DNA of 64,000 nt, taken from Microbacterium psychrotolerans. GTDB taxonomy: Bacteria > Actinomycetota > Actinomycetes > Actinomycetales > Microbacteriaceae. The translations under genes were made by a program, and so were the position numbers. The stretch lies in the NCBI RefSeq assembly GCF_031085295.1, contig NZ_JAVFWO010000004.1, positions 310,001 to 374,000 of the forward strand. The letters run 5' to 3'. This document shows, piece after piece, positions 1 through 64,000 of this stretch; the stretch's first letter is position 1; each line of letters starts with the position of its first letter. A model generated the notes under the pieces. It was not told where the DNA came from. It searched no databases and saw nothing but the letters and a program-made list of their open reading frames with translations.

Positions 1-207
1 ATCGTCTGCGGCGGCGACACGTCGAGCCGCGTGACCCGGTTGCTCGCCGTCGAGTCGCTGTCGATCGCCGCGAACCCGTGGGGCAACGTCGTCCTGCTGC
101 GCGCCGATGCCGAGGACCCCGCGATCGACGGGCTCGAGCTGCTGCTCAAGGGCGGCCAGGTCGGCGCGGACTCGCTCTTCATCGACGTGGCGGCGCTCGG
201 CTCCTGA
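1..207 (+). CDS. Four-carbon acid sugar kinase family protein, C-terminal fragment (5' end outside window)
   Basis: This reading frame is open from the first base and ends with TGA at 205-207, giving 68 codons. The peptide begins IVCGGDTSSRV and ends with an LKGGQVGADSLF segment. The GGDTS loop followed by an L-K-x-G-x-x-G-x-x-x-F end is typical of the C-terminal nucleotide-binding domain of the OtnK/DUF1537 kinases, which phosphorylate threonate, erythronate and related acid sugars. The substrate cannot be told from this fragment. The Nudix gene starts 22 bases downstream on the same strand, so the two may be transcribed together. The kinase assignment rests on family recognition of two short motifs only. 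Confidence 0.7.
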   Translation: MVCGGDTSSRVTRLLAVESLSIAANPWGNVVLLRADAEDPAIDGLELLLKGGQVGADSLFIDVAALGS

Positions 208-215
208 CCCGCCGG

Positions 216-221
216 TAGGTT
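216..221 (+). promoter_or_regulatory. -10 element TAGGTT of a probable near-leaderless promoter
   Basis: TAGGTT fits the actinobacterial -10 pattern TANNNT and lies 8 bases before the GTG at 230. There is no Shine-Dalgarno sequence. No clear -35 was seen. Confidence 0.35.
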
Positions 222-229
222 GGAACGCC

Positions 230-703
230 GTGAGCCGCCTCTTCGTCGTCCCGTCCTCGTACGTCTATCTCCGCCGCGGCGGAGCGGTCCTCCTGCAGCG
301 GCGGCAGAACACGGGGTACATGGACGGATGCTGGGCGGCCGGCGCGGCCGGCCACGTCGAGCTCGGTGAGACCGCCGTCGCGGCCGCGATCCGCGAGGCG
401 CGCGAGGAGCTGGGTCTCGTGCTCGCGCCGGAGGCGCTGTCAGCCGTCGCGGTGATGCAGCGCACCGACGGCACCGACAACCCGATCGAACAGCGCGTGG
501 ACTGGTTCTTCGTGTGCGACGACTGGTCCGGCGAGCCGCAGATCCTCGAGCCCCGCAAGTGCGCCGAGCTCGCGTGGTTCGATCTCGACGCGCTCCCCGA
601 TCAGATGCCCGACTACGAGCGGGAGGCGCTCGTCGCGCTTCGCCGCGGCGCCGCCGCGACCCTGCTCAGCCGCGGCTTCTCGGCACTCGTGAACGGCTCG
701 TAG
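230..703 (+). CDS. Nudix hydrolase
   Basis: The protein has 157 residues and probably starts at GTG 230 (MSRLFVVPSS). Frames upstream of this codon read through the end of the kinase gene and do not look like protein. The Nudix box G-x5-E-x7-REAREELGL is complete near residues 45-67, so a metal-binding, pyrophosphate-cleaving site is expected. The enzyme should hydrolyse a nucleoside diphosphate linked to another group, but the substrate cannot be read from the sequence. The length is normal for a single-domain Nudix protein. A TAGGTT element 8 bases upstream and the lack of a ribosome binding site suggest a very short or absent leader. Confidence 0.85.
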   Translation: MSRLFVVPSSYVYLRRGGAVLLQRRQNTGYMDGCWAAGAAGHVELGETAVAAAIREAREELGLVLAPEALSAVAVMQRTDGTDNPIEQRVDWFFVCDDWSGEPQILEPRKCAELAWFDLDALPDQMPDYEREALVALRRGAAATLLSRGFSALVNGS

Positions 704-717
704 CAGTCGAACGTCTC

Positions 718-891
718 GTGCTCGACGACGCGACCGCACAGACCCTGCAGCTCGTCGAGGTCGATGGAGTCGTCCTGCATCGCTGCGAGTACCGCGTCGA
801 GGGCCGCCGCTGGCGCAACACCGACGCGCTCGAAGTCCGCGACGGCCGGGTGACATCCGCCGAGGTGCACTTCGGAGGAGCGGTCGCCTGA
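718..891 (+). pseudogene. NTF2/SnoaL-like protein remnant (C-terminal half only)
   Basis: In this frame the translation contains VLHRCEYRVEGRRWRNT, then VRDGRVTSAEVHFG, then a stop. That pattern resembles the last two beta strands of small NTF2/SnoaL-like (ketosteroid-isomerase fold) proteins, which usually run to 100-130 residues. Only about 58 residues remain. Upstream in the same frame lies the overlapping end of the Nudix gene, with no N-terminal half. I therefore call it a decayed remnant, possibly left by a deletion. The GTG at 718 is the first possible start, and a short functional peptide cannot be ruled out. The rest of the gap up to the penicillin-binding protein gene (892-1021) shows nothing I can name. 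Confidence 0.4.
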
Positions 892-1021
892 CGGCCACCC
901 GGTCGTCGCAGGACGCTCCGACACTGCCGTCGGGTGGATGACGGAAGAGCCACTCGAATCACCCGTTTCGGAATCCGGGGCGGTCTGTCATGCTGTCTCC
1001 CACCGCACATTGGAAGTCATC

Positions 1022-3373
1022 ATGAAGCGGTCATCGAAGGACTCGGCGAAGGCGCCAGCGCCGCCTTACACGCGCACCCTCGCGGGCGTTCTCGGTGGTC
1101 TCGTGGGGCTCGTGATGCTCAGCGCGATAGCGGGCCTGCTGGTGGTCGCGCCCCTCGCACCCGTCCTCGCGATCTCCGGGCACGCGGCGAGCAGGGCGGT
1201 GTCGCTGTTCGACGGCATGCCGAGCTACCTCGAGATCGATCGGCTCATGCTGCCGACGACGATCTACGCCCGAGACCCCGCGAGCGGACAGGACGTCGAG
1301 CTGACGTCGTTCTACGACCAGAATCGGGTCCCCGTCACCTTCGATCAGGTCGCGCCTGTCATGTACGACGCGATCCTGGCGTCTGAGGATCCCCGCTACT
1401 ACGAGCACGGCGGCATCGACATCGTCGGCACGACCCGCGCCCTCATCAAGAACGCCCAGGGCGGTGCGACCCAGGGCGGCTCCTCGATCAGCCAGCAATA
1501 CGTGAAGAACGTACTGGTGCAGCGCTGCGAGCGCGACGCCGTCGAGACCGAGACCCAGTCGCGCGATGACGTGCTGCGGGAATGCTGGCTCGACGCGACC
1601 CAGGCGAGCGGTGTGGAGGGCTACCAGCGCAAACTGCAGGAGATCCGGTACGCCATCCAGGTCGAGCAGCAGTACTCCAAGAACGACATCCTCCTCGGCT
1701 ATCTCAACATCGCGAACTTCGGCGGCACGACCTACGGCATCGAAGCAGCAGCCCGCTACTACTTCAGCACCACGGCCGCGGGGCTCACGCTCACCCAGGC
1801 CGCCACGCTCGCGGGCATCGTGCAGAATCCCAACACGTTCCGCATCGACCGGACAACCGGGTCGATCACCGGCGCGGACGGGACCACCTACAACAAGGCG
1901 GCCGACGGCGCGATCGACGATGTGACACCAGGCACGCTCGCGGGGCTGGATTCGCTCCTCGCCGACGGCACCATCACGCCGGAGCAGTACCTCGCGGCAG
2001 GCGATGCCTACAGCGCGACCAAAGGACGCCAGCTCTACGTGCTCGACCGGATGCGCGAGGACGGCCGCATCACTCCCGAACAGTACGTCGCTGCGGCGAT
2101 CGAGCCGATCTCGCCCGTCCTGCAGCCCGCGCATGTCGGGTGCGTGGCGACGTCCGCGCCCTTCTTCTGTCAGTACGTCGTGAACACCGTGCGCTCCGAC
2201 CCGGATTACGCGGAGGCGTTCGGCGAGACCGCGCAGGAGCGACAGCAGTCGCTGACCCGCGAAGGCCTGAACATCTACACCACGCTGGACTGGCGCCTTC
2301 AGAACGCGTCGCAGGACGCGATGCGGCGGTACGCACCCGAGACCGTGGCGGGGATGGACTTCGGATCGGCGTCGGTGAGCATCGAGGCCACCACCGGGCG
2401 CATCCTGGCGATCAGCCAGAACAACCGCTTCACGGAGGACGCCGACCTCGCGGCCAGTGACCCGGCCTACACGTCACTCGTATACGCGGGCGACTTGGTT
2501 CACGGCGTCTCCACGGGATTCGAGACCGGATCGACATTCAAGCTGTTCACGCTGGTCGACTGGCTCGAGCAGGGACACTCGCTCTCCGAAAGCGTCAACG
2601 GAGCCCTGCGCACGATCCCCCGCATGCAGGACCGTTGCGAGGGGACGTGGATCAACCGCGAGAACCATGTCGTGCGCAACTTCGGGGGCGTTCCCGGCTA
2701 CACCGGGACGCCGATGCAGTTCACCGCGCAGTCGTTGAACAGCGGCTTCATCGCCATGGCGGAGAAGCTCGACCTCTGCGACATCGAGAACGTCGCGGCA
2801 CGCATGGGCGTGACACGCGGCAACGGCACGCCAGTCGACGTCGACGGCGCCGCAGCGATCATCGGGACGAACAGCATCGCCCCCGTCGCCATGGCGGCAG
2901 CGTTCGCCACGGTGGCGAACAACGGCATCTACTGCGTGCCGCGGGCGATCGAGCGCGTGGTGAACGCCGACGGGATGGAACTCCCCGTGCCGGGCGACCG
3001 ATGCTCGCAGTCCATCAGCCCAGAGGTGGCTGCGGCGACGGCGTTCGCGCTCCAGGGGGTCATGCGGCCCGGCGGGACCGGGTCGGGCGGCAACCCGAAC
3101 GACGGCACGCCGATGATCGGCAAGACCGGCACGCACGAGCAGCTCCAGACCTGGCTGGTCGAGTCCAGCACCCGGGTGACCACCGCCGTGTGGGCTGGCA
3201 ACGCCGATGGCAAGGCCGACGTCTTCCGCGTCTCGCACAACGGCCGCGTGCTGTCGACCATCCGTCTGCCGATCACTCGCGAGATCCAGGCCACCGCCAA
3301 TCAGCTCTATCCGGGCGGCGCTTTCCCCGCGCCACCGGGAGAACTGGTCGGCCGCCCGCGCGCCCCCGATTGA
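1022..3373 (+). CDS. Class A penicillin-binding protein (bifunctional transglycosylase/transpeptidase)
   Basis: The protein has 783 residues and builds peptidoglycan outside the membrane. The start at ATG 1022 follows a GGAAG ribosome binding site. One membrane anchor covers about residues 20-55. The GT51 transglycosylase part carries the catalytic Glu122 in SEDPRYYEHGG and the GGSSISQQYVKN motif. The transpeptidase part has the serine motif STFK (Ser504), SLN near 580 and the KTGT motif (Lys701). Both activities therefore look intact. It ends without PASTA domains. Paired cysteines in the extracytoplasmic part (CVATSAPFFC, DRC, LDLC, YCVP) suggest disulfides, as in many actinobacterial relatives. 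It is monocistronic and converges with the beta-galactosidase gene. Confidence 0.93.
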   Translation: MKRSSKDSAKAPAPPYTRTLAGVLGGLVGLVMLSAIAGLLVVAPLAPVLAISGHAASRAVSLFDGMPSYLEIDRLMLPTTIYARDPASGQDVELTSFYDQNRVPVTFDQVAPVMYDAILASEDPRYYEHGGIDIVGTTRALIKNAQGGATQGGSSISQQYVKNVLVQRCERDAVETETQSRDDVLRECWLDATQASGVEGYQRKLQEIRYAIQVEQQYSKNDILLGYLNIANFGGTTYGIEAAARYYFSTTAAGLTLTQAATLAGIVQNPNTFRIDRTTGSITGADGTTYNKAADGAIDDVTPGTLAGLDSLLADGTITPEQYLAAGDAYSATKGRQLYVLDRMREDGRITPEQYVAAAIEPISPVLQPAHVGCVATSAPFFCQYVVNTVRSDPDYAEAFGETAQERQQSLTREGLNIYTTLDWRLQNASQDAMRRYAPETVAGMDFGSASVSIEATTGRILAISQNNRFTEDADLAASDPAYTSLVYAGDLVHGVSTGFETGSTFKLFTLVDWLEQGHSLSESVNGALRTIPRMQDRCEGTWINRENHVVRNFGGVPGYTGTPMQFTAQSLNSGFIAMAEKLDLCDIENVAARMGVTRGNGTPVDVDGAAAIIGTNSIAPVAMAAAFATVANNGIYCVPRAIERVVNADGMELPVPGDRCSQSISPEVAAATAFALQGVMRPGGTGSGGNPNDGTPMIGKTGTHEQLQTWLVESSTRVTTAVWAGNADGKADVFRVSHNGRVLSTIRLPITREIQATANQLYPGGAFPAPPGELVGRPRAPD

Positions 3374-3413
3374 CCTCCGGCGTCCCTCGATCTCGGCGCC
3401 TCGTCTCCGCCCC

Positions 3414-6400
3414 TCAGCGCGCCGCCAGCCGCACACTCCACACGGTGCGCTCGCGCGGCACGCGGTACTGCTCGGGCAACGCGGGACCCACGGATGCCGA
3501 GCCCAGCCCCTGCTGGGCGTGATCGATGTTGAGCCACACACGACCCGAGTCCGAGAGTTCATGCGGCTTGTTCGCCCGATCGAGGTCGTGGGACGTCCAG
3601 CGGCGCGCGGTGAAGTCGAACGTGGGACCCCCGTCGACCCGCAGCGTGGGGATGCCGCGACCGCCGACCTCGAGCCAGCGCGTCTGCACGTGGTTGCCGT
3701 TCTCCTGCGGCACCGGGTAGGGCACCTGAAGGTCGTCGATCGACCGCTCGAAGCGCCCTACGCGCGACCCTTCGAACGAGTCGACGTACGTCTCCCCGGG
3801 GCCACGGCCGAACCAGGTGGCGCGCTCGGCTGCCCCCGGAAGCCCGAACAGCAGGCCGAGCCGCGGCACGAGGATGTCGCGGTGCATGTACGGGGTGTCC
3901 GCCCACGGTCCGACGTAGTCGGCCTCGACGTCGAGCAGCAGCCCGTCGCCGTCGGCGGTCCACGTCATCATCCACTCGATGCCGTGCGGGTGCGTCCGCG
4001 GGGCGGTGCGCCCCGACACGCGCAGCCAGCCCTCGCCGCCGTCGAGCCCGTCGACCCGGTGCAGCAGCCGATGCAGCTGCGTCTTGCGCCACACCGACGC
4101 CAGGTCGTTGAGGTCGCCCTGTCCGTGGTCGTTCTCGGTGGGCGCGCGGTACAGGTCGAGCACCGGTCCATCGATCTCGAGCTCGCCGAGCCGGATGAGC
4201 CGGCCCGTCGCCGTATCGAAGACGCCGGGGCCGACGTCCACCGTCGAACTCCCAGCGCGGGGGCGAGCTGCAGAGGCCCCGCCCTGTGTGCTCCCGCGCG
4301 TCGCACCCGACGGCTCGACCGTGCGGAGTTCACCCGCCGCCGGCCGCGTGCCCCACACGCACTGACCCCACGCGACCACATGACCCGCGGGCGCCCACAG
4401 CAGGTCCGCCGCGAGCGCGGCCTCGACCGTCAGAACGACATCGGCTGCATCGGATGCCGCATCCGGCGCCGAGCCGACGCGGCTGCGCGTCGCGGCATCG
4501 GGAACGGCGATCTTGAGCGACTCGCCCGCGGGCACCGGCGCGACATCCAGCATCCCCTCTGCCACCACCGCGCCGCCGGCCTCCACCGACCAGCGGAACT
4601 GCAGATCCGAGGTGTCGGCACAGTGTCGGTTGTTCGTCACGCACACCGATCGCTGACGCACCTCGACAGTCACGGGCTCGTGGGCTTTGGCGAGTTCCAC
4701 GAGGCCGGGGGTCGGCGTGCGATCGCTGAACACGAGGCCGTGCAGGCTGAAGCGCCCGCCCCGGGGCTCGTAGTCCACGTCGTCGCCGTGCATCACGAAG
4801 GGCACACCCTGGTCCGTCGCCGAGTGGAAGCCGTGGTCGATCCACTCCCACACGAAGGCCCCGCACAGGCGGTCGTGCGCGCGGATGATGCGCCAGTAGT
4901 CCTGCAGCGACCCCGGCCCATTGCCCATCGCGTGCGCGTACTCGACCAGCAGGAACGGCAGCGCACGCCGACGGTCCTCGTCGGCCTCGGTGACGCCGTC
5001 GGGCAAGGGCGCGGCCGCTCCCCCTTCGCCGACCACCATGCCGTGCATGCTGAGGCGGCCCCCGCGCGGCTCCTCCCGCCGGCCGATCTGCTGCAACAGC
5101 TCGAGCGAGGGATACATCAGCGAGTAGAAGTCGGAGTCGCGATAACTCGGATCACGCTCGTACAGCACGGGTCGGGAGGTGTCCCGTTCGTCGAGCCAGC
5201 GCCGCATCTCGGCGAAGCCGTCACCGGTCATGCTCTCGTTCGCCAGCGACCACACCACCACGCTCGGACGGTTCTTGTCACGCTCGACCGTCCGCTGCAG
5301 GCGATCCATCAGCGCGTCGCGCCACTCGGGCAGCGCCGGCGGGTTGTGCACCCACCCCTCGTAGATGAACCCGTGCGTCTCGAGGTCGACCTCGACCACG
5401 ACCCACAGGCCGTACTCGTCGCACAGCCGCAGGAACTCCGGATGCGGCGGGTAGTGGCTCGTGCGCACGGCGTCGATGTTGGCGCGCTTCATCATCACGA
5501 TGTCGCGGATCATCGTGTCGCGATCGAGCGTGCGCCCGGTGTCGGGGTGATGCTCGTGCCGGTTCACGCCCCGGAACGTCACCGGGCGTCCGTTCACCGT
5601 GAACACGCCGTCCCGGACTTCGACCCGCCGGAAGCCGATCACCAGCTCGACCGCCTCGCCGGTCGAGCGCAGCGTCCCCCGGTAGAGGCGTGGGCTGTCG
5701 GCGCTCCACGGCTCGACCGGAACGGTCACGGTGTCGCCCGCGGGAACCCGGATGCCGAGCTCGGGGATCTCGACGACGGCCGCGATCGAGGCGTCCACCC
5801 GCAGCGTTCCGAGGCCGGTCTCCGCGTCGAAGTCCGCGTGCACGAAGTGGTCGTCGACGGCCCCCTCCGGACGCGCGAGCAGCTCGACATCGCGGAAGAT
5901 TCCCGGGAGCCACCACATGTCCTGGTCTTCGAGGTACGTGCCCGCCGACCAGCGGTGCACGCGCACGCACAGCACGTTCCGGCCGGGGCGCACCGGTGCG
6001 TCGAACTCGAACGGCAGCCGGCTGCCCGTCGACCAGCCGAGCTCGTCGCCGTTCAGCCACACCTTGGCGCACGAGTCGACGCCCTGGAAACGCAGCACTG
6101 CCGGGCCGAAGTCCGGAGGCGCGTCGAAGACGAGCCGGTAGTCACCGGTGGGGTTCTCGGTGGAGACGTGCGGCGGATCCAGCGGGATCGGATACGCCGT
6201 GTTGGTGTACAGCGGACCCTCTTCGGTGCCGAGCATGCGCCGCGCCGGGCCCCCGGCGAGCGGCGTGAACTCCTCCAGCACCCAGTGCGAGGGCACGCGC
6301 ATCTCGTCCCACGCGGCATCGTCGAAGTCGTCCGCCAGGAAGTCCTCACCCGTACCCGCCGCGGTCGGCGAGAGGCGGAAGCGCCACGTGCCGTTCAGGC

Positions 6401-6542
6401 TCAGCACACGGGCATCGCTCAAGGCGTCGGCCCGCGGCATCCGTCGTCCCTCACCCGGCGCCGTGCTCTCCCAGTACCGATCCGACTCCGCGCGATCGAA
6501 GAGTCCGCTATCCTGCATATCCATAGGAGTTTGCATATCCAT
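3414..6542 (-). CDS. lacZ: Beta-galactosidase, glycoside hydrolase family 2 (LacZ type)
   Basis: This enzyme of about 1042 residues should release terminal beta-galactose from lactose or plant galactosides. The order is sugar-binding domain (NGTWRFRL, then GAWLNG-like WLNGDELG), Ig-like domain, TIM barrel, and the C-terminal LacZ small-chain domain (YRAPTENDHGQGD, then GRGPGETYVDS). The acid/base is Glu436 in SLANES and the nucleophile Glu534 in VEYAHAMGNG. There is no signal peptide, so it acts in the cytoplasm. The start is uncertain: in-frame ATGs lie at 6542, 6536, 6524 and 6518, none with a good ribosome binding site, and they fall inside an 11-base direct repeat. The gene is divergent from the FAD/Fe-S oxidase, so lactose and lactate use may be coupled, which is only inference. 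Confidence 0.92.
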   Translation of the reverse strand: MDMQTPMDMQDSGLFDRAESDRYWESTAPGEGRRMPRADALSDARVLSLNGTWRFRLSPTAAGTGEDFLADDFDDAAWDEMRVPSHWVLEEFTPLAGGPARRMLGTEEGPLYTNTAYPIPLDPPHVSTENPTGDYRLVFDAPPDFGPAVLRFQGVDSCAKVWLNGDELGWSTGSRLPFEFDAPVRPGRNVLCVRVHRWSAGTYLEDQDMWWLPGIFRDVELLARPEGAVDDHFVHADFDAETGLGTLRVDASIAAVVEIPELGIRVPAGDTVTVPVEPWSADSPRLYRGTLRSTGEAVELVIGFRRVEVRDGVFTVNGRPVTFRGVNRHEHHPDTGRTLDRDTMIRDIVMMKRANIDAVRTSHYPPHPEFLRLCDEYGLWVVVEVDLETHGFIYEGWVHNPPALPEWRDALMDRLQRTVERDKNRPSVVVWSLANESMTGDGFAEMRRWLDERDTSRPVLYERDPSYRDSDFYSLMYPSLELLQQIGRREEPRGGRLSMHGMVVGEGGAAAPLPDGVTEADEDRRRALPFLLVEYAHAMGNGPGSLQDYWRIIRAHDRLCGAFVWEWIDHGFHSATDQGVPFVMHGDDVDYEPRGGRFSLHGLVFSDRTPTPGLVELAKAHEPVTVEVRQRSVCVTNNRHCADTSDLQFRWSVEAGGAVVAEGMLDVAPVPAGESLKIAVPDAATRSRVGSAPDAASDAADVVLTVEAALAADLLWAPAGHVVAWGQCVWGTRPAAGELRTVEPSGATRGSTQGGASAARPRAGSSTVDVGPGVFDTATGRLIRLGELEIDGPVLDLYRAPTENDHGQGDLNDLASVWRKTQLHRLLHRVDGLDGGEGWLRVSGRTAPRTHPHGIEWMMTWTADGDGLLLDVEADYVGPWADTPYMHRDILVPRLGLLFGLPGAAERATWFGRGPGETYVDSFEGSRVGRFERSIDDLQVPYPVPQENGNHVQTRWLEVGGRGIPTLRVDGGPTFDFTARRWTSHDLDRANKPHELSDSGRVWLNIDHAQQGLGSASVGPALPEQYRVPRERTVWSVRLAAR
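6514..6542. promoter_or_regulatory. Direct repeat TGCATATCCAT x2 in the lacZ/oxidase divergent region
   Basis: TGCATATCCAT occurs at 6514-6524 and again at 6532-6542, 18 bases apart, separated by AGGAGTT. The element sits over the possible lacZ start codons. A -10-like TAGACT on the minus strand (6568-6563) lies just upstream. Two exact 11-base copies at a 1.7-turn spacing look like a regulator site, or else result from duplication of the first codons. The AT content is unusual for this DNA. Confidence 0.4.
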
Positions 6543-6586
6543 TCTTGGTCGAATGCGGTTGCAGTCTAGCTCAGCGAGGAGTCCCC

Positions 6587-9469
6587 GTGGCAAGCATCGA
6601 TCCGCGCTCATCGTCGACCCGAGCGGGGACCGCGGCGGCGACGACGACCCTGGCGCCGCCGACGGTTCCCGGAGCCATCGCGCGCACCATCGCCGAGGCG
6701 TCCCGAATCAAGACACGCGCGATCGACCGGGTGGCCTACGCCTCCGACGCCTCCCACTTCCTGCTCACCCCGCAGGCGGTGGTGGTCGCCGCCGACGCGG
6801 CCGAGGTGGGCGCCATCATGCGTGGGGCCACCGAGAGCCGGACGCGGCTGACGTTCCGCTCGGGCGGTACGAGCCTGTCGGGCCAGGCGTCGACGGACGG
6901 GATCCTCGTCGACGTGCGGCAGCGATTCCGCCGCATCGACGTCGAGAGCGGCGGGCAGCGCGTCCGCGTCCAGCCCGGCGCCACCGTGCGCCAGGTCAAC
7001 GCCCGGCTCGCACGCCACGGCTTCCGGCTCGGGCCGGACCCCGCGAGCGAGATCGCCTGCACGATCGGCGGCGTGGTGAGCAACAACTCGAGCGGCATGG
7101 CCTGCGGTATCACCGAGAACACGTACCGCACCCTCGAGTCGCTCGTCTTCGTGCTCCCCTCCGGCACCGTGGTCGACTCCGGCGCGCCCGACGCCGACGC
7201 CGCGCTGAGGGCGGCCGAACCCGAACTCGTCGAGCAACTGATGCGACTGCGCGACCGGGTCGTGTCGAACCCGGCGTCGGTCGACATCATCCGGCGCCAG
7301 TTCGCCATGAAGAACACCATGGGGTACGCCGTCAACGCGTTCCTGGACTTCGAGACGCCGACCCAGCTGCTCGCGCACCTCATCGTCGGCAGCGAGGGCA
7401 CGCTCGCGTTCGTCGCCGAGGCGACGTACCGCACCGTTCCGATCCTGCCCCGGATGGCGACGGCGCTCACCGTGTTCCCCGACCTCGACACGGCGACGCA
7501 GGCTCTGCCGGAGCTCGTCGCGACCGGCGCGGCCACGCTCGAGCTCATGGATGCGACCTCCCTCCGCGTCGGTCAGACGCTCGCCGGCGCACCGCGCCAG
7601 ATCTCCGGCCTGATCGTGCGCTCGCAGGCCGCGCTGCTCGTGGAGTACCGCGCCCACGACGACGAGGAGCTCGCCGATCTGGTCGACCGCGGCTCCCGCG
7701 CCCTGGCCGCGCAGCCCCTCGAGGCGGCGGCGGCGTTCTCGTCAGACGCCGTCGAGCGCGCCGCCGCCTGGAAGCTGCGCAAGGGCCTCTACGCCTCCAT
7801 CGCCGGTGCACGTCCGAGCGGCACCACCGCCCTGCTCGAAGACGTCGTTGTGCCCGTCGAGCGCCTCGCCGCCACCTGCGCGCGCCTGCAGACGCTGTTC
7901 GACCGGTACGCCTACCGCGACAGCGTGATCTTCGGGCACGCCAAGGACGGCAACATCCACTTCATGCTGACCGACCGTTTCGAGTCGCCGGACCAGCTCG
8001 CCCGCTACTCGGCGTTCACCGAAGACATGGTCGACCTCGTGCTCGACGCCGGCGGCAACCTCAAGGCCGAGCACGGCACCGGCCGCGTCATGGCGCCGTA
8101 CGTGCGCCGCCAGTACGGCGATGAGCTGTACGACGTCATGCGGGAGCTGAAGGCGCTGTGCGACCCGAGCGGCATCCTCAACCCGGGCGTGATCATCGGC
8201 GACGACGACGAGGCTCATCTCCGCGACATCAAGCTCGCCGACCCGATCGAGCCCGAGGCCGACCGCTGCGTCGAGTGCGGCTATTGCGAGCCCGTCTGCC
8301 CGAGCAAGGATCTGACCCTCACGCCCCGGCAGCGCATCGTGACGCGCCGCGCGATCGCCCGGGCCGAGGCATCCGGAGACCACACGCTCGTGAGCGAGCT
8401 GGAGCGCGATTACGAGTACGCCGGGATCGACACCTGCGCGGTGGACGGCATGTGCCAGACGGCCTGCCCGGTGCTGATCAACACCGGGAGCCTCGTCAAG
8501 CGACTGCGACGCGAGGATGCCGCGCCCGTGGCGAGCGCCGCCTGGAAGGGCGCCGCGCAGGCATGGGGCACCGCCACTCGCGTCGCGAGCATGGGGCTGA
8601 CGCTCGCAGACCACCTGCCCGCCGCGATCGTCGCCGCTGCGACGGACCTCGGCCGCGCCGTGCTGGGGGCCGACACCGTGCCGCGGTACTCCGGCGACCT
8701 GCCCGGCGGCGGCCGGCCGCGCTCACGCCTCGGCGAGAGCGTCGGCGCGGGCGAGGGCGCACCGGTCGCCGTGTACGTGCCCGCCTGCGTCAACGCGATG
8801 TTCGGCGCGGCCGATGACGGCGTCGGCGTGACCGAGGCGTTCCGCCGTCTGGCGGAGCGCGCGGGTGTGCGGCTCGCGGTGCCGGAGCACGTCGACGCGC
8901 TGTGCTGCAGCACGCCCTGGACGTCGAAGGGGTACGCGGGCGGACGCGAGGTCATGGCCGGGCGGGTGGCGGCGTCGATCGTCGAGGCGTCACGCCACGG
9001 TGAGCTGACGATCGTGACGGACGCCTCGAGCTGCACCGAGGGCTTCCTCCACCTGCTCGCCGACGCCGGCGTAGACGCCCGGGTCGAAGACGCGGTGACC
9101 TTCGCCGAGCGGGTGCTGCTCCCTCGCCTGGGCACCGTGGCGCCGCTCGTCGGCACGCTCGCTCTGCACCCGACCTGTTCGTCGACCCAGCTCGGTCTCG
9201 ACCCGGCGCTGCGCCGCGTCGCGGGGGTCGTGGCCGCCGAGGTCGTCGTGCCCGACGCGTGGTCGTGCTGCGGCTTCGCCGGCGACCGCGGGATGCTGCA
9301 CCCTGAGCTGACCGCCTCGGCCACGGCGGCCGAGGCGGCCGAGGTGCGGGCGCTCGACGCCGATGCGCACGCGTCGTGCAACCGCACCTGCGAGCTGGGC
9401 ATGACCCGCGCGACCGGCTCGGACTACCGCCACGTGCTCGAGCTGCTGGAGCAGGCGACGCGCCCGTAG
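6587..9469 (+). CDS. FAD-linked D-lactate dehydrogenase-type oxidase with Fe-S and CCG domains
   Basis: The protein has 960 residues and starts at GTG 6587, five bases after an AGGAG site. The N-terminal half is a PCMH-type FAD-binding domain (FRSGGTSLSGQ, then GVVSNNSSGM) followed by the FAD-oxidase C-terminal domain (GHAKDGNIHF, then EHGTGR). A di-cluster ferredoxin region follows, with CVECGYCEPVCP near 562 and CAVDGMCQTACP near 617. Cysteine-rich CCG segments come last (ALCCSTPW, SCCGFAGDRG). This fusion of GlcD-like and GlcF-like parts is typical of membrane-associated, quinone-linked D-2-hydroxyacid dehydrogenases, with D-lactate the usual assignment. Substrate specificity cannot be read off. 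It stands alone, divergent from lacZ. Confidence 0.85.
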   Translation: MASIDPRSSSTRAGTAAATTTLAPPTVPGAIARTIAEASRIKTRAIDRVAYASDASHFLLTPQAVVVAADAAEVGAIMRGATESRTRLTFRSGGTSLSGQASTDGILVDVRQRFRRIDVESGGQRVRVQPGATVRQVNARLARHGFRLGPDPASEIACTIGGVVSNNSSGMACGITENTYRTLESLVFVLPSGTVVDSGAPDADAALRAAEPELVEQLMRLRDRVVSNPASVDIIRRQFAMKNTMGYAVNAFLDFETPTQLLAHLIVGSEGTLAFVAEATYRTVPILPRMATALTVFPDLDTATQALPELVATGAATLELMDATSLRVGQTLAGAPRQISGLIVRSQAALLVEYRAHDDEELADLVDRGSRALAAQPLEAAAAFSSDAVERAAAWKLRKGLYASIAGARPSGTTALLEDVVVPVERLAATCARLQTLFDRYAYRDSVIFGHAKDGNIHFMLTDRFESPDQLARYSAFTEDMVDLVLDAGGNLKAEHGTGRVMAPYVRRQYGDELYDVMRELKALCDPSGILNPGVIIGDDDEAHLRDIKLADPIEPEADRCVECGYCEPVCPSKDLTLTPRQRIVTRRAIARAEASGDHTLVSELERDYEYAGIDTCAVDGMCQTACPVLINTGSLVKRLRREDAAPVASAAWKGAAQAWGTATRVASMGLTLADHLPAAIVAAATDLGRAVLGADTVPRYSGDLPGGGRPRSRLGESVGAGEGAPVAVYVPACVNAMFGAADDGVGVTEAFRRLAERAGVRLAVPEHVDALCCSTPWTSKGYAGGREVMAGRVAASIVEASRHGELTIVTDASSCTEGFLHLLADAGVDARVEDAVTFAERVLLPRLGTVAPLVGTLALHPTCSSTQLGLDPALRRVAGVVAAEVVVPDAWSCCGFAGDRGMLHPELTASATAAEAAEVRALDADAHASCNRTCELGMTRATGSDYRHVLELLEQATRP

Positions 9470-9540
9470 CCGGCGCGAGCGGGCGCATCGCCTCGCCGGC
9501 GCTCGCTCGGCGACGAGGCCGGGCGACGGCCCCCGCCCGC

Positions 9541-10548
9541 TCAGCCGGCGGTGGACTCGCGGACCACGAGCTCGGGCTGGAACCGCACGGTGCGGTCGTG
9601 GTCGCCTTCCGGGTCCTCGATGTCCTTGAGGAGCAGGTCGACCGCCGTGTAGCCGATGAGGTGCGCGGGCTGGCGGATCGAGCTGAGCGGCACGACGGTC
9701 GCCGACGCGAAGTCGATATCGTCGTACCCGATGAGCGCGATGTCGCGCGGCACCTGCAGGTCGGCCATGAGCGTGAAGGCCTGCAGTGCACCGACCGCGA
9801 GCAGATCGTTCGCCGCGAACACGGCATCGGGCCGGTCGGCCGCGGCGCGTCCGCGCAGCAGCTCGCCGGCCTCGCGTCCCTGCAGCACCGACAACGCCGA
9901 CATCTCGATGACCTCGAGCGTCGCACCGGGCACCTCGGCGACCGCGCGGCGGGCTCCTTCGAGCCGGTCGGCGACCTGGCGGAGCGAACGCGGGCCGCCG
10001 ATGAACGCGATGCGCCGGCGACCGGTCGACAGCAGGTGCGACACCGCGAGGTAGCCGCCCTCGACGTCGTCGACCGAGACGGATCCGAACGCCCGCTCCG
10101 AGTCCTCGTGGTCGACGAGCACCACCGGCACCCCACCGCTCTGCAGGCGCGCGAGCCGTTCGAGATCGCGGTCGACGGGCGTGACGAGCACGCCGTTCAC
10201 CCGCTGCTCGCGGAAGAGCTCGAGATACGCGTCCTCACGATCGGATCTTTCATCGCTGTTGCCGAGCAGCACGCTCATGCCCGACTCGGCGGCGCGATCC
10301 TCGGCGCCGCGGGCCACCTCGGCGAAGAACGGGTTGCCCGCGTCGAGGACGATGAGCGCAACGCTGCGGCTGCGTCCCGCGCGCAGCTGGCGGGCGGCGT
10401 CGTTGCGCACGAAGCCGAGCTCCTCGATCGCCTGCGTGACGCGTTCGACGGTCGCCGGCGACACCTTCTCGGGGCGGTTGAGCACGTTCGAGACGGTGCC
10501 GACCGACACGGATGCCGCGGCCGCGACATCGCGCACACTCACCACCAT
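9541..10548 (-). CDS. LacI-family transcriptional regulator (candidate rhamnose regulator)
   Basis: The protein has 335 residues. The helix-turn-helix is at residues 4-25 with recognition helix VSVGTVSNVLN, followed by the hinge and a periplasmic-binding-like sugar domain. The ATG at 10548 follows a GGGGG site. It lies downstream of the two alpha-L-rhamnosidase genes on the same strand, but a hairpin at 10671-10712 separates them, so it probably has its own promoter. It is the best local candidate to bind the TGAAACGATTCA-type operators at 16343, 16457 and 20689, because it borders the rhamnose island. The second LacI gene at 27994-29007 borders the other side and is the alternative. This pairing is inference. 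Confidence 0.88.
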   Translation of the reverse strand: MVVSVRDVAAAASVSVGTVSNVLNRPEKVSPATVERVTQAIEELGFVRNDAARQLRAGRSRSVALIVLDAGNPFFAEVARGAEDRAAESGMSVLLGNSDERSDREDAYLELFREQRVNGVLVTPVDRDLERLARLQSGGVPVVLVDHEDSERAFGSVSVDDVEGGYLAVSHLLSTGRRRIAFIGGPRSLRQVADRLEGARRAVAEVPGATLEVIEMSALSVLQGREAGELLRGRAAADRPDAVFAANDLLAVGALQAFTLMADLQVPRDIALIGYDDIDFASATVVPLSSIRQPAHLIGYTAVDLLLKDIEDPEGDHDRTVRFQPELVVRESTAG

Positions 10549-10670
10549 GACACCCCCTGGACGACACTCCGCTGTCCGCGAGTGTAGGGCACGCGCGTGC
10601 GACAGCGACGACCGGGCGGGGGCGAGGCCCTCCTGCCCGGGGAAGCGGTCGCCCGCCTCCCCGGTGCGCG

Positions 10671-10712
10671 GCAGCGCCCCGGGATATGGGGCGAAGCCCC
10701 AGCGGGCGCTGC
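10671..10712 (-). terminator. Two-tier hairpin just after the rhamnosidase stop
   Basis: GCAGCGCCC (10671-10679) pairs with GGGCGCTGC (10704-10712), and inside it TGGGGC-GAA-GCCCCA (10687-10701) forms a second stem with a three-base loop. It begins within five bases of the stop codon of the gene at 10717-13542 and has no T-run. Confidence 0.5.
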
Positions 10713-10716
10713 GCGA

Positions 10717-13542
10717 TCAGGCATCGGCCGTCGCCCCCTCGCGCTGCGTCGACAGCTCGGCGAGGCGGTCGGCGATCTCGCGCTGCGTGTCGGGGCCCGC
10801 ATGCATGAACAGCGCCTCGCCGAGTTCGCGGCGCTCCGACCACTTCGTGTTCGTGCGGAACGCGTGGGCCGACTCGGGGTTCGCCGCCTCGAGCACCTCG
10901 CCGATGGCCCGGTAGGCGTCGAGATCGTCGATGACTGCGGCCAGGGTCGAGTCGAGACCGATGCGGGATGCGGCGGCCGGCGGGGCGGCATCCTCCACCT
11001 CCCACTCGTGGGTTCCCGAACCGACCTCGAGCTCACGCCCGTCCGGCAGCACGACGGCGGCCGTCGTGTTGGGTGGCACGATCGCCTCCACGCGGATGAC
11101 GCCGTCGGCGCGGGCCCAGCCGGCACGCGCGGTGCCGTAGGGCGTGAGGTGCTCGGCCCACGCGTGGTCGAACTCCGCGAGCGGGTGCGGCTGGATGCGG
11201 AGCCGGGCGTATCCGGGAGCATCGGGGGCGAGTCCGGCGACGACGCGGTGCAGCCAATCGCCGATCGCGCCCAGCGCGTAGTGGTTGAACGACGTCATCT
11301 CGCCAGGGTTGATCGAGCCGTCGGGGAGCATGGAGTCCCAGCGCTCCCAGATCGTGGTCGCGCCCATCGTCACCGGGTACAGCCACGACGGGTTCTCGGT
11401 CTGGGTGAGCAGGCGGCGGGCCGTCTCAAGGTGACCGGTGCGGGTGAGCGCGTCCTGGATGATCGGCGTGCCGACGAACCCCGTGCCGATGCGGTACCCC
11501 GACAGTCGCGTGAGCTCGGCGAGCCGGGCGCCGAGCGTCTCCTGCTGGTCGGCGGGCGCGATGTCGAACACGATCGCCATCGCGTACGCAGTCTGGGCGT
11601 CCGACATCATGCGTCCCGCAGGCGTCACGTACTCGGCCAGGAACGCGGTGCGCACCTCTTCGGCGACCTGCGCGTACTGCCGTGCGTCGTCGTCTTTGCC
11701 GAGGAGCGCCGCCGCGCGGGCCACGGCATCGGCCGACCGGAAGAGGTACGCCGACGCCACGATGTCGGCATCCGTCTTGGCGTTGGCCGGCAGGTGCGGC
11801 GGCGCATCGGGGTCGAGCCAGTCGCCGAACTGGAACATGCCCTCCCACAGCCGGCGCGGCCCGGCGAGGTCGATGAGCACGTCGGCCCAGCCCTTCATGC
11901 TCGGGTACTGGCGCTCGACGGTGGCGACGTCGGCGTAGCGCTCGTGGAGCACCCACGGCACGACGGTGGCGGCATCGCCCCACGCGGCGGCGGGGCGTGC
12001 GACGCCGAGGGCGTTCGGCACGACGAAGGGCACGACGCCGTCGACCTGCTCGATCGCGAGGTCGCGCAGCCACGAGTCGAGGAACCCGCGCACGTCGTAC
12101 AGGAACGACGCCGTGGGGGCGAAGACCTGGATGTCGCCCGTCCAGCCCAGGCGCTCGTCGCGCTGCGGGCAGTCGGTCGGCAGGTACAGGAAGTTGCCGC
12201 GCAGGCCCCACAGGATGTTCTCGTGGAGCTGGTTGACGAGCGGATGCGACGCCTCGAACCAGCCGGTGCGCTCCATGTCGCTGTGGATCACGACGGCCGT
12301 GACCGCCGACGGGTCGAACTCCCCCGGCCAGCCCTCGACCTCGGCGTAGCGGAACCCGTGGAACGTGAACTCGGGCTCCCACTCCTCGACGCCATCACCC
12401 GACAGCGTGTAGCGGTCGGTCGCGGCGGCGGCGCGCAGCGGTCGCGTGCCGAGCTCGCCGTGCTCGAGCACTTCAGCGTGCCGCAGCGTGATCTCGGTGC
12501 CCGCCGGGCCGGTCACCCGCAGCCGCAGCCGGCCGACCAGGTTCTGTCCGAAGTCCAGAACCGTCCTGCCGCTCGGCGTCGTGATGACCTCCTGGACGCC
12601 CAGCTCCTGGAGGCGTCGCACGAACGGCGACACCCGCGCCTCGGGCGTGTGGATCGGCTCGCGTTCGGCGACGGCCTCCCAGCCGTCGGCGACGTATCCC
12701 GCCTCGGCGAAGCCGCGGCCCTCGGCGTCGACGAGCGCCAGGCGGTCGTCGTAGTCCTCGCCCGCGTAGAGCCCGCTGGCGGTGATCGGTCCGGTCGACG
12801 CCCGCCACGAGGCATCCGTCGCCACCCACTCGCTCGATCCGTCGGCGTACTCGAGAAGCAGCTGCGCGGCGAATCGCGGCTGGTCGCCGTAGAGAGGACG
12901 CGCGCCGTCGCGGAACCCGAAGCGCTCGGTCGCCCAGGCTCCGGCCAGCCTCACGCCGATCGCGTTGCGGCCCTCGGTGACGAGAGCGGTGACGTCGGTC
13001 GTCTCGTGGATCGTCCGCTGCTCGTACGGCGTCCAGCCCGGCTTCATCACCTGGTCGTCGACGTCGACCCCGCCGATCGCGACCTGGTAGACGCCCACGG
13101 CGGTCGCATAGAGCGTGGCACGGGCGAGCGGCCCGATCGCGTCGAACTCGGTGCGGAAGTACGCGGGCTGCGCGGTCTCGGACGGCGATGCGAGTCCGAT
13201 GGTCGCGGCCTGCCATTCGTCGTCACCGAGGAAGCCGGCGACGACGCGGCGGGGTGTGCTCCACTCGCCCTGCGCGCCGTCTTCGCCGGTCACCCGCACG
13301 CGGAGCGACACCTGCTCGCGCGGCGCGAGGGGAGCGAAGGGCCAGGCGACGCGCGTGGACGCGCGACCCTCGATGCGGTGCGTCGACGGTTCGCCGTCGC
13401 GCGTGATCTCGATGTCGGCGCCCGCCTGCAGCCAGTCGGGCGTCGTGGTCTCGGTGCGCCAGCCGATCTCGGGCGCGGGCGACGCGACGACGTCGCTGCC
13501 GTGCGGTGCGTCGATGACGATGTGCGGAACGGGGCTGCTCAT
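10717..13542 (-). CDS. Alpha-L-rhamnosidase, glycoside hydrolase family 78
   Basis: The protein has 941 residues and should release terminal L-rhamnose from oligosaccharides or glycosides. The start at ATG 13542 is supported by AGAGGAG nine bases upstream; further upstream the frame overlaps the next gene. The N-terminal beta domains are followed by the rhamnosidase N domain (about 140-310) and the six-hairpin barrel. Conserved signatures are CPQRDERLGWTGD, holding the acidic active-site residues, and TIWERWDSM, holding the other catalytic Glu. A C-terminal beta domain closes the protein. There is no signal peptide, so it is probably cytoplasmic and acts on imported rhamnosides. It is the second gene of a tandem pair, with a 62-base gap from its homologue upstream. 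Confidence 0.92.
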   Translation of the reverse strand: MSSPVPHIVIDAPHGSDVVASPAPEIGWRTETTTPDWLQAGADIEITRDGEPSTHRIEGRASTRVAWPFAPLAPREQVSLRVRVTGEDGAQGEWSTPRRVVAGFLGDDEWQAATIGLASPSETAQPAYFRTEFDAIGPLARATLYATAVGVYQVAIGGVDVDDQVMKPGWTPYEQRTIHETTDVTALVTEGRNAIGVRLAGAWATERFGFRDGARPLYGDQPRFAAQLLLEYADGSSEWVATDASWRASTGPITASGLYAGEDYDDRLALVDAEGRGFAEAGYVADGWEAVAEREPIHTPEARVSPFVRRLQELGVQEVITTPSGRTVLDFGQNLVGRLRLRVTGPAGTEITLRHAEVLEHGELGTRPLRAAAATDRYTLSGDGVEEWEPEFTFHGFRYAEVEGWPGEFDPSAVTAVVIHSDMERTGWFEASHPLVNQLHENILWGLRGNFLYLPTDCPQRDERLGWTGDIQVFAPTASFLYDVRGFLDSWLRDLAIEQVDGVVPFVVPNALGVARPAAAWGDAATVVPWVLHERYADVATVERQYPSMKGWADVLIDLAGPRRLWEGMFQFGDWLDPDAPPHLPANAKTDADIVASAYLFRSADAVARAAALLGKDDDARQYAQVAEEVRTAFLAEYVTPAGRMMSDAQTAYAMAIVFDIAPADQQETLGARLAELTRLSGYRIGTGFVGTPIIQDALTRTGHLETARRLLTQTENPSWLYPVTMGATTIWERWDSMLPDGSINPGEMTSFNHYALGAIGDWLHRVVAGLAPDAPGYARLRIQPHPLAEFDHAWAEHLTPYGTARAGWARADGVIRVEAIVPPNTTAAVVLPDGRELEVGSGTHEWEVEDAAPPAAASRIGLDSTLAAVIDDLDAYRAIGEVLEAANPESAHAFRTNTKWSERRELGEALFMHAGPDTQREIADRLAELSTQREGATADA

Positions 13543-13604
13543 GGCACTCCTCTGGAGATGGGCGGTGTGTGGGGATGGTCTGGGTGCGCTGACGGATGCC
13601 GGCA

Positions 13605-16292
13605 TCAGGCGGGCACGACGGCGCCGGGTGCCGCGACCGCGGGCGCGGTGACGACGATCCGGTGCGTGCCGTGGCGGAGCTCGGCGGGCGCCGGGGCGTC
13701 GCCGACGGTGGCGGTGGACTCCGCCGTGATGGGGAGGTCGAGCATGGCACGCGAGCCGAACGGCACCTCGAGCGCGGCTTCGAACACCCCGCCGTCGACG
13801 CGCCAGTCGATCGCCAGGCGACCCTGTGGGGTGTCGATCGACGCCGACGCGTGCGAGAGCCCGACGGCGGGCCGCGGAGCCACGTGCACGGTGCGATACC
13901 CGGGGTCGTCGGCATCCGGGGCGAGCCCCGCCACCGTGCGGTACACCCAGTCGATCATCGCCCCGTAGGCGTAGTGGTTGAACGAGAGCATGCCGGTGTC
14001 GTCCTCGGACGCGTCCTCCGTCGGCAGCGCGTCCATCGCGCCCGAATGGATGCTGCCGTCCGGCAGGATGGCATCCCACCGCTCCCACACGGTCGTCGCG
14101 CCGCGGTCGACCTGGTACAGCCACGACGGCGCCTCACTGCGGAGCAGCATGAGGTACGCCTCGTCGAGGTGACCGCTGCGCGACAGCGCGAAGAGCACGA
14201 GTGGGGTGCCGAGGAAGCCCGTGGCGATGCGGCCGTTCTCGCGGCGGACGTTCTCGGCCAGACCATCGGCGATCTCGGCCCGGCGCGCGGTCGGAGCAAG
14301 CCCGAACTCGAGCGCGATCGCGGCACCGCTCTGCGTGAGTACCGCCTCGTCACCCCAGCGCTCGAACGTCGCCGCCCCCACGCGATCGGCCAACGCGTCG
14401 TACCGGTCGGCGGTCGCCGCATCGCCCAGGATGCGCTCGGCGTGGGCGAGCAGACGAGCCGAGTGCGCGTAGAACGCGTTGGACACGAAGTCACTCGAGA
14501 CCTTCGCCTCCCACGGGCGGTCGCCGGGCGCATCGGGGTCGAGCCAGTCGCCGAACTGGTAATCACCCGGGGCCAGCACGACGTGGTCGCCGGCACGACG
14601 GGTCAGGTGGTCCACCCAGCGGCGCATGCTGTCGCGCTGACGCCGGAGCACCTCGTCGGACCCGTACGACTCGTACACGGCGAGCGGGATGATGGTGGCG
14701 GCATCCGCCCACCCCGCGCGACCCATGTTCGGCGTCTGCACGCCGCCCATCAGCATGTCCTGAGGGCGGATGATGTCGGGGACGACGGCCGGAACGCCGC
14801 CCTCGTCGGTCTGGTCGATCTCGAGGTCGCGCAGCCACGACAGCCAGAACGCCTCGGTGTCCATGAGCGTGTTGGCCGTCGCAGCGAAGGCCTGGGCGTC
14901 GCCGGTCCAGCCGAGGCGCTCGTCGCGCTGCGGGCAGTCGGTCGGCACCGACACGAAGTTGTCGCGCTGGGACCAGAAGACGTTCGAGTGGAACCGGTCG
15001 AGCGCCTCGTGCGACGACGTGAACGTGCTGCGGGGGGCGAGGTCGCTCGAGATGGCGACGGCGGTCGCCGAGACCACCTCGGCACCGTCGACGTCGGCGT
15101 AGCGGAAGCCGTGGAACGTGAAGGCCGGCTCGAGGGTGTGCTCGCCGTCGCGATCCAGCGTGTAGACGTCGGTGGCCTTCGCCGATCGCAGGGCCTTGAC
15201 GTGCAGGTCGCCGGAGGGCTCGAGCACCTCCGCGTGACGCACCGTCACGACGTCGCCGGCGCGGCCGCGCACCGTCAGCCGCACCCAACCCGACACGTTC
15301 TGGCCGCCGTCGAGGCGCGTGCGTCCGTCATGCGCGATGGCGTCCATGGGCAGCTCGGCGACGACGCGTACCGGCGGTGCGGACCGCGGCACGAACCGTG
15401 CCGTGTCGACATCGATGACGGATGCCGCACGCCAGCCGTCTGCGGCGAAACCCGGCTCGTGAACCGCGGGGTCGTCGAGGCGGAGGTCGGTCACGGTGCC
15501 GTCGTAGATGCTGGCACTGCGCAGTGGGCCGAATCCTGCCTGCCACGACGCATCCGTCTTCGCCACGGTCTCGCCGTCGGCCTCGAGCTGCGCGAGGGCG
15601 CCGGTGCGGTCGCCGTAGATGGCCTGGCGGCGCGCGAACCCGAAGCTGCCGCGGTACCAGCCGTCGGCGACGGCGAGCACGATCACGTTCGCCCCCTCCC
15701 GCAGCAGCGGGGTGACGTCGATCGTGTCGACCAGGATGCGCTCCTGGTACGAGGTCCACCCTGGGGTGAGCAGCGCGTCGGTGGCGGGCGTGCCGTTGAT
15801 CCACGCATCGACGAGGCCGAGGGCGCTGAGGCGCAGGCGCGCCGACGCGGGGACGCGATCGAGGGCGAACTCGGTGCGCAGCAGCGGGACGGGCCCGTCG
15901 GCGGGCGTGTCGGTGCCGATGACGGCCGCCTCGAGGTCGGCGCTGTCGACGCCGGCTTCGACCACGAGCGGTTCGCTCCACGCGGTCCAGCCGGTCGCGG
16001 TCGCGACCCGGACCGCGAAGGCGCGGCGCTCGCGCGGAGCCAGCGATCCGGGGATCGCGACGCCTGTGATCCGTGTGGATGCGACCGGCTCGGACGCCGT
16101 CAGTGTCGCGCCCTCCACTCCCTCCGCGAGCTGGTAGCCCTCGATCCGGGCACCGGCGTCGCCGGTCTCGGCGCGCCAGCTCAGGCGCAGGCCGTCACGG
16201 GGCACGCCGAGAAGGCCGGGCCCGTGCTGCGTGCGGAGGGCGACGACGCGCGTCGCGGCATCCACTGCCGAGGGAGAGGGAAGAGCCGTCAT
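13605..16292 (-). CDS. Alpha-L-rhamnosidase, glycoside hydrolase family 78 (second copy)
   Basis: The protein has 895 residues and shares the layout and the CPQRDERLGWTGD and TVWERWDAI signatures of the GH78 gene that follows it. The two differ enough elsewhere to suggest distinct substrates rather than a recent duplication. ATG 16292 is preceded by GAAAGGA. There is no signal peptide. It is divergent from the transporter lipoprotein gene at 16559. An operator of the TGAAACGATTCA class lies 51 bases upstream of its start, so both directions are probably induced together by rhamnose or a rhamnoside. A perfect palindrome GATGCCGGCATC (13595-13606) overlaps its stop codon and may form a small hairpin. 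Confidence 0.92.
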   Translation of the reverse strand: MTALPSPSAVDAATRVVALRTQHGPGLLGVPRDGLRLSWRAETGDAGARIEGYQLAEGVEGATLTASEPVASTRITGVAIPGSLAPRERRAFAVRVATATGWTAWSEPLVVEAGVDSADLEAAVIGTDTPADGPVPLLRTEFALDRVPASARLRLSALGLVDAWINGTPATDALLTPGWTSYQERILVDTIDVTPLLREGANVIVLAVADGWYRGSFGFARRQAIYGDRTGALAQLEADGETVAKTDASWQAGFGPLRSASIYDGTVTDLRLDDPAVHEPGFAADGWRAASVIDVDTARFVPRSAPPVRVVAELPMDAIAHDGRTRLDGGQNVSGWVRLTVRGRAGDVVTVRHAEVLEPSGDLHVKALRSAKATDVYTLDRDGEHTLEPAFTFHGFRYADVDGAEVVSATAVAISSDLAPRSTFTSSHEALDRFHSNVFWSQRDNFVSVPTDCPQRDERLGWTGDAQAFAATANTLMDTEAFWLSWLRDLEIDQTDEGGVPAVVPDIIRPQDMLMGGVQTPNMGRAGWADAATIIPLAVYESYGSDEVLRRQRDSMRRWVDHLTRRAGDHVVLAPGDYQFGDWLDPDAPGDRPWEAKVSSDFVSNAFYAHSARLLAHAERILGDAATADRYDALADRVGAATFERWGDEAVLTQSGAAIALEFGLAPTARRAEIADGLAENVRRENGRIATGFLGTPLVLFALSRSGHLDEAYLMLLRSEAPSWLYQVDRGATTVWERWDAILPDGSIHSGAMDALPTEDASEDDTGMLSFNHYAYGAMIDWVYRTVAGLAPDADDPGYRTVHVAPRPAVGLSHASASIDTPQGRLAIDWRVDGGVFEAALEVPFGSRAMLDLPITAESTATVGDAPAPAELRHGTHRIVVTAPAVAAPGAVVPA

Positions 16293-16342
16293 GGCTGGGT
16301 CCTTTCGGCTGTCGGCCGCGTCGCCGACCAGCCTCACCATCG

Positions 16343-16354
16343 TGAAACGATTCA
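16343..16354. promoter_or_regulatory. LacI-type operator TGAAACGATTCA (rhamnosidase side)
   Basis: This imperfect palindrome has a central CG, the hallmark of LacI-family sites. The same 12-mer recurs exactly at 20689-20700 before rhaM, and a close variant lies at 16457. A TTGACA (minus strand, 16368-16363) just upstream may be the -35 of the rhamnosidase promoter. Confidence 0.7.
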
Positions 16355-16418
16355 GGGCGATCTGTCAACAGCAGTGTAGACCGTTACACGATCGTGATCG
16401 GCGCTGCGAAGACGGTGG

Positions 16419-16448
16419 TTGACCTGCGGACGGAAAGGGACGTACCGT
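16419..16448 (+). promoter_or_regulatory. Promoter of the rhamnoside transporter genes
   Basis: TTGACC at 16419-16424 and TACCGT at 16443-16448 are 18 bases apart and fit a vegetative promoter. The operator at 16457-16468 would cover the transcription start. Confidence 0.55.
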
Positions 16449-16456
16449 ACGAGGGT

Positions 16457-16468
16457 TGAATGGTTTCA
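16457..16468. promoter_or_regulatory. LacI-type operator TGAATGGTTTCA (transporter side)
   Basis: Read on the other strand it is TGAAACCATTCA, one base from the copies at 16343 and 20689. It lies nine bases after the -10 element, a position suited to repression. Confidence 0.65.
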
Positions 16469-16558
16469 ATGCCCGAGGCATCGAGATCCACTCGGCGAAG
16501 CACCAGGGAATCCGGCAACGTGGGCGGACCATCCGCTCAGCTTTACAAGGAGGTAAAG

Positions 16559-17866
16559 ATGAAGAGCTCCCCGACCAGGAGAGTGCTCCTCGCAGGTGCG
16601 GGCATCGTGGCACTGACCCTGCCGCTGGCCGCGTGCAGCGGTGGCGGCGGGTCCGACGACGGCAAGGTCGAGATCACGTATCTCACCCAGAACGCCGAGG
16701 CGAACGTCGCCGCGGCGAAGGCGCTCATCGAGGCGTTCGAAGACGAGAACCCCGACATCTCGGTCAAGCTCGAGACGCAGCCCGCGGGCACCGAGGGCGA
16801 CAACCTGATGAAGACCAAGCTCGCCACCGGCGAGATGGAAGACGTCTTCCACTACAACTCGGGCTCGCTGTTCCAGGCCCTCAACCCCGACCAGAACCTC
16901 GTCCCGCTCGACGACCAGGACTGGACCGGCGACCTGATCGACACGATGACCGCTGTCGTCTCGACCGACAACGGCGTCTATGGTGCGCCGTGGGGTGCGA
17001 CCCAGGCCGGCGCCGTCGTCTACAACAAGAAGATCTACGCCGACCTCGGCCTCGAGATCCCGACCACGTGGGATGAGTTCGCCGCCAACAACGAGGCGAT
17101 CAAGGCGGCCGGCATCACTCCGGTCATCCAGACCTACGGCGACACGTGGACGAGCCAGCTGTTCGTGCTCGGCGACTTCGGCAACGTGCTGGCGGCCGAC
17201 CCGGACTGGGCCGAGGAGTACACCGCGGGCAACCGCAAGTACGTGGACGAGCCCGCGCTGGAAGGCTTCGCCAATCAGCAGGCGGGCTTCGAAGCCGGCT
17301 GGTGGAACGAGGACTTCGGCTCCGCACTCTTCGACGACGGTGCACGCATGATCGCGACCGGCGAGGGAGCCCACTACCCGATCCTCACCGGCATCGTCTC
17401 GACGATCGCGCAGAACAACCCCGACGAGCTCGAGGATGTCGGCGTCTTCCCGCTGCCCGCACAGGACGCGGCCGACACGAAGCTGACCGTCTGGCTGCCG
17501 AACGCGATCTACATCCCGAAGACGACCGAGGGCGACAAGCTCGAGGCCGCGAAGAAGTTCGTCGCCTTCACGCAGACCGAAGCCGGCTGCGAGGTGCAGA
17601 ACACCGCCATGGTGCCCAGCGGCCCGTACGCGAATGCCTGCACCCTGCCGGACGACGTTCCGGGCCTGCTGAAGGACATGCAGGTGTACTTCGACGAGGG
17701 CAACACCAACCCCGCGCTGGAGTTCCTCTCGCCCATCAAGGGACCGAACCTCGAGAACATCACGGTGCAGGTCGGCTCCGGCATCAGCTCGGCCGAGGAG
17801 GGCGCCGCCCTCTACGACGAGGATGTCGTCAAGCAGGCTCAGCAGCTCGGCCTCGAAGGCTGGTGA
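16559..17866 (+). CDS. ABC transporter substrate-binding lipoprotein (CUT1), probable rhamnoside binding
   Basis: The protein has 435 residues and starts at ATG 16559, six bases after AAGGAGG. The N terminus is a lipoprotein signal with the lipobox LAAC, then a Gly/Ser linker, so the mature protein is tethered outside the membrane. The rest is a family 1 extracellular solute-binding fold. Two permease genes follow. No ATPase gene is present, so an MsiK-like shared ATPase elsewhere in the genome probably energises it. The rhamnose operators on both sides and the flanking rhamnosidases point to rhamnose-containing oligosaccharides, though the ligand cannot be read directly. Confidence 0.9.
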   Translation: MKSSPTRRVLLAGAGIVALTLPLAACSGGGGSDDGKVEITYLTQNAEANVAAAKALIEAFEDENPDISVKLETQPAGTEGDNLMKTKLATGEMEDVFHYNSGSLFQALNPDQNLVPLDDQDWTGDLIDTMTAVVSTDNGVYGAPWGATQAGAVVYNKKIYADLGLEIPTTWDEFAANNEAIKAAGITPVIQTYGDTWTSQLFVLGDFGNVLAADPDWAEEYTAGNRKYVDEPALEGFANQQAGFEAGWWNEDFGSALFDDGARMIATGEGAHYPILTGIVSTIAQNNPDELEDVGVFPLPAQDAADTKLTVWLPNAIYIPKTTEGDKLEAAKKFVAFTQTEAGCEVQNTAMVPSGPYANACTLPDDVPGLLKDMQVYFDEGNTNPALEFLSPIKGPNLENITVQVGSGISSAEEGAALYDEDVVKQAQQLGLEGW

Positions 17867-17897
17867 CCCGGACGCGAGTCTGAACAGCATCCGATTC

Positions 17898-17927
17898 GGG
17901 GGTCGCGTCGTCCGCGGCGCGGCCCCC
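17898..17927 (+). terminator. Intercistronic hairpin after the lipoprotein gene
   Basis: GGGGGTCGCG (17898-17907) pairs with CGCGGCCCCC (17918-17927) with one G-T wobble and a 10-base loop, followed by CTTT. It could partly stop transcription or protect the lipoprotein message, which would raise binding protein over permease. Confidence 0.6.
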
Positions 17928-17949
17928 CTTTCACATCAATGGAGATGAC

Positions 17950-18867
17950 ATGACGACGCTCGCCCCCGCGCGGAAGAACACCGCCGCGCCCCCGCCGCAC
18001 ACACGGCGCTCGATGAGGAGCATGTACCCGCTCTGGTTCTACATCCCGGCGGGGATCCTCTTCATCGTCCTCTTCGCCGTCCCGACGTTCGCGTCGTTCT
18101 ACTTCAGCCTCACCCGCTGGTCGCTCTTCGACGTCGAGTTCATCGGATTCCAGAACTTCGTGACCTTCTTCACGGAGCCGATGCTCTATCAGAGCCTCAT
18201 CAACACCTTCATCTACGGCTTCATCACCTCCGGCCTGAAGGTCGTGCTCGGCCTCGCCCTCGCCCTGCTGCTGACGGGCTCCATCCTCGGTCGCGGATAC
18301 CTCCGCGCCACCATCTTCTTCCCTGTGCTGGTGTCGACGATCGGCGTCGGCATCACGTTCAAGGTCCTGATGGACCCGTTCGACGGCCTCATCAACAAGT
18401 CCCTCGCGGCCATCGGCATCCAGGGCCCCGCATGGCTCACCGACCCCTCGCTCGCGCTGTACTCCGTCTCTCTGGTGGACGTCTGGCAGGGCGTCGGCAT
18501 CGCGACGCTCATCTACATCGCGGGCATCGTCGCCATCCCCCAGGAGTACTTCGAGGCCGCCCGCGTCGACGGCGCCGGGGCATGGAAGGTCTTCCGCAAC
18601 ATCACCCTCCCGCTCGTCACGCCCGCGACGGGCACGGTCGTGCTGCTCTCGCTCATCGGCGGCCTGAGATCCTTCGAGCTGATCTGGGCGATGACCCGCG
18701 GCGGACCCGGGTTCTCGAGCGACGTGATCGCATCGGTCATCTACAAGCAGTACCAGGCCGGCTTCTACGGCCTGTCGACGGCGGGCAACGTGGTGCTCTT
18801 CGTCATCGTCACGGCCATCGTCGTGCCGATCTTCTACTTCATCAATCGTCGGCAGGTGGAATCATGA
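17950..18867 (+). CDS. Sugar ABC transporter permease (CUT1, MalF-like)
   Basis: The protein has 305 residues and about six membrane helices, the first near residues 28-50 (FYIPAGILFIVLFAVP). The permease EAA loop reads EAARVDGAGAWKVFRNITLP near residue 205, which is where the ATPase docks. GGAGATG stands just before the ATG. The next permease overlaps its stop by four bases (ATGA), so the two are translationally coupled and form the transmembrane pair for the lipoprotein at 16559. Confidence 0.93.
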   Translation: MTTLAPARKNTAAPPPHTRRSMRSMYPLWFYIPAGILFIVLFAVPTFASFYFSLTRWSLFDVEFIGFQNFVTFFTEPMLYQSLINTFIYGFITSGLKVVLGLALALLLTGSILGRGYLRATIFFPVLVSTIGVGITFKVLMDPFDGLINKSLAAIGIQGPAWLTDPSLALYSVSLVDVWQGVGIATLIYIAGIVAIPQEYFEAARVDGAGAWKVFRNITLPLVTPATGTVVLLSLIGGLRSFELIWAMTRGGPGFSSDVIASVIYKQYQAGFYGLSTAGNVVLFVIVTAIVVPIFYFINRRQVES

Positions 18868-19778
18868 CCGTCACGCGCACCATCACGACCGCGGACGCCC
18901 GCGCTGTCCGTCGCGCTGCCCGCGAGGATCGTCGCCCGCTCACGCTGCGGAAGTTCCTGCGCAAGTACGTCGTGGGAATCATCGCGATCGTCCTGTCGAT
19001 CATCGTCTTCATCGTGCCGTTCGCGTTCATCTTCCTCACCGCGGCGAAGAACCCCCAGGAGGCCTCGCTCTTCGAGTTCTCGCTGCCCCAGCAGGGCTGG
19101 TTCCTGTGGGACAACTTCCTCACGGTGCTGCAGACGCGCGACTTCATCATCCTGCGCGCCTTCGTCAACAGCACCGTGCTGACAGTCGTCAGCGTCGCGA
19201 TCATGGTGATCTTCTCGGCGGCGGTGGGCTATGTGCTGCAGCGGCGCAAGTCCCGCTGGAACGCCCTCGTCTACTTCCTCGTCTTCGCGGGGCTCATCGT
19301 GCCGCCGGCCGTGGTTCCGACGATCTGGGTGCTGCAGGGTCTCGGACTCTTCAAGACGATGCCGGGCATGATCCTGATCGAGGCGGCCTTCGGTCTCTCG
19401 TTCTGCATCCTGCTCTTCCGCGCGTTCGTCTCGACGATCCCGCGCGAGCTCGACGAAGCGGCGATCATCGACGGAGCGGGGCCGATGCGGCTGTTCTTCT
19501 CGGTCGTGATGCCGCTGCTGCGCCCCGTGATGATCACGATCATCGTCGTCCAGGCGGTGCGCGTGTTCAACGACTTCACCGGTCCGCTGTACTTCCTGCC
19601 CGGCGATGCCAACGCCACCGTGCAGCTCACCCTCTACAACTTCCAGAGCCAGAACCTGAGCCAGTGGAACCTGCTGTTCATGGACATCCTGCTCATCACG
19701 ATCCCGCCGCTGATCATGTACATCTTCTTCAACCGGCAGATCGTCGCGGGACTGACCAGCGGAGCGGTCAAGGGGTGA
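18864..19778 (+). CDS. Sugar ABC transporter permease (CUT1, MalG-like)
   Basis: The protein has 304 residues. The start at ATG 18864 overlaps the previous stop, and GGTGGA lies upstream. Six helices are visible, from VVGIIAIVLSIIVFIVPFAF near residue 35 to the end. The EAA loop reads EAAIIDGAGPMRLFFSVVMP near residue 205. It ends 12 bases before the convergent nucleotidyltransferase gene, with no hairpin between them, so its transcript may run antisense into that gene. Confidence 0.93.
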   Translation: MTVTRTITTADARAVRRAAREDRRPLTLRKFLRKYVVGIIAIVLSIIVFIVPFAFIFLTAAKNPQEASLFEFSLPQQGWFLWDNFLTVLQTRDFIILRAFVNSTVLTVVSVAIMVIFSAAVGYVLQRRKSRWNALVYFLVFAGLIVPPAVVPTIWVLQGLGLFKTMPGMILIEAAFGLSFCILLFRAFVSTIPRELDEAAIIDGAGPMRLFFSVVMPLLRPVMITIIVVQAVRVFNDFTGPLYFLPGDANATVQLTLYNFQSQNLSQWNLLFMDILLITIPPLIMYIFFNRQIVAGLTSGAVKG

Positions 19779-19790
19779 TGCGCCGTGCGT

Positions 19791-20573
19791 TCACCAGAAC
19801 TCCGCGGGGACGGTCCCGCGGAGCCAGGCGAGCTCGTTGTCGCGGATGAACGTCGACAGCGCGTCGTCGGGGGTGAGACCGTCGCCGAGCCACTCGTCGA
19901 GGATGCGCAGCAGCTCGCGGCCCGACTCGATGCCGGGGTCGTCCACCACCTGACTCCAGCTGTCGACGAACCCGTCGGGAGTCGGCACCGAGTGCACGAG
20001 CTTCGAGATGTACTTCGGCCCAGGAAGCATGACGTGGTTCGCCGCGAGGGCCGCCCGCGCGGCGGCCAAGGCGAGATGGAGCCCGGCGTGGCGGCGGAGG
20101 AATCCGTCGCCGCGCTCGACCGCCTGACGGAGGAAGTAGCCGCCGTACAGCCGCGCCTGCGCGACGTGCGACCGCACGCGCTCGCCCCACACGTCGTCGG
20201 GCAGCGTCGCGATGCTGGCCACCGTCTCGTCGAGCCCCGGCAGGGCGCTCCACGCGATGCGCGCACCGACGAACGACGCACGGGTCGGGTCATCGGCTTT
20301 CTCGACGGCGGTGGCGAGGTACGACGGGCTCGCGAGCTTGATGTCGATGTACGAGCCGGGGTAGTCGAGGTCCCGGCGCTCGACCCAGGCGAAGCGGCCC
20401 CGGGCGGTCTCGGCCGCGAAGCGGTCGTCGTCCACGACGAGGTACACGTCGACGTCGGAGTCCTCGCGCTCCCTTCCCTGCGCGACCGAGCCGACGAGCA
20501 CGACGCCGAGCGCACCCTGTTCGTCCTTCACCGAGTCCACGTAGGCGGTGAGCGCCCGTTCCTGCTGCAGCAT
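19791..20573 (-). CDS. Nucleotidyltransferase-domain protein of unknown substrate
   Basis: The protein has 260 residues. ATG 20573 follows AAGGAG (MLQQERAL); the frame extends upstream but without a site. Near residue 23 the motif GSVAQG, then nine residues later DVDVYLV, gives the GS-x9-DxD pattern of minimal nucleotidyltransferases, which transfer a nucleotide from NTP to a small molecule, RNA or protein. The remaining 200 residues are helical and carry no domain I can name. It sits inside the rhamnose island, divergent from rhaM across the shared operator at 20689. That placement may be chance or may mean rhamnose-linked expression. Confidence 0.65.
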   Translation of the reverse strand: MLQQERALTAYVDSVKDEQGALGVVLVGSVAQGREREDSDVDVYLVVDDDRFAAETARGRFAWVERRDLDYPGSYIDIKLASPSYLATAVEKADDPTRASFVGARIAWSALPGLDETVASIATLPDDVWGERVRSHVAQARLYGGYFLRQAVERGDGFLRRHAGLHLALAAARAALAANHVMLPGPKYISKLVHSVPTPDGFVDSWSQVVDDPGIESGRELLRILDEWLGDGLTPDDALSTFIRDNELAWLRGTVPAEFW

Positions 20574-20659
20574 CCGTGCTCCTTCGCGTCGAATCCGCTC
20601 CCACGCTATCGACACCCGGGCAGCCGGCGCGTGGCATCGGGCGGGAAGCGTTTTCCCAC

Positions 20660-20688
20660 TTGCGGAACCGCGACGGACCAATTACTGT
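20660..20688 (+). promoter_or_regulatory. Promoter of the rhamnose catabolic operon
   Basis: TTGCGG (20660-20665) and TACTGT (20683-20688) are separated by 17 bases. The operator follows with no gap, so a bound repressor would block the start site. Confidence 0.6.
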
Positions 20689-20700
20689 TGAAACGATTCA
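20689..20700. promoter_or_regulatory. LacI-type operator TGAAACGATTCA before rhaM
   Basis: An exact copy of the 12-mer at 16343, abutting the -10 element of the catabolic operon and lying between divergent genes. Confidence 0.72.
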
Positions 20701-20755
20701 TCCTTCGCATGGGTGCTTCCCGCCCGTTCCCCAGCCGTAGAGGAGTGCCCCGCGC

Positions 20756-21172
20756 ATGACGAGCACCACCGCGACGACGCGTGTCTGCTTCCAGCTGCGG
20801 ATCCGTCCTGAACTGCTGGACGAGTACATCGCCCGGCACACCCCGGTCTGGCCCGAGATGCTCGCCGAGATCGCGGCCGCCGGCCGGCGCAACTACTCGC
20901 TCTTCCTCGGCGAGGGCGGGCAGCTGATCGGGTACTACGAGACCGACGACGACGAAGCCGCGCAGACCTATCTCGCTGGCTCCGAGGTCGCCGCGCGCTG
21001 GGAGGCGGAGATGGGCCGCTTCTTCATCGGGCTCGACGGCCGTCCCGACCAGGCCGCCACAGCCCTCACCGAGATCTTCAACCTGCACGATCAGCTCACC
21101 GCCGCACGCGGCGCGGCGACCGAGCCCCCTCCCCACACCGACCCCGTCCACGAAGAAGGCACCGCATCATGA
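20756..21172 (+). CDS. rhaM: L-rhamnose mutarotase
   Basis: The protein has 138 residues and interconverts the alpha and beta anomers of L-rhamnose, supplying the form that the isomerase uses. The family pattern is visible: CFQLRIRPELLDEY, then HTPVWPEM near residue 30, YSLF near 48, and FNLH near the end of the core. Typical members have about 104 residues; this one carries about 25 extra Ala/Pro-rich residues at the C terminus. Its stop overlaps the rhaI start (ATGA), so it is the first gene of a coupled operon driven from the promoter and operator at 20660-20700. Confidence 0.9.
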   Translation: MTSTTATTRVCFQLRIRPELLDEYIARHTPVWPEMLAEIAAAGRRNYSLFLGEGGQLIGYYETDDDEAAQTYLAGSEVAARWEAEMGRFFIGLDGRPDQAATALTEIFNLHDQLTAARGAATEPPPHTDPVHEEGTAS

Positions 21173-22335
21173 CGACGCTGTCACCTGACATCCTGTCCAC
21201 CCTCGAAGGCCAGGGCATCGAGCTGCCCAGCTGGGCGTTCGGCAATTCCGGCACGCGCTTCCGCGTCTTCACGACCCCCGGCACGCCGCGCGACCCGTAC
21301 GAGAAGATCGCGGACGCCGCGCAGGTCAACGCGTACACGAAGCTCGCGCCGAGCGTGGCCCTGCACATCCCGTGGGACAAGGTCGACGACTACGCCGACC
21401 TGCGCCGCCACGCCGAGGACCTCGGCGTGAGCCTCGGCACCATCAACTCGAACACCTTCCAGGACGAGGACTACAAGTTCGGGGCGCTCACCCACCACGA
21501 CGACCGCATCCGCAACAAGGCGATCGACCACCACCTCGAGTGCATCGACATCATGGATGCCACGGGCTCGCGCGACCTGAAGATCTGGCTCGCCGAGGGG
21601 TCGAACTACCCGGGGCAGGCCGACATCCGTGCGCGTCAGGACCGCCTCCAGGACTCGCTGCAGAAGATCTACGACCGTCTGTCGGACGAGCAGCGACTCG
21701 TGCTCGAGTACAAGTTCTTCGAGCCGGCGTTCTACCACACCGACGTTCCGGACTGGGGCACCTCGTACGCTCAGGTCGCGTCGCTCGGCGACAAGGCGAT
21801 GGTCTGCCTCGACACCGGCCACCACGCGCCGGGTACCAACATCGAGTTCATCGTCATGCAGCTGCTGCGCCTCGGAAAGCTCGGCTCGTTCGACTTCAAC
21901 TCCCGCTTCTACGCCGACGACGACCTCATCGTCGGGGCGGCCGACCCGTTCCAGCTGTTCCGCATCATCTTCGAGGTGGTGCGCGGAGGCGGGCTGAACA
22001 ACCCCGACGTGGCGTTCATGCTCGACCAGTGCCACAACGTCGAGGACAAGATCCCCGGTCAGATCCGCTCGGTGCTGAACGTGCAGGAGATGACCGCTCG
22101 CGCCCTCCTCGTGGACCGCGACGCCCTGGCCGCGGCGCAGCAGGCGAACGACGTGCTCGGCGCCAACGCCGTGTTCATGGACGCCTTCTACACCGACGTC
22201 CGGCCTGCCCTCGCCGAGTGGCGCGAGTCGCGCGGACTCGCGGCCGACCCGATGGCCGCGTATGCGGCATCCGGCTACCAGCAGCAGATCGCCGCGGACC
22301 GCGTCGGCGGCACGCAGGCCGGCTGGGGCGCGTAA
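21169..22335 (+). CDS. rhaI: L-rhamnose isomerase
   Basis: The protein has 388 residues and converts L-rhamnose to L-rhamnulose in the cytoplasm. It is of the RhaI type found in actinobacteria and Pseudomonas rather than E. coli RhaA. A xylose-isomerase-like barrel is indicated by the metal-site segments VLEYKFFEPAFYH, CLDTGHHAPGTNIE and FDFNSRFYADDD, which supply Glu, Asp and His ligands. The start overlaps the rhaM stop by four bases. A strong hairpin follows at 22352-22386 before the next gene. Confidence 0.95.
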   Translation: MTTLSPDILSTLEGQGIELPSWAFGNSGTRFRVFTTPGTPRDPYEKIADAAQVNAYTKLAPSVALHIPWDKVDDYADLRRHAEDLGVSLGTINSNTFQDEDYKFGALTHHDDRIRNKAIDHHLECIDIMDATGSRDLKIWLAEGSNYPGQADIRARQDRLQDSLQKIYDRLSDEQRLVLEYKFFEPAFYHTDVPDWGTSYAQVASLGDKAMVCLDTGHHAPGTNIEFIVMQLLRLGKLGSFDFNSRFYADDDLIVGAADPFQLFRIIFEVVRGGGLNNPDVAFMLDQCHNVEDKIPGQIRSVLNVQEMTARALLVDRDALAAAQQANDVLGANAVFMDAFYTDVRPALAEWRESRGLAADPMAAYAASGYQQQIAADRVGGTQAGWGA

Positions 22336-22351
22336 GCCCCGCACAGACCCA

Positions 22352-22386
22352 CCGGGGGTGCGGGATGCCGATCCCCGCACCCCCGG
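22352..22386 (+). terminator. Strong intra-operon hairpin after rhaI
   Basis: CCGGGGGTGCGGG (22352-22364) is perfectly complementary to 22374-22386, with a 9-base loop and a further A-T pair outside. No T-run follows, so it may act as a partial terminator or an RNA processing barrier that separates rhaM-rhaI from the later genes. Confidence 0.6.
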
Positions 22387-22438
22387 TGCACCACCTCGAT
22401 CCCGGCACTGCTGCCGGGTCCGGACCCGAAGGATCCAG

Positions 22439-23326
22439 ATGAGCGAGCCCTACTCCGCCGCCGACGGCCTCGTGCGCGTCTACCCTGCCCGCGAGCCCAA
22501 CGGCACCGGCCTGGTGTGGGCGCACGGCGGTGCGTTCGCATTCGGTGACCTCGACATGCCCGAGTCCGATTGGGTCGCCGAGCAACTCGCGGCCCGCGGC
22601 ACGACGGTCGTCTCGGTCGACTATCGCCTCGCCCCCGTTCCGGACGGGTGGGATGCCGCCGGCCGGACGGGCGGCGGAGACCACTACCCCGCGGCATCCG
22701 ACGACATGCTCACGGCGTGGGCGTGGGTCGTCGACAATGCCGGCCGCCTGCGCATCGACCGCGAGCGCCTGGCGATCGGCGGCACCAGCGCCGGCGGCAA
22801 CCTCGCCGCCGGGGCCACGCTCCGGCTCATCGAGCAGCGGTCGACGACGCGTCCCGCGCTCGTGCTGCTCGCCTATCCCACGCTGCTGGCGGTCCAGCCG
22901 GCGCCGGACGGATCACTGCGCGCCGCGCTGGACGCCCAGCCCGAGGCCGACCGGTTCCGTCCGGAGATGATCCGCGCGATGTACGAGAACTTCCTGGGCG
23001 GCCCGACCGACGACGCGCCCCTCGCGGCGATCCCCGGGAACGCCCGCCCCGACGACCTCGTGGAGTTCCCGCCCACACTCATGGTCAACGGCGACGTCGA
23101 CGAGCTCCGCGTCTCCGGTGAAGTGTTCGCCGCGTCGCTGCAGGCCGCCGGCCGTGCGATCGAGGTCGTGACCGAGCCGGGCACCGATCACGGTCATCTG
23201 AACCGGCCGCAGGAGCCCGCAGCATCCGTCACCCTCGACCGCTTCGCGACCCGCCTCGCCTCCCTGTCCCTCGCCGGTGCCCGCCCCACGGCGACACCCG
23301 CCTCCGCCCCGGCTCCACTCGCCTGA
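22439..23326 (+). CDS. Alpha/beta hydrolase (HSL/acetyl-esterase-like)
   Basis: The protein has 295 residues and starts at ATG 22439 after GAAGGA. It has the features of the hormone-sensitive-lipase group: the oxyanion motif HGGAFAFGD near residue 23, the nucleophile elbow GGTSAGGN near 115, an acid in NGDVDELR near 222, and His in TDHGHLN near 248. No signal peptide is present. It lies between rhaI and rhaEW, so it probably removes an acyl group from imported rhamnose or rhamnosides, or opens a lactone. That role is inferred only from context. Confidence 0.82.
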   Translation: MSEPYSAADGLVRVYPAREPNGTGLVWAHGGAFAFGDLDMPESDWVAEQLAARGTTVVSVDYRLAPVPDGWDAAGRTGGGDHYPAASDDMLTAWAWVVDNAGRLRIDRERLAIGGTSAGGNLAAGATLRLIEQRSTTRPALVLLAYPTLLAVQPAPDGSLRAALDAQPEADRFRPEMIRAMYENFLGGPTDDAPLAAIPGNARPDDLVEFPPTLMVNGDVDELRVSGEVFAASLQAAGRAIEVVTEPGTDHGHLNRPQEPAASVTLDRFATRLASLSLAGARPTATPASAPAPLA

Positions 23327-23358
23327 GCGACACCAGCCACCCCCGAAGGAATCACGAC

Positions 23359-25395
23359 ATGACCAACCCGGCCGTCTCCGACCTGATCACCCGGTCCAAT
23401 CGCCTCGGCGCCGACCCGAAGAACACGAACTACGCCGGCGGCAACACGTCGGCGAAGGGCACCGAGACCGACCCGGTCACCGGCGAGCCCGTCGAGCTGC
23501 TGTGGGTCAAGGGCTCGGGCGGCGACCTCGGCACGCTGAAGGAGTCGGGGCTCGCGGTGCTGCGCCTGGACCGCATGCGCGCGCTCGTGGACGTCTACCC
23601 CGGCGTCGAGCGCGAGGACGAGATGGTCGCCGCGTTCGACTACTGCCTGCACGGCAAGGGCGGCGCCGCGCCGTCGATCGACACCGCGATGCACGGCCTG
23701 GTCGACGCCGCGCACGTCGACCATCTGCATCCCGACTCGGGCATCGCCATCGCGACCGCGGCCGACGGCGAGGAGCTCACCGCGAAGATCTTCGGCGAGA
23801 AGGTCGTGTGGGTGCCGTGGCGCCGCCCCGGCTTCCAGCTGGGCCTAGACATCGCCGACATCAAGGCGAAGAACCCGCAGGCCATCGGCTGCATCCTCGG
23901 CGGCCACGGCATCACGGCGTGGGGCGACACCTCCGACGAGGCCGAGCAGAACTCGCTGTGGATCATCACGACCGCCGCCGACTACATCGCCGCGAACGGC
24001 AAGGCCGACCCGTTCGGAGGAGTTCGTGCCGGCTTCGAGGCATTGCCCGAGACCGAGCGCCGCGCCAAGGCCGCCGCGCTCGCGCCGACGATCCGCGGCC
24101 TGGCGTCGACCGACAAGCCGATGGTCGGCCACTTCACCGACGCGCCCGAGGTCCTGGACTTCCTCGCGTCCGAGAAGGCGCCCGCCCTCGCGGCGCTCGG
24201 CACCAGCTGCCCCGACCACTTCCTGCGCACCAAGGTCAAGCCGCTCATCCTCGACCTGCCGGCCGACGCGAGCATCGAGGGCTCCGTCGCGCGGCTGACC
24301 GAGCTGCACGAGGCGTACCGCGCGGACTACCAGGCGTACTACGACGCGCACGCGACCGCGGAGAGCCCGGCGATCCGCGGCGCCGACCCGCTCATCGTGC
24401 TGATCCCGGGCGTGGGGATGTTCTCGTACGGCGCGAACAAGCAGACCGCCCGGGTGGCGGGCGAGTTCTACGTCAACGCGATCAACGTGATGCGCGGCGC
24501 CGAGGCGCTGTCGACCTACTCCCCCATCTCCGACGCCGAGAAGTTCCGCATCGAATACTGGGCGCTCGAAGAGGCGAAGCTGCTGCGCTCGCCGAAGCCC
24601 AAGACGCACCAGGGCCGCATCGCGCTCGTCACGGGCGCGGCATCCGGCATCGGCAAGGCCATCGCGACCCGCCTCGCCGCCGAGGGCGCGTGCGTCGTCA
24701 TCGCCGACCTCGACCTCGAGAAGGCGCAGGCCGCTGCGGCGGAGCTCGGAAACGCGGATGTCGCCATCGGCGTCGCCGCCAACGTGGCCGACGCCGACGC
24801 GATCCAGGCCGCGTTCGACGCCGCCGTGCTCGCATTCGGCGGCGTCGACCTCGTCGTCAACAACGCCGGGTTGTCGCTGTCGAAGCCGCTGCTGGAGACC
24901 ACCGAGAAGGACTGGGACCTGCAGCACGACGTGATGGCGAAGGGCTCGTTCCTCGTCTCGAAGGCCGCCGCGAAGATCCTCATCGAGCAGAAGCTCGGCG
25001 GGGACGTGATCTACATCTCGTCGAAGAACTCCGTCTTCGCCGGCCCGAACAACATCGCGTACTCGGCGACCAAGGCCGACCAGGCCCACCAGGTGCGTCT
25101 GCTCGCGGTCGAGCTCGGCGAACACGGCGTGCGCGTCAACGGCATCAACCCCGACGGGGTCGTGCGCGGCTCCGGCATCTTCGCCTCCGGCTGGGGCGCC
25201 AACCGCGCCGCCACCTACGGCGTGAAGGAAGAGGACCTCGGCCAGTTCTACGCGAACCGCACCATCCTCAAGCGCGAGGTCGTGCCCGAGAACGTCGCCG
25301 ACGCGGTGTTCGTGCTGACCGGCCCCGAGCTGAGCCGCACCACGGGCCTGCACATCCCGGTCGACTCCGGCGTCGCGGCCGCGTTCCTGCGATGA
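23359..25395 (+). CDS. rhaEW: Bifunctional rhamnulose-1-phosphate aldolase/lactaldehyde dehydrogenase
   Basis: The protein has 678 residues and joins two enzymes. Residues 1 to about 400 form a class II aldolase/adducin domain with the zinc-site segments HVDHLHPDS and GGHGITAWG, which split L-rhamnulose 1-phosphate into DHAP and L-lactaldehyde. Residues from about 420 form a short-chain dehydrogenase with VTGAASGIGKA, NNAG, Ser in YISSKNS and the YSATK motif, which oxidises lactaldehyde to lactate with NAD. This fusion is the known actinobacterial and Bacillus form. The ATG follows GAAGGA, 32 bases after the hydrolase gene. Confidence 0.94.
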   Translation: MTNPAVSDLITRSNRLGADPKNTNYAGGNTSAKGTETDPVTGEPVELLWVKGSGGDLGTLKESGLAVLRLDRMRALVDVYPGVEREDEMVAAFDYCLHGKGGAAPSIDTAMHGLVDAAHVDHLHPDSGIAIATAADGEELTAKIFGEKVVWVPWRRPGFQLGLDIADIKAKNPQAIGCILGGHGITAWGDTSDEAEQNSLWIITTAADYIAANGKADPFGGVRAGFEALPETERRAKAAALAPTIRGLASTDKPMVGHFTDAPEVLDFLASEKAPALAALGTSCPDHFLRTKVKPLILDLPADASIEGSVARLTELHEAYRADYQAYYDAHATAESPAIRGADPLIVLIPGVGMFSYGANKQTARVAGEFYVNAINVMRGAEALSTYSPISDAEKFRIEYWALEEAKLLRSPKPKTHQGRIALVTGAASGIGKAIATRLAAEGACVVIADLDLEKAQAAAAELGNADVAIGVAANVADADAIQAAFDAAVLAFGGVDLVVNNAGLSLSKPLLETTEKDWDLQHDVMAKGSFLVSKAAAKILIEQKLGGDVIYISSKNSVFAGPNNIAYSATKADQAHQVRLLAVELGEHGVRVNGINPDGVVRGSGIFASGWGANRAATYGVKEEDLGQFYANRTILKREVVPENVADAVFVLTGPELSRTTGLHIPVDSGVAAAFLR

Positions 25396-25504
25396 CCGCC
25401 GCGGCCGGCGCCAGAGCGCGAGCGCGCCACCTTCCTGCGACCGCGGCTTCGGCCGACGCCGCACGCGCAGCGAAGTGCAGTGGTCGCACATGCGGGAGCC
25501 CGCG

Positions 25505-26920
25505 GTGACCGGCGGGGTCGTCGCAGCGGTCGACCTCGGCGCGACCAGCGGGCGCGTCATGCTCGGCTACGTCGGCGACGGGATGCTGCGCCTCGAGCAG
25601 GTCGCGCGGTTCCCGAACGGCCCCGTGCCGGGACCGGACGGCCTACACTGGGACTTCTCGGCGCTCTACCGACACATCGTCGATGGCCTCACCGAGGCGC
25701 TGCGGCGTGAGCCCGGCATCGCGAGCATCGGCATCGACTCGTGGGCCGTGGACTACGGTCTCGTCCACGGTGGCGAACTGCTCGGCGAACCGTTCCACTA
25801 CCGCGACGAGCGCACCGCGCGGGGCGTCGGGTCGGTGCACGGCGAGGCGCCGTTCGCGGAGCTGTACCGCCGCAACGGCCTGCAGTTCCTGCCGTTCAAC
25901 ACCCTGTACCAGTACGCGGTCGAAGCGCGCCTCGCCGACGCCGACGTGGCGCTCCTCATCCCCGACCTCGTCGCGTTCCTGTTGACCGGCGCGCGGTTCG
26001 CGGAGCGGACGAACGCCTCCACGACCGGCCTGGTGGACGTCCGCACCGGCGACTGGGACCTGGAGCTCGCCGCACGACTCGGCATTCCGGCATCCGTGCT
26101 CCCGCCCCTCGTGGACCCGGGTGCGACACTGGGCACGCTGCACGGCGAGGCTCGCGAGCGCATCGGGGCCCCGCTCCAGGTGATCGCGGTCGGCTCGCAC
26201 GACACGGCCTCAGCCGTCGTGGCCGTGCCTCTCAGCACCCCCGACGCCGCCTACATCTCCTGCGGCACGTGGGGCCTGGTGGGCGTGGAGCTCGACGAGC
26301 CCGTCGTGAGCGACGCAGCGCGCGAGGCGAACTTCACGAACGAGGGCGGCGTCGACGGGCGCGTCCGGTTCCTCCACAACGTGACGGGGCTGTGGCTGCT
26401 CAGCGAGGCCGTCCGCACGTGGGAGGCCGAAGACGGCGCGACGATCGATCTTCCGGCATTGCTGGATGCCGCAGCCGCCGTCACCGGTGACATCCCCCTG
26501 TTCGACGCCGACGATCCGCGCCTGTCGGCGCCGGGCGACATGCCGGCCCGCATCGCGGCCGTCCTCGACGAGGCGGGCGCAACAGTGCCCGCGACCCGGG
26601 AGGCGTTCGCGCGGACGATCGTGGAGAGCATCGCACAGGCGTTCGCCGACGCCGTCGCCACCGCCGGCCGGCTCACCGGCCGCGACATCGACGTCGTCCA
26701 CATCGTGGGCGGCGGAGCCCTCAACCGGCTGCTCTGCCAGGCGACCGCCGACCGCTCGGGTCTCCCCGTGCTCGCGGGACCGGTCGAGGCGACCGCGCTC
26801 GGCAACGTCCTCGTGCAGGCACGCGCGCACGGCTGGTTCGGCCCCGATGCGACCCTGGAGGACCTGCGGCGCGTGGTCGCGGCATCCGTTTCTCCCGAGC
26901 GGTACGAGCCGCGCTCGTGA
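25505..26920 (+). CDS. rhaB: Rhamnulokinase
   Basis: The protein has about 471 residues and phosphorylates L-rhamnulose with ATP to L-rhamnulose 1-phosphate. It is an FGGY-type kinase: the N-terminal phosphate loop reads VDLGATSGRVM, the sugar-side residues lie in SWAVDYGLV, and the C-terminal nucleotide segments are YISCGTWGLVG and VGGGALNRLLCQ. I prefer GTG 25505 because GGGAG stands six bases before it; in-frame ATGs at 25490 and 25475 lack a site. The last codon overlaps the next start (GTGA), so translation is coupled. The 110 bases before it hold only GC-rich spacer. Confidence 0.92.
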   Translation: MTGGVVAAVDLGATSGRVMLGYVGDGMLRLEQVARFPNGPVPGPDGLHWDFSALYRHIVDGLTEALRREPGIASIGIDSWAVDYGLVHGGELLGEPFHYRDERTARGVGSVHGEAPFAELYRRNGLQFLPFNTLYQYAVEARLADADVALLIPDLVAFLLTGARFAERTNASTTGLVDVRTGDWDLELAARLGIPASVLPPLVDPGATLGTLHGEARERIGAPLQVIAVGSHDTASAVVAVPLSTPDAAYISCGTWGLVGVELDEPVVSDAAREANFTNEGGVDGRVRFLHNVTGLWLLSEAVRTWEAEDGATIDLPALLDAAAAVTGDIPLFDADDPRLSAPGDMPARIAAVLDEAGATVPATREAFARTIVESIAQAFADAVATAGRLTGRDIDVVHIVGGGALNRLLCQATADRSGLPVLAGPVEATALGNVLVQARAHGWFGPDATLEDLRRVVAASVSPERYEPRS

Positions 26921-27906
26921 CCGGCTATGGCGCGGCGTTCGACTGGGCGCGACGGCACGTCGAAGCCGGGCGTCTGCCGACGGCGGTGGTGGGCGTCGCG
27001 ACGGCCGCCGGGGTCGCCGCGCTCGACGCGTTCGGGGCGACCGACGGCCGGACCGCCCGGGTCGACGACCCGTACTGGCTGTTCTCGATCACGAAGGTGC
27101 TGACGGGCCTGACCGCCGCCCGCGCGATCGAGCGCGGCCTGCTCACGACCGAGACACCGCTCGCCGCCGCCGTTCCCGAGTTCGCGAGCGGGCGCGAGGA
27201 CGTGGTGCGCCTGCGCCACCTCGTGAGCCACACGTCCGGCATCCGCGAGCCGACGCTCGATCCCGCCGAGGGCCTTCGCGCCGCCTTGCGCGCGCCCGGC
27301 CGGGACTTCGCCGCGGGCACCGCCTCGCGGTACTCGACCGTGGCGTTCCAGGGCATCGCCGAACTGGTGCGGCACACCACAGGACAGGATTGGGATGCCG
27401 ACGTCGCGGTGTGGGCTCCCGCGCTCGGCGCGAACGGGTTCACCTTGGATCCCGCCGTCGATCCGCATGCCGTGGTCGACGCCGAGCGCCTGGGGCTCGA
27501 CATGCGCGGGTTCGCGAGCCACCGCAATCCCGGCGCCGGGATGATCGGCACGGCTGCCGACCTGCTCGCCCTCGGGACGGCTCTGCTGCGCATCGGCGAG
27601 GGCGAGGCCGGAGGCGTCGTGCAGCCGCCGACGCTTGCGATGATGCGTCGCCCTCTCACCGGCGACATCCCGCGGCTCGAGCCCTATCCCGCCGGGCGCG
27701 GGCAGGACTGGGGCCTCACGTTCAACCTGCGCACGCGCGCTCCCGGCCTCATCGACCGCGACGTGTTCGGCCACGCCGGCTGGGCGGGCACCGAGTTCTG
27801 GGTGCATCCGACCGCGGGTGTCGCCTACGTGCTGCTCACGAATGCGGCCGAGCGGCCCGGCGTCGATGTCGACGAGCTCGACAACGCGGTGGTGGCAGGC
27901 GTCTGA
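26917..27906 (+). CDS. Serine hydrolase of the beta-lactamase/penicillin-binding fold
   Basis: The protein has 329 residues with a GTG start overlapping the rhaB stop. The class C beta-lactamase-like triad is present: Ser in FSITK near residue 58 (SxxK), Tyr in RYSTVAF near 138 (YxT in place of YxN), and HAG near 288 in place of KTG. Such proteins are often esterases or peptidases. It lacks a signal peptide. As the last gene of the rhamnose operon it may deacylate a rhamnose-bearing compound. A direct role in beta-lactam resistance is unlikely, because the protein appears cytoplasmic. Confidence 0.82.
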   Translation: MTGYGAAFDWARRHVEAGRLPTAVVGVATAAGVAALDAFGATDGRTARVDDPYWLFSITKVLTGLTAARAIERGLLTTETPLAAAVPEFASGREDVVRLRHLVSHTSGIREPTLDPAEGLRAALRAPGRDFAAGTASRYSTVAFQGIAELVRHTTGQDWDADVAVWAPALGANGFTLDPAVDPHAVVDAERLGLDMRGFASHRNPGAGMIGTAADLLALGTALLRIGEGEAGGVVQPPTLAMMRRPLTGDIPRLEPYPAGRGQDWGLTFNLRTRAPGLIDRDVFGHAGWAGTEFWVHPTAGVAYVLLTNAAERPGVDVDELDNAVVAGV

Positions 27907-27918
27907 CGGCGCCGGCGC

Positions 27919-27938
27919 GCGGCGTGATCCGACGCCGC
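27919..27938. terminator. Small hairpin between convergent genes
   Basis: GCGGCGT (27919-27925) pairs with ACGCCGC (27932-27938) around a six-base loop, between the end of the rhamnose operon and the convergent LacI gene. Confidence 0.35.
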
Positions 27939-27993
27939 GTGACGCGGGGTCACGGCGCGCGGCCGGACCGTGGCCGGGCGGATCCCGACCGCG

Positions 27994-29007
27994 TCACGCC
28001 GGCGGGGCGCCCGCGGAGGTGCGCACCTTCAGCTCGACGTCGAAGATCTCGCGCGCGGGCTCCGTGCGTCCTGCGAAGCGCTCGAGCAGCATCTGCACCG
28101 CCCGGGCACCCATCGCCTCGCCCGGCTGGTGCACCGTCGTGAGACCGAGGGCGGGGTGGGATGCCATCGGCACGTCGTCGTATCCGACGACGGCCAGCGG
28201 CACTCCGGCCTCCGCGGCGGCCCGCATCGCACCGAACGCGAGCTCGTCGTGGGCGGCGAACACAGCCGTCACCGGCGTGCCTGCTTCGAGCATGCGGCGC
28301 ACCACGCCGTACGACGGGGTCTCACCCTCGTCGGTGCGCCACACCACGGCGTTCCCAGTCAGCCCCGCGGCCGCCATCGCCGCCTCGTACTCGTGCAGCC
28401 GCACGCCGTGCGGGAACGGCTCGTGCGCGCCGGATTCCTGAAGGGTCAGATGGGCGATGTGCTGATGCCCCAGCCCGAGCAGATGCCGCATCGCGGCCTT
28501 CGCCCCCGACGCATCGTCGCCCGCGACCACGTCGTAGCGGTCGGACGTGTCGTGCCGCCCGAACATGACGACGGGGACCGAGGCGGAGATGCGCTCCAGA
28601 CCCGCCTCGTCGACCCGGGGCGACACGGCGATGACGCCGTCGACCTGGCGGTCCACGAGCGCCTCCAATGCGCGCAGACCCTCGCGCGAGCCGGCCTCGG
28701 CGGGCGCGATGATGAGCTGGTACGGCGTTCCCTCGAGAGCGCCGGTCGCCCCGCGTGCGATGCGGGCGAAGAAGTGGTTGGCGAGATCCGGAAGCTCGAT
28801 GCCCAGCGTGTAGGTGCGTCCGCGCATGGCGCGGGCGGCGATCCGCGGGCGATAGTTCAGCTGCGTCATCGCGGCCGTGACGCGCTCGCGCATGGCGTCG
28901 CTCACGCCGTAGGCGTCGCGCAGCACCTTCGACACCGCCGCCCGCGACACGCCCGCCACCTGCGCGACGTCTTCGATGGTCGCCGCACGCGGCCGCTCGA
29001 CACTCAT
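27994..29007 (-). CDS. LacI-family transcriptional regulator
   Basis: The protein has 337 residues. The helix-turn-helix is at about residues 9-31 with recognition helix VSRAAVSKVLRD, and a sugar-binding effector domain follows. On the minus strand TACCCT at 29019-29014 lies six bases before the ATG, with no ribosome binding site, so the messenger is probably leaderless. It lies 80 bases downstream of the secreted GH3 enzyme on the same strand. It may control that gene through the paired GTAGACCGCTCTAC sites at 31376-31407, or alternatively the rhamnose operon with which it converges. Confidence 0.88.
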   Translation of the reverse strand: MSVERPRAATIEDVAQVAGVSRAAVSKVLRDAYGVSDAMRERVTAAMTQLNYRPRIAARAMRGRTYTLGIELPDLANHFFARIARGATGALEGTPYQLIIAPAEAGSREGLRALEALVDRQVDGVIAVSPRVDEAGLERISASVPVVMFGRHDTSDRYDVVAGDDASGAKAAMRHLLGLGHQHIAHLTLQESGAHEPFPHGVRLHEYEAAMAAAGLTGNAVVWRTDEGETPSYGVVRRMLEAGTPVTAVFAAHDELAFGAMRAAAEAGVPLAVVGYDDVPMASHPALGLTTVHQPGEAMGARAVQMLLERFAGRTEPAREIFDVELKVRTSAGAPPA

Positions 29008-29013
29008 GACACG

Positions 29014-29019
29014 AGGGTA
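29014..29019 (-). promoter_or_regulatory. -10 element TACCCT of a leaderless promoter
   Basis: TACCCT (minus strand) is followed by six bases and then the LacI ATG at 29007, so transcription would start at or next to the first codon. Confidence 0.5.
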
Positions 29020-29087
29020 GTGGCGGGCGGCGCGGCGACGCCGGATGAGGCGGCACGCGCCGTCACCACCTCACCCGGCGCCATGGG

Positions 29088-31346
29088 CTACTTGACCGTG
29101 AACGACGCCTCGGCGTCGGCGCTGACCGACCCGCCGACCGTCACCGTGTAGGTGCCGGGCGCGGTCGTCCATGCCGACGCCGTGGTGTCCCAGTACTCGA
29201 GCAGGTGCATGTCGGCGAGGTCATCGGCCGACAGGGTCACCTGCACGTTCCGGTGCTCGCCGGGCTCGAGCGTCACGCGCTCCCAGCCGATCAGGCGCTT
29301 CGAGGGCTCACCCGTGGCGTCGGGCAGGTCGAGGTAGACCTGTGCGACCTCGGTGCCGGTGACGTCGCCGGTGTTGGTCAGCTTGAAGCGCACACGGACC
29401 TCCTTGTCGCCGGTGGTCGACTTCGGCGTCACCGTCACCTTGTCGTAGGCGAACTCCGTGTAGCTCAGGCCGTGACCGAACTCGAACAGCGGCTCGATGC
29501 CTTCGGCCTCGTACCAGCGGTAGCCCACCTCCAGCCCCTCGCTGTAGTCGACCTGCCGGATGCCGGATGCGTCCAGCACCCCCGGATACCGCGCTTCGGA
29601 ACCCGCCGTCGGCGTGTCGGCGAGTGAGACAGGGAACGTCATCGGCAGCTTGCCCGACGGGTTCGCATCGCCGTACACGAGCGCCGCGAGCGCGGGGCCG
29701 AACTGCTCTCCCGAGTGCCACGCGTGGAACACCGCGTCGACGTCGTCGATCCACGGCATCTCGACGGCGGAGCCCGCGTTGAGCACCGCCACGGTGGCGG
29801 GAGCGGATGCCGCGACCGCCTCGATCAGCTGATCGCCGTTGCCGTCCAGCCGGAGGTCGGGCAGATCCTGGCTCTCCCCCATCGTGTAGTGGCCGAACAC
29901 GATAGCGACGTCGGCGGCGGATGCCACCGCCGCGGCCTGCGCCGCGTCGGCCCCGTTGTCGTACACGACGTCTCCACCGGCCTGCGTCACGCGCTCGGTG
30001 AGAGCGGTGAGCGGGTCGACGAGCGCGGTGCAGTTCAGCACGGGTCCGCCGGGACCGAACGGGAAGTCCCACCCGCAGCCGGTCTGCGCGCTGACGTCCC
30101 CGGTGGGGACGCTCGACGCCGTCTGCCCGATGACGGCGACGGTGAGATCGCCCTCGGCCAGAGGCAGCACGCCGTCGTTCTTGAGCAGCACCGTGCTCTG
30201 CTCGGCGATCTCGCGGGCGAGCGCCTTGTGCTCCGGCGTGGAGACGTTGGCGACGGGCGTCGTCGGCACCGGGTGGTCGAACAGGCCTCCCGCGATGTAG
30301 GAGCGCACCACGCGGAAGGCGGCTTCGTCGATCCGCTCCTGCGTGATCTCACCGGCGGCCAGCGCGGCGTCCAGACGCGCGGGGGTGAACCACCGCGGCC
30401 GGTTCAGCTCCTGATCGAGGCCCGCGTTCAGCGACGGAGCGGTCGAGTGCACCGACCCGAAGTCGCTCATCACGTAGCCCTCGAACGGATAGTCCTCGCG
30501 CAGGCTCGTCGTGAGGATCTCGTTCTCGCACGCCCAGGCGCCGTTGACCTGGTTGTACGAGCACATGAGGCTGCCGGGATCGCTCTTGCGCACCGCGATC
30601 TCGTACGGCAGGTCGTAGATCTGCTTGAACGTGCGCTCGTCCATGTTCGACGAGGAGGACTGCCGCGCGAGCTCCTGCTCGTTCGCCACGTAGTGCTTCA
30701 GGTTCGCGATCACCGGCTTGTCGGGGTTGCCGTCCTCCAGACCGCGCACATTCGCGGCCGCCATGAGACCCGAGAGCACCGGATCCTCGCCGAAGTACTC
30801 CGAGCCTCGGCCAGACAGCGGTGTGCGGCCCGATGCGATGCCCGGTCCCAGGACGACCGCGCTGCGCTTGTCGAACGACTCGCTGCCGTGCGCACTCGCC
30901 TTCTGCTCGCCGAGCTCGAGGTTCCAGGTCGCCGCGACCGCGATCGGCCCGGGCCACGCGGTCGTCCCTGCCGACTGATAGACGCCGTCGGGTCCGTTGG
31001 CGTAGACGACCACAGGCGTGCACGCGACCTGCGCGGGGTACACGACCGGTGCCTCGCCCGTGAACCCGGGGTTCCACGATGTGCGTGCGGGGTCGTTCGC
31101 CGGCTGCTCGACCAGCCAGCGATACTTCTGGTGCTGCGAGCTGGCGTCGAGCAGCGCCTGGGCGCGTTCGTCCGCGGTCTTCGAGGCATCCATCCACGGC
31201 ACGGTGCTGCAGTCCACCGCGGCGGCCGGTGCGGCGACCGCGATCACCGTCCCCGTGCCGACCAATGTGGCGCCCAGCAGCACCGCGATCGCACGTCGAC
31301 GCGCGCGCGCTCGGCGCGGCTGTCGGTCGTTCTCGGACAACGTCAT
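29088..31346 (-). CDS. Secreted beta-glucosidase, glycoside hydrolase family 3
   Basis: The protein has 752 residues. A basic N terminus and a hydrophobic stretch end in AAPAAAVDC, a signal peptide with likely cleavage after AAA, so the enzyme is exported. The GH3 N domain carries the KHYVANEQE segment and the nucleophile Asp295 in VMSDFGS. The GH3 C domain follows from about residue 390, and a fibronectin-III-like domain ends the protein. No cell-wall anchor is visible. It should release terminal beta-linked sugar from plant material; glucose is the usual assignment, but xylose or others are possible in GH3. Confidence 0.92.
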   Translation of the reverse strand: MTLSENDRQPRRARARRRAIAVLLGATLVGTGTVIAVAAPAAAVDCSTVPWMDASKTADERAQALLDASSQHQKYRWLVEQPANDPARTSWNPGFTGEAPVVYPAQVACTPVVVYANGPDGVYQSAGTTAWPGPIAVAATWNLELGEQKASAHGSESFDKRSAVVLGPGIASGRTPLSGRGSEYFGEDPVLSGLMAAANVRGLEDGNPDKPVIANLKHYVANEQELARQSSSSNMDERTFKQIYDLPYEIAVRKSDPGSLMCSYNQVNGAWACENEILTTSLREDYPFEGYVMSDFGSVHSTAPSLNAGLDQELNRPRWFTPARLDAALAAGEITQERIDEAAFRVVRSYIAGGLFDHPVPTTPVANVSTPEHKALAREIAEQSTVLLKNDGVLPLAEGDLTVAVIGQTASSVPTGDVSAQTGCGWDFPFGPGGPVLNCTALVDPLTALTERVTQAGGDVVYDNGADAAQAAAVASAADVAIVFGHYTMGESQDLPDLRLDGNGDQLIEAVAASAPATVAVLNAGSAVEMPWIDDVDAVFHAWHSGEQFGPALAALVYGDANPSGKLPMTFPVSLADTPTAGSEARYPGVLDASGIRQVDYSEGLEVGYRWYEAEGIEPLFEFGHGLSYTEFAYDKVTVTPKSTTGDKEVRVRFKLTNTGDVTGTEVAQVYLDLPDATGEPSKRLIGWERVTLEPGEHRNVQVTLSADDLADMHLLEYWDTTASAWTTAPGTYTVTVGGSVSADAEASFTVK

Positions 31347-31375
31347 CGTCGTTCCTCTCCGTCGAGGAGCGATCC

Positions 31376-31407
31376 GTAGACCGCTCTACATATGTAGACC
31401 GCTCTAC
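31376..31407. promoter_or_regulatory. Tandem operator GTAGACCGCTCTAC x2 before the GH3 gene
   Basis: Two identical 14-base near-palindromes with a central CG lie at 31376-31389 and 31394-31407, with centres 18 bases apart and CATAT-like sequence between. They stand about 30 bases upstream of the GH3 start. The symmetry and central CG suit a LacI-family repressor. This site class differs from both other operator classes in the window. Confidence 0.65.
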
Positions 31408-31548
31408 GGTGACACGTGGCATCCGCGAACGTCAAGGTTCTCCTTCGTGATTCACCAGCGGATGCCGGAACGGCCGCGACGGGCCGATCCCGCCCGCCCG
31501 CCTGCCCGTGGCCATGTCAAGGCCCCGACGCGCAGCATCCTCCGGGGT

Positions 31549-31554
31549 TAGCGT
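31549..31554 (+). promoter_or_regulatory. -10 element TAGCGT of a leaderless promoter
   Basis: TAGCGT is followed by six bases and the ATG at 31561, with no ribosome binding site between. Confidence 0.5.
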
Positions 31555-31560
31555 GTCGGC

Positions 31561-31743
31561 ATGGACGAACGGCGAAGCGAAGACGAGACGCCCCGCGACG
31601 ACAGTGCGGCCGACGAGAGGCCGGTGAGCGGCGACGGGAACCCGGTCGGCGGAGACCAGACCACCGAAGACCAGCTGGAGGCCGACAACCCGGTCGAGGC
31701 GGACACTCTCGAAACTCTCGATCCCGACAACCCACCCGCCTGA
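31561..31743 (+). CDS. Small acidic hypothetical protein
   Basis: The peptide has 60 residues and is very rich in Asp, Glu, Pro, Gly and Asn, with no Cys, Trp, Tyr or Phe. The second half reads EDQLEADNPVEADT and then LETLDPDNPPA. It should be soluble and largely unfolded. Its independent promoter with a TAGCGT element six bases from the ATG supports it as a real gene despite its size. I do not know a function. I recall similar short acidic proteins in related actinobacteria, but that is memory and was not searched. Confidence 0.6.
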   Translation: MDERRSEDETPRDDSAADERPVSGDGNPVGGDQTTEDQLEADNPVEADTLETLDPDNPPA

Positions 31744-31751
31744 CCGAGCAA

Positions 31752-31772
31752 CCCCGGCCGGCAGCACCGGGG
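31752..31772. terminator. Short hairpin between convergent genes
   Basis: CCCCGG (31752-31757) pairs with CCGGGG (31767-31772) around a nine-base loop, eight bases after the small acidic gene and just beyond the transglutaminase stop on the other strand. Confidence 0.35.
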
Positions 31773-31785
31773 AGACGAGCCGGGC

Positions 31786-32631
31786 CTACGCCTCGCGCGT
31801 GATCGTCACCTTGACGTGAAGGTTGCTCTTGAACGGGCCGGCGTAGACGCCGCGCAGCGGCGGCACGTCGCCGTAGTCGCGACCACGGCCGACGAGCACG
31901 TGCCGGTCGCCGATCTCGATGTTGTTCGTGGGATCGAAGCCCTGCCACTCCCCCGCGAACCACTCGATCCACGCGTGGGACTCGCCGGTCACCGCGACGC
32001 CGACATCCGCCGACGGCCGCGGGTGCAGGTAGCCCGACACGTAGCGCGCCGGGATGCCGACCTCGCGGAGCGCTCCGAGGGTGACGTGCGCGATGTCCTG
32101 GCAGACGCCCTTGCGCGCCTCCCACGCCTCGCTCGCGGTCGAGTGCACGCCGGTGATGCCGTGCATGTACTCGACGGCGTCGCCCACAGCGACCGAGATC
32201 GCGTGGGCGGCGCGGCCCGGGTGCTCGTGCTCCGCGGCGATGGCGCGGGCGAGCTCGGCCACCTCGGCGTGCGGGCGCGTGCGTGCGGTCTGCGACAGCT
32301 GCTCGACCGTCTCGATCGAGCGGGCGGACTCGCGGGCGAGGTCGTCCCATGTGAGGTCGATGTGCTCGAGCGGGCGCGGACGCACCTCGACCAGTGAGCG
32401 GGCGGTGATCGTCAGCGACGAGTGCGGGGACAGCACGTCGAACGCCGCGACCCGGGTGCCGAAGTAGTCGACGTACTGGTTGACCGATGTCGACGGCTCG
32501 ATGTCGAGAGAGGAGTTCAGCACGAACTGGCTGTCGGTCGAGCCGGGCAGCATGCGGGCCTCGTTGTACGAGGCCGTCACGTCGCCCAGATAGGCGAACC
32601 CGGTCTGGTGCTCGATGCGCAGGCGCTTCAT
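31786..32631 (-). CDS. Transglutaminase-like cysteine peptidase-fold protein
   Basis: The protein has 281 residues, with a start at ATG 32631 that overlaps the stop of the alpha-E gene. An N-terminal beta domain (residues 1-75) precedes the transglutaminase core. The triad is visible as Cys in GVCQDIAH near 170, His in ESHAWIEW near 213, and Asp in GFDPTNN near 230. It is the third gene of the conserved cassette with a circularly permuted ATP-grasp ligase and an alpha-E protein. That cassette has been proposed from comparative genomics to make or modify peptides by forming and hydrolysing amide bonds. The substrate is unknown. Confidence 0.88.
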   Translation of the reverse strand: MKRLRIEHQTGFAYLGDVTASYNEARMLPGSTDSQFVLNSSLDIEPSTSVNQYVDYFGTRVAAFDVLSPHSSLTITARSLVEVRPRPLEHIDLTWDDLARESARSIETVEQLSQTARTRPHAEVAELARAIAAEHEHPGRAAHAISVAVGDAVEYMHGITGVHSTASEAWEARKGVCQDIAHVTLGALREVGIPARYVSGYLHPRPSADVGVAVTGESHAWIEWFAGEWQGFDPTNNIEIGDRHVLVGRGRDYGDVPPLRGVYAGPFKSNLHVKVTITREA

Positions 32632-33560
32632 GAGATCTCTCCGATCCAGCTGGGCTCGGCCTGTGTCGGGAAGAACCGGCCTCGGATCGCCTCGGATGCC
32701 TCCCGCGTGACCTTCTGCACGCGGTCCATGTGCGTGGGCAGCTCGCCGAGGATCTCGGAGATCGGCCGGTACTCCAGGTCGTTGCGGATCTGCCCGAGGG
32801 CCCGCAGCACGGTGTTGGAATGCCCGACGCGGTCTGCGCGCGGATCGATGGCGCTCATGCACTCCTCGGCGCGCTGGATCGAGTAGATGATCGAGCGCGG
32901 GAAGAGCCGGTCCAGGAGCAGGAACTCGGCGGCGTTGCGCGCACTCGGCATGCCGCGATACGTGCGCAGGTAGGCCTCGTACGCGCCGCACGAGCGCAGG
33001 ATGGTCGTCCACGACGGCCCCGAGGCCTCGGTGAGCGATCGCGTCGCCAGCAGCCGCGCCGTCATGTCGGTGCGCTCGATGCTGCGGCCGAGCGTGAAGA
33101 ACTGCCACGCCTCGTCGCGGCTCGTCGAGGAGTCGACGATGCCGATGGCCAGCGCCGCGCGCTCGCGCACCCACTGGAAGAACTCGTGCACGCGATCGTT
33201 CTGCAGGCGCCGCGGCATCCGTGCACTCGTGGTGTTCAGCGTCTCCCACAGCTCCGTCGAGACGATCTCGCGCGCCCGGCGCGCGTTCTCGCGGGCGGCG
33301 GTCAGCGCGTAGGCGATGCTCGACGGGTTCATGCGGTCGACGGCGAGGCGTGCCAACACGTCCTCGCGGCGCACCAGGTCGATGCCGTCGGGAGGAACGG
33401 AGCCCATGACGCTGAGCAGCGAGCGGCACGCGATGTCCTCGTCGACCCACGGGTCCTCCAGCAGCAGCTGGAGGTGCACGTCGAGGATGCGCGCGGTGCC
33501 GTCGGACCGCTCGATGTAGCGCCCGATCCAGAACAGGCTCTCGGCGATACGGCTCAGCAT
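32628..33560 (-). CDS. Alpha-E domain-containing protein
   Basis: The protein has 310 residues, mostly helical, starting MLSRIAESLFWIGRYIERSD, the usual opening of the alpha-E family (DUF403). No catalytic motif is known for the family, and it is nearly always found beside an ATP-grasp enzyme of the permuted type. Here it overlaps the ATP-grasp gene by seven bases and the transglutaminase gene by four, so the three are translated as a unit. It probably forms a complex with the ATP-grasp partner. Confidence 0.9.
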   Translation of the reverse strand: MLSRIAESLFWIGRYIERSDGTARILDVHLQLLLEDPWVDEDIACRSLLSVMGSVPPDGIDLVRREDVLARLAVDRMNPSSIAYALTAARENARRAREIVSTELWETLNTTSARMPRRLQNDRVHEFFQWVRERAALAIGIVDSSTSRDEAWQFFTLGRSIERTDMTARLLATRSLTEASGPSWTTILRSCGAYEAYLRTYRGMPSARNAAEFLLLDRLFPRSIIYSIQRAEECMSAIDPRADRVGHSNTVLRALGQIRNDLEYRPISEILGELPTHMDRVQKVTREASEAIRGRFFPTQAEPSWIGEIS

Positions 33561-35290
33561 GACGCACCGCCTTCGTTCTCACGCGACGCGTGTCTCGTGT
33601 CCGGCCGAGTCGGGCCCGCCGGAGCGGCGTCCCTGGCGGCCTGCTGCTGCTGCTGCTCCTGCTGCTCGCGGTTGCCGCGCACCGGATCCCGCGGGGAGTG
33701 GGCGGGCTCGCTCTGCGCGTCGTAGATGATCGGGATCGCAGCGGTGACGGTCGCCTGATCGGCGACGAGCTCCGGCACCTTGCCGGGGCCGTACTCGCCG
33801 CCGGTGGGCGCGGAGCCGCCGACGATCCAGGTGTCCTTCGAGCCGCCGCCCTGGCTGGAGTTGACCACGAGCTGACCCTCGGGCAGCGCGACCCGTGTGA
33901 GCCCGCCCGGGAGCACCCAGACGTCCTCACCGTCGTTGACCGCGAACGGCCGCAGGTCGGCGTGGCGTGGGCGCATGCCGTCCTCGACGAGCGTGGGGAT
34001 CGTCGACAGCATGACGACGGGCTGCGCGATCCACCCGCGCGGGTCGGCGAGCAGCCGCTGGCGGAGCTTCTCGAGCTCGGCGGGCGAGGCATCCGGTCCG
34101 ACGACCAGGCCCTTGCCGCCCGAGCCGTCGACCGGCTTCACCACGAGCTCGTCGAGGCGGTCGAGCACCTCTTCGAGGGCGTTCGGGTCTTCGAGCCGCC
34201 AGGTGTCGACGTTCTTGAGGATCGGCTCCTCCGCCAGGTAGTAGCGGATGAGGTCGGGAACATAGGTGTACAGCAGCTTGTCGTCGGCGACACCGTTTCC
34301 CACCGCGTTCGCGATGGTGACGTTGCCCAGCCGCGCCGCGAGCATGAGCCCGGGCGCACCGAGCATCGAGTCGGCGCGGAACTGCAGCGGATCGAGGAAG
34401 TCGTCGTCGACGCGACGGTAGATCACGTCGACGCGCTTGGGGCCGCGGGTGGTGCGCATGAAGACCTTGCCGCCGATGCACAGGAGGTCCCGGCCCTCGA
34501 CGAGCTCGACGCCCATGAGCCGCGCGAGCAGCGTGTGCTCGAAGTAGGCGGAGTTGTAGACGCCGGGGGTGAGCACGACGACGTTGGGGTCCTCGATGCC
34601 TGCCGGCGCCGAGGCGCGCAGCGCCGCGAGCAGCTTGTTCGGGTAGTCGCCGACCGGGCGCACCCGCATCGAGACGAAGAGCTCGGGGAGGGTCTGCGCC
34701 ATGACGCGCCGGTTCGAGATGACGTAGCTGACACCCGACGGCACGCGCACGTTGTCTTCGAGCACGCGCATCTCGCCGTGCTCGTCGCGGATGAGGTCGA
34801 TGCCCGACACCTGGATGCGCACGCCGTTGGCGGAGTGGATGCCGGCGGCCTGGCGGTAGAAGTACTGCGAGCTCGCGATCAGCCCGGCGGGCAGCACCTC
34901 GTCCCGCACGCAGTACTGGTGCCCGTAGGCGTCGTCGAGGAACGCCTCGAGCGCGCGCACGCGCTGCTTCACGCCGGCCTCGATGCGCGACCACTCGTCG
35001 AAGGTGATCACGCGGGGCACGGCATCCAGCGGGAACGGACGCTCCTCCCCCGCGAAGTCGAACGTCACGCCCTGAGCGAGATACGAGCTCGCGAGGGAGT
35101 CGGTGCGCCCGCGCAGCTCTTCCTGAGTCATCTGCGCGAGCGCCTGGTACAGCTCTCGATAGGCCTCGCGGGACTCGGCCGGCGCACCCGGATGAGCCGG
35201 GTTTCCGAACATCTCGTCGAACGCGGGAACCCCCGAGGGCGTCTTGCGCGGCGCCAGCGTGGAGCCGTAGCCGTCGAACAGATCACCCAT
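33554..35290 (-). CDS. Circularly permuted ATP-grasp ligase
   Basis: The protein has 578 residues. Typical segments are YFYRQAAGIH and RVLEDNVRVPSGVSY in the first half, and VVKPVDGSGGKGLVVG near residue 385, the ATP-grasp lysine and glycine loop. It should activate a carboxylate as acyl phosphate and join it to an amine. It leads the three-gene cassette. The last 50 residues are a tail rich in Gln and Ala, encoded by a CTG-type triplet run at 33641-33668 (plus-strand reading). That tail is not part of the usual domain. A TAGGCT element six bases before the ATG indicates a leaderless message. Confidence 0.9.
   Translation of the reverse strand: MGDLFDGYGSTLAPRKTPSGVPAFDEMFGNPAHPGAPAESREAYRELYQALAQMTQEELRGRTDSLASSYLAQGVTFDFAGEERPFPLDAVPRVITFDEWSRIEAGVKQRVRALEAFLDDAYGHQYCVRDEVLPAGLIASSQYFYRQAAGIHSANGVRIQVSGIDLIRDEHGEMRVLEDNVRVPSGVSYVISNRRVMAQTLPELFVSMRVRPVGDYPNKLLAALRASAPAGIEDPNVVVLTPGVYNSAYFEHTLLARLMGVELVEGRDLLCIGGKVFMRTTRGPKRVDVIYRRVDDDFLDPLQFRADSMLGAPGLMLAARLGNVTIANAVGNGVADDKLLYTYVPDLIRYYLAEEPILKNVDTWRLEDPNALEEVLDRLDELVVKPVDGSGGKGLVVGPDASPAELEKLRQRLLADPRGWIAQPVVMLSTIPTLVEDGMRPRHADLRPFAVNDGEDVWVLPGGLTRVALPEGQLVVNSSQGGGSKDTWIVGGSAPTGGEYGPGKVPELVADQATVTAAIPIIYDAQSEPAHSPRDPVRGNREQQEQQQQQAARDAAPAGPTRPDTRHASRENEGGASC
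33641..33668. repeat. CTG/CAG triplet run in the ATP-grasp C-terminal tail
   Basis: Six CTG units, then CTC and two more CTG units, read as a glutamine stretch (QQEQQQQQ) on the minus strand. Slippage would change the tail by whole residues without breaking the frame. Confidence 0.7.
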
Positions 35291-35296
35291 CCGGAC

Positions 35297-35302
35297 AGCC
35301 TA
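35297..35302 (-). promoter_or_regulatory. -10 element TAGGCT of a leaderless promoter
   Basis: TAGGCT (minus strand) is followed by GTCCGG and then the ATG at 35290. The messenger of the three-gene cassette would begin at its start codon. Confidence 0.5.
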
Positions 35303-35487
35303 ATGCGGGCCGTGTTGCCGCGGTGTTTCGACGGATGCGGGCGGCACCGCGAGCGCGAGGAGCGGCGGCGGACGACCCGCGCCGGACCGGCGCTCATCCC
35401 GCTCGCCGCGTGCGGGGCCACGCCGGGACCGATGCACCGTAAGAACCCCGTAATCCCCGGCGGCGCCCCTGGGACGCCCGGGAACCA

Positions 35488-35493
35488 TACGCT
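35488..35493 (+). promoter_or_regulatory. -10 element TACGCT of a leaderless promoter
   Basis: TACGCT is followed by GGCACC and the ATG at 35500. No ribosome binding site is present. Confidence 0.5.
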
Positions 35494-35499
35494 GGCACC

Positions 35500-37224
35500 A
35501 TGGCTGCGACCCGATCGGCCGGACGTGCCCCGGCCCCGCTGACGTGGGTCGCAGGCGTGGCCGCCGTGCTGCTCGCGGCGGGACTCGGCGAGCTGGTGGC
35601 CATAGTCGTCAGCCCCTCGTCCAGCCCGGTGGCGGCGATCGGCTCCGCCCTCATCGACGTCGCACCGCCGTGGGCGAAAGACACCGCGATCGCGCTGTTC
35701 GGCACCGCCGACAAGATCGCCCTCATCGTCGGCATCGCCCTGGCGATGCTGGTGCTCGCCGCGCTCGCAGGCTGGCTCCAGGCCCGCCGCCCGCCGTGGG
35801 GCGTCGTCGTGATCGCCGCCTTCGGCATCACCGGAGCGGTCGTCGCGGCGACGCGACCCGGCGCCGGCGCACTCGCCTGGCTGCCGGCACTCGTCGCAGG
35901 TGCGGTGGGCGCCGTCGCGCTCTGGCTGCTGGTCCGGCTGCTCCAGCCGGCAGCGGCCGCACCGGAACCCGCCGGCTCCGCACGAGACGAGCCCGCGAAT
36001 CCCGTCGCCGGTCCCGCCGCCGAGGTGCCCGCAGGCCCCCCTGCACCGGCCGAACCGGCAGCGCCCGTCGCCGCTTCCGCCGCCGACGTGCCCGCAGGAC
36101 CCGCACCGGCAAGACCCGTCGCCGCTCCCGCCGCCGACATGCCCGCCGCCTCGCCGCCCAGCCGTCGCGCGTTCTTCGCGTGGGCGGGCGCGGCCGCGGC
36201 GGCCGGCATCCTCGCGACGGTTGTCGGCGTGCGCGGCGCGACGTCCGCGACGATCGCCGCGGTCCGGCGGGCGGTGAGGCTCCCGCAGCCGGCGGTCGCG
36301 GCATCCGCCGTCCCCGCGGGCGCGGAGCTCGACATCGCCGGCCTCGCCGACGTCGTCACCCCGAACGACCGGTTCTATCGCATCGACACCGCCCTCATCG
36401 TGCCCGAGGTCGACCCCGCGGACTGGCGCCTGCGCGTGCACGGCATGGTGGCGAACGAGTTCGAGCTCACATGGGACGAGCTGCTGGCCCTGCCGCTCGA
36501 GGAGTCGTGGACCACGCTCACGTGCGTCTCGAACGAGGTCGGCGGCACCCTGATCGGCAACGCGCGGTGGCTGGGCTACCCGCTCCGCGAGCTGCTCGCG
36601 CGGGCCCGCCCCGCCGCGGATGCCGACATGGTGCTGTCACGATCGATCGACGGGTTCACCGCATCCACCCCCCTCGAGGCCGTCACCGACGAACGCAACG
36701 CGATCCTCGCCGTCGGCATGAACGGCGCCCCGCTGCCGACGGAGCACGGCTTCCCGGTGCGCATGGTGGTGCCGGGACTGTACGGCTACGTCTCGGCGAC
36801 GAAGTGGGTCGTCGATCTCGAGGTCACGAGGTTCGACCGGGCGACCGCCTACTGGACGACGCGGGGGTGGTCGGAGCGGGGCCCGATCAAGCTGCAGTCG
36901 CGCATCGACGTGCCGCGCAAGGGCCAGGGCCTGAAGTCGGGCGAGGTGGTCGTCGCGGGCGTGGCGTGGCAGCAGCAGGTGGGCATAGAGGGCGTCGAGG
37001 TGCGCATCGACGAGGGCGAGTGGACACCGGCGACCCTCGCGACGGCCATCTCGGACGACACGTGGGTGCAGTGGAGCTTCCCCTGGACCGCGACCACGGG
37101 CGATCACGTCATCCAATGCCGCGCGACGAGCAAGGCCGGAGAGGTGCAGACCGAGAGCACCGCGCCGCCCGCCCCGGACGGAGCGACCGGCTGGCACTGG
37201 CGAACGGTGTCGGTCTTCGACTGA
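35500..37224 (+). CDS. Membrane-anchored molybdopterin-dependent oxidoreductase (sulfite-oxidase fold)
   Basis: The protein has 574 residues. Four helices fill residues 14-147. A long Ala/Pro linker with repeated PAGPPAP, ADVPAGP and ADMPA units covers about 150-222. A further helix behind an SRRAFF sequence follows near 225-245. The catalytic domain from about 270 belongs to the sulfite-oxidase/MsrP-like family. The molybdenum ligand is Cys in LTCVSNEVGG near 346, and the C terminus is the Ig-like dimerisation domain. It should reduce or oxidise a small substrate outside the membrane. No heme partner gene is nearby, so the electron route is unknown. Confidence 0.88.
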   Translation: MAATRSAGRAPAPLTWVAGVAAVLLAAGLGELVAIVVSPSSSPVAAIGSALIDVAPPWAKDTAIALFGTADKIALIVGIALAMLVLAALAGWLQARRPPWGVVVIAAFGITGAVVAATRPGAGALAWLPALVAGAVGAVALWLLVRLLQPAAAAPEPAGSARDEPANPVAGPAAEVPAGPPAPAEPAAPVAASAADVPAGPAPARPVAAPAADMPAASPPSRRAFFAWAGAAAAAGILATVVGVRGATSATIAAVRRAVRLPQPAVAASAVPAGAELDIAGLADVVTPNDRFYRIDTALIVPEVDPADWRLRVHGMVANEFELTWDELLALPLEESWTTLTCVSNEVGGTLIGNARWLGYPLRELLARARPAADADMVLSRSIDGFTASTPLEAVTDERNAILAVGMNGAPLPTEHGFPVRMVVPGLYGYVSATKWVVDLEVTRFDRATAYWTTRGWSERGPIKLQSRIDVPRKGQGLKSGEVVVAGVAWQQQVGIEGVEVRIDEGEWTPATLATAISDDTWVQWSFPWTATTGDHVIQCRATSKAGEVQTESTAPPAPDGATGWHWRTVSVFD

Positions 37225-37246
37225 CGGCCCGAGGTGCCGAGCCGGT

Positions 37247-38473
37247 TCAGGCCGCGAGCACCACGCGCAGCTGCTCGACGGCCCAGTCCAGCTCTGTACC
37301 GCGGATGACGAGCGGCGGCGCGATCCGGATGGTCTGGCCGTGCGTGTCCTTGACGAGCACTCCGCGGCCGATGAGGCGTTCGGCGATCTCGCGGCCGGTG
37401 CCGACGGCGGGGTCGATGTCGACGCCCGCCCAAAGACCCGCGACGCGGACCTCGGTCACGCCATGACCGATGAGATCCTGCAGCTTGGACTCGAGGTGCT
37501 CGCCCAGCAGCTTGGCGCGACGCTGGAACTCGCCGGTCTGCAGCATCTCGACGACACGGAGGCCGACCGCCGCGGCGAGCGGGTTCCCGCCGAAGGTGGA
37601 GCCGTGCTCACCCGGGTGGATCACGCCGAGGACATCGCGATCGGCGGCGACCGCCGAGACGGGAAGGATGCCGCCGCCCAGCGCCTTGCCCAGCAGGTAC
37701 ACGTCGGGCACGACGCCCTCGCGGTCGCACGCGAACGTCTCGCCCACACGGCCGAGGCCCGACTGGATCTCGTCTGCGATGAGCAGCACGCCGCGGCGCG
37801 TGCAGATCTCGCGCACCGCCCGGAGGTATCCCTCGGGGGGCACCACCACGCCGGCCTCGCCCTGGATCGGCTCGATGAGCACGGCGACCGTGTCGGCGGT
37901 GATCGCCGCGTCGATGACGGCGGCGTCGCCGAACGGCACCGACACGAAGCCCGGCGTGAACGGTCCGAAGTCGGCCCGCGCCTGCGGGTCGTCGCTGAAG
38001 CCCACGATCGTGGTCGTGCGGCCGTGGAAGTTGCCGTGGGCGACGACGATGCGCGCAGCGTCCGGTGCCACGCCCTTGACGCGGTAGCCCCACGCACGTG
38101 CGACCTTGATGCCGGTCTCGACCGCTTCCGCGCCCGTGTTCATGGGCAGCACGAGCTCCTTGCCGCAGAGCGCCGCGAGGGCGGCCGCGAACGGGCCGAG
38201 GCGATCGTTGTGGTAGGCGCGGCTGGTGAGGGTGAGGCGGTTCAGCTGCTCCTGCGCCGCGGCGAGGAGCGCCGGGTGCCCATGCCCGAAGTTGAGGGCC
38301 GAGTAGGCGGACAGCAGGTCGAGGTAGCGCTTGCCCTCGACGTCCGTCACCCACGCGCCCTCACCCCTGGAGATGACCACGGGCAGCGGGTGGTAGTTGT
38401 GCGCGACGTGCTCCTCTTCGGCGGCGATGATCTGGCTCATCGCCGCGTCGACCGAGGGGGAAGTGGCGGTCAT
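37247..38473 (-). CDS. rocD: Ornithine aminotransferase
   Basis: The protein has 408 residues and transfers the delta-amino group of ornithine to 2-oxoglutarate, giving glutamate semialdehyde. ATG 38473 follows GAGGAG. It is a class III PLP enzyme: NTGAEAVETGIKVAR near 115, the cofactor contact LIADEIQSGLGR near 215, and Lys263 in LGKALGGG as the PLP-binding residue. It lies 20 bases downstream of the amidinohydrolase gene, so the pair feeds arginine-derived carbon toward glutamate. Its product is the same semialdehyde handled by PutA at 58396-62154. Confidence 0.92.
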   Translation of the reverse strand: MTATSPSVDAAMSQIIAAEEEHVAHNYHPLPVVISRGEGAWVTDVEGKRYLDLLSAYSALNFGHGHPALLAAAQEQLNRLTLTSRAYHNDRLGPFAAALAALCGKELVLPMNTGAEAVETGIKVARAWGYRVKGVAPDAARIVVAHGNFHGRTTTIVGFSDDPQARADFGPFTPGFVSVPFGDAAVIDAAITADTVAVLIEPIQGEAGVVVPPEGYLRAVREICTRRGVLLIADEIQSGLGRVGETFACDREGVVPDVYLLGKALGGGILPVSAVAADRDVLGVIHPGEHGSTFGGNPLAAAVGLRVVEMLQTGEFQRRAKLLGEHLESKLQDLIGHGVTEVRVAGLWAGVDIDPAVGTGREIAERLIGRGVLVKDTHGQTIRIAPPLVIRGTELDWAVEQLRVVLAA

Positions 38474-38493
38474 GGTGCTCCTCTTTCCCGCCG

Positions 38494-39402
38494 TCAGCGC
38501 CGCAGCTCGAGCGTGCAGCACTTGATGCCGCCGCCGCCGAGCAGCAGCTCGGACAGGTCGACGAGCACCGGGTTGTAGCCGCGCTCGCGCAGCTGCGCCT
38601 CGAAGCCCTTCGCGCGCGGCGAGATGATGACGTTGAGGCCGTCGCTGGCCGAGTTGAGGCCGAACACCGCGCCGTCGGCGTCGGCGACGCGGATCGCGTC
38701 GGGGTAGCGCTCGGCGAGGATCGCCTGGCTGCGCTCATCGAACGCGTGCTCGAGGTAGGCGATGTTGGCCTTCTCGACGCCGCCCGGACCCTCCACCGGG
38801 TCGAGCACCGAGATGGCGGTGTCGAGGTGGTAGAACCGCGGGTCGACGAGGTTGAGGCTGACGACCTCCTTGCCGAACACGTCGGCGAGCTCGCGGTGGC
38901 TGTCGCCCGTCGAGCGGAAGCCGGTGCCGGCGAGGATCGTCTCGCCGACCAGCAGGAAGTCGCCTTCCCCCTCGTTGACCTCGACGGGCTCGGCGACCTC
39001 GAAGCCGTTGGCGCGGAACCAGTCCATGAAGGCCGGGCCCTCGGGCACGCGCTCCTGGAACCGGAACTTCGCGCCGTAGGCGACGTTGTCGATGACGAAG
39101 CCGCCGTTGGCCGTGTAGACCATGTCGGGCAGACCCTGGATGGGGTCGATGAGGTGCACCTCGTGACCGAGTGCGACATAGGTGTCGTACAGCGCCTGCC
39201 ACTGGCGGACGGCGAGGGCCGTGTCGGTCGGGTTCGCCGGTTCCATCCACGGGTTGATCCGGTAGCTGACGGTGAAGTGCTCGGGGCGGCACATCAGGTA
39301 GCGGCGCACCTGCTGGATGCGGCCTTCGGCGACGGCGGTCTCGGTCGCACCTTCGGTCGCCGAGCTGGTCGAGGTGGCGGGCGCGGTGTTCTGCGTGGAC
39401 AT
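38494..39402 (-). CDS. ddaH: Dimethylargininase/arginine deiminase-type amidinohydrolase
   Basis: The protein has 302 residues. ATG 39402 follows AGGAG (MSTQNTAPAT); about 20 Ser/Thr/Ala-rich residues precede the domain. The amidinotransferase fold is shown by MCRPEHF, YTANGGFV, the segment GEGDFLLVGETIL, FYHLDTAISVL with the catalytic His, and the C-terminal nucleophile in GGGIKCCTLE. It should cleave the guanidine of arginine or methylarginines, yielding citrulline. The adjacent ornithine aminotransferase would suit an enzyme making ornithine, so the exact reaction is open. Confidence 0.82.
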   Translation of the reverse strand: MSTQNTAPATSTSSATEGATETAVAEGRIQQVRRYLMCRPEHFTVSYRINPWMEPANPTDTALAVRQWQALYDTYVALGHEVHLIDPIQGLPDMVYTANGGFVIDNVAYGAKFRFQERVPEGPAFMDWFRANGFEVAEPVEVNEGEGDFLLVGETILAGTGFRSTGDSHRELADVFGKEVVSLNLVDPRFYHLDTAISVLDPVEGPGGVEKANIAYLEHAFDERSQAILAERYPDAIRVADADGAVFGLNSASDGLNVIISPRAKGFEAQLRERGYNPVLVDLSELLLGGGGIKCCTLELRR

Positions 39403-39519
39403 CTTGCTCCTGTACGAGGGGCGGCGGACGCTGTCCAGGGGCCCGGCGGAGCTGGAGAAGCCGGCAACCGGGCACGCCGCGACCATTCTCTCACGAACGT
39501 TGTGCGTGCCCTGGGAGCG

Positions 39520-40539
39520 TCAGGCCGCCGTCACGACCACCTTGCCCACCGTGTGCCCGGCGGCGACGTGGGCGAGCGCAGCGGGCGCGGCGCCGAACGG
39601 GAACGTCCGCTCGACGACGGGGCGCAGCGACCCTGCCGCGGCGAGCGCGACGAGTTCGGCGAGCACCCGGGGCTTCGCGGTGGCCGCGAGCGGTCGGAGC
39701 GGGCGTCGGGAGCCGATCGAGCGCAGGGAGGCGCCCAGGATGCGCCCTATCGGTCCCAGCAGGCGACCGCCCTCGCCCGACACGAGCACGACCCGACCGC
39801 CGTCGCGCACGAGGCGCTGCAGTGCGCGCAAGGGCGCGGTGCCGGCGATATCGACGACCACGTCGAACGTGCCGGCCTGCAGCTCGGTCGCACCCGGCTG
39901 CACGCGGCGGTAGTCGAAGGTGCGCGTCGCGCCGAGCCCTTCGACGAGGGCACGATTCTGCTCGCCGCACAGCGCCCACACTTCGGCGCCGCGGAGCGCG
40001 GCGAGCTGCACGGCGAATGTGCCGACCCCTCCGGAGGCTCCGATCACGAGCACGCGATGACCGGATGCCGCACCGCCCCGCTCGAGCGCCTGCCACGCGG
40101 TCCCGCCTGCGATCGGGAGTGCCGCCGCGACGACGGCGTCGAGAGCGGGTGGGCGGGGCACCAGCCGGGCGGCGGGTGCGAGCGCGTAACGTGCGAGCCC
40201 GCCGCCGCCCGGGAGCTCGCCCACGACCTCATCGCCCACGGCCACGTGCGTCACGCCGTCGCCGATGGCGATCACGGTGGCCGCGGCATCCATCCCCCGC
40301 ACGGGCTGGCGCGGCCGGCGCAGGCCGAACGCCAGACGCACGAGAAGCGGCTCGCCGCGCATCACGCGGATGTCGCCGTTGTTGAGGCCGGTGGCGCGAA
40401 GCCTCAACAGGGCCTCACCGCGTCCGGGTGCGGGGACGTCGACCATCTCCCTGGCGATGGACTCGGCGTCACCGTAGCGGCGCTGGGTCCAGGCGGGCAT
40501 CGTGCCGGTGCGCAGCGTCGAGGGACGGAGATCGGACAT
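39520..40539 (-). CDS. Quinone-oxidoreductase-like NADP-dependent enzyme (MDR family)
   Basis: The protein has 339 residues starting at ATG 40539 after GGAGGAA. It has a GroES-like N domain (ATGLNNGDIRVMRG) and a Rossmann domain with the nucleotide loop VIGASGGVGTFAVQLA near 155. Zinc-binding cysteines are missing, which fits the zinc-free quinone reductase branch. It begins one base after the stop of the Xre regulator gene, so it is the third gene of the operon under the double-dyad promoter at 41208-41269. It may handle a toxic carbonyl or quinone; the substrate is unknown. Confidence 0.85.
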   Translation of the reverse strand: MSDLRPSTLRTGTMPAWTQRRYGDAESIAREMVDVPAPGRGEALLRLRATGLNNGDIRVMRGEPLLVRLAFGLRRPRQPVRGMDAAATVIAIGDGVTHVAVGDEVVGELPGGGGLARYALAPAARLVPRPPALDAVVAAALPIAGGTAWQALERGGAASGHRVLVIGASGGVGTFAVQLAALRGAEVWALCGEQNRALVEGLGATRTFDYRRVQPGATELQAGTFDVVVDIAGTAPLRALQRLVRDGGRVVLVSGEGGRLLGPIGRILGASLRSIGSRRPLRPLAATAKPRVLAELVALAAAGSLRPVVERTFPFGAAPAALAHVAAGHTVGKVVVTAA

Positions 40540-40540
40540 G

Positions 40541-40756
40541 TCATTCCTCCGGGTAGTCGAAGAGGTCGTCGAGTCCCACACCGAAGGCGCGGGAGAGCTG
40601 GAAGGCCAGCTCGAGCGTGGGCGAGTACCTGCCCTGCTCGATGGCGATGAGGGTCTGCCGCGTGACTCCGACGCGACGGGCGAGCTCGGCCTGCGTGATC
40701 CCTGCCGCCTCGCGCACCGCGCGGATGGAGTTGGTCACCTTGGTGGGCTTGACCAT
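40541..40756 (-). CDS. Small Xre-family DNA-binding regulator
   Basis: The protein has 71 residues and is essentially a single HTH domain: VREAAGITQAELARRVGVTR, then IEQGRYSPTLELAF and LDDLFDYPEE. This form is common among short regulators partnered with a membrane protein. Its start overlaps the stop of the upstream membrane protein gene (TGATG). The most likely target is the pair of 18-base dyads at 41208-41269, which would make the operon autoregulated. Confidence 0.9.
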   Translation of the reverse strand: MVKPTKVTNSIRAVREAAGITQAELARRVGVTRQTLIAIEQGRYSPTLELAFQLSRAFGVGLDDLFDYPEE

Positions 40757-41190
40757 CAGACGAGCCCCCGGCGGTAGGCGATGACGCTCGCGATGCCGCC
40801 GATGATCGACGACGCGGCGAAGCCGAAGAACATGCAGTTCGCGATCCAGAACCAGTCCGCCTGGAAGGCGCACAGCACGATGACGCCGAGACCGGCGATG
40901 ACCGTGAACGCCTGCCCCACGCGCCCGCTCATGGCGCTGATGTCGCGGTCCCGCTGGTCGCTCGTGCCGACGCCGTCGGGGTCGCGCATTCCGGCGAGGA
41001 TCCCCCACACGATGCTGATGACGATCGCGGCGACGATGCTGCCGCCGATCGTCCAGAGCATCAGCGGCACCCAGTCGACATCCGTCAACGGCCCGCCGCC
41101 CGCCTGCTGCAGGACCAGAATCACGTAGACGGAGACCCCGACCACGCTCGCGATGAGGCTCGCCCAGATGTTGCGCTCTTCGTAGACCAT
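40756..41190 (-). CDS. Four-helix integral membrane protein of unknown function
   Basis: The protein has 144 residues. ATG 41190 follows GGAG at six bases; a longer frame upstream runs into the operator. Four hydrophobic helices are visible near residues 8-30, 40-65, 93-110 and 115-138, with a charged loop (RDPDGVGTSDQRDRD) after the second. I do not recognise the family. It is the first gene of the operon with the Xre regulator and the quinone-reductase-like enzyme, a layout seen where a membrane sensor tempers a small repressor, but no evidence for that is visible here. Confidence 0.85.
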   Translation of the reverse strand: MVYEERNIWASLIASVVGVSVYVILVLQQAGGGPLTDVDWVPLMLWTIGGSIVAAIVISIVWGILAGMRDPDGVGTSDQRDRDISAMSGRVGQAFTVIAGLGVIVLCAFQADWFWIANCMFFGFAASSIIGGIASVIAYRRGLV

Positions 41191-41207
41191 GAGATGCTCC
41201 GCCGATG

Positions 41208-41269
41208 TGTAAAGGATTCTTGACACCGACGTTAGGTGTGGGCCGCCGAAGTGTCAAGAATTTTTTACA
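41208..41269 (-). promoter_or_regulatory. Promoter framed by two 18-base dyads
   Basis: Two copies of TGTMAAGNATNCTTKACA-like sequence lie at 41208-41225 and 41252-41269, with centres 44 bases apart. On the minus strand the distal copy contains the -35 TTGACA (41257-41252). After 17 bases comes the -10 TAACGT (41234-41229), and the proximal copy covers the start site near 41222. The two copies are also inverted relative to each other. This is a textbook repression layout, most likely for the Xre protein at 40541-40756. Confidence 0.75.
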
Positions 41270-41353
41270 AAGCCGCGAGCGCGGTGCCCCTCATACGCAC
41301 GCACCGCCGCCTCCCGTGCGGGAGACGGCGGTGCGTCGGCTCGACTCGATCCG

Positions 41354-43552
41354 TCAGCCGTCCGTGCTCTGGAACAGCCGAGGGGCGAAGTCGATGAGGT
41401 TCTTCTGCCAGACGTCCCACCCGTGAGGGCCGACCGTCACGCCGTTGAACTCGTACTCGATGCCCAGCTGATCCAGCACCGGAAGGGAGCTCATCACCGA
41501 CCCGTAGGTGAAGTCGGTGATGTCGCCGGTGTAGATGCGATACAGCTCGGTTCCTGCGTTGATGGCCTCGACGTCGACGCCTGCCGTCCCGCCGAAGCCC
41601 GCGGCGAAGGTCCCGATCCAGGCGAATTCACCGGGATGCGCCTTGAGCACCGACACCGTTCGCGCCCCGCCGGCCGACAGCCCGGCCAGCGCCCGATCGG
41701 CGGGATCGCTGCTGATGTTGTAGTGCTCCTCCGTCGCAGGCACCACGTTCTCGAGCAGCTCCCGCGGGTAGTCGCCGACGTTGCCGTTGGGCATCACGAC
41801 GACCATCGGCTCGATGGCGCCGTCCAGCGACAGGTTGTCGAGGATCTGGCGCGCACGTCCGACCTCCACCCAGTCGGTCCAGCTCTGACCGCCGCCGTGG
41901 TTGAGCACGAACAGCGGATAGGGCTCGGCGCGGTCGGGGTCATACCCCGGCGGGGTCCACACGTAGGCATTGCGCTGCTGGCCGGCCACGGTGCTCTGGT
42001 AGCTCATGACCTCCAGGCCCCCGCCTTGGCCCTCGGGAACGTCGGCAAGCAGGCGCGAGCCCCCTCCCGGGACGAGGAAGGTGCTCCACGCCGGCTCCGA
42101 TGTCACCTTCGTCGGGTTGGACGTGTCCTTGACGGACTGTCGATCGACGATGAGCCGGTAGTGGTAGAACTTCTCCTCGAGCGGGCCGACCGTCGCCCTC
42201 CAGCGGTCACCGACCTTGTTCATCTCCACGCGGAGCCAGCTGCCGCCGGGCGCCCAGTTGGCCCAGACCGAGACATACTCGGCATCGGCGAAGTCGGCCG
42301 TCGTCTCGAACGTCACGAAGTCGTCATCGGTCAGCCACGGCGTGGGCGTCGTGCCTGCGGCGGGCGGCTCGAAGCGCTCGGTGAGCGCCGTGTGTCCCTC
42401 GCTCATGGCGGGGTCGGACGCCGTACCCGTGAACAGCCGCGGCGCGAAGTCGATGAGATTCTCCTGCCAGGCGTTCCAGTTGTGGCCGGCATCGGGATTC
42501 ACGCCGTCGAACTGGTAGTTCAGACCGATCGCGTCGAACTTCTGGAACGAGTCGTAGACGTCGTTGTACGCGATGTCGGTCTTGTTGCCGACATAGACGC
42601 GGAACAGCTCGGTGCGGTCGTTCATCCTGTCGACGGGGATGGCGTCGAGGTCGCCGAAGCGTCCGGCTCCGAACGTGCCGATCGCGTCGAACTCGCCGGG
42701 GTGCTCGCTGAACACCTCGAACGCCTGGCCACCGCCCATCGAGAGGCCCGCCAGCGCCCGATGGTTCTTGGAGGGCGAGACGTTGTAGGTGCGCTCGACG
42801 GCGGGCACGATGTTCTCGAGCAGCTCGGCCGAGAAGTCGTCGACGTTGCCGTTGCCCATCACCACCAGCATGTCCTCGAGCTGTCCGGCCAGCCACAGGT
42901 TGTCGAGGATCTGCTCGGCGCGACCCACCTCCACCCAGTCGCGGTAGCTCTGGCCGCCACCGTGCTGGAGGTACAGCACCGGCAGCTTCTTTCCCTTGGG
43001 CTGGTAGGTCGGCGGAACCCAGACGAGTGCCTCACGCTGCTCACCCGCGACGGAACTGGCGTAGGACAGCGTCTGAATGACCCCCGCCGGTTCCGGCGCA
43101 TCCGCCAGCAGCGCCGCCGACTCGCCGGGGATGAAGAACGTGCTCCATTCCGGCTCGGATGCGACGCTCGTCGGGTTGCTCGTGTCCTTCAGGACTTTGA
43201 TGTCGTCTCCCGTGACCTGGTAGTAGTACAGACCGGGCTCGAAGGGCCCGTACGTCGCGGTCCAGTTGGCACCGCTGCGCTGCAGTCCGATCTGCGCCCA
43301 GTTGTGCGAGGGGCCGAAGTTGCCCTCGACGACCACCTGCGACACCGGCCCGACGGCGGCTTCGACGGCGGCGTTCGGCACGGCGATCCGCAGATAGCCG
43401 CCCTCCTGCTGCGCGATCCACGGCTCGGCCGCACTCGCGGGCGCGGCAGCAATCAGGCCGGTGAGCGCCAGGACTGCAGCAGTCACGACGGCAACGGCCC
43501 GTCTCGCTCTCCCGAACCGGCCGGAGCGCCGGTCCTCGGATGTGATCTCCAT
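41354..43552 (-). CDS. Secreted tandem esterase (two CE1-like modules)
   Basis: The protein has 732 residues. ATG 43552 follows GAGGAA. A signal peptide ends at about ASAAEP. Each half has an N-terminal beta domain like CBM48 followed by an esterase. Half one has LYLQHGGGQSYRDW, nucleophile GLSMGG and a His near AGHNW; half two has LNHGGGQSWTDW, GLSAGG and a His near PHGW. Both halves end with an NLIDFAPRLF segment, so the gene arose by internal duplication. The family includes feruloyl and acetyl-xylan esterases, which free phenolic or acetyl groups from arabinoxylan. It shares the operator region at 43648-43751 with the divergent esterase gene. Confidence 0.85.
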   Translation of the reverse strand: MEITSEDRRSGRFGRARRAVAVVTAAVLALTGLIAAAPASAAEPWIAQQEGGYLRIAVPNAAVEAAVGPVSQVVVEGNFGPSHNWAQIGLQRSGANWTATYGPFEPGLYYYQVTGDDIKVLKDTSNPTSVASEPEWSTFFIPGESAALLADAPEPAGVIQTLSYASSVAGEQREALVWVPPTYQPKGKKLPVLYLQHGGGQSYRDWVEVGRAEQILDNLWLAGQLEDMLVVMGNGNVDDFSAELLENIVPAVERTYNVSPSKNHRALAGLSMGGGQAFEVFSEHPGEFDAIGTFGAGRFGDLDAIPVDRMNDRTELFRVYVGNKTDIAYNDVYDSFQKFDAIGLNYQFDGVNPDAGHNWNAWQENLIDFAPRLFTGTASDPAMSEGHTALTERFEPPAAGTTPTPWLTDDDFVTFETTADFADAEYVSVWANWAPGGSWLRVEMNKVGDRWRATVGPLEEKFYHYRLIVDRQSVKDTSNPTKVTSEPAWSTFLVPGGGSRLLADVPEGQGGGLEVMSYQSTVAGQQRNAYVWTPPGYDPDRAEPYPLFVLNHGGGQSWTDWVEVGRARQILDNLSLDGAIEPMVVVMPNGNVGDYPRELLENVVPATEEHYNISSDPADRALAGLSAGGARTVSVLKAHPGEFAWIGTFAAGFGGTAGVDVEAINAGTELYRIYTGDITDFTYGSVMSSLPVLDQLGIEYEFNGVTVGPHGWDVWQKNLIDFAPRLFQSTDG

Positions 43553-43647
43553 CGATTCCTCATCTCGTGTGACTCGACCGACACCGGGAGCACGCGGGCC
43601 CCGGGGCCGACTGGCTGAGACGGGCGGACACGCAGCAGAGCATGTCT

Positions 43648-43661
43648 TTACAACGTAGTAA
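43648..43661. promoter_or_regulatory. LacI-type operator TTACAACGTAGTAA
   Basis: This copy lies 96 bases before the tandem-esterase start and downstream of the promoter at 43678-43706, where a repressor would block its transcription. Confidence 0.65.
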
Positions 43662-43677
43662 CTCCCGTCCGCGTTCA

Positions 43678-43706
43678 CTCTTACAGAGCCACTCGCATCG
43701 GGTCAA
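43678..43706 (-). promoter_or_regulatory. Promoter of the tandem esterase gene
   Basis: On the minus strand TTGACC (43706-43701) and TAAGAG (43683-43678) are 17 bases apart, with the operator at 43648-43661 downstream. Confidence 0.45.
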
Positions 43707-43713
43707 GAGAAAA

Positions 43714-43751
43714 ATACAACGTCGTAAAGATTGGCTTTACAACGTCGTAAA
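43714..43751. promoter_or_regulatory. Paired LacI-type operators, TACAACGTCGTAAA and TTTACAACGTCGTAAA
   Basis: The sites at 43714-43727 and 43736-43751 have centres 23 bases apart and share the core ACAACGTCGTAAA. They stand about 65-100 bases before the esterase start at 43816 and probably control it. The same site class occurs at 43648, 52907, 52921 and 57187. Confidence 0.7.
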
Positions 43752-43815
43752 CCGGCTGTAGCCTGGCCCCCGCCGAGCAGCCTTGCCGGCACTCACAACC
43801 ATTCGAGGAGGAACG

Positions 43816-45372
43816 GTGGAGAGTATCGCGCAACAGCGCAGAGATGACGCGGGGGTTCGGCACGAGGTCGGAGAGGACCGGCGCTTCGGCAGGCATCGCC
43901 TGAAGGCACTGGCCGTCGCAGTGCTCGCCTCCGCCCTGGTGCTCACCATGTCGCCGGGGGCGGCGCAGGCCGACGATGGGGATCCGACGCCCGGTCCGAC
44001 GATCATCGCGGACCCGGATTCACCCACCGGCTACACGGGCCACTTCGTGTACTACGACCCGGAGGCGACCAGCGTCCGCTTCGTCGCCGACATCCTGCTG
44101 CGCAACTGGGCCGACCCGACGGATACGAAGGTGTACCAGCCGTCCGAGTACAAGCCCGGCCTCATGCGAGGGGGCGGCGGGTACGACGTCGAGATGACCG
44201 ACGCCGGCAACGGGTACTGGGTGACCGACGTTCCGCTCGCGGCGGGCGCGAACCAGTACTGGTTCTACGTGGACGACAACACGAGCCTGTGGGTGGCCGA
44301 CCCGGCGAACTCGCCGATCTTCGCGCCCGACGGACTGACGGGCACAGCGCGACGCGCGTTCAACAAGGTGTTCGTCCCCTACGACGCCGAGAAGCAGAAC
44401 TTCGCGCCTCTGGCCGCCCGCCAGATCGAGCTCGAGCGGGCCGACTCGCCCAAGGGCACGTGGAGCTACGTCCCGTTCGAGGTCAACGGCACGACCCGCA
44501 CGATCGGGGTCTACCTTCCGCCGGGCTACGACGCCGAGCGCGCGGAGCCGTACAAGACGATCTACATGCAGCACGGCAGCGGCCAGGACCAGTCCGACTG
44601 GATGAACATGGGTGACGTGCCGGTCATCATGGACAACCTGATCCAGGACGGGACCACCGAGCCCGCGGTCGTGGTCACGACGAACACGAACTACCTCGGC
44701 GCCTCCAGCCAGGGCTATCCCAACCTGCGGAACGTCGTGATCCCGTTCGTCGAGTCGAACTACAACGTTTCCACGGACGCGATCGACCGTGCCTTCGCGG
44801 GGCTGTCGGCGGGTTCGGGCGTCACGCAGAGCCTGATCAACTTCGATGCTGACGCGTTCGGCTACTACGGGCCCTGGAGTGGCGGCGCGAGCGTCCGCAC
44901 CACCACGCCGAACCTGGCAGCGCCGTACATCCTCTACGGCGGCGGTCGCTGGGACTTCGGTCTGCCCAACGCGAACACGGTGGCGGCGCTCGACAACGTC
45001 GGGTTCGTCGAGAACGTCGTCGTCGCTGGTGCCCACGACTTCAACACGTGGAACCAGATGTTCACGACGTTCGCGCGCGACTACCTGTGGCACCCCGAGG
45101 CCTTCATCAAGGACGAGATCGACACGCTCAAGGCAAGCGTCGCCGGAACGGACCTGAACAAAGGCAACCAGAACGCCCTGACGGTCAAGCTCGACCAGGC
45201 TCTGAACCTCGTCGCGAAGGGCGACAGCGTCGGCGCCCTCGAGGTGCTCAACGGCTTCGTGGCCCAGGTGACCGAGCTCACCGCTGCCGGCAAGCTGACG
45301 ACGGAGCAGTCGGCGGCGCTGCTTCCGGTCGCCCAGAAGATCCTCTTCAACGTGGGCTACTGGGTGCAGTGA
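43816..45372 (+). CDS. Secreted esterase with CBM48-like and FIMAH-like domains
   Basis: The protein has 518 residues. GTG 43816 follows GAGGAGGAAC. A long N region and hydrophobic stretch end in GAAQADDG, a signal peptide. A CBM48-like beta domain (residues 75-185) precedes an esterase with the oxyanion segment MQHGSGQDQSDW, nucleophile GLSAGS near 333 and His in GAHDFNTW near 408. The last 75 residues, with LTVKLDQALNLVAKGD and LNGFVAQVTELT, resemble the FIMAH helical repeat of secreted actinobacterial enzymes. It is a single-module relative of the divergent tandem esterase, so both probably strip ester groups from the same plant polymer. Confidence 0.85.
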   Translation: MESIAQQRRDDAGVRHEVGEDRRFGRHRLKALAVAVLASALVLTMSPGAAQADDGDPTPGPTIIADPDSPTGYTGHFVYYDPEATSVRFVADILLRNWADPTDTKVYQPSEYKPGLMRGGGGYDVEMTDAGNGYWVTDVPLAAGANQYWFYVDDNTSLWVADPANSPIFAPDGLTGTARRAFNKVFVPYDAEKQNFAPLAARQIELERADSPKGTWSYVPFEVNGTTRTIGVYLPPGYDAERAEPYKTIYMQHGSGQDQSDWMNMGDVPVIMDNLIQDGTTEPAVVVTTNTNYLGASSQGYPNLRNVVIPFVESNYNVSTDAIDRAFAGLSAGSGVTQSLINFDADAFGYYGPWSGGASVRTTTPNLAAPYILYGGGRWDFGLPNANTVAALDNVGFVENVVVAGAHDFNTWNQMFTTFARDYLWHPEAFIKDEIDTLKASVAGTDLNKGNQNALTVKLDQALNLVAKGDSVGALEVLNGFVAQVTELTAAGKLTTEQSAALLPVAQKILFNVGYWVQ

Positions 45373-45388
45373 TCCGCTGCTGAGGCGA

Positions 45389-45426
45389 AAGGGGTGCCGG
45401 CGGGCTCTGGTCCGCCGGCACCCCTT
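45389..45426 (+). terminator. Strong hairpin terminator after the esterase gene
   Basis: AAGGGGTGCCGGCGG (45389-45403) pairs perfectly with 45412-45426 around an eight-base loop. The A and T bases at the ends make it useful in both directions. Confidence 0.8.
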
Positions 45427-45427
45427 C

Positions 45428-45469
45428 GCGCACGGAGGCAGCGTGGCTGCCGGCATCCCCTCCGTGCGC
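45428..45469 (-). terminator. Second hairpin, facing the convergent LacI gene
   Basis: GCGCACGGAGG (45428-45438) pairs with CCTCCGTGCGC (45459-45469), and the loop holds a small GCAGC/GCTGC stem. It lies 46 bases past the stop of the LacI gene. Confidence 0.55.
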
Positions 45470-45514
45470 AGCCTGTCGGCCTGCGGCTCTGTCGCGCGGG
45501 CGCGCTGAGGAGCG

Positions 45515-46522
45515 CTAGCGAGCGGGCGCTGCCGTCGAATCGCGTACGACGAGACTGGTGGCCAGCTCGACCCGGGTGACTTCCGGCCGCGGCTCGTCGA
45601 GCAGCTGCAGGAGCAGCTTCGTCGCCTGCTCGGCCATCTCGCGCAGGGGCTGGTGAACGGTCGTCAGCCGCGGGCTCGCCAACTCGGCGATCGCGAGGTC
45701 GTCGTAGCCCACGACGGACAGCTCGCCCGGCACCGCGATCCCCCGCGCCTGTGCCGCGTACAGCACCCCGAGCGCCTGCAGATCGTTGCCCGCGAAGATG
45801 GCGGTCGGCGGATCGGCGAGACTCAGCAGCTCCGACGCATGCCTCTCGCCCCCCTCTCGCTGGAAGTCGCCGTAGCGGATCCATTCCGGCTCGATGGCCA
45901 CACCGGCCGAGGTCATCGCCGCGCGGTAGCCATCGAGCCGCGCGAGGGAGCTCATGACCTCCTCGGGACCGGTGATCGCCGCGATCCGGCGATGGCCGAG
46001 CTCCAGCAGATGCCTCGTCGCGGCGAGCCCGCCGGACCAGTTCGCCGAGCCGACGGAGGGGATGCCGGGTGCCGGGTCCCCCGCCGGATCGATGATGACG
46101 AACGGAATGCCGCGGGCCTTCAGCGTGGCGCGACCCTGCGGAGGGACGTCGGCGAACAGCAGGATGATCCCGGTCGGACCCCGTCGCACGACGGCATCGA
46201 GCCACTCCGGCCCGGGCGTGCGCCGGTCGCCGCTGACGGACAGCGAGATCGCCAGGCCCACCTCGGCGGCGCTCTCGCGAACGCCCTCGATGACGGCGAG
46301 CGCCCAGTCGCCGTCGAGTTCGTGGAGCACTACCTCGATGTACTCGCGCCGCTCCTTGCTCTTGCGCCGCCGGTAGCCGCTCATGCGCAGCTGCTCCTCG
46401 ACGAGGGCTCGCGTCGCCGACGACACGTCGGCCGCACCGTTGAGCACTTTCGAGATGGTCGTCAGCGACACTCCGGTCTGCGCGGCGATCTCCTTGAGGG
46501 TCACCCGCTGGGTCCGCGCCAT
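45515..46522 (-). CDS. LacI-family regulator of the arabinoside operon
   Basis: The protein has 335 residues with ATG 46522 (a GTG stands just before it). The helix-turn-helix covers about residues 7-28 with recognition helix VSLTTISKVLNG, and the linker is unusually basic (RRRKSKERRE). The effector domain follows. It is the last gene of the operon running from 52811, 13 bases after the GH5 gene, so its level rises with the operon. It is a prime candidate for the (T)TTACAACGTNGTAA(A) sites; the other is the LacI gene at 57304-58344. Confidence 0.9.
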   Translation of the reverse strand: MARTQRVTLKEIAAQTGVSLTTISKVLNGAADVSSATRALVEEQLRMSGYRRRKSKERREYIEVVLHELDGDWALAVIEGVRESAAEVGLAISLSVSGDRRTPGPEWLDAVVRRGPTGIILLFADVPPQGRATLKARGIPFVIIDPAGDPAPGIPSVGSANWSGGLAATRHLLELGHRRIAAITGPEEVMSSLARLDGYRAAMTSAGVAIEPEWIRYGDFQREGGERHASELLSLADPPTAIFAGNDLQALGVLYAAQARGIAVPGELSVVGYDDLAIAELASPRLTTVHQPLREMAEQATKLLLQLLDEPRPEVTRVELATSLVVRDSTAAPAR

Positions 46523-46535
46523 CACACCACCTGGA

Positions 46536-47918
46536 CTAGCGCGCCGCGCGCCGGAGGATCGTCGCCAGCCCTTCGCGGACCCGGCAGTGGGCGAACGAGA
46601 AGGCGTCGGCCAGCTGCTCCGCCTCGTCGGGCGCGACGCCCTCGAACGCCCGCGCGAACTCGTCCACCATCGCCTCGGCGAGCATCACATGCCGCACGTG
46701 TCCGTGGATCCACCGGCGCGCGCCCCACGGGTAGGGCTGGAAATCCGGGAACTCCGTCTCGAAGAGCCGCTCGATCGGTTCCAGGATGCCGCGGACTCCG
46801 GCATCCGTCGATCCCCAGGAGTCCACCCCCAGACGGGCCTTCTTCTCGAGCACGGGCGCGATGCGGCGGAGGTAGGCCGACTCGGGGTCGACGGTCACGA
46901 CTCCCTGCAGCCCGATGTCCTTGTAGGTCCACAGCGCCCAGCTCGCGTCGTACCGCTCGAAGATCTCGAGCTGGTCCTCGAGCAGGCGGTAGCGCTGCTC
47001 GTCCCGCGCGGGGTCACCGGTGTAGACCGGACCGAACTCACCCACCCAGATCGGCGTGCCCGTCTCGCGCATGTACTCAGTCCGCTGCAGGAAGGTCTCC
47101 TCGACGCGTGCCCGGTCGACGAACTGGCCGCGAGAGACCCCGGGGTAGGGGCCGCCGTCGACGAACCCCGGCAGCGCGTAGTCGTGCGCGGTGTAGACGC
47201 AGTTCGGCAGCGGATCGCCCAACTGGTCGAACTGGGTCGAGTAGCGGTTGCCGTCGAGGAAGAGGATGTGGTCGGGATCCACCGCCCGGATTGCCGCCTC
47301 GAGTCGGCGATAGAACGGACCGATGGCGGACCCGTGCGCGTCGGCCGGTTCGTTCACGGGGTTGTAGCCGGCAACCCACGGGTTGCCTCGGTAGTGCTCC
47401 GCGATCGTCTCCCACAGATGGACGACGCGATCCTGAAACTGCCGCTGGCCCCAGAAGTTCGCCCACTGGGTGGGGTTGTCACTGTGCCAGTGCTGGTTCT
47501 GCGCACCCGGCAGCGCATGAAGGTCGAGGATCGTGTAGATCCCGTGGCCGGCGCACGCCTGGACCACCTGATCGAGCAGCCGGAAGCCCTCCTCGCGGAT
47601 GACGAACGGCTCGTCGTCGCTCTCGAAGTGGCGGTAGTTGAAAGGGATCCTCAGCGAGTTGAGTCCGAGCGACTGCAGGAACGCCGCGTCCTCAGCGGTG
47701 AAGAAGCCCGCCAGGAAGCGAGCGAAGAAGCGCTCGTACCCCTCGTCGCCGAGGACGCGCCGAAGGGCGCGCCGCTGCTGCGACTCGGCACCGGCGTAGC
47801 CGGTGATGAAGTTCTCCATGTTCATCCAGCCGCCGAGCCCGAACCCCCTGAGGGTCACCGGCCCGTCGTCGGCCACGATGCGGGTCCCGTCGACACGGAG
47901 CATGCCGTGCGGCGTCAT
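46536..47918 (-). CDS. Glycoside hydrolase family 5 enzyme, cytoplasmic
   Basis: The protein has 460 residues, with ATG 47918 behind GGAGGAGAG. The barrel shows LRIPFNYRHFE near 90, acid/base Glu190 in NPVNEPAD, and nucleophile Glu294 in WVGEFGP. Both catalytic residues are intact. No signal peptide is present, so it cuts imported oligosaccharides. GH5 covers cellulases, mannanases, exo-1,3-glucanases and others, and the GWMNMENF start suggests an exo-acting branch, but the bond cannot be named. It lies 49 bases after the arabinofuranosidase gene. Confidence 0.85.
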   Translation of the reverse strand: MTPHGMLRVDGTRIVADDGPVTLRGFGLGGWMNMENFITGYAGAESQQRRALRRVLGDEGYERFFARFLAGFFTAEDAAFLQSLGLNSLRIPFNYRHFESDDEPFVIREEGFRLLDQVVQACAGHGIYTILDLHALPGAQNQHWHSDNPTQWANFWGQRQFQDRVVHLWETIAEHYRGNPWVAGYNPVNEPADAHGSAIGPFYRRLEAAIRAVDPDHILFLDGNRYSTQFDQLGDPLPNCVYTAHDYALPGFVDGGPYPGVSRGQFVDRARVEETFLQRTEYMRETGTPIWVGEFGPVYTGDPARDEQRYRLLEDQLEIFERYDASWALWTYKDIGLQGVVTVDPESAYLRRIAPVLEKKARLGVDSWGSTDAGVRGILEPIERLFETEFPDFQPYPWGARRWIHGHVRHVMLAEAMVDEFARAFEGVAPDEAEQLADAFSFAHCRVREGLATILRRAAR

Positions 47919-47967
47919 CGTCTCTCCTCCTCTGTGTGCACGTGCGAGACGGATCGGTCGGCTGCGC

Positions 47968-49479
47968 TCAGTCGAGCGTCAGAACCGTCCACGAGACAGG
48001 CGGCAGCGTGATGCTGACCGTGCCCTCGCCGACACTCACCGAGGTGTTCTCCCGCGGGGAGACGCGCTCGGGATCCTCCAGCGTGTTCGCCGCGTGGATG
48101 TCGCCGTCGAAGAGCGATGTCGCGCGGGCGGCGCCGACGGAGCCCACGGCACGGGTGTCGATGTCGAGCGTTACCTCCTCCGTCAGGCTGCGGTTCACGG
48201 CGAAGACCGTCGTGCCGCCGCCGGCCTCGTCGTACGTCGCGACGGCGTCGACGAGCGGCACCTCGCCGTAGAGCCGGGTGCCGTAGGTCGGGCTGTCGAG
48301 CTTGAGCTCGAGCGCGACGTCGCGGGCCAGCCTCGAAGTGAGCGAGAACGGGTGGAACGTGGTCTGCCGCCACGCGGGGCCGCCCGGCTCGGTCATGATC
48401 GGCGCGATCACGTTCACGAGCTGCGCCAGGCTGGCGGCGGTCACCCGGTCGGCGTGGCGGATCAGCGAGATCATGAGGCTGCCCAGCACGACGGCATCGA
48501 GCACGGAGTACGAATCCTCCAGCAGCCGCGGCGCGACCGGCCACTCCGCCACGTCGGTGATCTTGTCGACCTCGTTGTAGCGGGACTGGTACCAGACGTT
48601 CCACTCGTCGAAGGAGATGTTGATGGTCTTGTCGCTGCGACGGGTGGCCTTCACGTGGTCGGCGGTGGCGACGACGGCCTCGATGAACCGGTCCATGTTG
48701 ACGCCGGAGGCGAGGAAGCTGCCGTAGTCGTCACCCTTGGGCTCGTAATAGGCGTGGCACGAGATGAAGTCGACGTCGTCGTAGGTGTGCTCGAGGACCA
48801 CGCGCTCCCAGTCGCCGAACGTCGGCATCTGCGCGCTCGAGCTGCCGCAGACGACGAGCTCGAGATCGGGATCGATCTGCCGCATCGCGCTCGCGGTCTT
48901 AGCCGCGAGCCGGCCGTACTCCTCGGCGGTGCTGTGCCCGAGCTGCCACGGGCCGTCCATCTCGTTGCCCAGGCACCACATCCGGATGCCGTGCGGTTCA
49001 GGGTGGCCGTTGGCGACGCGTCGCTGCGCCCAATGCGTGCCCGAGCGCAGGTTCGCGTACTCGAGGACGTCGAGGGCCTCGAGCACGCCCCGCGTTCCCA
49101 GGTTGACGGCGTACATCAGCTCGCTGTCGACCTTCTTCAGCCACCCCGCGAACTCGTCGAGGCCGATCTCGTTACTCTCGGTCGAGTGCCAGGCCAGGTC
49201 GAGCCGTGGCGGTCGCTCGTCGCGCGGCCCGACACCGTCCTCCCAGCGATAGCCCGACACGAAGTTGCCGCCCGGGTATCGGATCGTCGAGACGCCGAGC
49301 TCGCGCACGAGCTCGATGACGTCGGTGCGGAAGCCTTCCTCGTCGGCTTTCTCGTGCCCCGGCTCGTAGATGCCGTCGTACACGCAGCGGCCCAGGTGCT
49401 CGACGAAGGATCCGAAGAGGCGGCGATTGACGGGTCCGATGGTGAACTGCGGGTCGAGGGTGAGGTGTGCTCGGTTCAT
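47968..49479 (-). CDS. abfA: Alpha-L-arabinofuranosidase, glycoside hydrolase family 51
   Basis: The protein has 503 residues and should release terminal alpha-L-arabinofuranose from arabinan, arabinoxylan or arabinogalactan fragments. It has the full family layout: N-terminal IRYPGGNFVSGY near 66, acid/base Glu173 in CLGNEMDG, nucleophile Glu292 in SFDEWNVWY, and a C-terminal beta domain with AVNRSL. There is no signal peptide, as is usual for GH51 enzymes working on imported oligosaccharides. It lies 49 bases after the second permease gene, so uptake and cleavage are co-expressed. Confidence 0.95.
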   Translation of the reverse strand: MNRAHLTLDPQFTIGPVNRRLFGSFVEHLGRCVYDGIYEPGHEKADEEGFRTDVIELVRELGVSTIRYPGGNFVSGYRWEDGVGPRDERPPRLDLAWHSTESNEIGLDEFAGWLKKVDSELMYAVNLGTRGVLEALDVLEYANLRSGTHWAQRRVANGHPEPHGIRMWCLGNEMDGPWQLGHSTAEEYGRLAAKTASAMRQIDPDLELVVCGSSSAQMPTFGDWERVVLEHTYDDVDFISCHAYYEPKGDDYGSFLASGVNMDRFIEAVVATADHVKATRRSDKTINISFDEWNVWYQSRYNEVDKITDVAEWPVAPRLLEDSYSVLDAVVLGSLMISLIRHADRVTAASLAQLVNVIAPIMTEPGGPAWRQTTFHPFSLTSRLARDVALELKLDSPTYGTRLYGEVPLVDAVATYDEAGGGTTVFAVNRSLTEEVTLDIDTRAVGSVGAARATSLFDGDIHAANTLEDPERVSPRENTSVSVGEGTVSITLPPVSWTVLTLD

Positions 49480-49528
49480 TCTTCTCTTCCAAGGACGAGG
49501 GAAAGGGGCAGGGGCGTGGAGCGCCCGC

Positions 49529-50455
49529 TCACTTGAGGCTTCCGATCGACAGCCCGCCCTGCCAGTACTTCTGGAGGCCCAGGAACGCGATGATGAGCGG
49601 GATCACCGAGACGAGCGCGCCGAGGATGATGATGCTCCACAGGTTCTGCCCGCCCGCCGCCCCATACGTCGCTGCGGTGGACTGCCAGAGCCCGATGCCG
49701 ACCGTCACGGGGTAGAGGCGGTTGTCCGACAGCATGACGAGCGGGAGGAAGTAGTTGTTCCACGAGGCCACGACGGACAGCAGTACCACCGTCACGATCG
49801 CCGGGCGGAGGAGCGGCAGCGCCACCTGGAGGAACGTCCTGAACTCGCCCGCGCCGTCGACGCGTGCGGCGTCCAGCAGCTCGTCCGGCACCGCATCACG
49901 CGCGTACACGTTCATGAGGTAGACCCCGAACGGATTGAGCAGGCTGGGGAAGATCACCGCCCAGATGGTGTTCGTCCACCCGACCTGAGCGAACAGCACG
50001 AAGGTGGGGATGACGAGGGCCGTCGTCGGGATCATGACGGCACCCAGCAGGATCGCGAACGCGGCACGCCGGCCGGTGAAGTTGTACTTCGCGAATCCAT
50101 AGCCGGCCAGCACGGCGAGCACGGTCGCCCCGACACCGCCGGCGATCGCGTAGAGGGCGGAGTTCGCCAGCCACCGTGCGTAGATGCCCCCGCTGTAGGT
50201 GAAGAGTTCGACCAGATTGCCGATGTAGTCGATGTCGTCCGAGAACCAGAGCGCACTGCCACCCCCGAACAGACCGGCTGAACTCTTCGAGCTGTTGACG
50301 ATGAGCCACCAGAACGGGATCAGGAAGTACACCATCAGCAGCGCGAGCACGACGTTCATCGGTATGCGGCCGCGTGTGCGCGGGGTCGTCCGGCGCTCGA
50401 CGCGTCTGCGCGGCTTCGGGTTCGTCCCGGTGAGCTCCATGGGTGTGACGGTCAT
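49529..50455 (-). CDS. Sugar ABC transporter permease (CUT1, MalG-like)
   Basis: The protein has 308 residues starting at ATG 50455, which overlaps the previous permease stop. The N terminus is long and basic. Helices begin with MNVVLALLMVYFLIPFWWLI near residue 33. The EAA-type loop reads DAARVDGAGEFRTFLQVALP near 208. It forms the channel with the permease encoded just upstream. Confidence 0.93.
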   Translation of the reverse strand: MTVTPMELTGTNPKPRRRVERRTTPRTRGRIPMNVVLALLMVYFLIPFWWLIVNSSKSSAGLFGGGSALWFSDDIDYIGNLVELFTYSGGIYARWLANSALYAIAGGVGATVLAVLAGYGFAKYNFTGRRAAFAILLGAVMIPTTALVIPTFVLFAQVGWTNTIWAVIFPSLLNPFGVYLMNVYARDAVPDELLDAARVDGAGEFRTFLQVALPLLRPAIVTVVLLSVVASWNNYFLPLVMLSDNRLYPVTVGIGLWQSTAATYGAAGGQNLWSIIILGALVSVIPLIIAFLGLQKYWQGGLSIGSLK

Positions 50456-51378
50456 GAGAAGAAGCTCCCTCGCTTGCGGGTGGCGAACAGGAAGATGTAG
50501 ACGCACACGAAGACGACAGCCCCGAGCGCGAACGAGATCGCCGACCCGTAGTTGTAGTTCGCCAGCGAGAACGCCTGCTGGTAGGCGTACATGTTCGGCG
50601 TGAAGTCGTTGGGGATCGCTCCGGCGGCCAGCTGCTGCAGGATCTGGGGCTCGTTGAAGAACTGCAGGGTGCCGATGAGGGCGAACACCAGGATGAGCAG
50701 CAGGGCTGGAGAGAGCAGCGGGATCTTGATCCGCAGGACGATCTGCCATTGGGACGCGCCGTCGATGCGCGCGGCCTCGTAGAGCGTCGGATCGATGCCC
50801 TGCAGCGCGGCGTACAGGATGATCATGTAGTAGCCGACCCACTGCCAGGTGACGATGTTGAGCAGGCCGTAGAAGATGAGGCTGCTGCTCAGGAAATCGG
50901 GAGCCTGAGCGCCGAAACTTTCGAAGATCTCCGCGAGGGGACCGAAGTTGTCGCTGTAGAGGAACCCCCACATCAGGGCGCCGATCACGGTCGGGATCGC
51001 GTAAGGCATGAAGATCATCAGGCGCGAGAATCGCGCGAACCGTGTGATCACGATGTCGAGGATCAGCGCGATCGCGAGCGAGATCGCCATCTGCAGAGGG
51101 ATCAGCACAAGCGAGAACCGGATGACGAACCACATGCCGTCGAGGAACGACGGGTCACTGAAGGCCTTGACGTAGTTGCCGAAGAGGACGAACCTCGTCC
51201 CGCCGATGAGGGACTTCTGGAACAGGCTCAGATAGAGCGCGAACCCGATCGGGAGTACGAGAAGGGTGAGGAAGACGATCCCGAATGGTCCGACGAAGAG
51301 CCAGCCGTAAAGGTTCTGGCGCCGCGTGGTCGACCTTCTGTGCTTCGTCTTCGCGGAGGTTGCGGTTGACGCAGTCAT
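50452..51378 (-). CDS. Sugar ABC transporter permease (CUT1, MalF-like)
   Basis: The protein has 308 residues with ATG 51378 after GGAGAAA. Helices start with LYGWLFVGPFGIVFLTLLVL near residue 22. The EAA loop reads EAARIDGASQWQIVLRIKIP near 217. It follows the binding-protein gene across a 71-base gap that contains a hairpin. As with the rhamnose system, no ATPase gene is nearby. Confidence 0.93.
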   Translation of the reverse strand: MTASTATSAKTKHRRSTTRRQNLYGWLFVGPFGIVFLTLLVLPIGFALYLSLFQKSLIGGTRFVLFGNYVKAFSDPSFLDGMWFVIRFSLVLIPLQMAISLAIALILDIVITRFARFSRLMIFMPYAIPTVIGALMWGFLYSDNFGPLAEIFESFGAQAPDFLSSSLIFYGLLNIVTWQWVGYYMIILYAALQGIDPTLYEAARIDGASQWQIVLRIKIPLLSPALLLILVFALIGTLQFFNEPQILQQLAAGAIPNDFTPNMYAYQQAFSLANYNYGSAISFALGAVVFVCVYIFLFATRKRGSFFS

Positions 51379-51410
51379 GATTTCTCCAGGTCTGGCAGGG
51401 GATGACCGAA

Positions 51411-51438
51411 GGCCGGTCCGTAGGAGCACGGACCGGCC
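51411..51438 (-). terminator. Intercistronic hairpin after the lipoprotein gene
   Basis: GGCCGGTCCGT (51411-51421) pairs perfectly with 51428-51438 around a six-base loop, just after the stop of the binding-protein gene. It mirrors the hairpin at 17898-17927 in the rhamnose transporter. Confidence 0.65.
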
Positions 51439-51449
51439 CTGCGGTCAGG

Positions 51450-52811
51450 TCACTTGACGGTGAACCCCTGCTCCTCCGCGTAGGCCACGACGGCGTCCTG
51501 CAGGGCGTCCGCCGCCTCGGAGCCGGTTGCGGACCCCTCGTTGATGCGCGCGATCTGCTCCGTCAGCTGCGAGTAGTAGTACTGGCCGATCGGCGTGTAC
51601 GTCATGCCCTCGTAGGCGTTGGCCGCCGGCACATACACCTCCTTGTTGGCCTGCTGGCCTCCGAAGAAGGGCACCTCGTAGTCCTGGAACTCCGGCGAAT
51701 CGAGCACGTTGACGTTCAGCGGGAAGATGATCTGGTTCTGCCAGCCGTCGTCCAGCGAAGCCTGATCCGCGTAGACACCGAACGCCACCTTGGCCGCGAG
51801 GTCAGGGTCGCTCGCCTGACTCGAGACGGCCATGGCGGAGCCGCCCCAGTTGATCGCGATCGGGTTGCTGGGATCCCACTGCGGCATCGGGGCTGTCGCC
51901 CAGACACCGGCATCCGCGCCCTCGCCGACACCGGCGCCCTGGAGGTAGCCCGGGGCCCAGGCGGCCGAGAGGTAGGTGGCGTAGTCGCCGTTGATCACAC
52001 CGGCGATGTACTCGGGAGTGAACTGGTCCTCCGTGCCGACCAGACCCTTTTCGACGAGGCCGGCCCAGTAGTCGAGGACCTCTTTGATCTCGGGGCTGTT
52101 GAGTTCGATGCCGATCTCACCCTCGTTGGCAGGGTCGTACTCGAACGGCTGCGCACCGTTCTGGTACATCAGCGCCGTGACCTCGGCCGGCTGGTTCGCC
52201 GCGAAGCTCGCGAAGACCGGGCCGCCGGCATCCTTGACCTTCTGCGCCGCGGTCTCGAGCTCGGCCCACGTCGTGGGCGGAGTGATGCCGTACTGGTCGA
52301 AGATGTCGGTGCGGTAGATCATGCCCATCGGGCCGCCGTCGACCGGAGCGCCGTAGATGCCGTCGCCGACGGAGACGTCCTTCCACGCGCCGTCGCTGAA
52401 GTTGTCCTTCACGTCCTCGTAGCCGAGGTCGTTCAGCTCGACCAGGGCGTCCTGCGCTTGGAAGGTCGCGATGCGGTCGGCCTCGACCATCATGACGTCG
52501 GGAGCGCCGCTGCCGGCCGAGATCGCGGTCTGGAACTTGTCGTAGGCGTCACCACCCGCGCCGGCGTTGGTCCAGCAGACCTGGACCTCGTCGTTCTGCT
52601 CGTTGAAGTTGTCGACGACGAGCTCCATGTTCGGATACCAGGCCCACATGGTGACGACCGGCAGGTCCTCCTTGGGGATGGAATTCGTGCAGTTCGCGTC
52701 GTCGTTGCCGCCGCCGTCGGCGTTGTCGCCGCCACCTCCGGCGGTGCACGCAGCCAGAGCGCCGACCAGGGCGAACGCTGTGACTGCAGCAAGGACAGGC
52801 TTCGTCTTCAC
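51450..52811 (-). CDS. ABC transporter substrate-binding lipoprotein (CUT1), probable arabinoside binding
   Basis: The protein has 453 residues and starts at GTG 52811 after AAGGAAA. The signal ends with the lipobox LAAC, followed by a Gly/Asp/Asn linker, so it is a surface lipoprotein. The rest is a family 1 solute-binding fold. It is the first gene of the operon with two permeases, GH51, GH5 and LacI. Two overlapping operators and a promoter stand about 100 bases upstream. An arabinose-containing oligosaccharide is the probable ligand, judged from the enzymes in the operon. Confidence 0.9.
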   Translation of the reverse strand: MKTKPVLAAVTAFALVGALAACTAGGGGDNADGGGNDDANCTNSIPKEDLPVVTMWAWYPNMELVVDNFNEQNDEVQVCWTNAGAGGDAYDKFQTAISAGSGAPDVMMVEADRIATFQAQDALVELNDLGYEDVKDNFSDGAWKDVSVGDGIYGAPVDGGPMGMIYRTDIFDQYGITPPTTWAELETAAQKVKDAGGPVFASFAANQPAEVTALMYQNGAQPFEYDPANEGEIGIELNSPEIKEVLDYWAGLVEKGLVGTEDQFTPEYIAGVINGDYATYLSAAWAPGYLQGAGVGEGADAGVWATAPMPQWDPSNPIAINWGGSAMAVSSQASDPDLAAKVAFGVYADQASLDDGWQNQIIFPLNVNVLDSPEFQDYEVPFFGGQQANKEVYVPAANAYEGMTYTPIGQYYYSQLTEQIARINEGSATGSEAADALQDAVVAYAEEQGFTVK

Positions 52812-52906
52812 TGGAGTTTCCTTTCGGTATTGCTGACTTCTTCGTCGGTGCACGACCGGTCCCAGAGCCGTCCGCCCCGGGTGGCGACGGTCGGTCTGGT
52901 ACGTGG

Positions 52907-52936
52907 TCTACAACGTTGTAGAGCAACGTTGTAGAC
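52907..52936. promoter_or_regulatory. Two overlapping LacI-type operators before the arabinoside operon
   Basis: TCTACAACGTTGTAGA at 52907-52922 is a perfect 16-base palindrome. A second copy of the core, GCAACGTTGTAG, follows at 52923-52934, with centres 13 bases apart. Both lie directly after the -10 of the promoter at 52937-52965. Confidence 0.75.
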
Positions 52937-52965
52937 ACTTTCCCACCGGCCGCATCGACTGTCAA
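52937..52965 (-). promoter_or_regulatory. Promoter of the arabinoside operon
   Basis: On the minus strand TTGACA (52965-52960) and GAAAGT (52942-52937) are 17 bases apart. The operators cover the expected start site. Confidence 0.55.
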
Positions 52966-53008
52966 GACGCGGACGGAATTTTCTGGGCGGGGAGCGAAAC
53001 TTCTGCCG

Positions 53009-53962
53009 TCAGTAGGTGACGGGAGCGTCCCCGAGGCGGGCCACAAGAGCCGACAGGGCCGCGTAAGCCTCATCGCGATACGCGGCGAGCTCCGGGGCGC
53101 GCTCCGGCGGGGTGGCGAGGAATCCGCGGCCGGACTTGAGCCCGTGCTCCCCACGCGCCACGTGGTCCTCCAGGATGCCGGGCGCCGAGAAGCGATCCGG
53201 GTAGGCGCTGTTCAGCGACCCGTAGCAGTACTGGTAGACGTCCAGGCCGGCGATGTCGGCGATGGCGAACGGCCCGAAGAACGGCAGGCGGAATCCGAAC
53301 GTGGTGCGGGCGATCAGATCGATCGCCTCCGGCGTCGCCACTCCTTCCTCGACGAGCCGGGCCGCCTCGCCGAACAGCGCGTACTGCAGCCTGTTGAGCA
53401 CGAAACCGGTGACGTCGGTGATGGGCACGCCGACCTTGCCGCAGTCACTGAGCAGCTCCACCACCGCGGCCACCGCATCCGGACGCGTGGCGACGTGCGG
53501 GATGACCTCGACGCCCGGGATGAACGGCGCCGGGTTGCTGAAGTGCACGCCGAGGAAGCGCTCGACGCCGTCGACGCCCTCGGCGAGCGTGCCGATGGAG
53601 ATCGTCGACGTGTTGCTCCCGATGAGGGCGTCAGGCCGGCAGCTGCGGCTGATCCGGCCGAGAGTCTCGTGCTTGATCGCGAGCACCTCGGGCACCGCCT
53701 CCTCGATGAAGTCGACGTCGGCGACCGCCTCCTCGATCGAGCGCGCCGCGGTCACCCGTGCGGCGACCCGCTCGCCCGCATCCTCGGGGAAGATCCCCCG
53801 GGCGGCGTAGTCGCCCGCTTCCCGGACGATGCGCTGCCTGTTCGTCTCGGCAAGCTCCGCGCTCGCATCCGCCAGCACCACGTCCCGCCCGGAGAGCGCC
53901 AGCACCTGGGCGATGCCACCCCCCATGTAGCCGGACCCCACAACCGCCGCCGTCGAGATCAT
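53009..53962 (-). CDS. 3-hydroxyacyl-CoA dehydrogenase-family oxidoreductase
   Basis: The protein has 317 residues. The NAD loop [12 protein letters not shown] begins at residue 8. The catalytic His lies in LGVHFSNP near 140 and its Glu partner in GVEVI near 152. The helical C domain follows from about 185. The family covers 3-hydroxybutyryl-CoA enzymes and also L-gulonate 3-dehydrogenase-type enzymes that oxidise the 3-hydroxyl of sugar acids. It is the last of four overlapping genes with a TIM-barrel enzyme, a Dha-type kinase and an RpiB-family isomerase, so a sugar-acid substrate is more likely than a fatty acyl-CoA. The ATG overlaps the RpiB stop. Confidence 0.85.
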
Positions 53963-54420
53963 CTCTCACCCTCCTCGTATCGCCCGATCAACTGCACCTT
54001 CTCAGCGGATGCCGACAAGGGGTCGAAGTGATGGTCGAGCCAGTCCGAGACGAGCTTCTTCGCAAGCTCCATGCCGATGACCCGCGCGCCCAGCGTCAGA
54101 ACCTGGGCGTTGTTGCTCTTGACCGAACGCTCCACCGAATACGGGTCGTGAGCGGTGACAGCGCGGATGCCGCGCACCTTGTTCGCCGCGATCGCCACCC
54201 CGAGCCCTGTGCCGCAGACGAGGAGGGCACGATCGGCCTCGCCGCTCGCCACGAGCGTGGCCGCCTCGACGGCGACTCGCGGATACGGCGTCGGCTCCGC
54301 CTTCCTGACACCCACGTCGACGACGCTGCTCACGCGAGGATCAGCGGACAGCATCTCCCGGAGCACCTCTTTGTACTCGAAGCCGGCGTCGTCGGCACCG
54401 ACGACGATCCTCCACCCCAT
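53959..54420 (-). CDS. RpiB/LacAB-family sugar phosphate isomerase
   Basis: The protein has 153 residues, a normal size for RpiB. Recognisable parts are [13 protein letters not shown] at the start, the anion-binding [19 protein letters not shown] near 68-88 with the catalytic Cys, and [14 protein letters not shown] near 102. It interconverts an aldose and a ketose phosphate. RpiB itself acts on ribose 5-phosphate, but relatives next to Dha-type kinases convert tetrulose 4-phosphate to erythrose 4-phosphate in known tetritol pathways. The start lies three bases after the kinase stop. Confidence 0.88.
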
Positions 54421-54423
54421 GGC

Positions 54424-56169
54424 TCACTCCTCTACTTTCCCGGCAGACGCGATGCCTGCAACCGTGTCGACGATGATCCGGAAGGAGGTCGCGCCCGGGT
54501 CCGGATGCCCGAGGCTGCGCTCCGCGAGCGGTGTCGCCCGCCCGCGACGCGGCAGCATCCCGGATGTGGCCGCCGCGCCCTCCGCCGCAGCACCGGCGGC
54601 GATGGCCAGCGCGGACGCCAGGTCTGCTCCGCTGTCCAGCTGCGCGGCGAGAGCCCGTTGGAAGGGCACCATCGCGTCGAGCATCGTCTTGTCGCCGGGC
54701 GCCGCGCCGCCGAGCTCGGCGATGCGGGTGCACGCGGCGGACACGGCGGCTGCGGCATCCTCCGGCCGGAACTGCTCGGGATCACCCAGTGCTCGTCCGA
54801 GCTCCGCCAGCCCGCTGCCCCAGAGCGCGCCCGAGGTGCCGCCGGCGGTCTCCGACCACGCGTCGCCCGCTGTCTCCAGCAGCTCACGCACGCCGACGGC
54901 GTCGCCGAGGGCCTCGGCCGCGTCGACGGCAGCGTTCAGCCCGCGCAGCATGCCGATGCCGTGGTCGCCGTCGCCGGCGACGGCATCGAGCTCTCCGAGA
55001 TGCTCGGCCTCGACGGCGATCGCGTCGCGAGCCGCCTCGAGCAGACGGCGTGCGGTGGCGGCGGCGCGACGTGAGGCGGGAGTCGACGGCCGGGGCTCGC
55101 GTCCGGACTCCGGCGCCGACACCGTGCCGGTCGGCGGCTGCGGCGTCGGCCGCTGCGCGGGGCGCCCGCCGGCCGCTGTCTCACCCTTCCGGAAGGCCGG
55201 CGAGGCTGCGGGTGCGCGCCACAGCTCCTCGAGCTCGTCGTCGAGCCAGAGCATCGTGAGGGACACCCCCGCCATATCCAGGCTCGTCACGAACTCGCCG
55301 CATTCGGGCTCGACGATCTCGATCCCTTGACTCTCGAGGTGATCCGCGACGTAGCCGAAGAGAACGAACAGCTCCTCGTACTTGACCGACCCGAGGCCGT
55401 TCAGCACGACCGCGGCACGGCTGCAGCCCTCGGGGCGCTCGGCGAGCAGCGGCTCGGCGAGGGTCACCGCGAGCTCGGGGGCGGACTGCAGGGGAACGTC
55501 CCGCACGCCGGGCTCGCCGTGTATGCCCAGCCCGATCGACATCTGGCCCTCGGGCACATGGAAGAGCGGGTGGGTCGCCCCCGGCAACGTGCACCCGGCG
55601 AAGGCCACGCCGTGGCTGCGCGTGCGGCTGTTGGCATGAGCGGCCAGACGCTCGACCTCGTCGATCGTGTCACCGCGATCGGCGGCGGCACCGGCGACAT
55701 GGAACACGCAGAGGATGCCCGCGATGCCGCGGCGCTCGTCTCGCGCGTCGGGCGGACTGCTCGCCACGTCGTCGGTGATGAGCACGGTGCGGGCGTCCAC
55801 GCCCTCGGCGCGCAGTCGCCGCTCTGCTTCGCCGAAGTGGATGACGTCGCCCGCGTACCGCCCGTAGGTGAAGAGCACTCCCCCGCCGGCATCGGCCGCG
55901 TGGGCGACGCGGACAGCCTGCGCGGTCGACGGCGACGTGAAGATGTTGCCGCAGACGGCCCCCGCCGCGAGTCCTCGACCCACGAAGCCCGCGAAAGCGG
56001 GGTAGTGCCCAGACCCACCGCCGATGAGGACCGCCACGCGACCAGCGTCGAGCGGCTCAGCCCGCACGACCCCTCCGTCGACCAGGGCGATCTCGTCGCG
56101 ATGCACGGCGGCGAAGCCGCGGAGCGCGTCGGCGACGAAGGCGTCGGGTTCCGCGAAGATGCGCGTCAT
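54424..56169 (-). CDS. Dihydroxyacetone/tetrulose kinase (fused DhaK-DhaL)
   Basis: The protein has 581 residues. The DhaK part (1 to about 325) has IGGGSGHYPAFAG, GCTLPGA and GIHGEPG, whose His forms the covalent link to the ketose. A Pro/Arg/Ala-rich linker covers about 330-375. The DhaL part (376 on) has AVAGDGDHGIGM, whose Asp residues hold Mg-ATP. It is therefore an ATP-dependent single-chain kinase like those for dihydroxyacetone and erythrulose. It overlaps the TIM-barrel gene by four bases. Its RpiB and TIM-barrel neighbours favour a four-carbon ketose over dihydroxyacetone. Confidence 0.88.
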   Translation of the reverse strand: MTRIFAEPDAFVADALRGFAAVHRDEIALVDGGVVRAEPLDAGRVAVLIGGGSGHYPAFAGFVGRGLAAGAVCGNIFTSPSTAQAVRVAHAADAGGGVLFTYGRYAGDVIHFGEAERRLRAEGVDARTVLITDDVASSPPDARDERRGIAGILCVFHVAGAAADRGDTIDEVERLAAHANSRTRSHGVAFAGCTLPGATHPLFHVPEGQMSIGLGIHGEPGVRDVPLQSAPELAVTLAEPLLAERPEGCSRAAVVLNGLGSVKYEELFVLFGYVADHLESQGIEIVEPECGEFVTSLDMAGVSLTMLWLDDELEELWRAPAASPAFRKGETAAGGRPAQRPTPQPPTGTVSAPESGREPRPSTPASRRAAATARRLLEAARDAIAVEAEHLGELDAVAGDGDHGIGMLRGLNAAVDAAEALGDAVGVRELLETAGDAWSETAGGTSGALWGSGLAELGRALGDPEQFRPEDAAAAVSAACTRIAELGGAAPGDKTMLDAMVPFQRALAAQLDSGADLASALAIAAGAAAEGAAATSGMLPRRGRATPLAERSLGHPDPGATSFRIIVDTVAGIASAGKVEE

Positions 56170-57143
56170 GAGGCGGCCCGCCCGTGCTGCGGCTGTCGCA
56201 CGCGACTGCGTCCGACCTCGTACGCGCGGCGCGGCAGCACCCGGTTGCGGAGGTAGTCGCGGTTCGTCGCGCTCACGCTCAGACCGTCGCCACCGTAGTG
56301 CTCCACGCAGATGACACCCTGGAAGCCGCTGCGCAGCGCGATCTTGACCGCCTCACGATAGTTGATGACGCCCAGCTCCAGGCTCGTCGGCACCGTGGAG
56401 ACCACGCCGGCCGCGGCATCCTCATCACGCGTGTAGTTCTTGACGTGCCAGAAGTTCGCGTAGGGCATCGTCGCTTCGGCGAGGGCGCGCCAGTCCTCGA
56501 CGGGCTCGTGCAGGCGGATGAGGTTGCCGATGTCGGGGTTGAGCCCGACGACGTCCAGGCCGATGTCCTCGACCAGCCGCACGGCGGACTCCGCCGTTCC
56601 CAGGAACGTGTGCTCGTAGAGCTCGAGCGAGAGCAGGATGCCGAGGTCCTGTGCGTGGCGGCCCAGCTCCCGCAGGCGCGACACCGCCAGCGTCCACGCC
56701 TGGTCGTCGCCGAACGGGTCGCGATGGCCGTCGACCGTCCAGAACCACAGCTGCGCCCGCTGCGTCGCGGTGAGTGCCCTGTGCAACCCGACCGACACCA
56801 CCCCGATCCCGAGGCGGGCGGCGAACTCGAGGCAGCGATGCGCGTAGGCCAGATGATCGGCACCGTGCTCCTCGTCGATCACGCTGCGCCGGATCGCCGA
56901 CAGCGACACCGCCGTGAGCCCGGTGGCGGCCAGGCACCCCGCGAGCTCGTCGGTCTGCGACGGGGACAGTTCGCCGTAGCGGACCCACGAGTCCGTCAGG
57001 TCCACCTGGGTGAAGCCCGCGTCGCCGACCTCGGTGAGATCCGCCAGCCACCGGATGGTGGGGTCCGGCCCCTCTGCTGCGGGATGGGCATCCCCCATCG
57101 GGAGCATCGCCGCAGCGATCGGCCAGTCGTTCGACATCAGCAT
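56166..57143 (-). CDS. TIM-barrel sugar isomerase/epimerase-family enzyme
   Basis: The protein has 325 residues with ATG 57143 after GGAGG (MLMSNDW; a second ATG is at 57137). It belongs to the xylose-isomerase-like barrel family. A complete metal site is visible: Glu in SLELYEHT near 187, Asp in LNPDIGN near 218, His in WHVKNY near 246, and Glu in CVEHYGGD near 297. Relatives include LerI-type erythrulose 1-phosphate isomerases and barrel enzymes that decarboxylate 3-oxo sugar acids. The neighbours allow either. It leads the four-gene operon and faces the LacI gene across the operator at 57187. Confidence 0.82.
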   Translation of the reverse strand: MLMSNDWPIAAAMLPMGDAHPAAEGPDPTIRWLADLTEVGDAGFTQVDLTDSWVRYGELSPSQTDELAGCLAATGLTAVSLSAIRRSVIDEEHGADHLAYAHRCLEFAARLGIGVVSVGLHRALTATQRAQLWFWTVDGHRDPFGDDQAWTLAVSRLRELGRHAQDLGILLSLELYEHTFLGTAESAVRLVEDIGLDVVGLNPDIGNLIRLHEPVEDWRALAEATMPYANFWHVKNYTRDEDAAAGVVSTVPTSLELGVINYREAVKIALRSGFQGVICVEHYGGDGLSVSATNRDYLRNRVLPRRAYEVGRSRVRQPQHGRAAS

Positions 57144-57186
57144 GGTCGGTCCTCCATGACGCGCACATCGGGCACGATACACTAGT

Positions 57187-57200
57187 TTTACAACGTTGCA
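57187..57200. promoter_or_regulatory. LacI-type operator TTTACAACGTTGCA
   Basis: This copy of the arabinoside-operon site class lies 44 bases before the TIM-barrel gene and 104 before the divergent LacI gene. It ties the tetrulose operon to the arabinoside operon. Confidence 0.62.
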
Positions 57201-57303
57201 TTCCGACGTTTCACACTCGCACGGCTCCGCTGGGCGCACACCGCTCGCCCACTCGGGAACGCAGTAGAGTGCAGAGATCGCAAATGGGAAGGCGGGAGCA
57301 TCG

Positions 57304-58344
57304 ATGGGGGCAACGATGCATGACGTCGCCCGAGTGGCGGGCGTCTCCATCAAGACGGTGTCGAACGTCATCAACGACTATCCGCACGTCCGGCCCGGCA
57401 CGCGCGATCGCGTCAACGAAGCGATCGAACAGCTCGACTACCGCCCCAACCTCTCGGCCCGGGGGCTGAGGTCCGGCCGCACCGGCGTCATCGGACTCGC
57501 CGTCCCGTCACTGCGTGAGAACTACTTCGCCGAACTCGCAGACGAGGTGATCAGGGCGGCCGAGAAACGCGGCCTCGGCGTCATGGTGGAGCAGACCAGC
57601 GGTGAGCGCGAGGCCGAGCTGCGCGCCGTCACCGGCAACCGGCCACGCTTCCTCGACGGCCTGCTGTTCAGCCCCGTGAGTCTCGGACAGGACGACGCCG
57701 AAGCGCTCGCCGTCGACGGGCCGCTCGTGCTCCTCGGCGAGCGCATCTTCGGCGGACCCACCGATCACGTGACCATGCACAACACGTCGTCGTCCCAGGC
57801 GGCAGTGGAGCACCTGCTCGAGATCGGCCGCCGCCGCATCGCGCTCGTCGGTGCCGACCTGCACGGACGCGACGAGGCGAGCTCGGCGAATCTGCGCCTG
57901 AAGGGCTACCTGCGAGCCCTCGAGCAGGCCGGCGTCCCGCTCGATCCCGCGCTGGTCCGCCCGACGGCGATGCTGCGCTGGAACCGGGCCGGCGGCGCTG
58001 CGGCGACCCACCTCATGGTCCGCGAGGGCGTGGACTTCGACGCCGTGTTCGCGCTCAACGACACGCTCGGACTCGGTGTGCTGCGCGCGTTGCGCGAAGA
58101 GGGACTGCGCGTTCCGGACGACGTCGCCGTCATCGGCTTCGACAACATCGATGAGAGCAACTACTCGGTCCCCTCGATGTCGACGGTCGACACCGGCCGC
58201 GCCGAGATCGCGGCCATCGCGGTCGACCGGCTCATCGCGCGCATCAACGAGAAGGGCGAGCGCCGGCCGCCTGAGACCGTCAAGCCGGCCTTCCGCATCG
58301 TGCGACGCGAATCGACCGGCTTCGCCGACACCACGACCGAATAG
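57304..58344 (+). CDS. LacI-family transcriptional regulator of the tetrulose operon
   Basis: The protein has 346 residues with ATG 57304 after GGGAG. The helix-turn-helix covers about residues 4-25 with recognition helix VSIKTVSNVIND. The effector domain has the usual FDGLLFSPVS-type and VIGFDNIDES segments. It is divergent from the four-gene operon and is the natural regulator for it. The recognition helix differs from that of the LacI protein at 45515-46522, yet the operator at 57187 matches that operon's sites, so the two proteins may share or compete for targets. Confidence 0.9.
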   Translation: MGATMHDVARVAGVSIKTVSNVINDYPHVRPGTRDRVNEAIEQLDYRPNLSARGLRSGRTGVIGLAVPSLRENYFAELADEVIRAAEKRGLGVMVEQTSGEREAELRAVTGNRPRFLDGLLFSPVSLGQDDAEALAVDGPLVLLGERIFGGPTDHVTMHNTSSSQAAVEHLLEIGRRRIALVGADLHGRDEASSANLRLKGYLRALEQAGVPLDPALVRPTAMLRWNRAGGAAATHLMVREGVDFDAVFALNDTLGLGVLRALREEGLRVPDDVAVIGFDNIDESNYSVPSMSTVDTGRAEIAAIAVDRLIARINEKGERRPPETVKPAFRIVRRESTGFADTTTE

Positions 58345-58359
58345 GGGCAGGCAGAATCG

Positions 58360-58384
58360 CGGATGCCGCGGCCCGCGGCATCCG
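58360..58384. terminator. Bidirectional hairpin between the LacI gene and putA
   Basis: CGGATGCCGCGG (58360-58371) and its exact complement (58373-58384) are split by one base, and ATC/GAT pairs extend the stem. The realistic loop is formed by opening the inner GC pairs. Confidence 0.7.
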
Positions 58385-58395
58385 TGATCCCGGCG

Positions 58396-61300
58396 TCAGA
58401 TGACCGCCTCCGACCAGGGGTCGGGGTTGCCGAAGCGGTGTGCGGTGATCGTCACGGACTGCTCGCGCAGGAACGGCAGCAGCTCGAGCCGGCCGGCGGT
58501 GGTGACCTCGTTGTCGTAGATCGCGAGGTCGGGGTCTCCGCCGACAGCCCCTGCCACCGTGGCATGGAGAGCCGCGACGGAATCGGGCCGGCCGATGAGG
58601 CGCACGCGCGACGGCCGGGGTGCCGGATCGGCGTCGGCGACCGCCGCCATGAGGTCGTCGCCGACCGCGATGCGCTGCAGCCACTGCTCGTCGGTCTCGA
58701 CGTACACGGCGACGTCCTCGTCGGCGAGCACGCGGCGGACGGCTGCCGGGAGCCCGACGGGTGCGCTCAGCGTCAGCGCGGAGCCCGCCCGGAGGCCGGC
58801 GACCACCACGCGCAGCACCGCCTGCCACGAGGCGTCCGCCGTCGCCCGCAGCGCGACGGCAGGGATCGGACGGTACCGGAACAGGTTGCGCTCGATGCCC
58901 AGGCCTGAGACGTCCTTGACCTGCCCGAACTCGCGGTCCCACGCGATCGCGTCCGAGAGCGCGCCGCGGCGCAGCCACTCGAACGCCTCGTAGTCCAGCG
59001 ACGGCTGGGCGGCCTCGATGAGGGCGGCGATGCGGGTGTCGAGTCCGCGCAGGTGCAGCGTCGCGGACGCCGGCGCACCGGTGGTCGCCCGCCAGCGGCC
59101 GAGTCCGACGAGGTAGTTCGGCCCGCCGGCCTTCGCGCCGGCTCCCACCGACGACCGCTTCCAGCCGCCGAAGGGCTGCCGCTGCACGATGGCGCCGGTG
59201 ATGCCGCGGTTCACGTACAGGTTGCCGGCTTCGACCCGGTCCAGCCACTGGGCCAGGTCGCCGGGGTGCTGCGTGTAGAGCCCCGCCGTGAGCCCGTACG
59301 AGACGGCATTCTGCAGCTCGATGGCGTGCGCGAGCGACGAGGCGTGCATGATCCCGAGCACCGGTCCGAAGAACTCCTCCTGGTGGAAGCGAGACCCCGG
59401 CTGCACGCCGGTGCGGATGCCCGGCGTCCAGAGCCGGCCCGCATACTCGGGCGGTCCGTCGACCTGCCGCGGCTCGACGAGCCAGGACTCGCCCTCGTCG
59501 AGGGTGGTGAGCGCCCACTGGAGCTTGCCGCGCGGCACCTCCACGATGGGACCGACCTCGCTGAGCGGGTCGGACGGCGGCCCCACGCGGAGCGAGGTGG
59601 CGGCATCCACCAGCTGACGCGCGAAGCGCTGCGAGTGGCCGACGGGTCCGACGAGGATCGCGAGCGACGCCGCCGAGCACTTCTGTCCCGCATGGCCGAA
59701 CGCGCTCTTGATGAGGTCGGATGCCGCGAGGTCGAGGTCGGCGGTCGGCATGACGATCATGGCGTTCTTGCCGCTGGTCTCGGCGAGGAGCGGCAGGTCG
59801 GGCCGCCAGGAGCGGAACAGCGCCGCCGTCTCCCACGCGCCGGTGAGGATGACCCGATCGACGTCGGGGTGCGACAGGAGCGTCTGCCCGAGCCCGCCCT
59901 CGTCGATGTCGACCAGCGCCAGCACGTCGCGCGGCACGCCGGCATCCCACAGCGCCTCGGCGACGACGGCGGCGCACCGCCGGGCCTGCGGTGCAGGCTT
60001 GAACACGACGCCCGACCCCGCCGCGAGCGCGGCGATCACGCCACCCGCGGGGATCGCGATCGGGAAGTTCCACGGCGGGGTGACGACGGTCAGCCGCGCC
60101 GGCTCGAACACCGCACCGCTCACGCGGTCGAGCTCGCGTGCGGTCGCCGCGTAGTAGTTGGCGAAGTCGACGGCCTCGCTCACCTCGACGTCGGCCTCGG
60201 CGAAGACCTTGCCGGTCTCGGAGGCCGCGACCTCGATGAGCTCGCCGCGCCGTGCTTCGAGGGTCCTCGCGGCGGCGGCCAGCACGGTCGCGCGGTCCGC
60301 GGCGGGCATCCCACCCCACGCGGGTGCCGCGGCGCGCACGCGCGCCACGATGTCCTGCAGCGCTGGCTCGTCCGTGACACGCGCGGCCGCGATGGTCGCG
60401 TCGCCCGCACCGGAGGTCTCGACGCGCGACAGGACGTCGCGAGCCCACGCGCGGTTGGCGGGGAGCGCGGGGTCGCTGTCGGCCGCGTTCCGGAACCCCG
60501 GGGCTCCGGCGGCCCGGACGCCGGCCTCGCGCGGCGCGAAGACCGCCGTCTCGACGAATGCCTCGGCGCCGAACACCTGCTCGGGCACGGCGCGCTCGAG
60601 CGGCGCGGTGTCGCCCGGCGCGACCGAGCGGGCGATCCCCATCACGGCTTGGGTGAGCCCCGCCTCGTCGGCGGCAGCGGCACGGCGCAAGCGCGCCTGG
60701 GCCCGCGGCGAGTCGGCGCGGTCGAATGACTCGCCTCCGCCGGCCGCGGCCGCCTCGGCGGCGCGGTCCTGCGATCGGTTGGGTCCGGTGGCGAGCCCGG
60801 CGTCGTCGGCGCGCGCCAGCGAGGCGAGGAAGCGGTCGCGCTCCCGTTCGAACATTGCGGGGTCGTCGGCCAGGTCGAAGGCGGCCGAGAGGAAGTTGTC
60901 GCTGGAGGCGTTCTCCTCCAGCCGTCGCACGAGATAGCTGATCGCCACGTCGAACTCGTCGGGGCGGACGACCGGGACGTACAGCAGCACATGGCCGACC
61001 TCCCGCGTGACGGCCTGCACCTGACCCTGCGCCATGCCGAGGAGCATCTCGAACTCCACATCCGGCGAGGCATCGTTCGACAGGCTCAGCCCGCGCGTCC
61101 GGGCGAGCAGCCAGGCGTATGCGATGTCGAAGAGGTTGTGGCCCGCGACGCCGATGCGCACGGCGGCCGTGCGAGTGGGCTGCAGCGCGTAGCGCAGGCA
61201 CCGGATGTAACTGGCGTCGGAGTCGAGCTTCTCGCCGTAGGTGGCGAGGCTCCAGTCGTGCATGATCGCGTCCACGCGCTCCATCGCCAGGTTCGCGCCC

Positions 61301-62154
61301 TTCACGAGCCGCACCTTGATGCGCGCTCCGCCGGCGGCGACGCGCTGCTGCGCCCAGGCGGTGAGCTGCTCGAGCGCCGGCAGGGCGTCCGGCAGATACG
61401 CCTGCAGCACGATGCCCGCCTCGAGCAGGCGCAGCCGCGGGTCTTCGAGCAGCCGCGTGAACACGGCGATCGTGAGATCGAGGTCGCGGTACTCCTCCAT
61501 GTCGAGGTTGATGAAGGTGCCGTCCGTCGCGGCGGTCAGGTACAGCGGCCGCAGTCGCTCGACGACCTTGTCTACGACCTCGTCGAACGCCCACATCGAG
61601 ATGTGGCTGGCGATGGCCGAGACCTTGACCGAGACGTAGTCCACGTCGGGCCGGCGGATGAGCTCGTGGATGCCCTCGAGTCGGCGCAGCGCCTCCTTCT
61701 CGCCGAGCACCGCCTCGCCGAGGAGGTTGAGGTTCAGCCGCGCCCCGCTCTCGCGCAGTGCTGCGATGGCCGGCCCGAGCTTTTCGGGACGCGCGTCGAC
61801 GACGAGGTGGCCGACCATGCCGCGCAGCACTCGTCGCGCGATCGGCACGACCGGCGACGGCAGCACGGGCGCGACCGCACCGCCCAGGCGCACGGCGCCT
61901 CGCAGGTGCCACGGCAGGAAGTCGGGCACGAGCGGTGCGACGCGGTGAAGGTGGGATGCCGCGGCCGACAGGCTCTCGGGCCGCATGACGCCGTCCACGA
62001 AGCCGATCGTGAACGGCAGCCCGTTGGGGTCCTTCAGCACGCCGGCCAGCCGTTCGGCCGCCGGGTCGACCTCGACCTCGGCGCTCTCGGCCACCCAGCG
62101 CTGTGCGAGCGCCACCGCCTCGGCGGCCAGGCGCTGCTCGGCTCCGTCTTGCAT
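58396..62154 (-). CDS. putA: Bifunctional proline dehydrogenase/glutamate semialdehyde dehydrogenase
   Basis: The protein has 1252 residues from ATG 62154, chosen for GGGAG six bases upstream; ATGs at 62217, 62235 and 62262 lie within the repeat region and lack a site. The proline dehydrogenase barrel (about 80-440) uses FAD and has LVKGANLAMERVDA and YLPDALPALEQL. A loose Ala/Arg-rich segment (about 470-560) links it to the aldehyde dehydrogenase. There, ETSGKNAMIVM and Cys826 in GQKCSAAS mark the active site. The last 230 residues form the C-terminal domain seen in long actinobacterial PutA. It turns proline into glutamate. It lacks the N-terminal DNA-binding domain, so control must come from another protein. 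Confidence 0.93.
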   Translation of the reverse strand: MQDGAEQRLAAEAVALAQRWVAESAEVEVDPAAERLAGVLKDPNGLPFTIGFVDGVMRPESLSAAASHLHRVAPLVPDFLPWHLRGAVRLGGAVAPVLPSPVVPIARRVLRGMVGHLVVDARPEKLGPAIAALRESGARLNLNLLGEAVLGEKEALRRLEGIHELIRRPDVDYVSVKVSAIASHISMWAFDEVVDKVVERLRPLYLTAATDGTFINLDMEEYRDLDLTIAVFTRLLEDPRLRLLEAGIVLQAYLPDALPALEQLTAWAQQRVAAGGARIKVRLVKGANLAMERVDAIMHDWSLATYGEKLDSDASYIRCLRYALQPTRTAAVRIGVAGHNLFDIAYAWLLARTRGLSLSNDASPDVEFEMLLGMAQGQVQAVTREVGHVLLYVPVVRPDEFDVAISYLVRRLEENASSDNFLSAAFDLADDPAMFERERDRFLASLARADDAGLATGPNRSQDRAAEAAAAGGGESFDRADSPRAQARLRRAAAADEAGLTQAVMGIARSVAPGDTAPLERAVPEQVFGAEAFVETAVFAPREAGVRAAGAPGFRNAADSDPALPANRAWARDVLSRVETSGAGDATIAAARVTDEPALQDIVARVRAAAPAWGGMPAADRATVLAAAARTLEARRGELIEVAASETGKVFAEADVEVSEAVDFANYYAATARELDRVSGAVFEPARLTVVTPPWNFPIAIPAGGVIAALAAGSGVVFKPAPQARRCAAVVAEALWDAGVPRDVLALVDIDEGGLGQTLLSHPDVDRVILTGAWETAALFRSWRPDLPLLAETSGKNAMIVMPTADLDLAASDLIKSAFGHAGQKCSAASLAILVGPVGHSQRFARQLVDAATSLRVGPPSDPLSEVGPIVEVPRGKLQWALTTLDEGESWLVEPRQVDGPPEYAGRLWTPGIRTGVQPGSRFHQEEFFGPVLGIMHASSLAHAIELQNAVSYGLTAGLYTQHPGDLAQWLDRVEAGNLYVNRGITGAIVQRQPFGGWKRSSVGAGAKAGGPNYLVGLGRWRATTGAPASATLHLRGLDTRIAALIEAAQPSLDYEAFEWLRRGALSDAIAWDREFGQVKDVSGLGIERNLFRYRPIPAVALRATADASWQAVLRVVVAGLRAGSALTLSAPVGLPAAVRRVLADEDVAVYVETDEQWLQRIAVGDDLMAAVADADPAPRPSRVRLIGRPDSVAALHATVAGAVGGDPDLAIYDNEVTTAGRLELLPFLREQSVTITAHRFGNPDPWSEAVI

Positions 62155-62209
62155 TCGCACTCCCGACGTCACGTCGATCGACTCCGTGAGTCCAGCCTGC
62201 ACCTCGATG

Positions 62210-62257
62210 TGCGGCATACGGTCAACTTGCGGCATGAGGTCAAGGGTGCGGCATCCA
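62210..62257. repeat. Three tandem repeats of TGCGGCATNNGGTCAA in the putA/lysR gap
   Basis: Copies begin at 62210 (TGCGGCATACGGTCAACT), 62228 (TGCGGCATGAGGTCAAGG) and 62247 (TGCGGCATCC, partial). The spacing is 18 and 19 bases. On the minus strand each full unit contains TTGACC, so one may be the putA -35. The array looks like an operator for a regulator that binds side by side. Confidence 0.6.
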
Positions 62258-62275
62258 TTCATTCGTGAAAAGCGA

Positions 62276-62288
62276 TGATCTACGATCA
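62276..62288. promoter_or_regulatory. Possible LysR-type box TGATCTACGATCA
   Basis: This T-N11-A sequence with 5-base inverted arms lies in the gap between putA and the LysR gene, the usual place for a LysR recognition site. Confidence 0.4.
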
Positions 62289-62312
62289 GTATCGTTCGAG
62301 ATTCTCGATGGG

Positions 62313-63224
62313 ATGCTGATGTTCGAGCTGCGGCGATTGCGACTGCTCCATGAACTCGCGCTGCGGGGCACCCTCGCCGCGGTCGCCGAGGCGCTCTCGT
62401 ACAGCCCGTCGACGATCTCGCAGCAGCTGGCGCTGCTCGAGAAAGAGGCCGGCGTGACCCTTCTCGAGCCCGAGGGCCGCCGGGTGCGACTCACCGAGCA
62501 CGGGCGCATCCTCGCCGCCCACGCGGCTCGCGCACTCGACCTCGACGAGCGCGCCCGGGGCGAGCTCGAGTCGCTGCACCCCGGCCTCGCGCCCGTGCGC
62601 GTCGCCGTGATGCAGACGGCGGCGCTCGCCATCGTTCCCACCGCGCTCGCGCTCCTGGCCGCGCGGGCTCCTCAGCTGCGCGTCGAGCTCGTCGAGATGC
62701 CGCCCGAGCTCGGGCTGTTCGAGCTGACGGCTCGGGGCGTCGATCTCGTCATCGCCGAGCAGTACCCCGGGCACACGCGCGCCCACTCCGACGGCTTGGA
62801 CCGCGAGACGCTCGGCATCGATCCGATCCGCATCGCCGTCGGTCCTGCCGATCCGGCCCGCGCTCTCGACGAGCTGCGTGAGCGACCGTGGGTGATGGAG
62901 CCGGCGGGAACGGCGGCCCGGCTGTGGGCGGTGCAGCAGTGCCGGGCCGCCGGCTACGAGCCCGACGTGCGCTACGAGCTCGCCGACCTCTCCGCACACG
63001 CGCGACTGGTTGCCGCGGGTCAGGCCGTCGCCGTGCTGCCGGATCTCCTCTGGGAGGGGACCCGCCCGCCGGTGACGCTGCTCGACCTGCCCGGCCGGCC
63101 GACGCGCGAGATCTTCAGCGCGCAGCGGACGGCATCCCAGGCCCGGGCCGGCATCCTCGAGGTGCGGCGCGCGCTGCGCGACGCCTTCCCCGCGGCATCC
63201 GAGCCCCGGCCGGTCTCGCCCTAG
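62313..63224 (+). CDS. LysR-family transcriptional regulator (candidate putA activator)
   Basis: The protein has 303 residues if it starts at ATG 62313; GTG 62265 and ATG 62319 are alternatives, and none has a strong site. The winged-helix N terminus reads FELRRLRLLHELALRG, then LSYSPSTISQQLALLEKEAG, followed by the substrate-binding effector domain (LVIAEQYPGHTR and onward). It is divergent from putA. Proline or a product is the likely co-inducer, since PutA here cannot regulate itself. The pairing is inferred from position. Confidence 0.88.
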   Translation: MLMFELRRLRLLHELALRGTLAAVAEALSYSPSTISQQLALLEKEAGVTLLEPEGRRVRLTEHGRILAAHAARALDLDERARGELESLHPGLAPVRVAVMQTAALAIVPTALALLAARAPQLRVELVEMPPELGLFELTARGVDLVIAEQYPGHTRAHSDGLDRETLGIDPIRIAVGPADPARALDELRERPWVMEPAGTAARLWAVQQCRAAGYEPDVRYELADLSAHARLVAAGQAVAVLPDLLWEGTRPPVTLLDLPGRPTREIFSAQRTASQARAGILEVRRALRDAFPAASEPRPVSP

Positions 63225-63227
63225 GCT
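63222..63227 (+). promoter_or_regulatory. -10 element TAGGCT of a leaderless promoter
   Basis: TAGGCT overlaps the TAG stop of the LysR gene and is followed by six bases and the GTG at 63234. Confidence 0.45.
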
Positions 63228-63233
63228 GGCCTC

Positions 63234-63896
63234 GTGTCTGAGACGCCACCCGCCCCCGCCGAGCCGAAGGGTCGGTTCGCCTGGGTGCGCGCGGCGACCG
63301 ATCGGGTCCCGACCAGATGGTTCGCGGGCATCGCCACCGGAGCATTCCTGCTCGTCACGGCGGCTTTCGGCGGGCTCGCCACGGCGTCGCCGCCGGCACC
63401 CGCCCGGCTCGAGCCGGGGGACGCGCACATCACAGCCGAGCGCTCGCTCACGGTGCAGCGAGCGGTGCTCATCGACGAGCTGCCCGACGCGGGCGTCCTG
63501 CCCGAGCCCGGCGAGCGCGTGTTCGCCATCGTCGCCGACGTCGAGAACCAGTGGGATCGGCCGGTGACCGCGGGTTCCGGCGGTATCGGCAGCTCGCTCA
63601 CGGTGGAGGACATCGACACCGACGTGAGCGCCGCGCGATACGACGACACGACTCTCAGCCCTTGGCTGCAGCCAAACGTTCCGGCGCGGATCGTGTTCGC
63701 GTGGGTCGTCCCCGCCGACGCGTTCGCAGCCGGCGACCAGGTGCCCGTCACCCTGTACGCACGGTCGCTGTACACCGGCTCGTTCGTCACGACCGGCCAA
63801 TGGTGGATCGACCCGGTGCCCGACGCTGTCGTCACCGTGGAGGTCGAGGACGTGGGCGCCGGTGCGGACGCGGAGGATGCCGATGGCCAGGGCTGA
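63234..63896 (+). CDS. Hypothetical protein with one membrane anchor
   Basis: The protein has 220 residues with a GTG start ten bases after the LysR stop and no ribosome binding site. A Pro-rich N terminus precedes one hydrophobic helix (WFAGIATGAFLLVTAAFGGL, about 29-48). A beta-rich domain outside the membrane follows, with RVFAIVADVENQWDRP and an acidic tail. I do not recognise the family. It overlaps the next gene by 14 bases, so the two probably form a pair. Confidence 0.7.
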   Translation: MSETPPAPAEPKGRFAWVRAATDRVPTRWFAGIATGAFLLVTAAFGGLATASPPAPARLEPGDAHITAERSLTVQRAVLIDELPDAGVLPEPGERVFAIVADVENQWDRPVTAGSGGIGSSLTVEDIDTDVSAARYDDTTLSPWLQPNVPARIVFAWVVPADAFAAGDQVPVTLYARSLYTGSFVTTGQWWIDPVPDAVVTVEVEDVGAGADAEDADGQG

Positions 63897-64000
63897 TCGC
63901 ACACTTCCGCGCTGGGCGGCGTGGTCGGTCGGAGCGGGGCTCGTCGTGGTGGCGTGGCTCGTGGTGCTCGTCACGCCCGGAGAGGAGCAGATCCAGGGAC
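63883..64000 (+). CDS. Membrane protein, N-terminal fragment (3' end outside window)
   Basis: ATG 63883 follows GGAGG and opens a frame that stays open to the window end (39 codons). It begins MARADRTLPRW and continues into a hydrophobic helix (VGAGLVVVAWLVVLVT). Too little is present to name it. It overlaps the previous gene and is probably coupled to it. Confidence 0.6.
   Translation, partial: MARADRTLPRWAAWSVGAGLVVVAWLVVLVTPGEEQIQG

Follow-up and report, generated by a model that had tools for sequence, protein, structure and literature searches.

A four-gene operon of Microbacterium psychrotolerans that may convert a pentonate to erythrose 4-phosphate by 3-oxidation and decarboxylation

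The D-apionate pathway of Carter et al. (2018) reportedly employs ApnO, OiaC, LerK, LerI, and DerI. ApnO is presumably a PGDH_C-type (PF16896) dehydrogenase, and we take the product that OiaC forms from a 3-oxo acid to be erythrulose. Tetritol pathways of Mycobacterium smegmatis are said to have been described by Huang et al. in 2015. According to PMC10733421, EltD together with LerK yields L-erythrulose 1-phosphate and D-erythrulose 4-phosphate. In animals, L-gulonate 3-dehydrogenase (CRYL1) is followed by the 3-dehydro-L-gulonate decarboxylase C11orf54/DUF1907, as described in the commentary PMC12435205.

We analyzed a 64,000-nucleotide stretch of the Microbacterium psychrotolerans genome (the window), in which four translationally coupled genes occupy the minus strand from 57143 to 53009 (Table 1). 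With a probability of roughly 55%, we propose that this operon constitutes a 3-oxidation and decarboxylation route for a five-carbon aldonate, the product of which would be fed into central metabolism. Judging from residues and context, the 3HCDH-family enzyme (HCDH) would oxidize C3 of the pentonate with NAD, and the metal-dependent barrel would then remove CO2 from the 3-oxo-pentonate via an enediolate to give erythrulose, the weakest step of the scheme. By homology, the DhaK-DhaL kinase would phosphorylate erythrulose and the RpiB-family enzyme would convert D-erythrulose 4-phosphate to D-erythrose 4-phosphate. In acid-importing relatives, an extra step by the TPI-like LerI would convert L-erythrulose 1-phosphate to D-erythrulose 4-phosphate.

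Like this scheme, the D-apionate pathway oxidizes an acid, decarboxylates a 3-oxo acid to give erythrulose, and uses a DhaK-type kinase and an RpiB-type isomerase; the window operon differs in having 3HCDH rather than PGDH_C, another PF01261 barrel, and no LerI. The CRYL1-C11orf54 couple likewise joins a 3HCDH-family C3 dehydrogenase to CO2 loss from a 3-oxo aldonate, but acts on a C6 acid in animals, uses a DUF1907 decarboxylase rather than a TIM barrel, and yields L-xylulose. The M. smegmatis tetritol pathways also reach D-erythrose 4-phosphate by kinase and RpiB-type steps; in contrast, they start with a polyol dehydrogenase, and their LerI is a TPI homologue rather than a PF01261 barrel. 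A 3-oxidation/decarboxylation pathway for pentonate like that proposed here was not found in the open-licence PMC literature.

Table 1. Coordinates of the four-gene operon and of its neighbors in the window.
Feature	Position	Strand	Assignment or basis
PF01261 TIM-barrel protein, 325 aa	56166..57143	-	proposed 3-oxo-aldonate decarboxylase
DhaK-DhaL fusion kinase, 581 aa	54424..56169	-	proposed erythrulose kinase; NF011049, Dak1 + Dak2
RpiB-family isomerase, 153 aa	53959..54420	-	proposed D-erythrulose-4-phosphate isomerase; TIGR02133
3HCDH-family dehydrogenase, 317 aa	53009..53962	-	proposed aldonate 3-dehydrogenase; 3HCDH_N + 3HCDH
LacI-type operator upstream of barrel gene	57189..57200		TGCAACGTTGTA on coding strand
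Two adjacent LacI-type operators upstream of SBP gene	52909..52933 (52909-52920, 52922-52933)		motif match
Divergent LacI-family regulator	57304..58344	+	LacI + Peripla_BP_3
ABC transporter substrate-binding protein (SBP)	51450..52811	-	SBP_bac_1
Two ABC sugar permeases	50452-51378, 49529-50455	-	gene calls, family by eye
GH51 arabinofuranosidase-like	47968..49479	-	NF051901 ArfA, 726 bits vs cut-off 625
GH5 hydrolase	46536..47918	-	Cellulase PF00150
Second LacI-like regulator	45515..46522	-	by eye; in 12 same-genus loci (cluster 13)

All four ORFs were found where the first-pass annotation had placed them, with a 4-bp overlap between the barrel and kinase genes (56166-56169), a 3-bp gap from kinase to RpiB, and a 4-bp overlap between RpiB and HCDH (53959-53962). 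These junctions, together with the presence of all four domain families, bore out the operon. The barrel start at ATG 57143 was preferred to a longer form from TTG 57374 because GGAGG lies upstream of the ATG, whereas the TTG form would cross the operator into lacI. Across the window and 40 further loci of the genus, HCDH was called in at least 41, the barrel in at least 37, the kinase in at least 33, and RpiB in at least 32, these counts being minima since the gene caller overlooks some genes; of the 43 HCDH-positive genomes besides the window's own (44 in all), 40 were covered, G124, G148, and G158 being left out. Because the set is so recurrent, its co-occurrence is not due to chance. The core enzyme pair is widespread, occurring in numerous soil bacteria and in mycobacteria. 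No aldose-oxidizing enzyme was present within the four-gene operon, which counts against the pentonate route.

Allowing up to two mismatches, TACAACGTTGTA matched each of the three operators in Table 1, and the window held six such sites against 0.14 expected and a shuffle maximum of one. CAACGTTG was located upstream of the SBP gene, the barrel gene, or both in 19 of 25 GH51/SBP loci, the window counted. Judged from these motif matches, the operator link between the four-gene operon and the ABC/GH51 operon that had been claimed earlier is real. The two ABC sugar permeases adjoin the SBP gene in related loci too, and a promoter and terminator scan gave nothing clearly exceeding chance.

The kinase scored 709 bits against NF011049 (cut-off 492), with both Dak1 and Dak2 present. 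RpiB exceeded the cut-off of TIGR02133 (LacAB_rpiB, RPI_actino; 192 versus 168 bits) and stayed under that of NF051858 DerI (153 versus 240 bits). About 80 kb away in the same genome, an apionate-like operon (L151) carries a kinase/RpiB/LerI module together with a PGDH_C dehydrogenase and a different PF01261 barrel; its kinase is 51% and its RpiB 67-68% identical to the window proteins. The window pair resembles a known module that turns erythrulose into erythrose 4-phosphate, and the finishing role assigned to it at first is supported. A hexonate-to-ribulose route was considered but judged less probable because the kinase/RpiB module stands with a TPI-like LerI both in the apionate-like operon and at 56 of 127 barrel loci, counted within 8 genes; a threonate-to-dihydroxyacetone route was likewise put aside, RpiB being conserved at 99 of 127 loci.

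The barrel protein matched PF01261 (88 bits) and no other Pfam family. By sequence, its sole strong relative among solved structures was 5tnv (E 3e-81; 44-45% identity), onto which its AF2 model (pLDDT 91.7) was superposed with a Z score of 42.0 and an rmsd of 1.9 across 303 residues. PDB 5TNV is a xylose isomerase-like TIM barrel of M. smegmatis with magnesium, the title of which gives no function, and no paper was found for the term 5TNV in the open-licence PMC literature. Among 27 aligned barrels, E174, D204, and E281 were invariant and H233 was near-invariant; these four residues are likely the metal site. No family named OiaC was listed in an NCBIfam search of the barrel. The first-pass annotation had regarded the barrel as a relative of LerI, which did not hold: PMC10733421 calls LerI and TpiA homologs, related loci carry LerI-like genes that are homologous to TPI, one of them matching PF00121, and the barrel, matching PF01261 only, was rejected as LerI by family.

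To describe the company of the barrel, 133 barrels were reduced to 127 loci by merging those with identical C-terminal 250 residues. Barrels overlooked by the gene caller at L059, L074, L077, and L083 fall outside this set, and tblastn found no barrel at L021, L051, or L057 and a broken one at L022. Counts within 8 genes may take in unrelated genes, the LtnD, MFS, and SDR queries match broad families, and closely related rows are numerous (Arthrobacter group, Microbacterium). HCDH was found within this distance in 113 of the 127 loci; the other 14 included six with PdxA, one with an LtnD-like gene, and one with Iso_dh. Acid transporters (GntP, TTT, or MFS proteins that best matched a galactonate-transporter model under its cut-off) were found in 72 loci, and an SMP-30 lactonase in one. 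The dehydrogenase was present without the kinase in 19 of 127 barrel operons, and the kinase without a called dehydrogenase in five, two of which are gene-calling gaps. Since the barrel stays with a dehydrogenase where the kinase is missing and acid transporters are frequent, its company favors a putative 3-oxo-aldonate decarboxylase that makes erythrulose. L127 and L168, where barrel and kinase persist although the locus contains neither HCDH nor PdxA nor LtnD, count against this route.

The barrel could instead be an EryC-like epimerase or isomerase of erythrulose or its phosphate, with CO2 lost spontaneously or on the dehydrogenase, which we consider rather unlikely. Its fold neighbors after 5tnv in a structure search were mostly keto-sugar epimerases and isomerases, plus one hydratase, and included the Thermotoga L-ketose 3-epimerase with erythrulose (5h1w), so that epimerization or isomerization would fit the fold equally well. 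In many operons the barrel directly precedes the kinase. Moreover, PdxA and Iso_dh enzymes can themselves release CO2, and the barrel would then have no decarboxylation left in those loci. However, where the kinase module forms a separate operon, the barrel remains with the dehydrogenase, several times with an acid transporter: LerI-RpiB-kinase lay apart from barrel-HCDH-GntP in Halotalea and in two genomes taken as mycobacteria, whose barrels are 92-93% identical to 5tnv; in these two genomes the barrel adjoined HCDH and GntP, and the LerI-RpiB-kinase genes were divergent. The barrel is also kept in the loci with a TPI-like gene, where LerI and RpiB already cover tetrulose-phosphate isomerization.

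With the barrel read as a decarboxylase, the distribution of LerI bears on the substrate. The apionate route leads to L-erythrulose, and an L-arabinonate route would also give L-erythrulose, which requires LerI. LerI was scored absent when a genome had a single TPI homologue (E up to 1e-20), and present when it had at least two or when a TPI-like gene lay within 8 genes of the barrel regardless of identity; L161-L163, L165, and L166, with a TPI-like gene 40-44% identical to its best relative, were scored present. The score excludes L058, L060, and L061 (plasmid alone covered), L110 (a partial MAG in which no TPI homologue was found), and L164 (two TPI homologues of ambiguous kind, 42 and 38%). 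Of 39 genomes with sugar-type loci, 22 lacked LerI; among these were L067, a 2.4-Mb MAG, and 7 of the 16 rows that make up the barrel clade of the window. Both nucleoside-linked loci lacked it as well, and 64 of the 65 informative loci with acid transporters had it. An earlier tally by locus type (58/0 versus 17/21) gave p of about 4e-11 in a Fisher test, which overstates the association, rows often being close kin. An independent-pairs test on the barrel tree (124 sequences, built by a quick method without bootstrap, with 27 long end branches and L169 at 3.85) gave four pairs with a mean of 2.7 for and 0.0 against, some pairings having one against, and did not reach significance (p 0.25). A window-type locus would be independent of LerI, and a D-series acid therefore likelier than L-arabinonate or apionate: because L-erythrulose needs LerI, yet sugar-type loci often lack it, a D-pentonate is slightly favored. 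Any specific substrate, such as D-xylonate from a glycoside-derived pentose, is a guess. The D-series argument is weak: L167, a TTT-transporter locus in a genome without LerI, counts against it, as does an Arthrobacter-group pair of which one member has LerI and the other lacks it, while all four enzymes are 80-90% identical. Housekeeping TPI may replace LerI, as suggested in PMC10733421.

It is unlikely that the substrate is L-arabinonate, from L-arabinose released by the GH51 enzyme, or D-apionate, the acids first put forward. The GH51 gene and the four-gene operon have a common operator, and although the window operon contains no TPI-like gene, a LerI-like gene is present in the same genome, the nearest (G000:C10:282988) about 80 kb off. 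On the other hand, both acids would yield L-erythrulose, for which LerI is lacking in over half of the sugar-type genomes; an L-arabinose isomerase gene (PF02610) is present in the window genome and, counting it, in 40 of the 44 genomes of the genus that were searched; and the genome holds the apionate-like operon as a separate unit.

Quite improbable is a barrel that interconverts 2-oxo and 3-oxo aldonates, or epimerizes the acid, while decarboxylation proceeds uncatalyzed. OtnI of the tetronate pathway, which would be the model, is presumably a PF01261-type enzyme; the barrel mostly accompanies an acid dehydrogenase, and some loci contain LtnD-like genes and genes for 2-hydroxyacid dehydrogenases. 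However, no other conserved decarboxylase candidate was seen among the clustered neighbors of the barrel, and the HCDH residues indicate 3-oxidation.

The HCDH alignment covered 112 of 113 loci after a length filter. Catalytic S119/H140/E152/N190 were found in 112/112 members, as were P149, Q193, and R225, and H156 in 107/112. The latter four match L-gulonate 3-dehydrogenase (3f3s), whereas CoA-type references carry K/Q, A/L, P, and G there; at window residue 57, where the three CoA-type references share a lysine, all 112 members have L or I. HCDH looks like a non-CoA sugar-acid 3-dehydrogenase; its structure was predicted at pLDDT 93.8. An acyl-CoA enzyme, with the four genes not forming one pathway, is highly improbable and was rejected, for although the best automatic family names were 3-hydroxybutyryl-CoA and 3-hydroxyacyl-CoA dehydrogenase, all 22 NCBIfam matches fell under curated cut-offs, the CoA-type lysine is lost in favor of 3f3s-like residues, and the linkage with neighboring genes is conserved. 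From the pathway first proposed, the acid 3-dehydrogenase, supported by residues and context, stood along with the acid context and the kinase/RpiB steps; the LerI-like barrel and the preference for L-arabinonate or apionate found no support.

More tentatively, the barrel/5TNV family may represent new metal-dependent 3-oxo-aldonate decarboxylases which, with interchangeable 3HCDH, PdxA, LtnD-like, and Iso_dh partners, would channel pentonates of both the D- and the L-series, whether they derive from glycosides or nucleosides or are free acids, into erythrose 4-phosphate, LerI serving the L-series only; they would form a sequence-unrelated bacterial counterpart of animal CRYL1-C11orf54. If true, this would give a function to the family, including crystal structure 5TNV, and add an oxidative C5-to-C4 route that avoids the usual pentose entries and ends at erythrose 4-phosphate. 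The barrel family was present in at least 572 stretches of the genome collection.

The four-gene operon described in the first-pass annotation was confirmed in its genes, junctions and domains. Its products matched a PF01261 TIM barrel, a DhaK-DhaL fusion kinase, an RpiB-family isomerase and a 3HCDH-family dehydrogenase (HCDH), and a LacI gene lies divergent to it. The pathway class proposed for this operon is plausible, and the partner genes and the HCDH residues gave it stronger support than before. No description of the pathway was found in an open-licence library, which misses most subscription papers.

Coordinates of the features discussed (window positions unless a locus or contig is named)
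Feature	Position	Strand	Remarks
Four-gene operon	57143-53009	minus	junctions are 4-bp overlaps or a 3-bp gap
Apionate-like operon	G000:C10:279.2-286.3 kb; genes 11240-18288 of L151 (G000:C10:268000-287900)		some 80 kb away from the four-gene operon
SMP-30/gluconolactonase gene (PF08450)	L079:10921-11826		directly 3' of barrel and HCDH, overlaps HCDH end
Two genes in divergent orientation, each matching PF00756 (esterase)	41354-43552 and 43816-45372		flank the TACAACGTCGTA/TACAACGTAGTA sites
Three TACAACGTCGTA/TACAACGTAGTA sites	43649-43749		between the two esterase-match genes
Two long rhamnosidase-like genes	10717-16265		near the rhamnose-type cluster
Rhamnose-type catabolic cluster	20756-26920		putative; judged only by gene starts and likely families

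When 112 members of the HCDH clade were aligned with solved chains, S119, H140, E152 and N190 were kept, and P149, Q193 and R225 were common. L-gulonate 3-dehydrogenase (3f3s) carries identical residues at the last three positions, in contrast to K/Q, A/L and P in three CoA-type chains. A lysine common to these CoA-type chains is replaced by L or I in 112/112 clade members. The chain 4om8, named as a pyridine-carboxylate dehydrogenase, has P149, Y194 and A195 in common, but not Q193, R225 or H156. This residue pattern supports, at the level of sequence, placing the clade within the non-CoA sugar-acid group.

The dehydrogenase was present in 44 of 198 genus genomes, its own included (E <= 1e-60). 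Among the window and 40 fetched genus loci, HCDH was called in 41, the barrel in 37, the kinase in 33 and RpiB in 32. A scan of named genomes detected barrel relatives in at least 572 stretches, of which the best 80 were kept; the closest named relative among the matches listed was from Microbacterium yannicii (92%), which makes Microbacterium the probable genus. The comparison set comprised 127 distinct barrel loci, including class-level relatives (19/394 genomes, own included) and plasmid records (5/93). Within eight genes of the barrel, HCDH was found in 113 loci, the kinase in 106, RpiB in 99 and a TPI-like gene in 56, together with MFS (54), GntP (11) and TTT (7) transporters, GH51 (24), GH3 (13) and an AldO-like (PF04030/FAD) oxidase (8). 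The top match of the MFS transporter was the D-galactonate transporter model, at a score below the cut-off; GntP scored above its model cut-off. The SMP-30 gene of L079 would fit a lactone-to-acid step.

Fourteen of the 127 loci lacked HCDH in the neighbour table. PdxA was found in six, an LtnD-like enzyme in one, Iso_dh in one, an SDR in two nucleoside-linked loci, and an SDR plus a 2-hydroxyacid dehydrogenase in L127; L110 and L141 were cut by contig ends, and HCDH was present in L172 by tblastn. Acid dehydrogenases of more than one kind thus occur as partners of a single barrel. By operon, 96 held both dehydrogenase and kinase, 19 the dehydrogenase without the kinase, five the kinase without the dehydrogenase, and seven neither. 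In two of the five (L062 and L104) the locus does contain HCDH and the gap is one of gene calling, and in L165 PdxA is encoded on the opposite strand, leaving L127 and L168 as real cases. In Halotalea and two genomes taken as mycobacteria (barrel 92-93% identical to 5tnv), LerI, RpiB and the kinase form one unit and the barrel, HCDH and GntP another; this grouping is read as assigning the barrel to the part of the pathway that handles the acid.

Among solved structures, only 5TNV (M. smegmatis, with magnesium) was a strong relative of the barrel by sequence, and the barrel model (pLDDT 91.7) matched it at Z 42.0. Epimerases and isomerases of keto-sugars made up most of the next fold matches (Z 22.7-26.5, 50 rows listed), which also included IolE, a keto-glucal hydratase and others. 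E174, D204 and E281 were invariant in the barrel alignment and H233 nearly so. Epimerases and isomerases of this type stabilise enediolates, which is also required for decarboxylating a 2-hydroxy-3-oxo acid. The predicted fold alone fits a decarboxylase and an epimerase alike and makes no choice between them.

Decarboxylation of a 3-oxo pentonate retains C4, so that L-acids would yield L-erythrulose and D-acids D-erythrulose. According to PMC10733421, LerI is a TPI homologue required for the L-form only; the idea that the barrel, a PF01261 protein, is a LerI-type enzyme is therefore wrong. Where an acid transporter occurred without sugar-import genes (68 loci), LerI was in the locus or genome in 64, absent in one (L167, whose locus has neither kinase nor RpiB) and without a call in three. 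The four loci with both gene types had LerI in three and no call in one. For the 39 loci with ABC, GH51 or GH3 neighbours and no acid transporter, LerI was absent from 22 genomes and present in 17, never within eight genes of the barrel. The window's own barrel clade (16 rows) was divided, with LerI absent in seven and present in nine, the window included.

Eight loci from Arthrobacter/Pseudarthrobacter in which the context is ABC/ThuA (L085, L095, L097, L101, L109, L112, L114 and L140), nested among LerI-bearing relatives, likewise all had no LerI. There, the four genes come after genes for an ABC transporter, two oxidoreductase-like proteins, another PF01261 barrel and a ThuA-like protein (named by eye; second barrel tested in L085), a set resembling 3-keto-glycoside processing. 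The rows are related to one another, and an independent-pairs test yielded four pairs only (mean 2.7 for, 0.0 against, p 0.25), with one pair against in some pairings. Since the enzyme sets of L123 (LerI present) and L085 (LerI absent) are 80-90% identical, it is possible that the enzymes tolerate both C4 forms or that a housekeeping TPI helps. The kinase need not change, because EltD and LerK are reported to give both L-erythrulose 1-phosphate and D-erythrulose 4-phosphate (PMC10733421).

Both nucleoside-linked loci (L168 and L169) lacked LerI, and only L168 had kinase and RpiB in the locus. Both encode adenosine deaminase and an SDR, with a BMP-type substrate-binding protein (SBP) and a class-III aminotransferase in L168 and a nucleoside hydrolase in L169. 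This context suggests a ribose-derived acid, and the sugar may be D-ribose.

The same genome contains a second operon (L151) encoding an MFS transporter, kinase, RpiB, LerI-like TPI, 264-aa PF01261 barrel, SDR and 5t57-like PGDH_C dehydrogenase; genes for an AldO-like oxidase and an SBP lie upstream. Because PGDH_C enzymes presumably include ApnO, this operon looks like a D-apionate route; the window operon, which shares its downstream module (kinase, RpiB), would then encode a separate, parallel route and not the one for apionate. L-arabinonate and apionate, the substrates first suggested, look less likely in view of the need for LerI, this separate operon and the L-arabinose isomerase encoded in the same genome.

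The operon next to the four-gene set encodes an SBP, two permeases, GH51, GH5 and a second LacI. One TACAACGTTGTA-type operator lies 5' of the barrel gene and two lie 5' of this next operon; the window holds six such sites versus 0.14 expected from shuffling. In 19/25 GH51/SBP loci the core CAACGTTG was found 5' of the barrel gene, the SBP gene or both. An FCD-type regulator gene adjoins the barrel gene in 5/25 (L028, L029, L030, L052 and L072), and the operator was found upstream of the barrel in none of these five. The TACAACGTCGTA/TACAACGTAGTA sites resemble the operators of the operon and possibly belong to one regulon. Elsewhere in the window, two long rhamnosidase-like genes lie near a putative rhamnose-type catabolic cluster.
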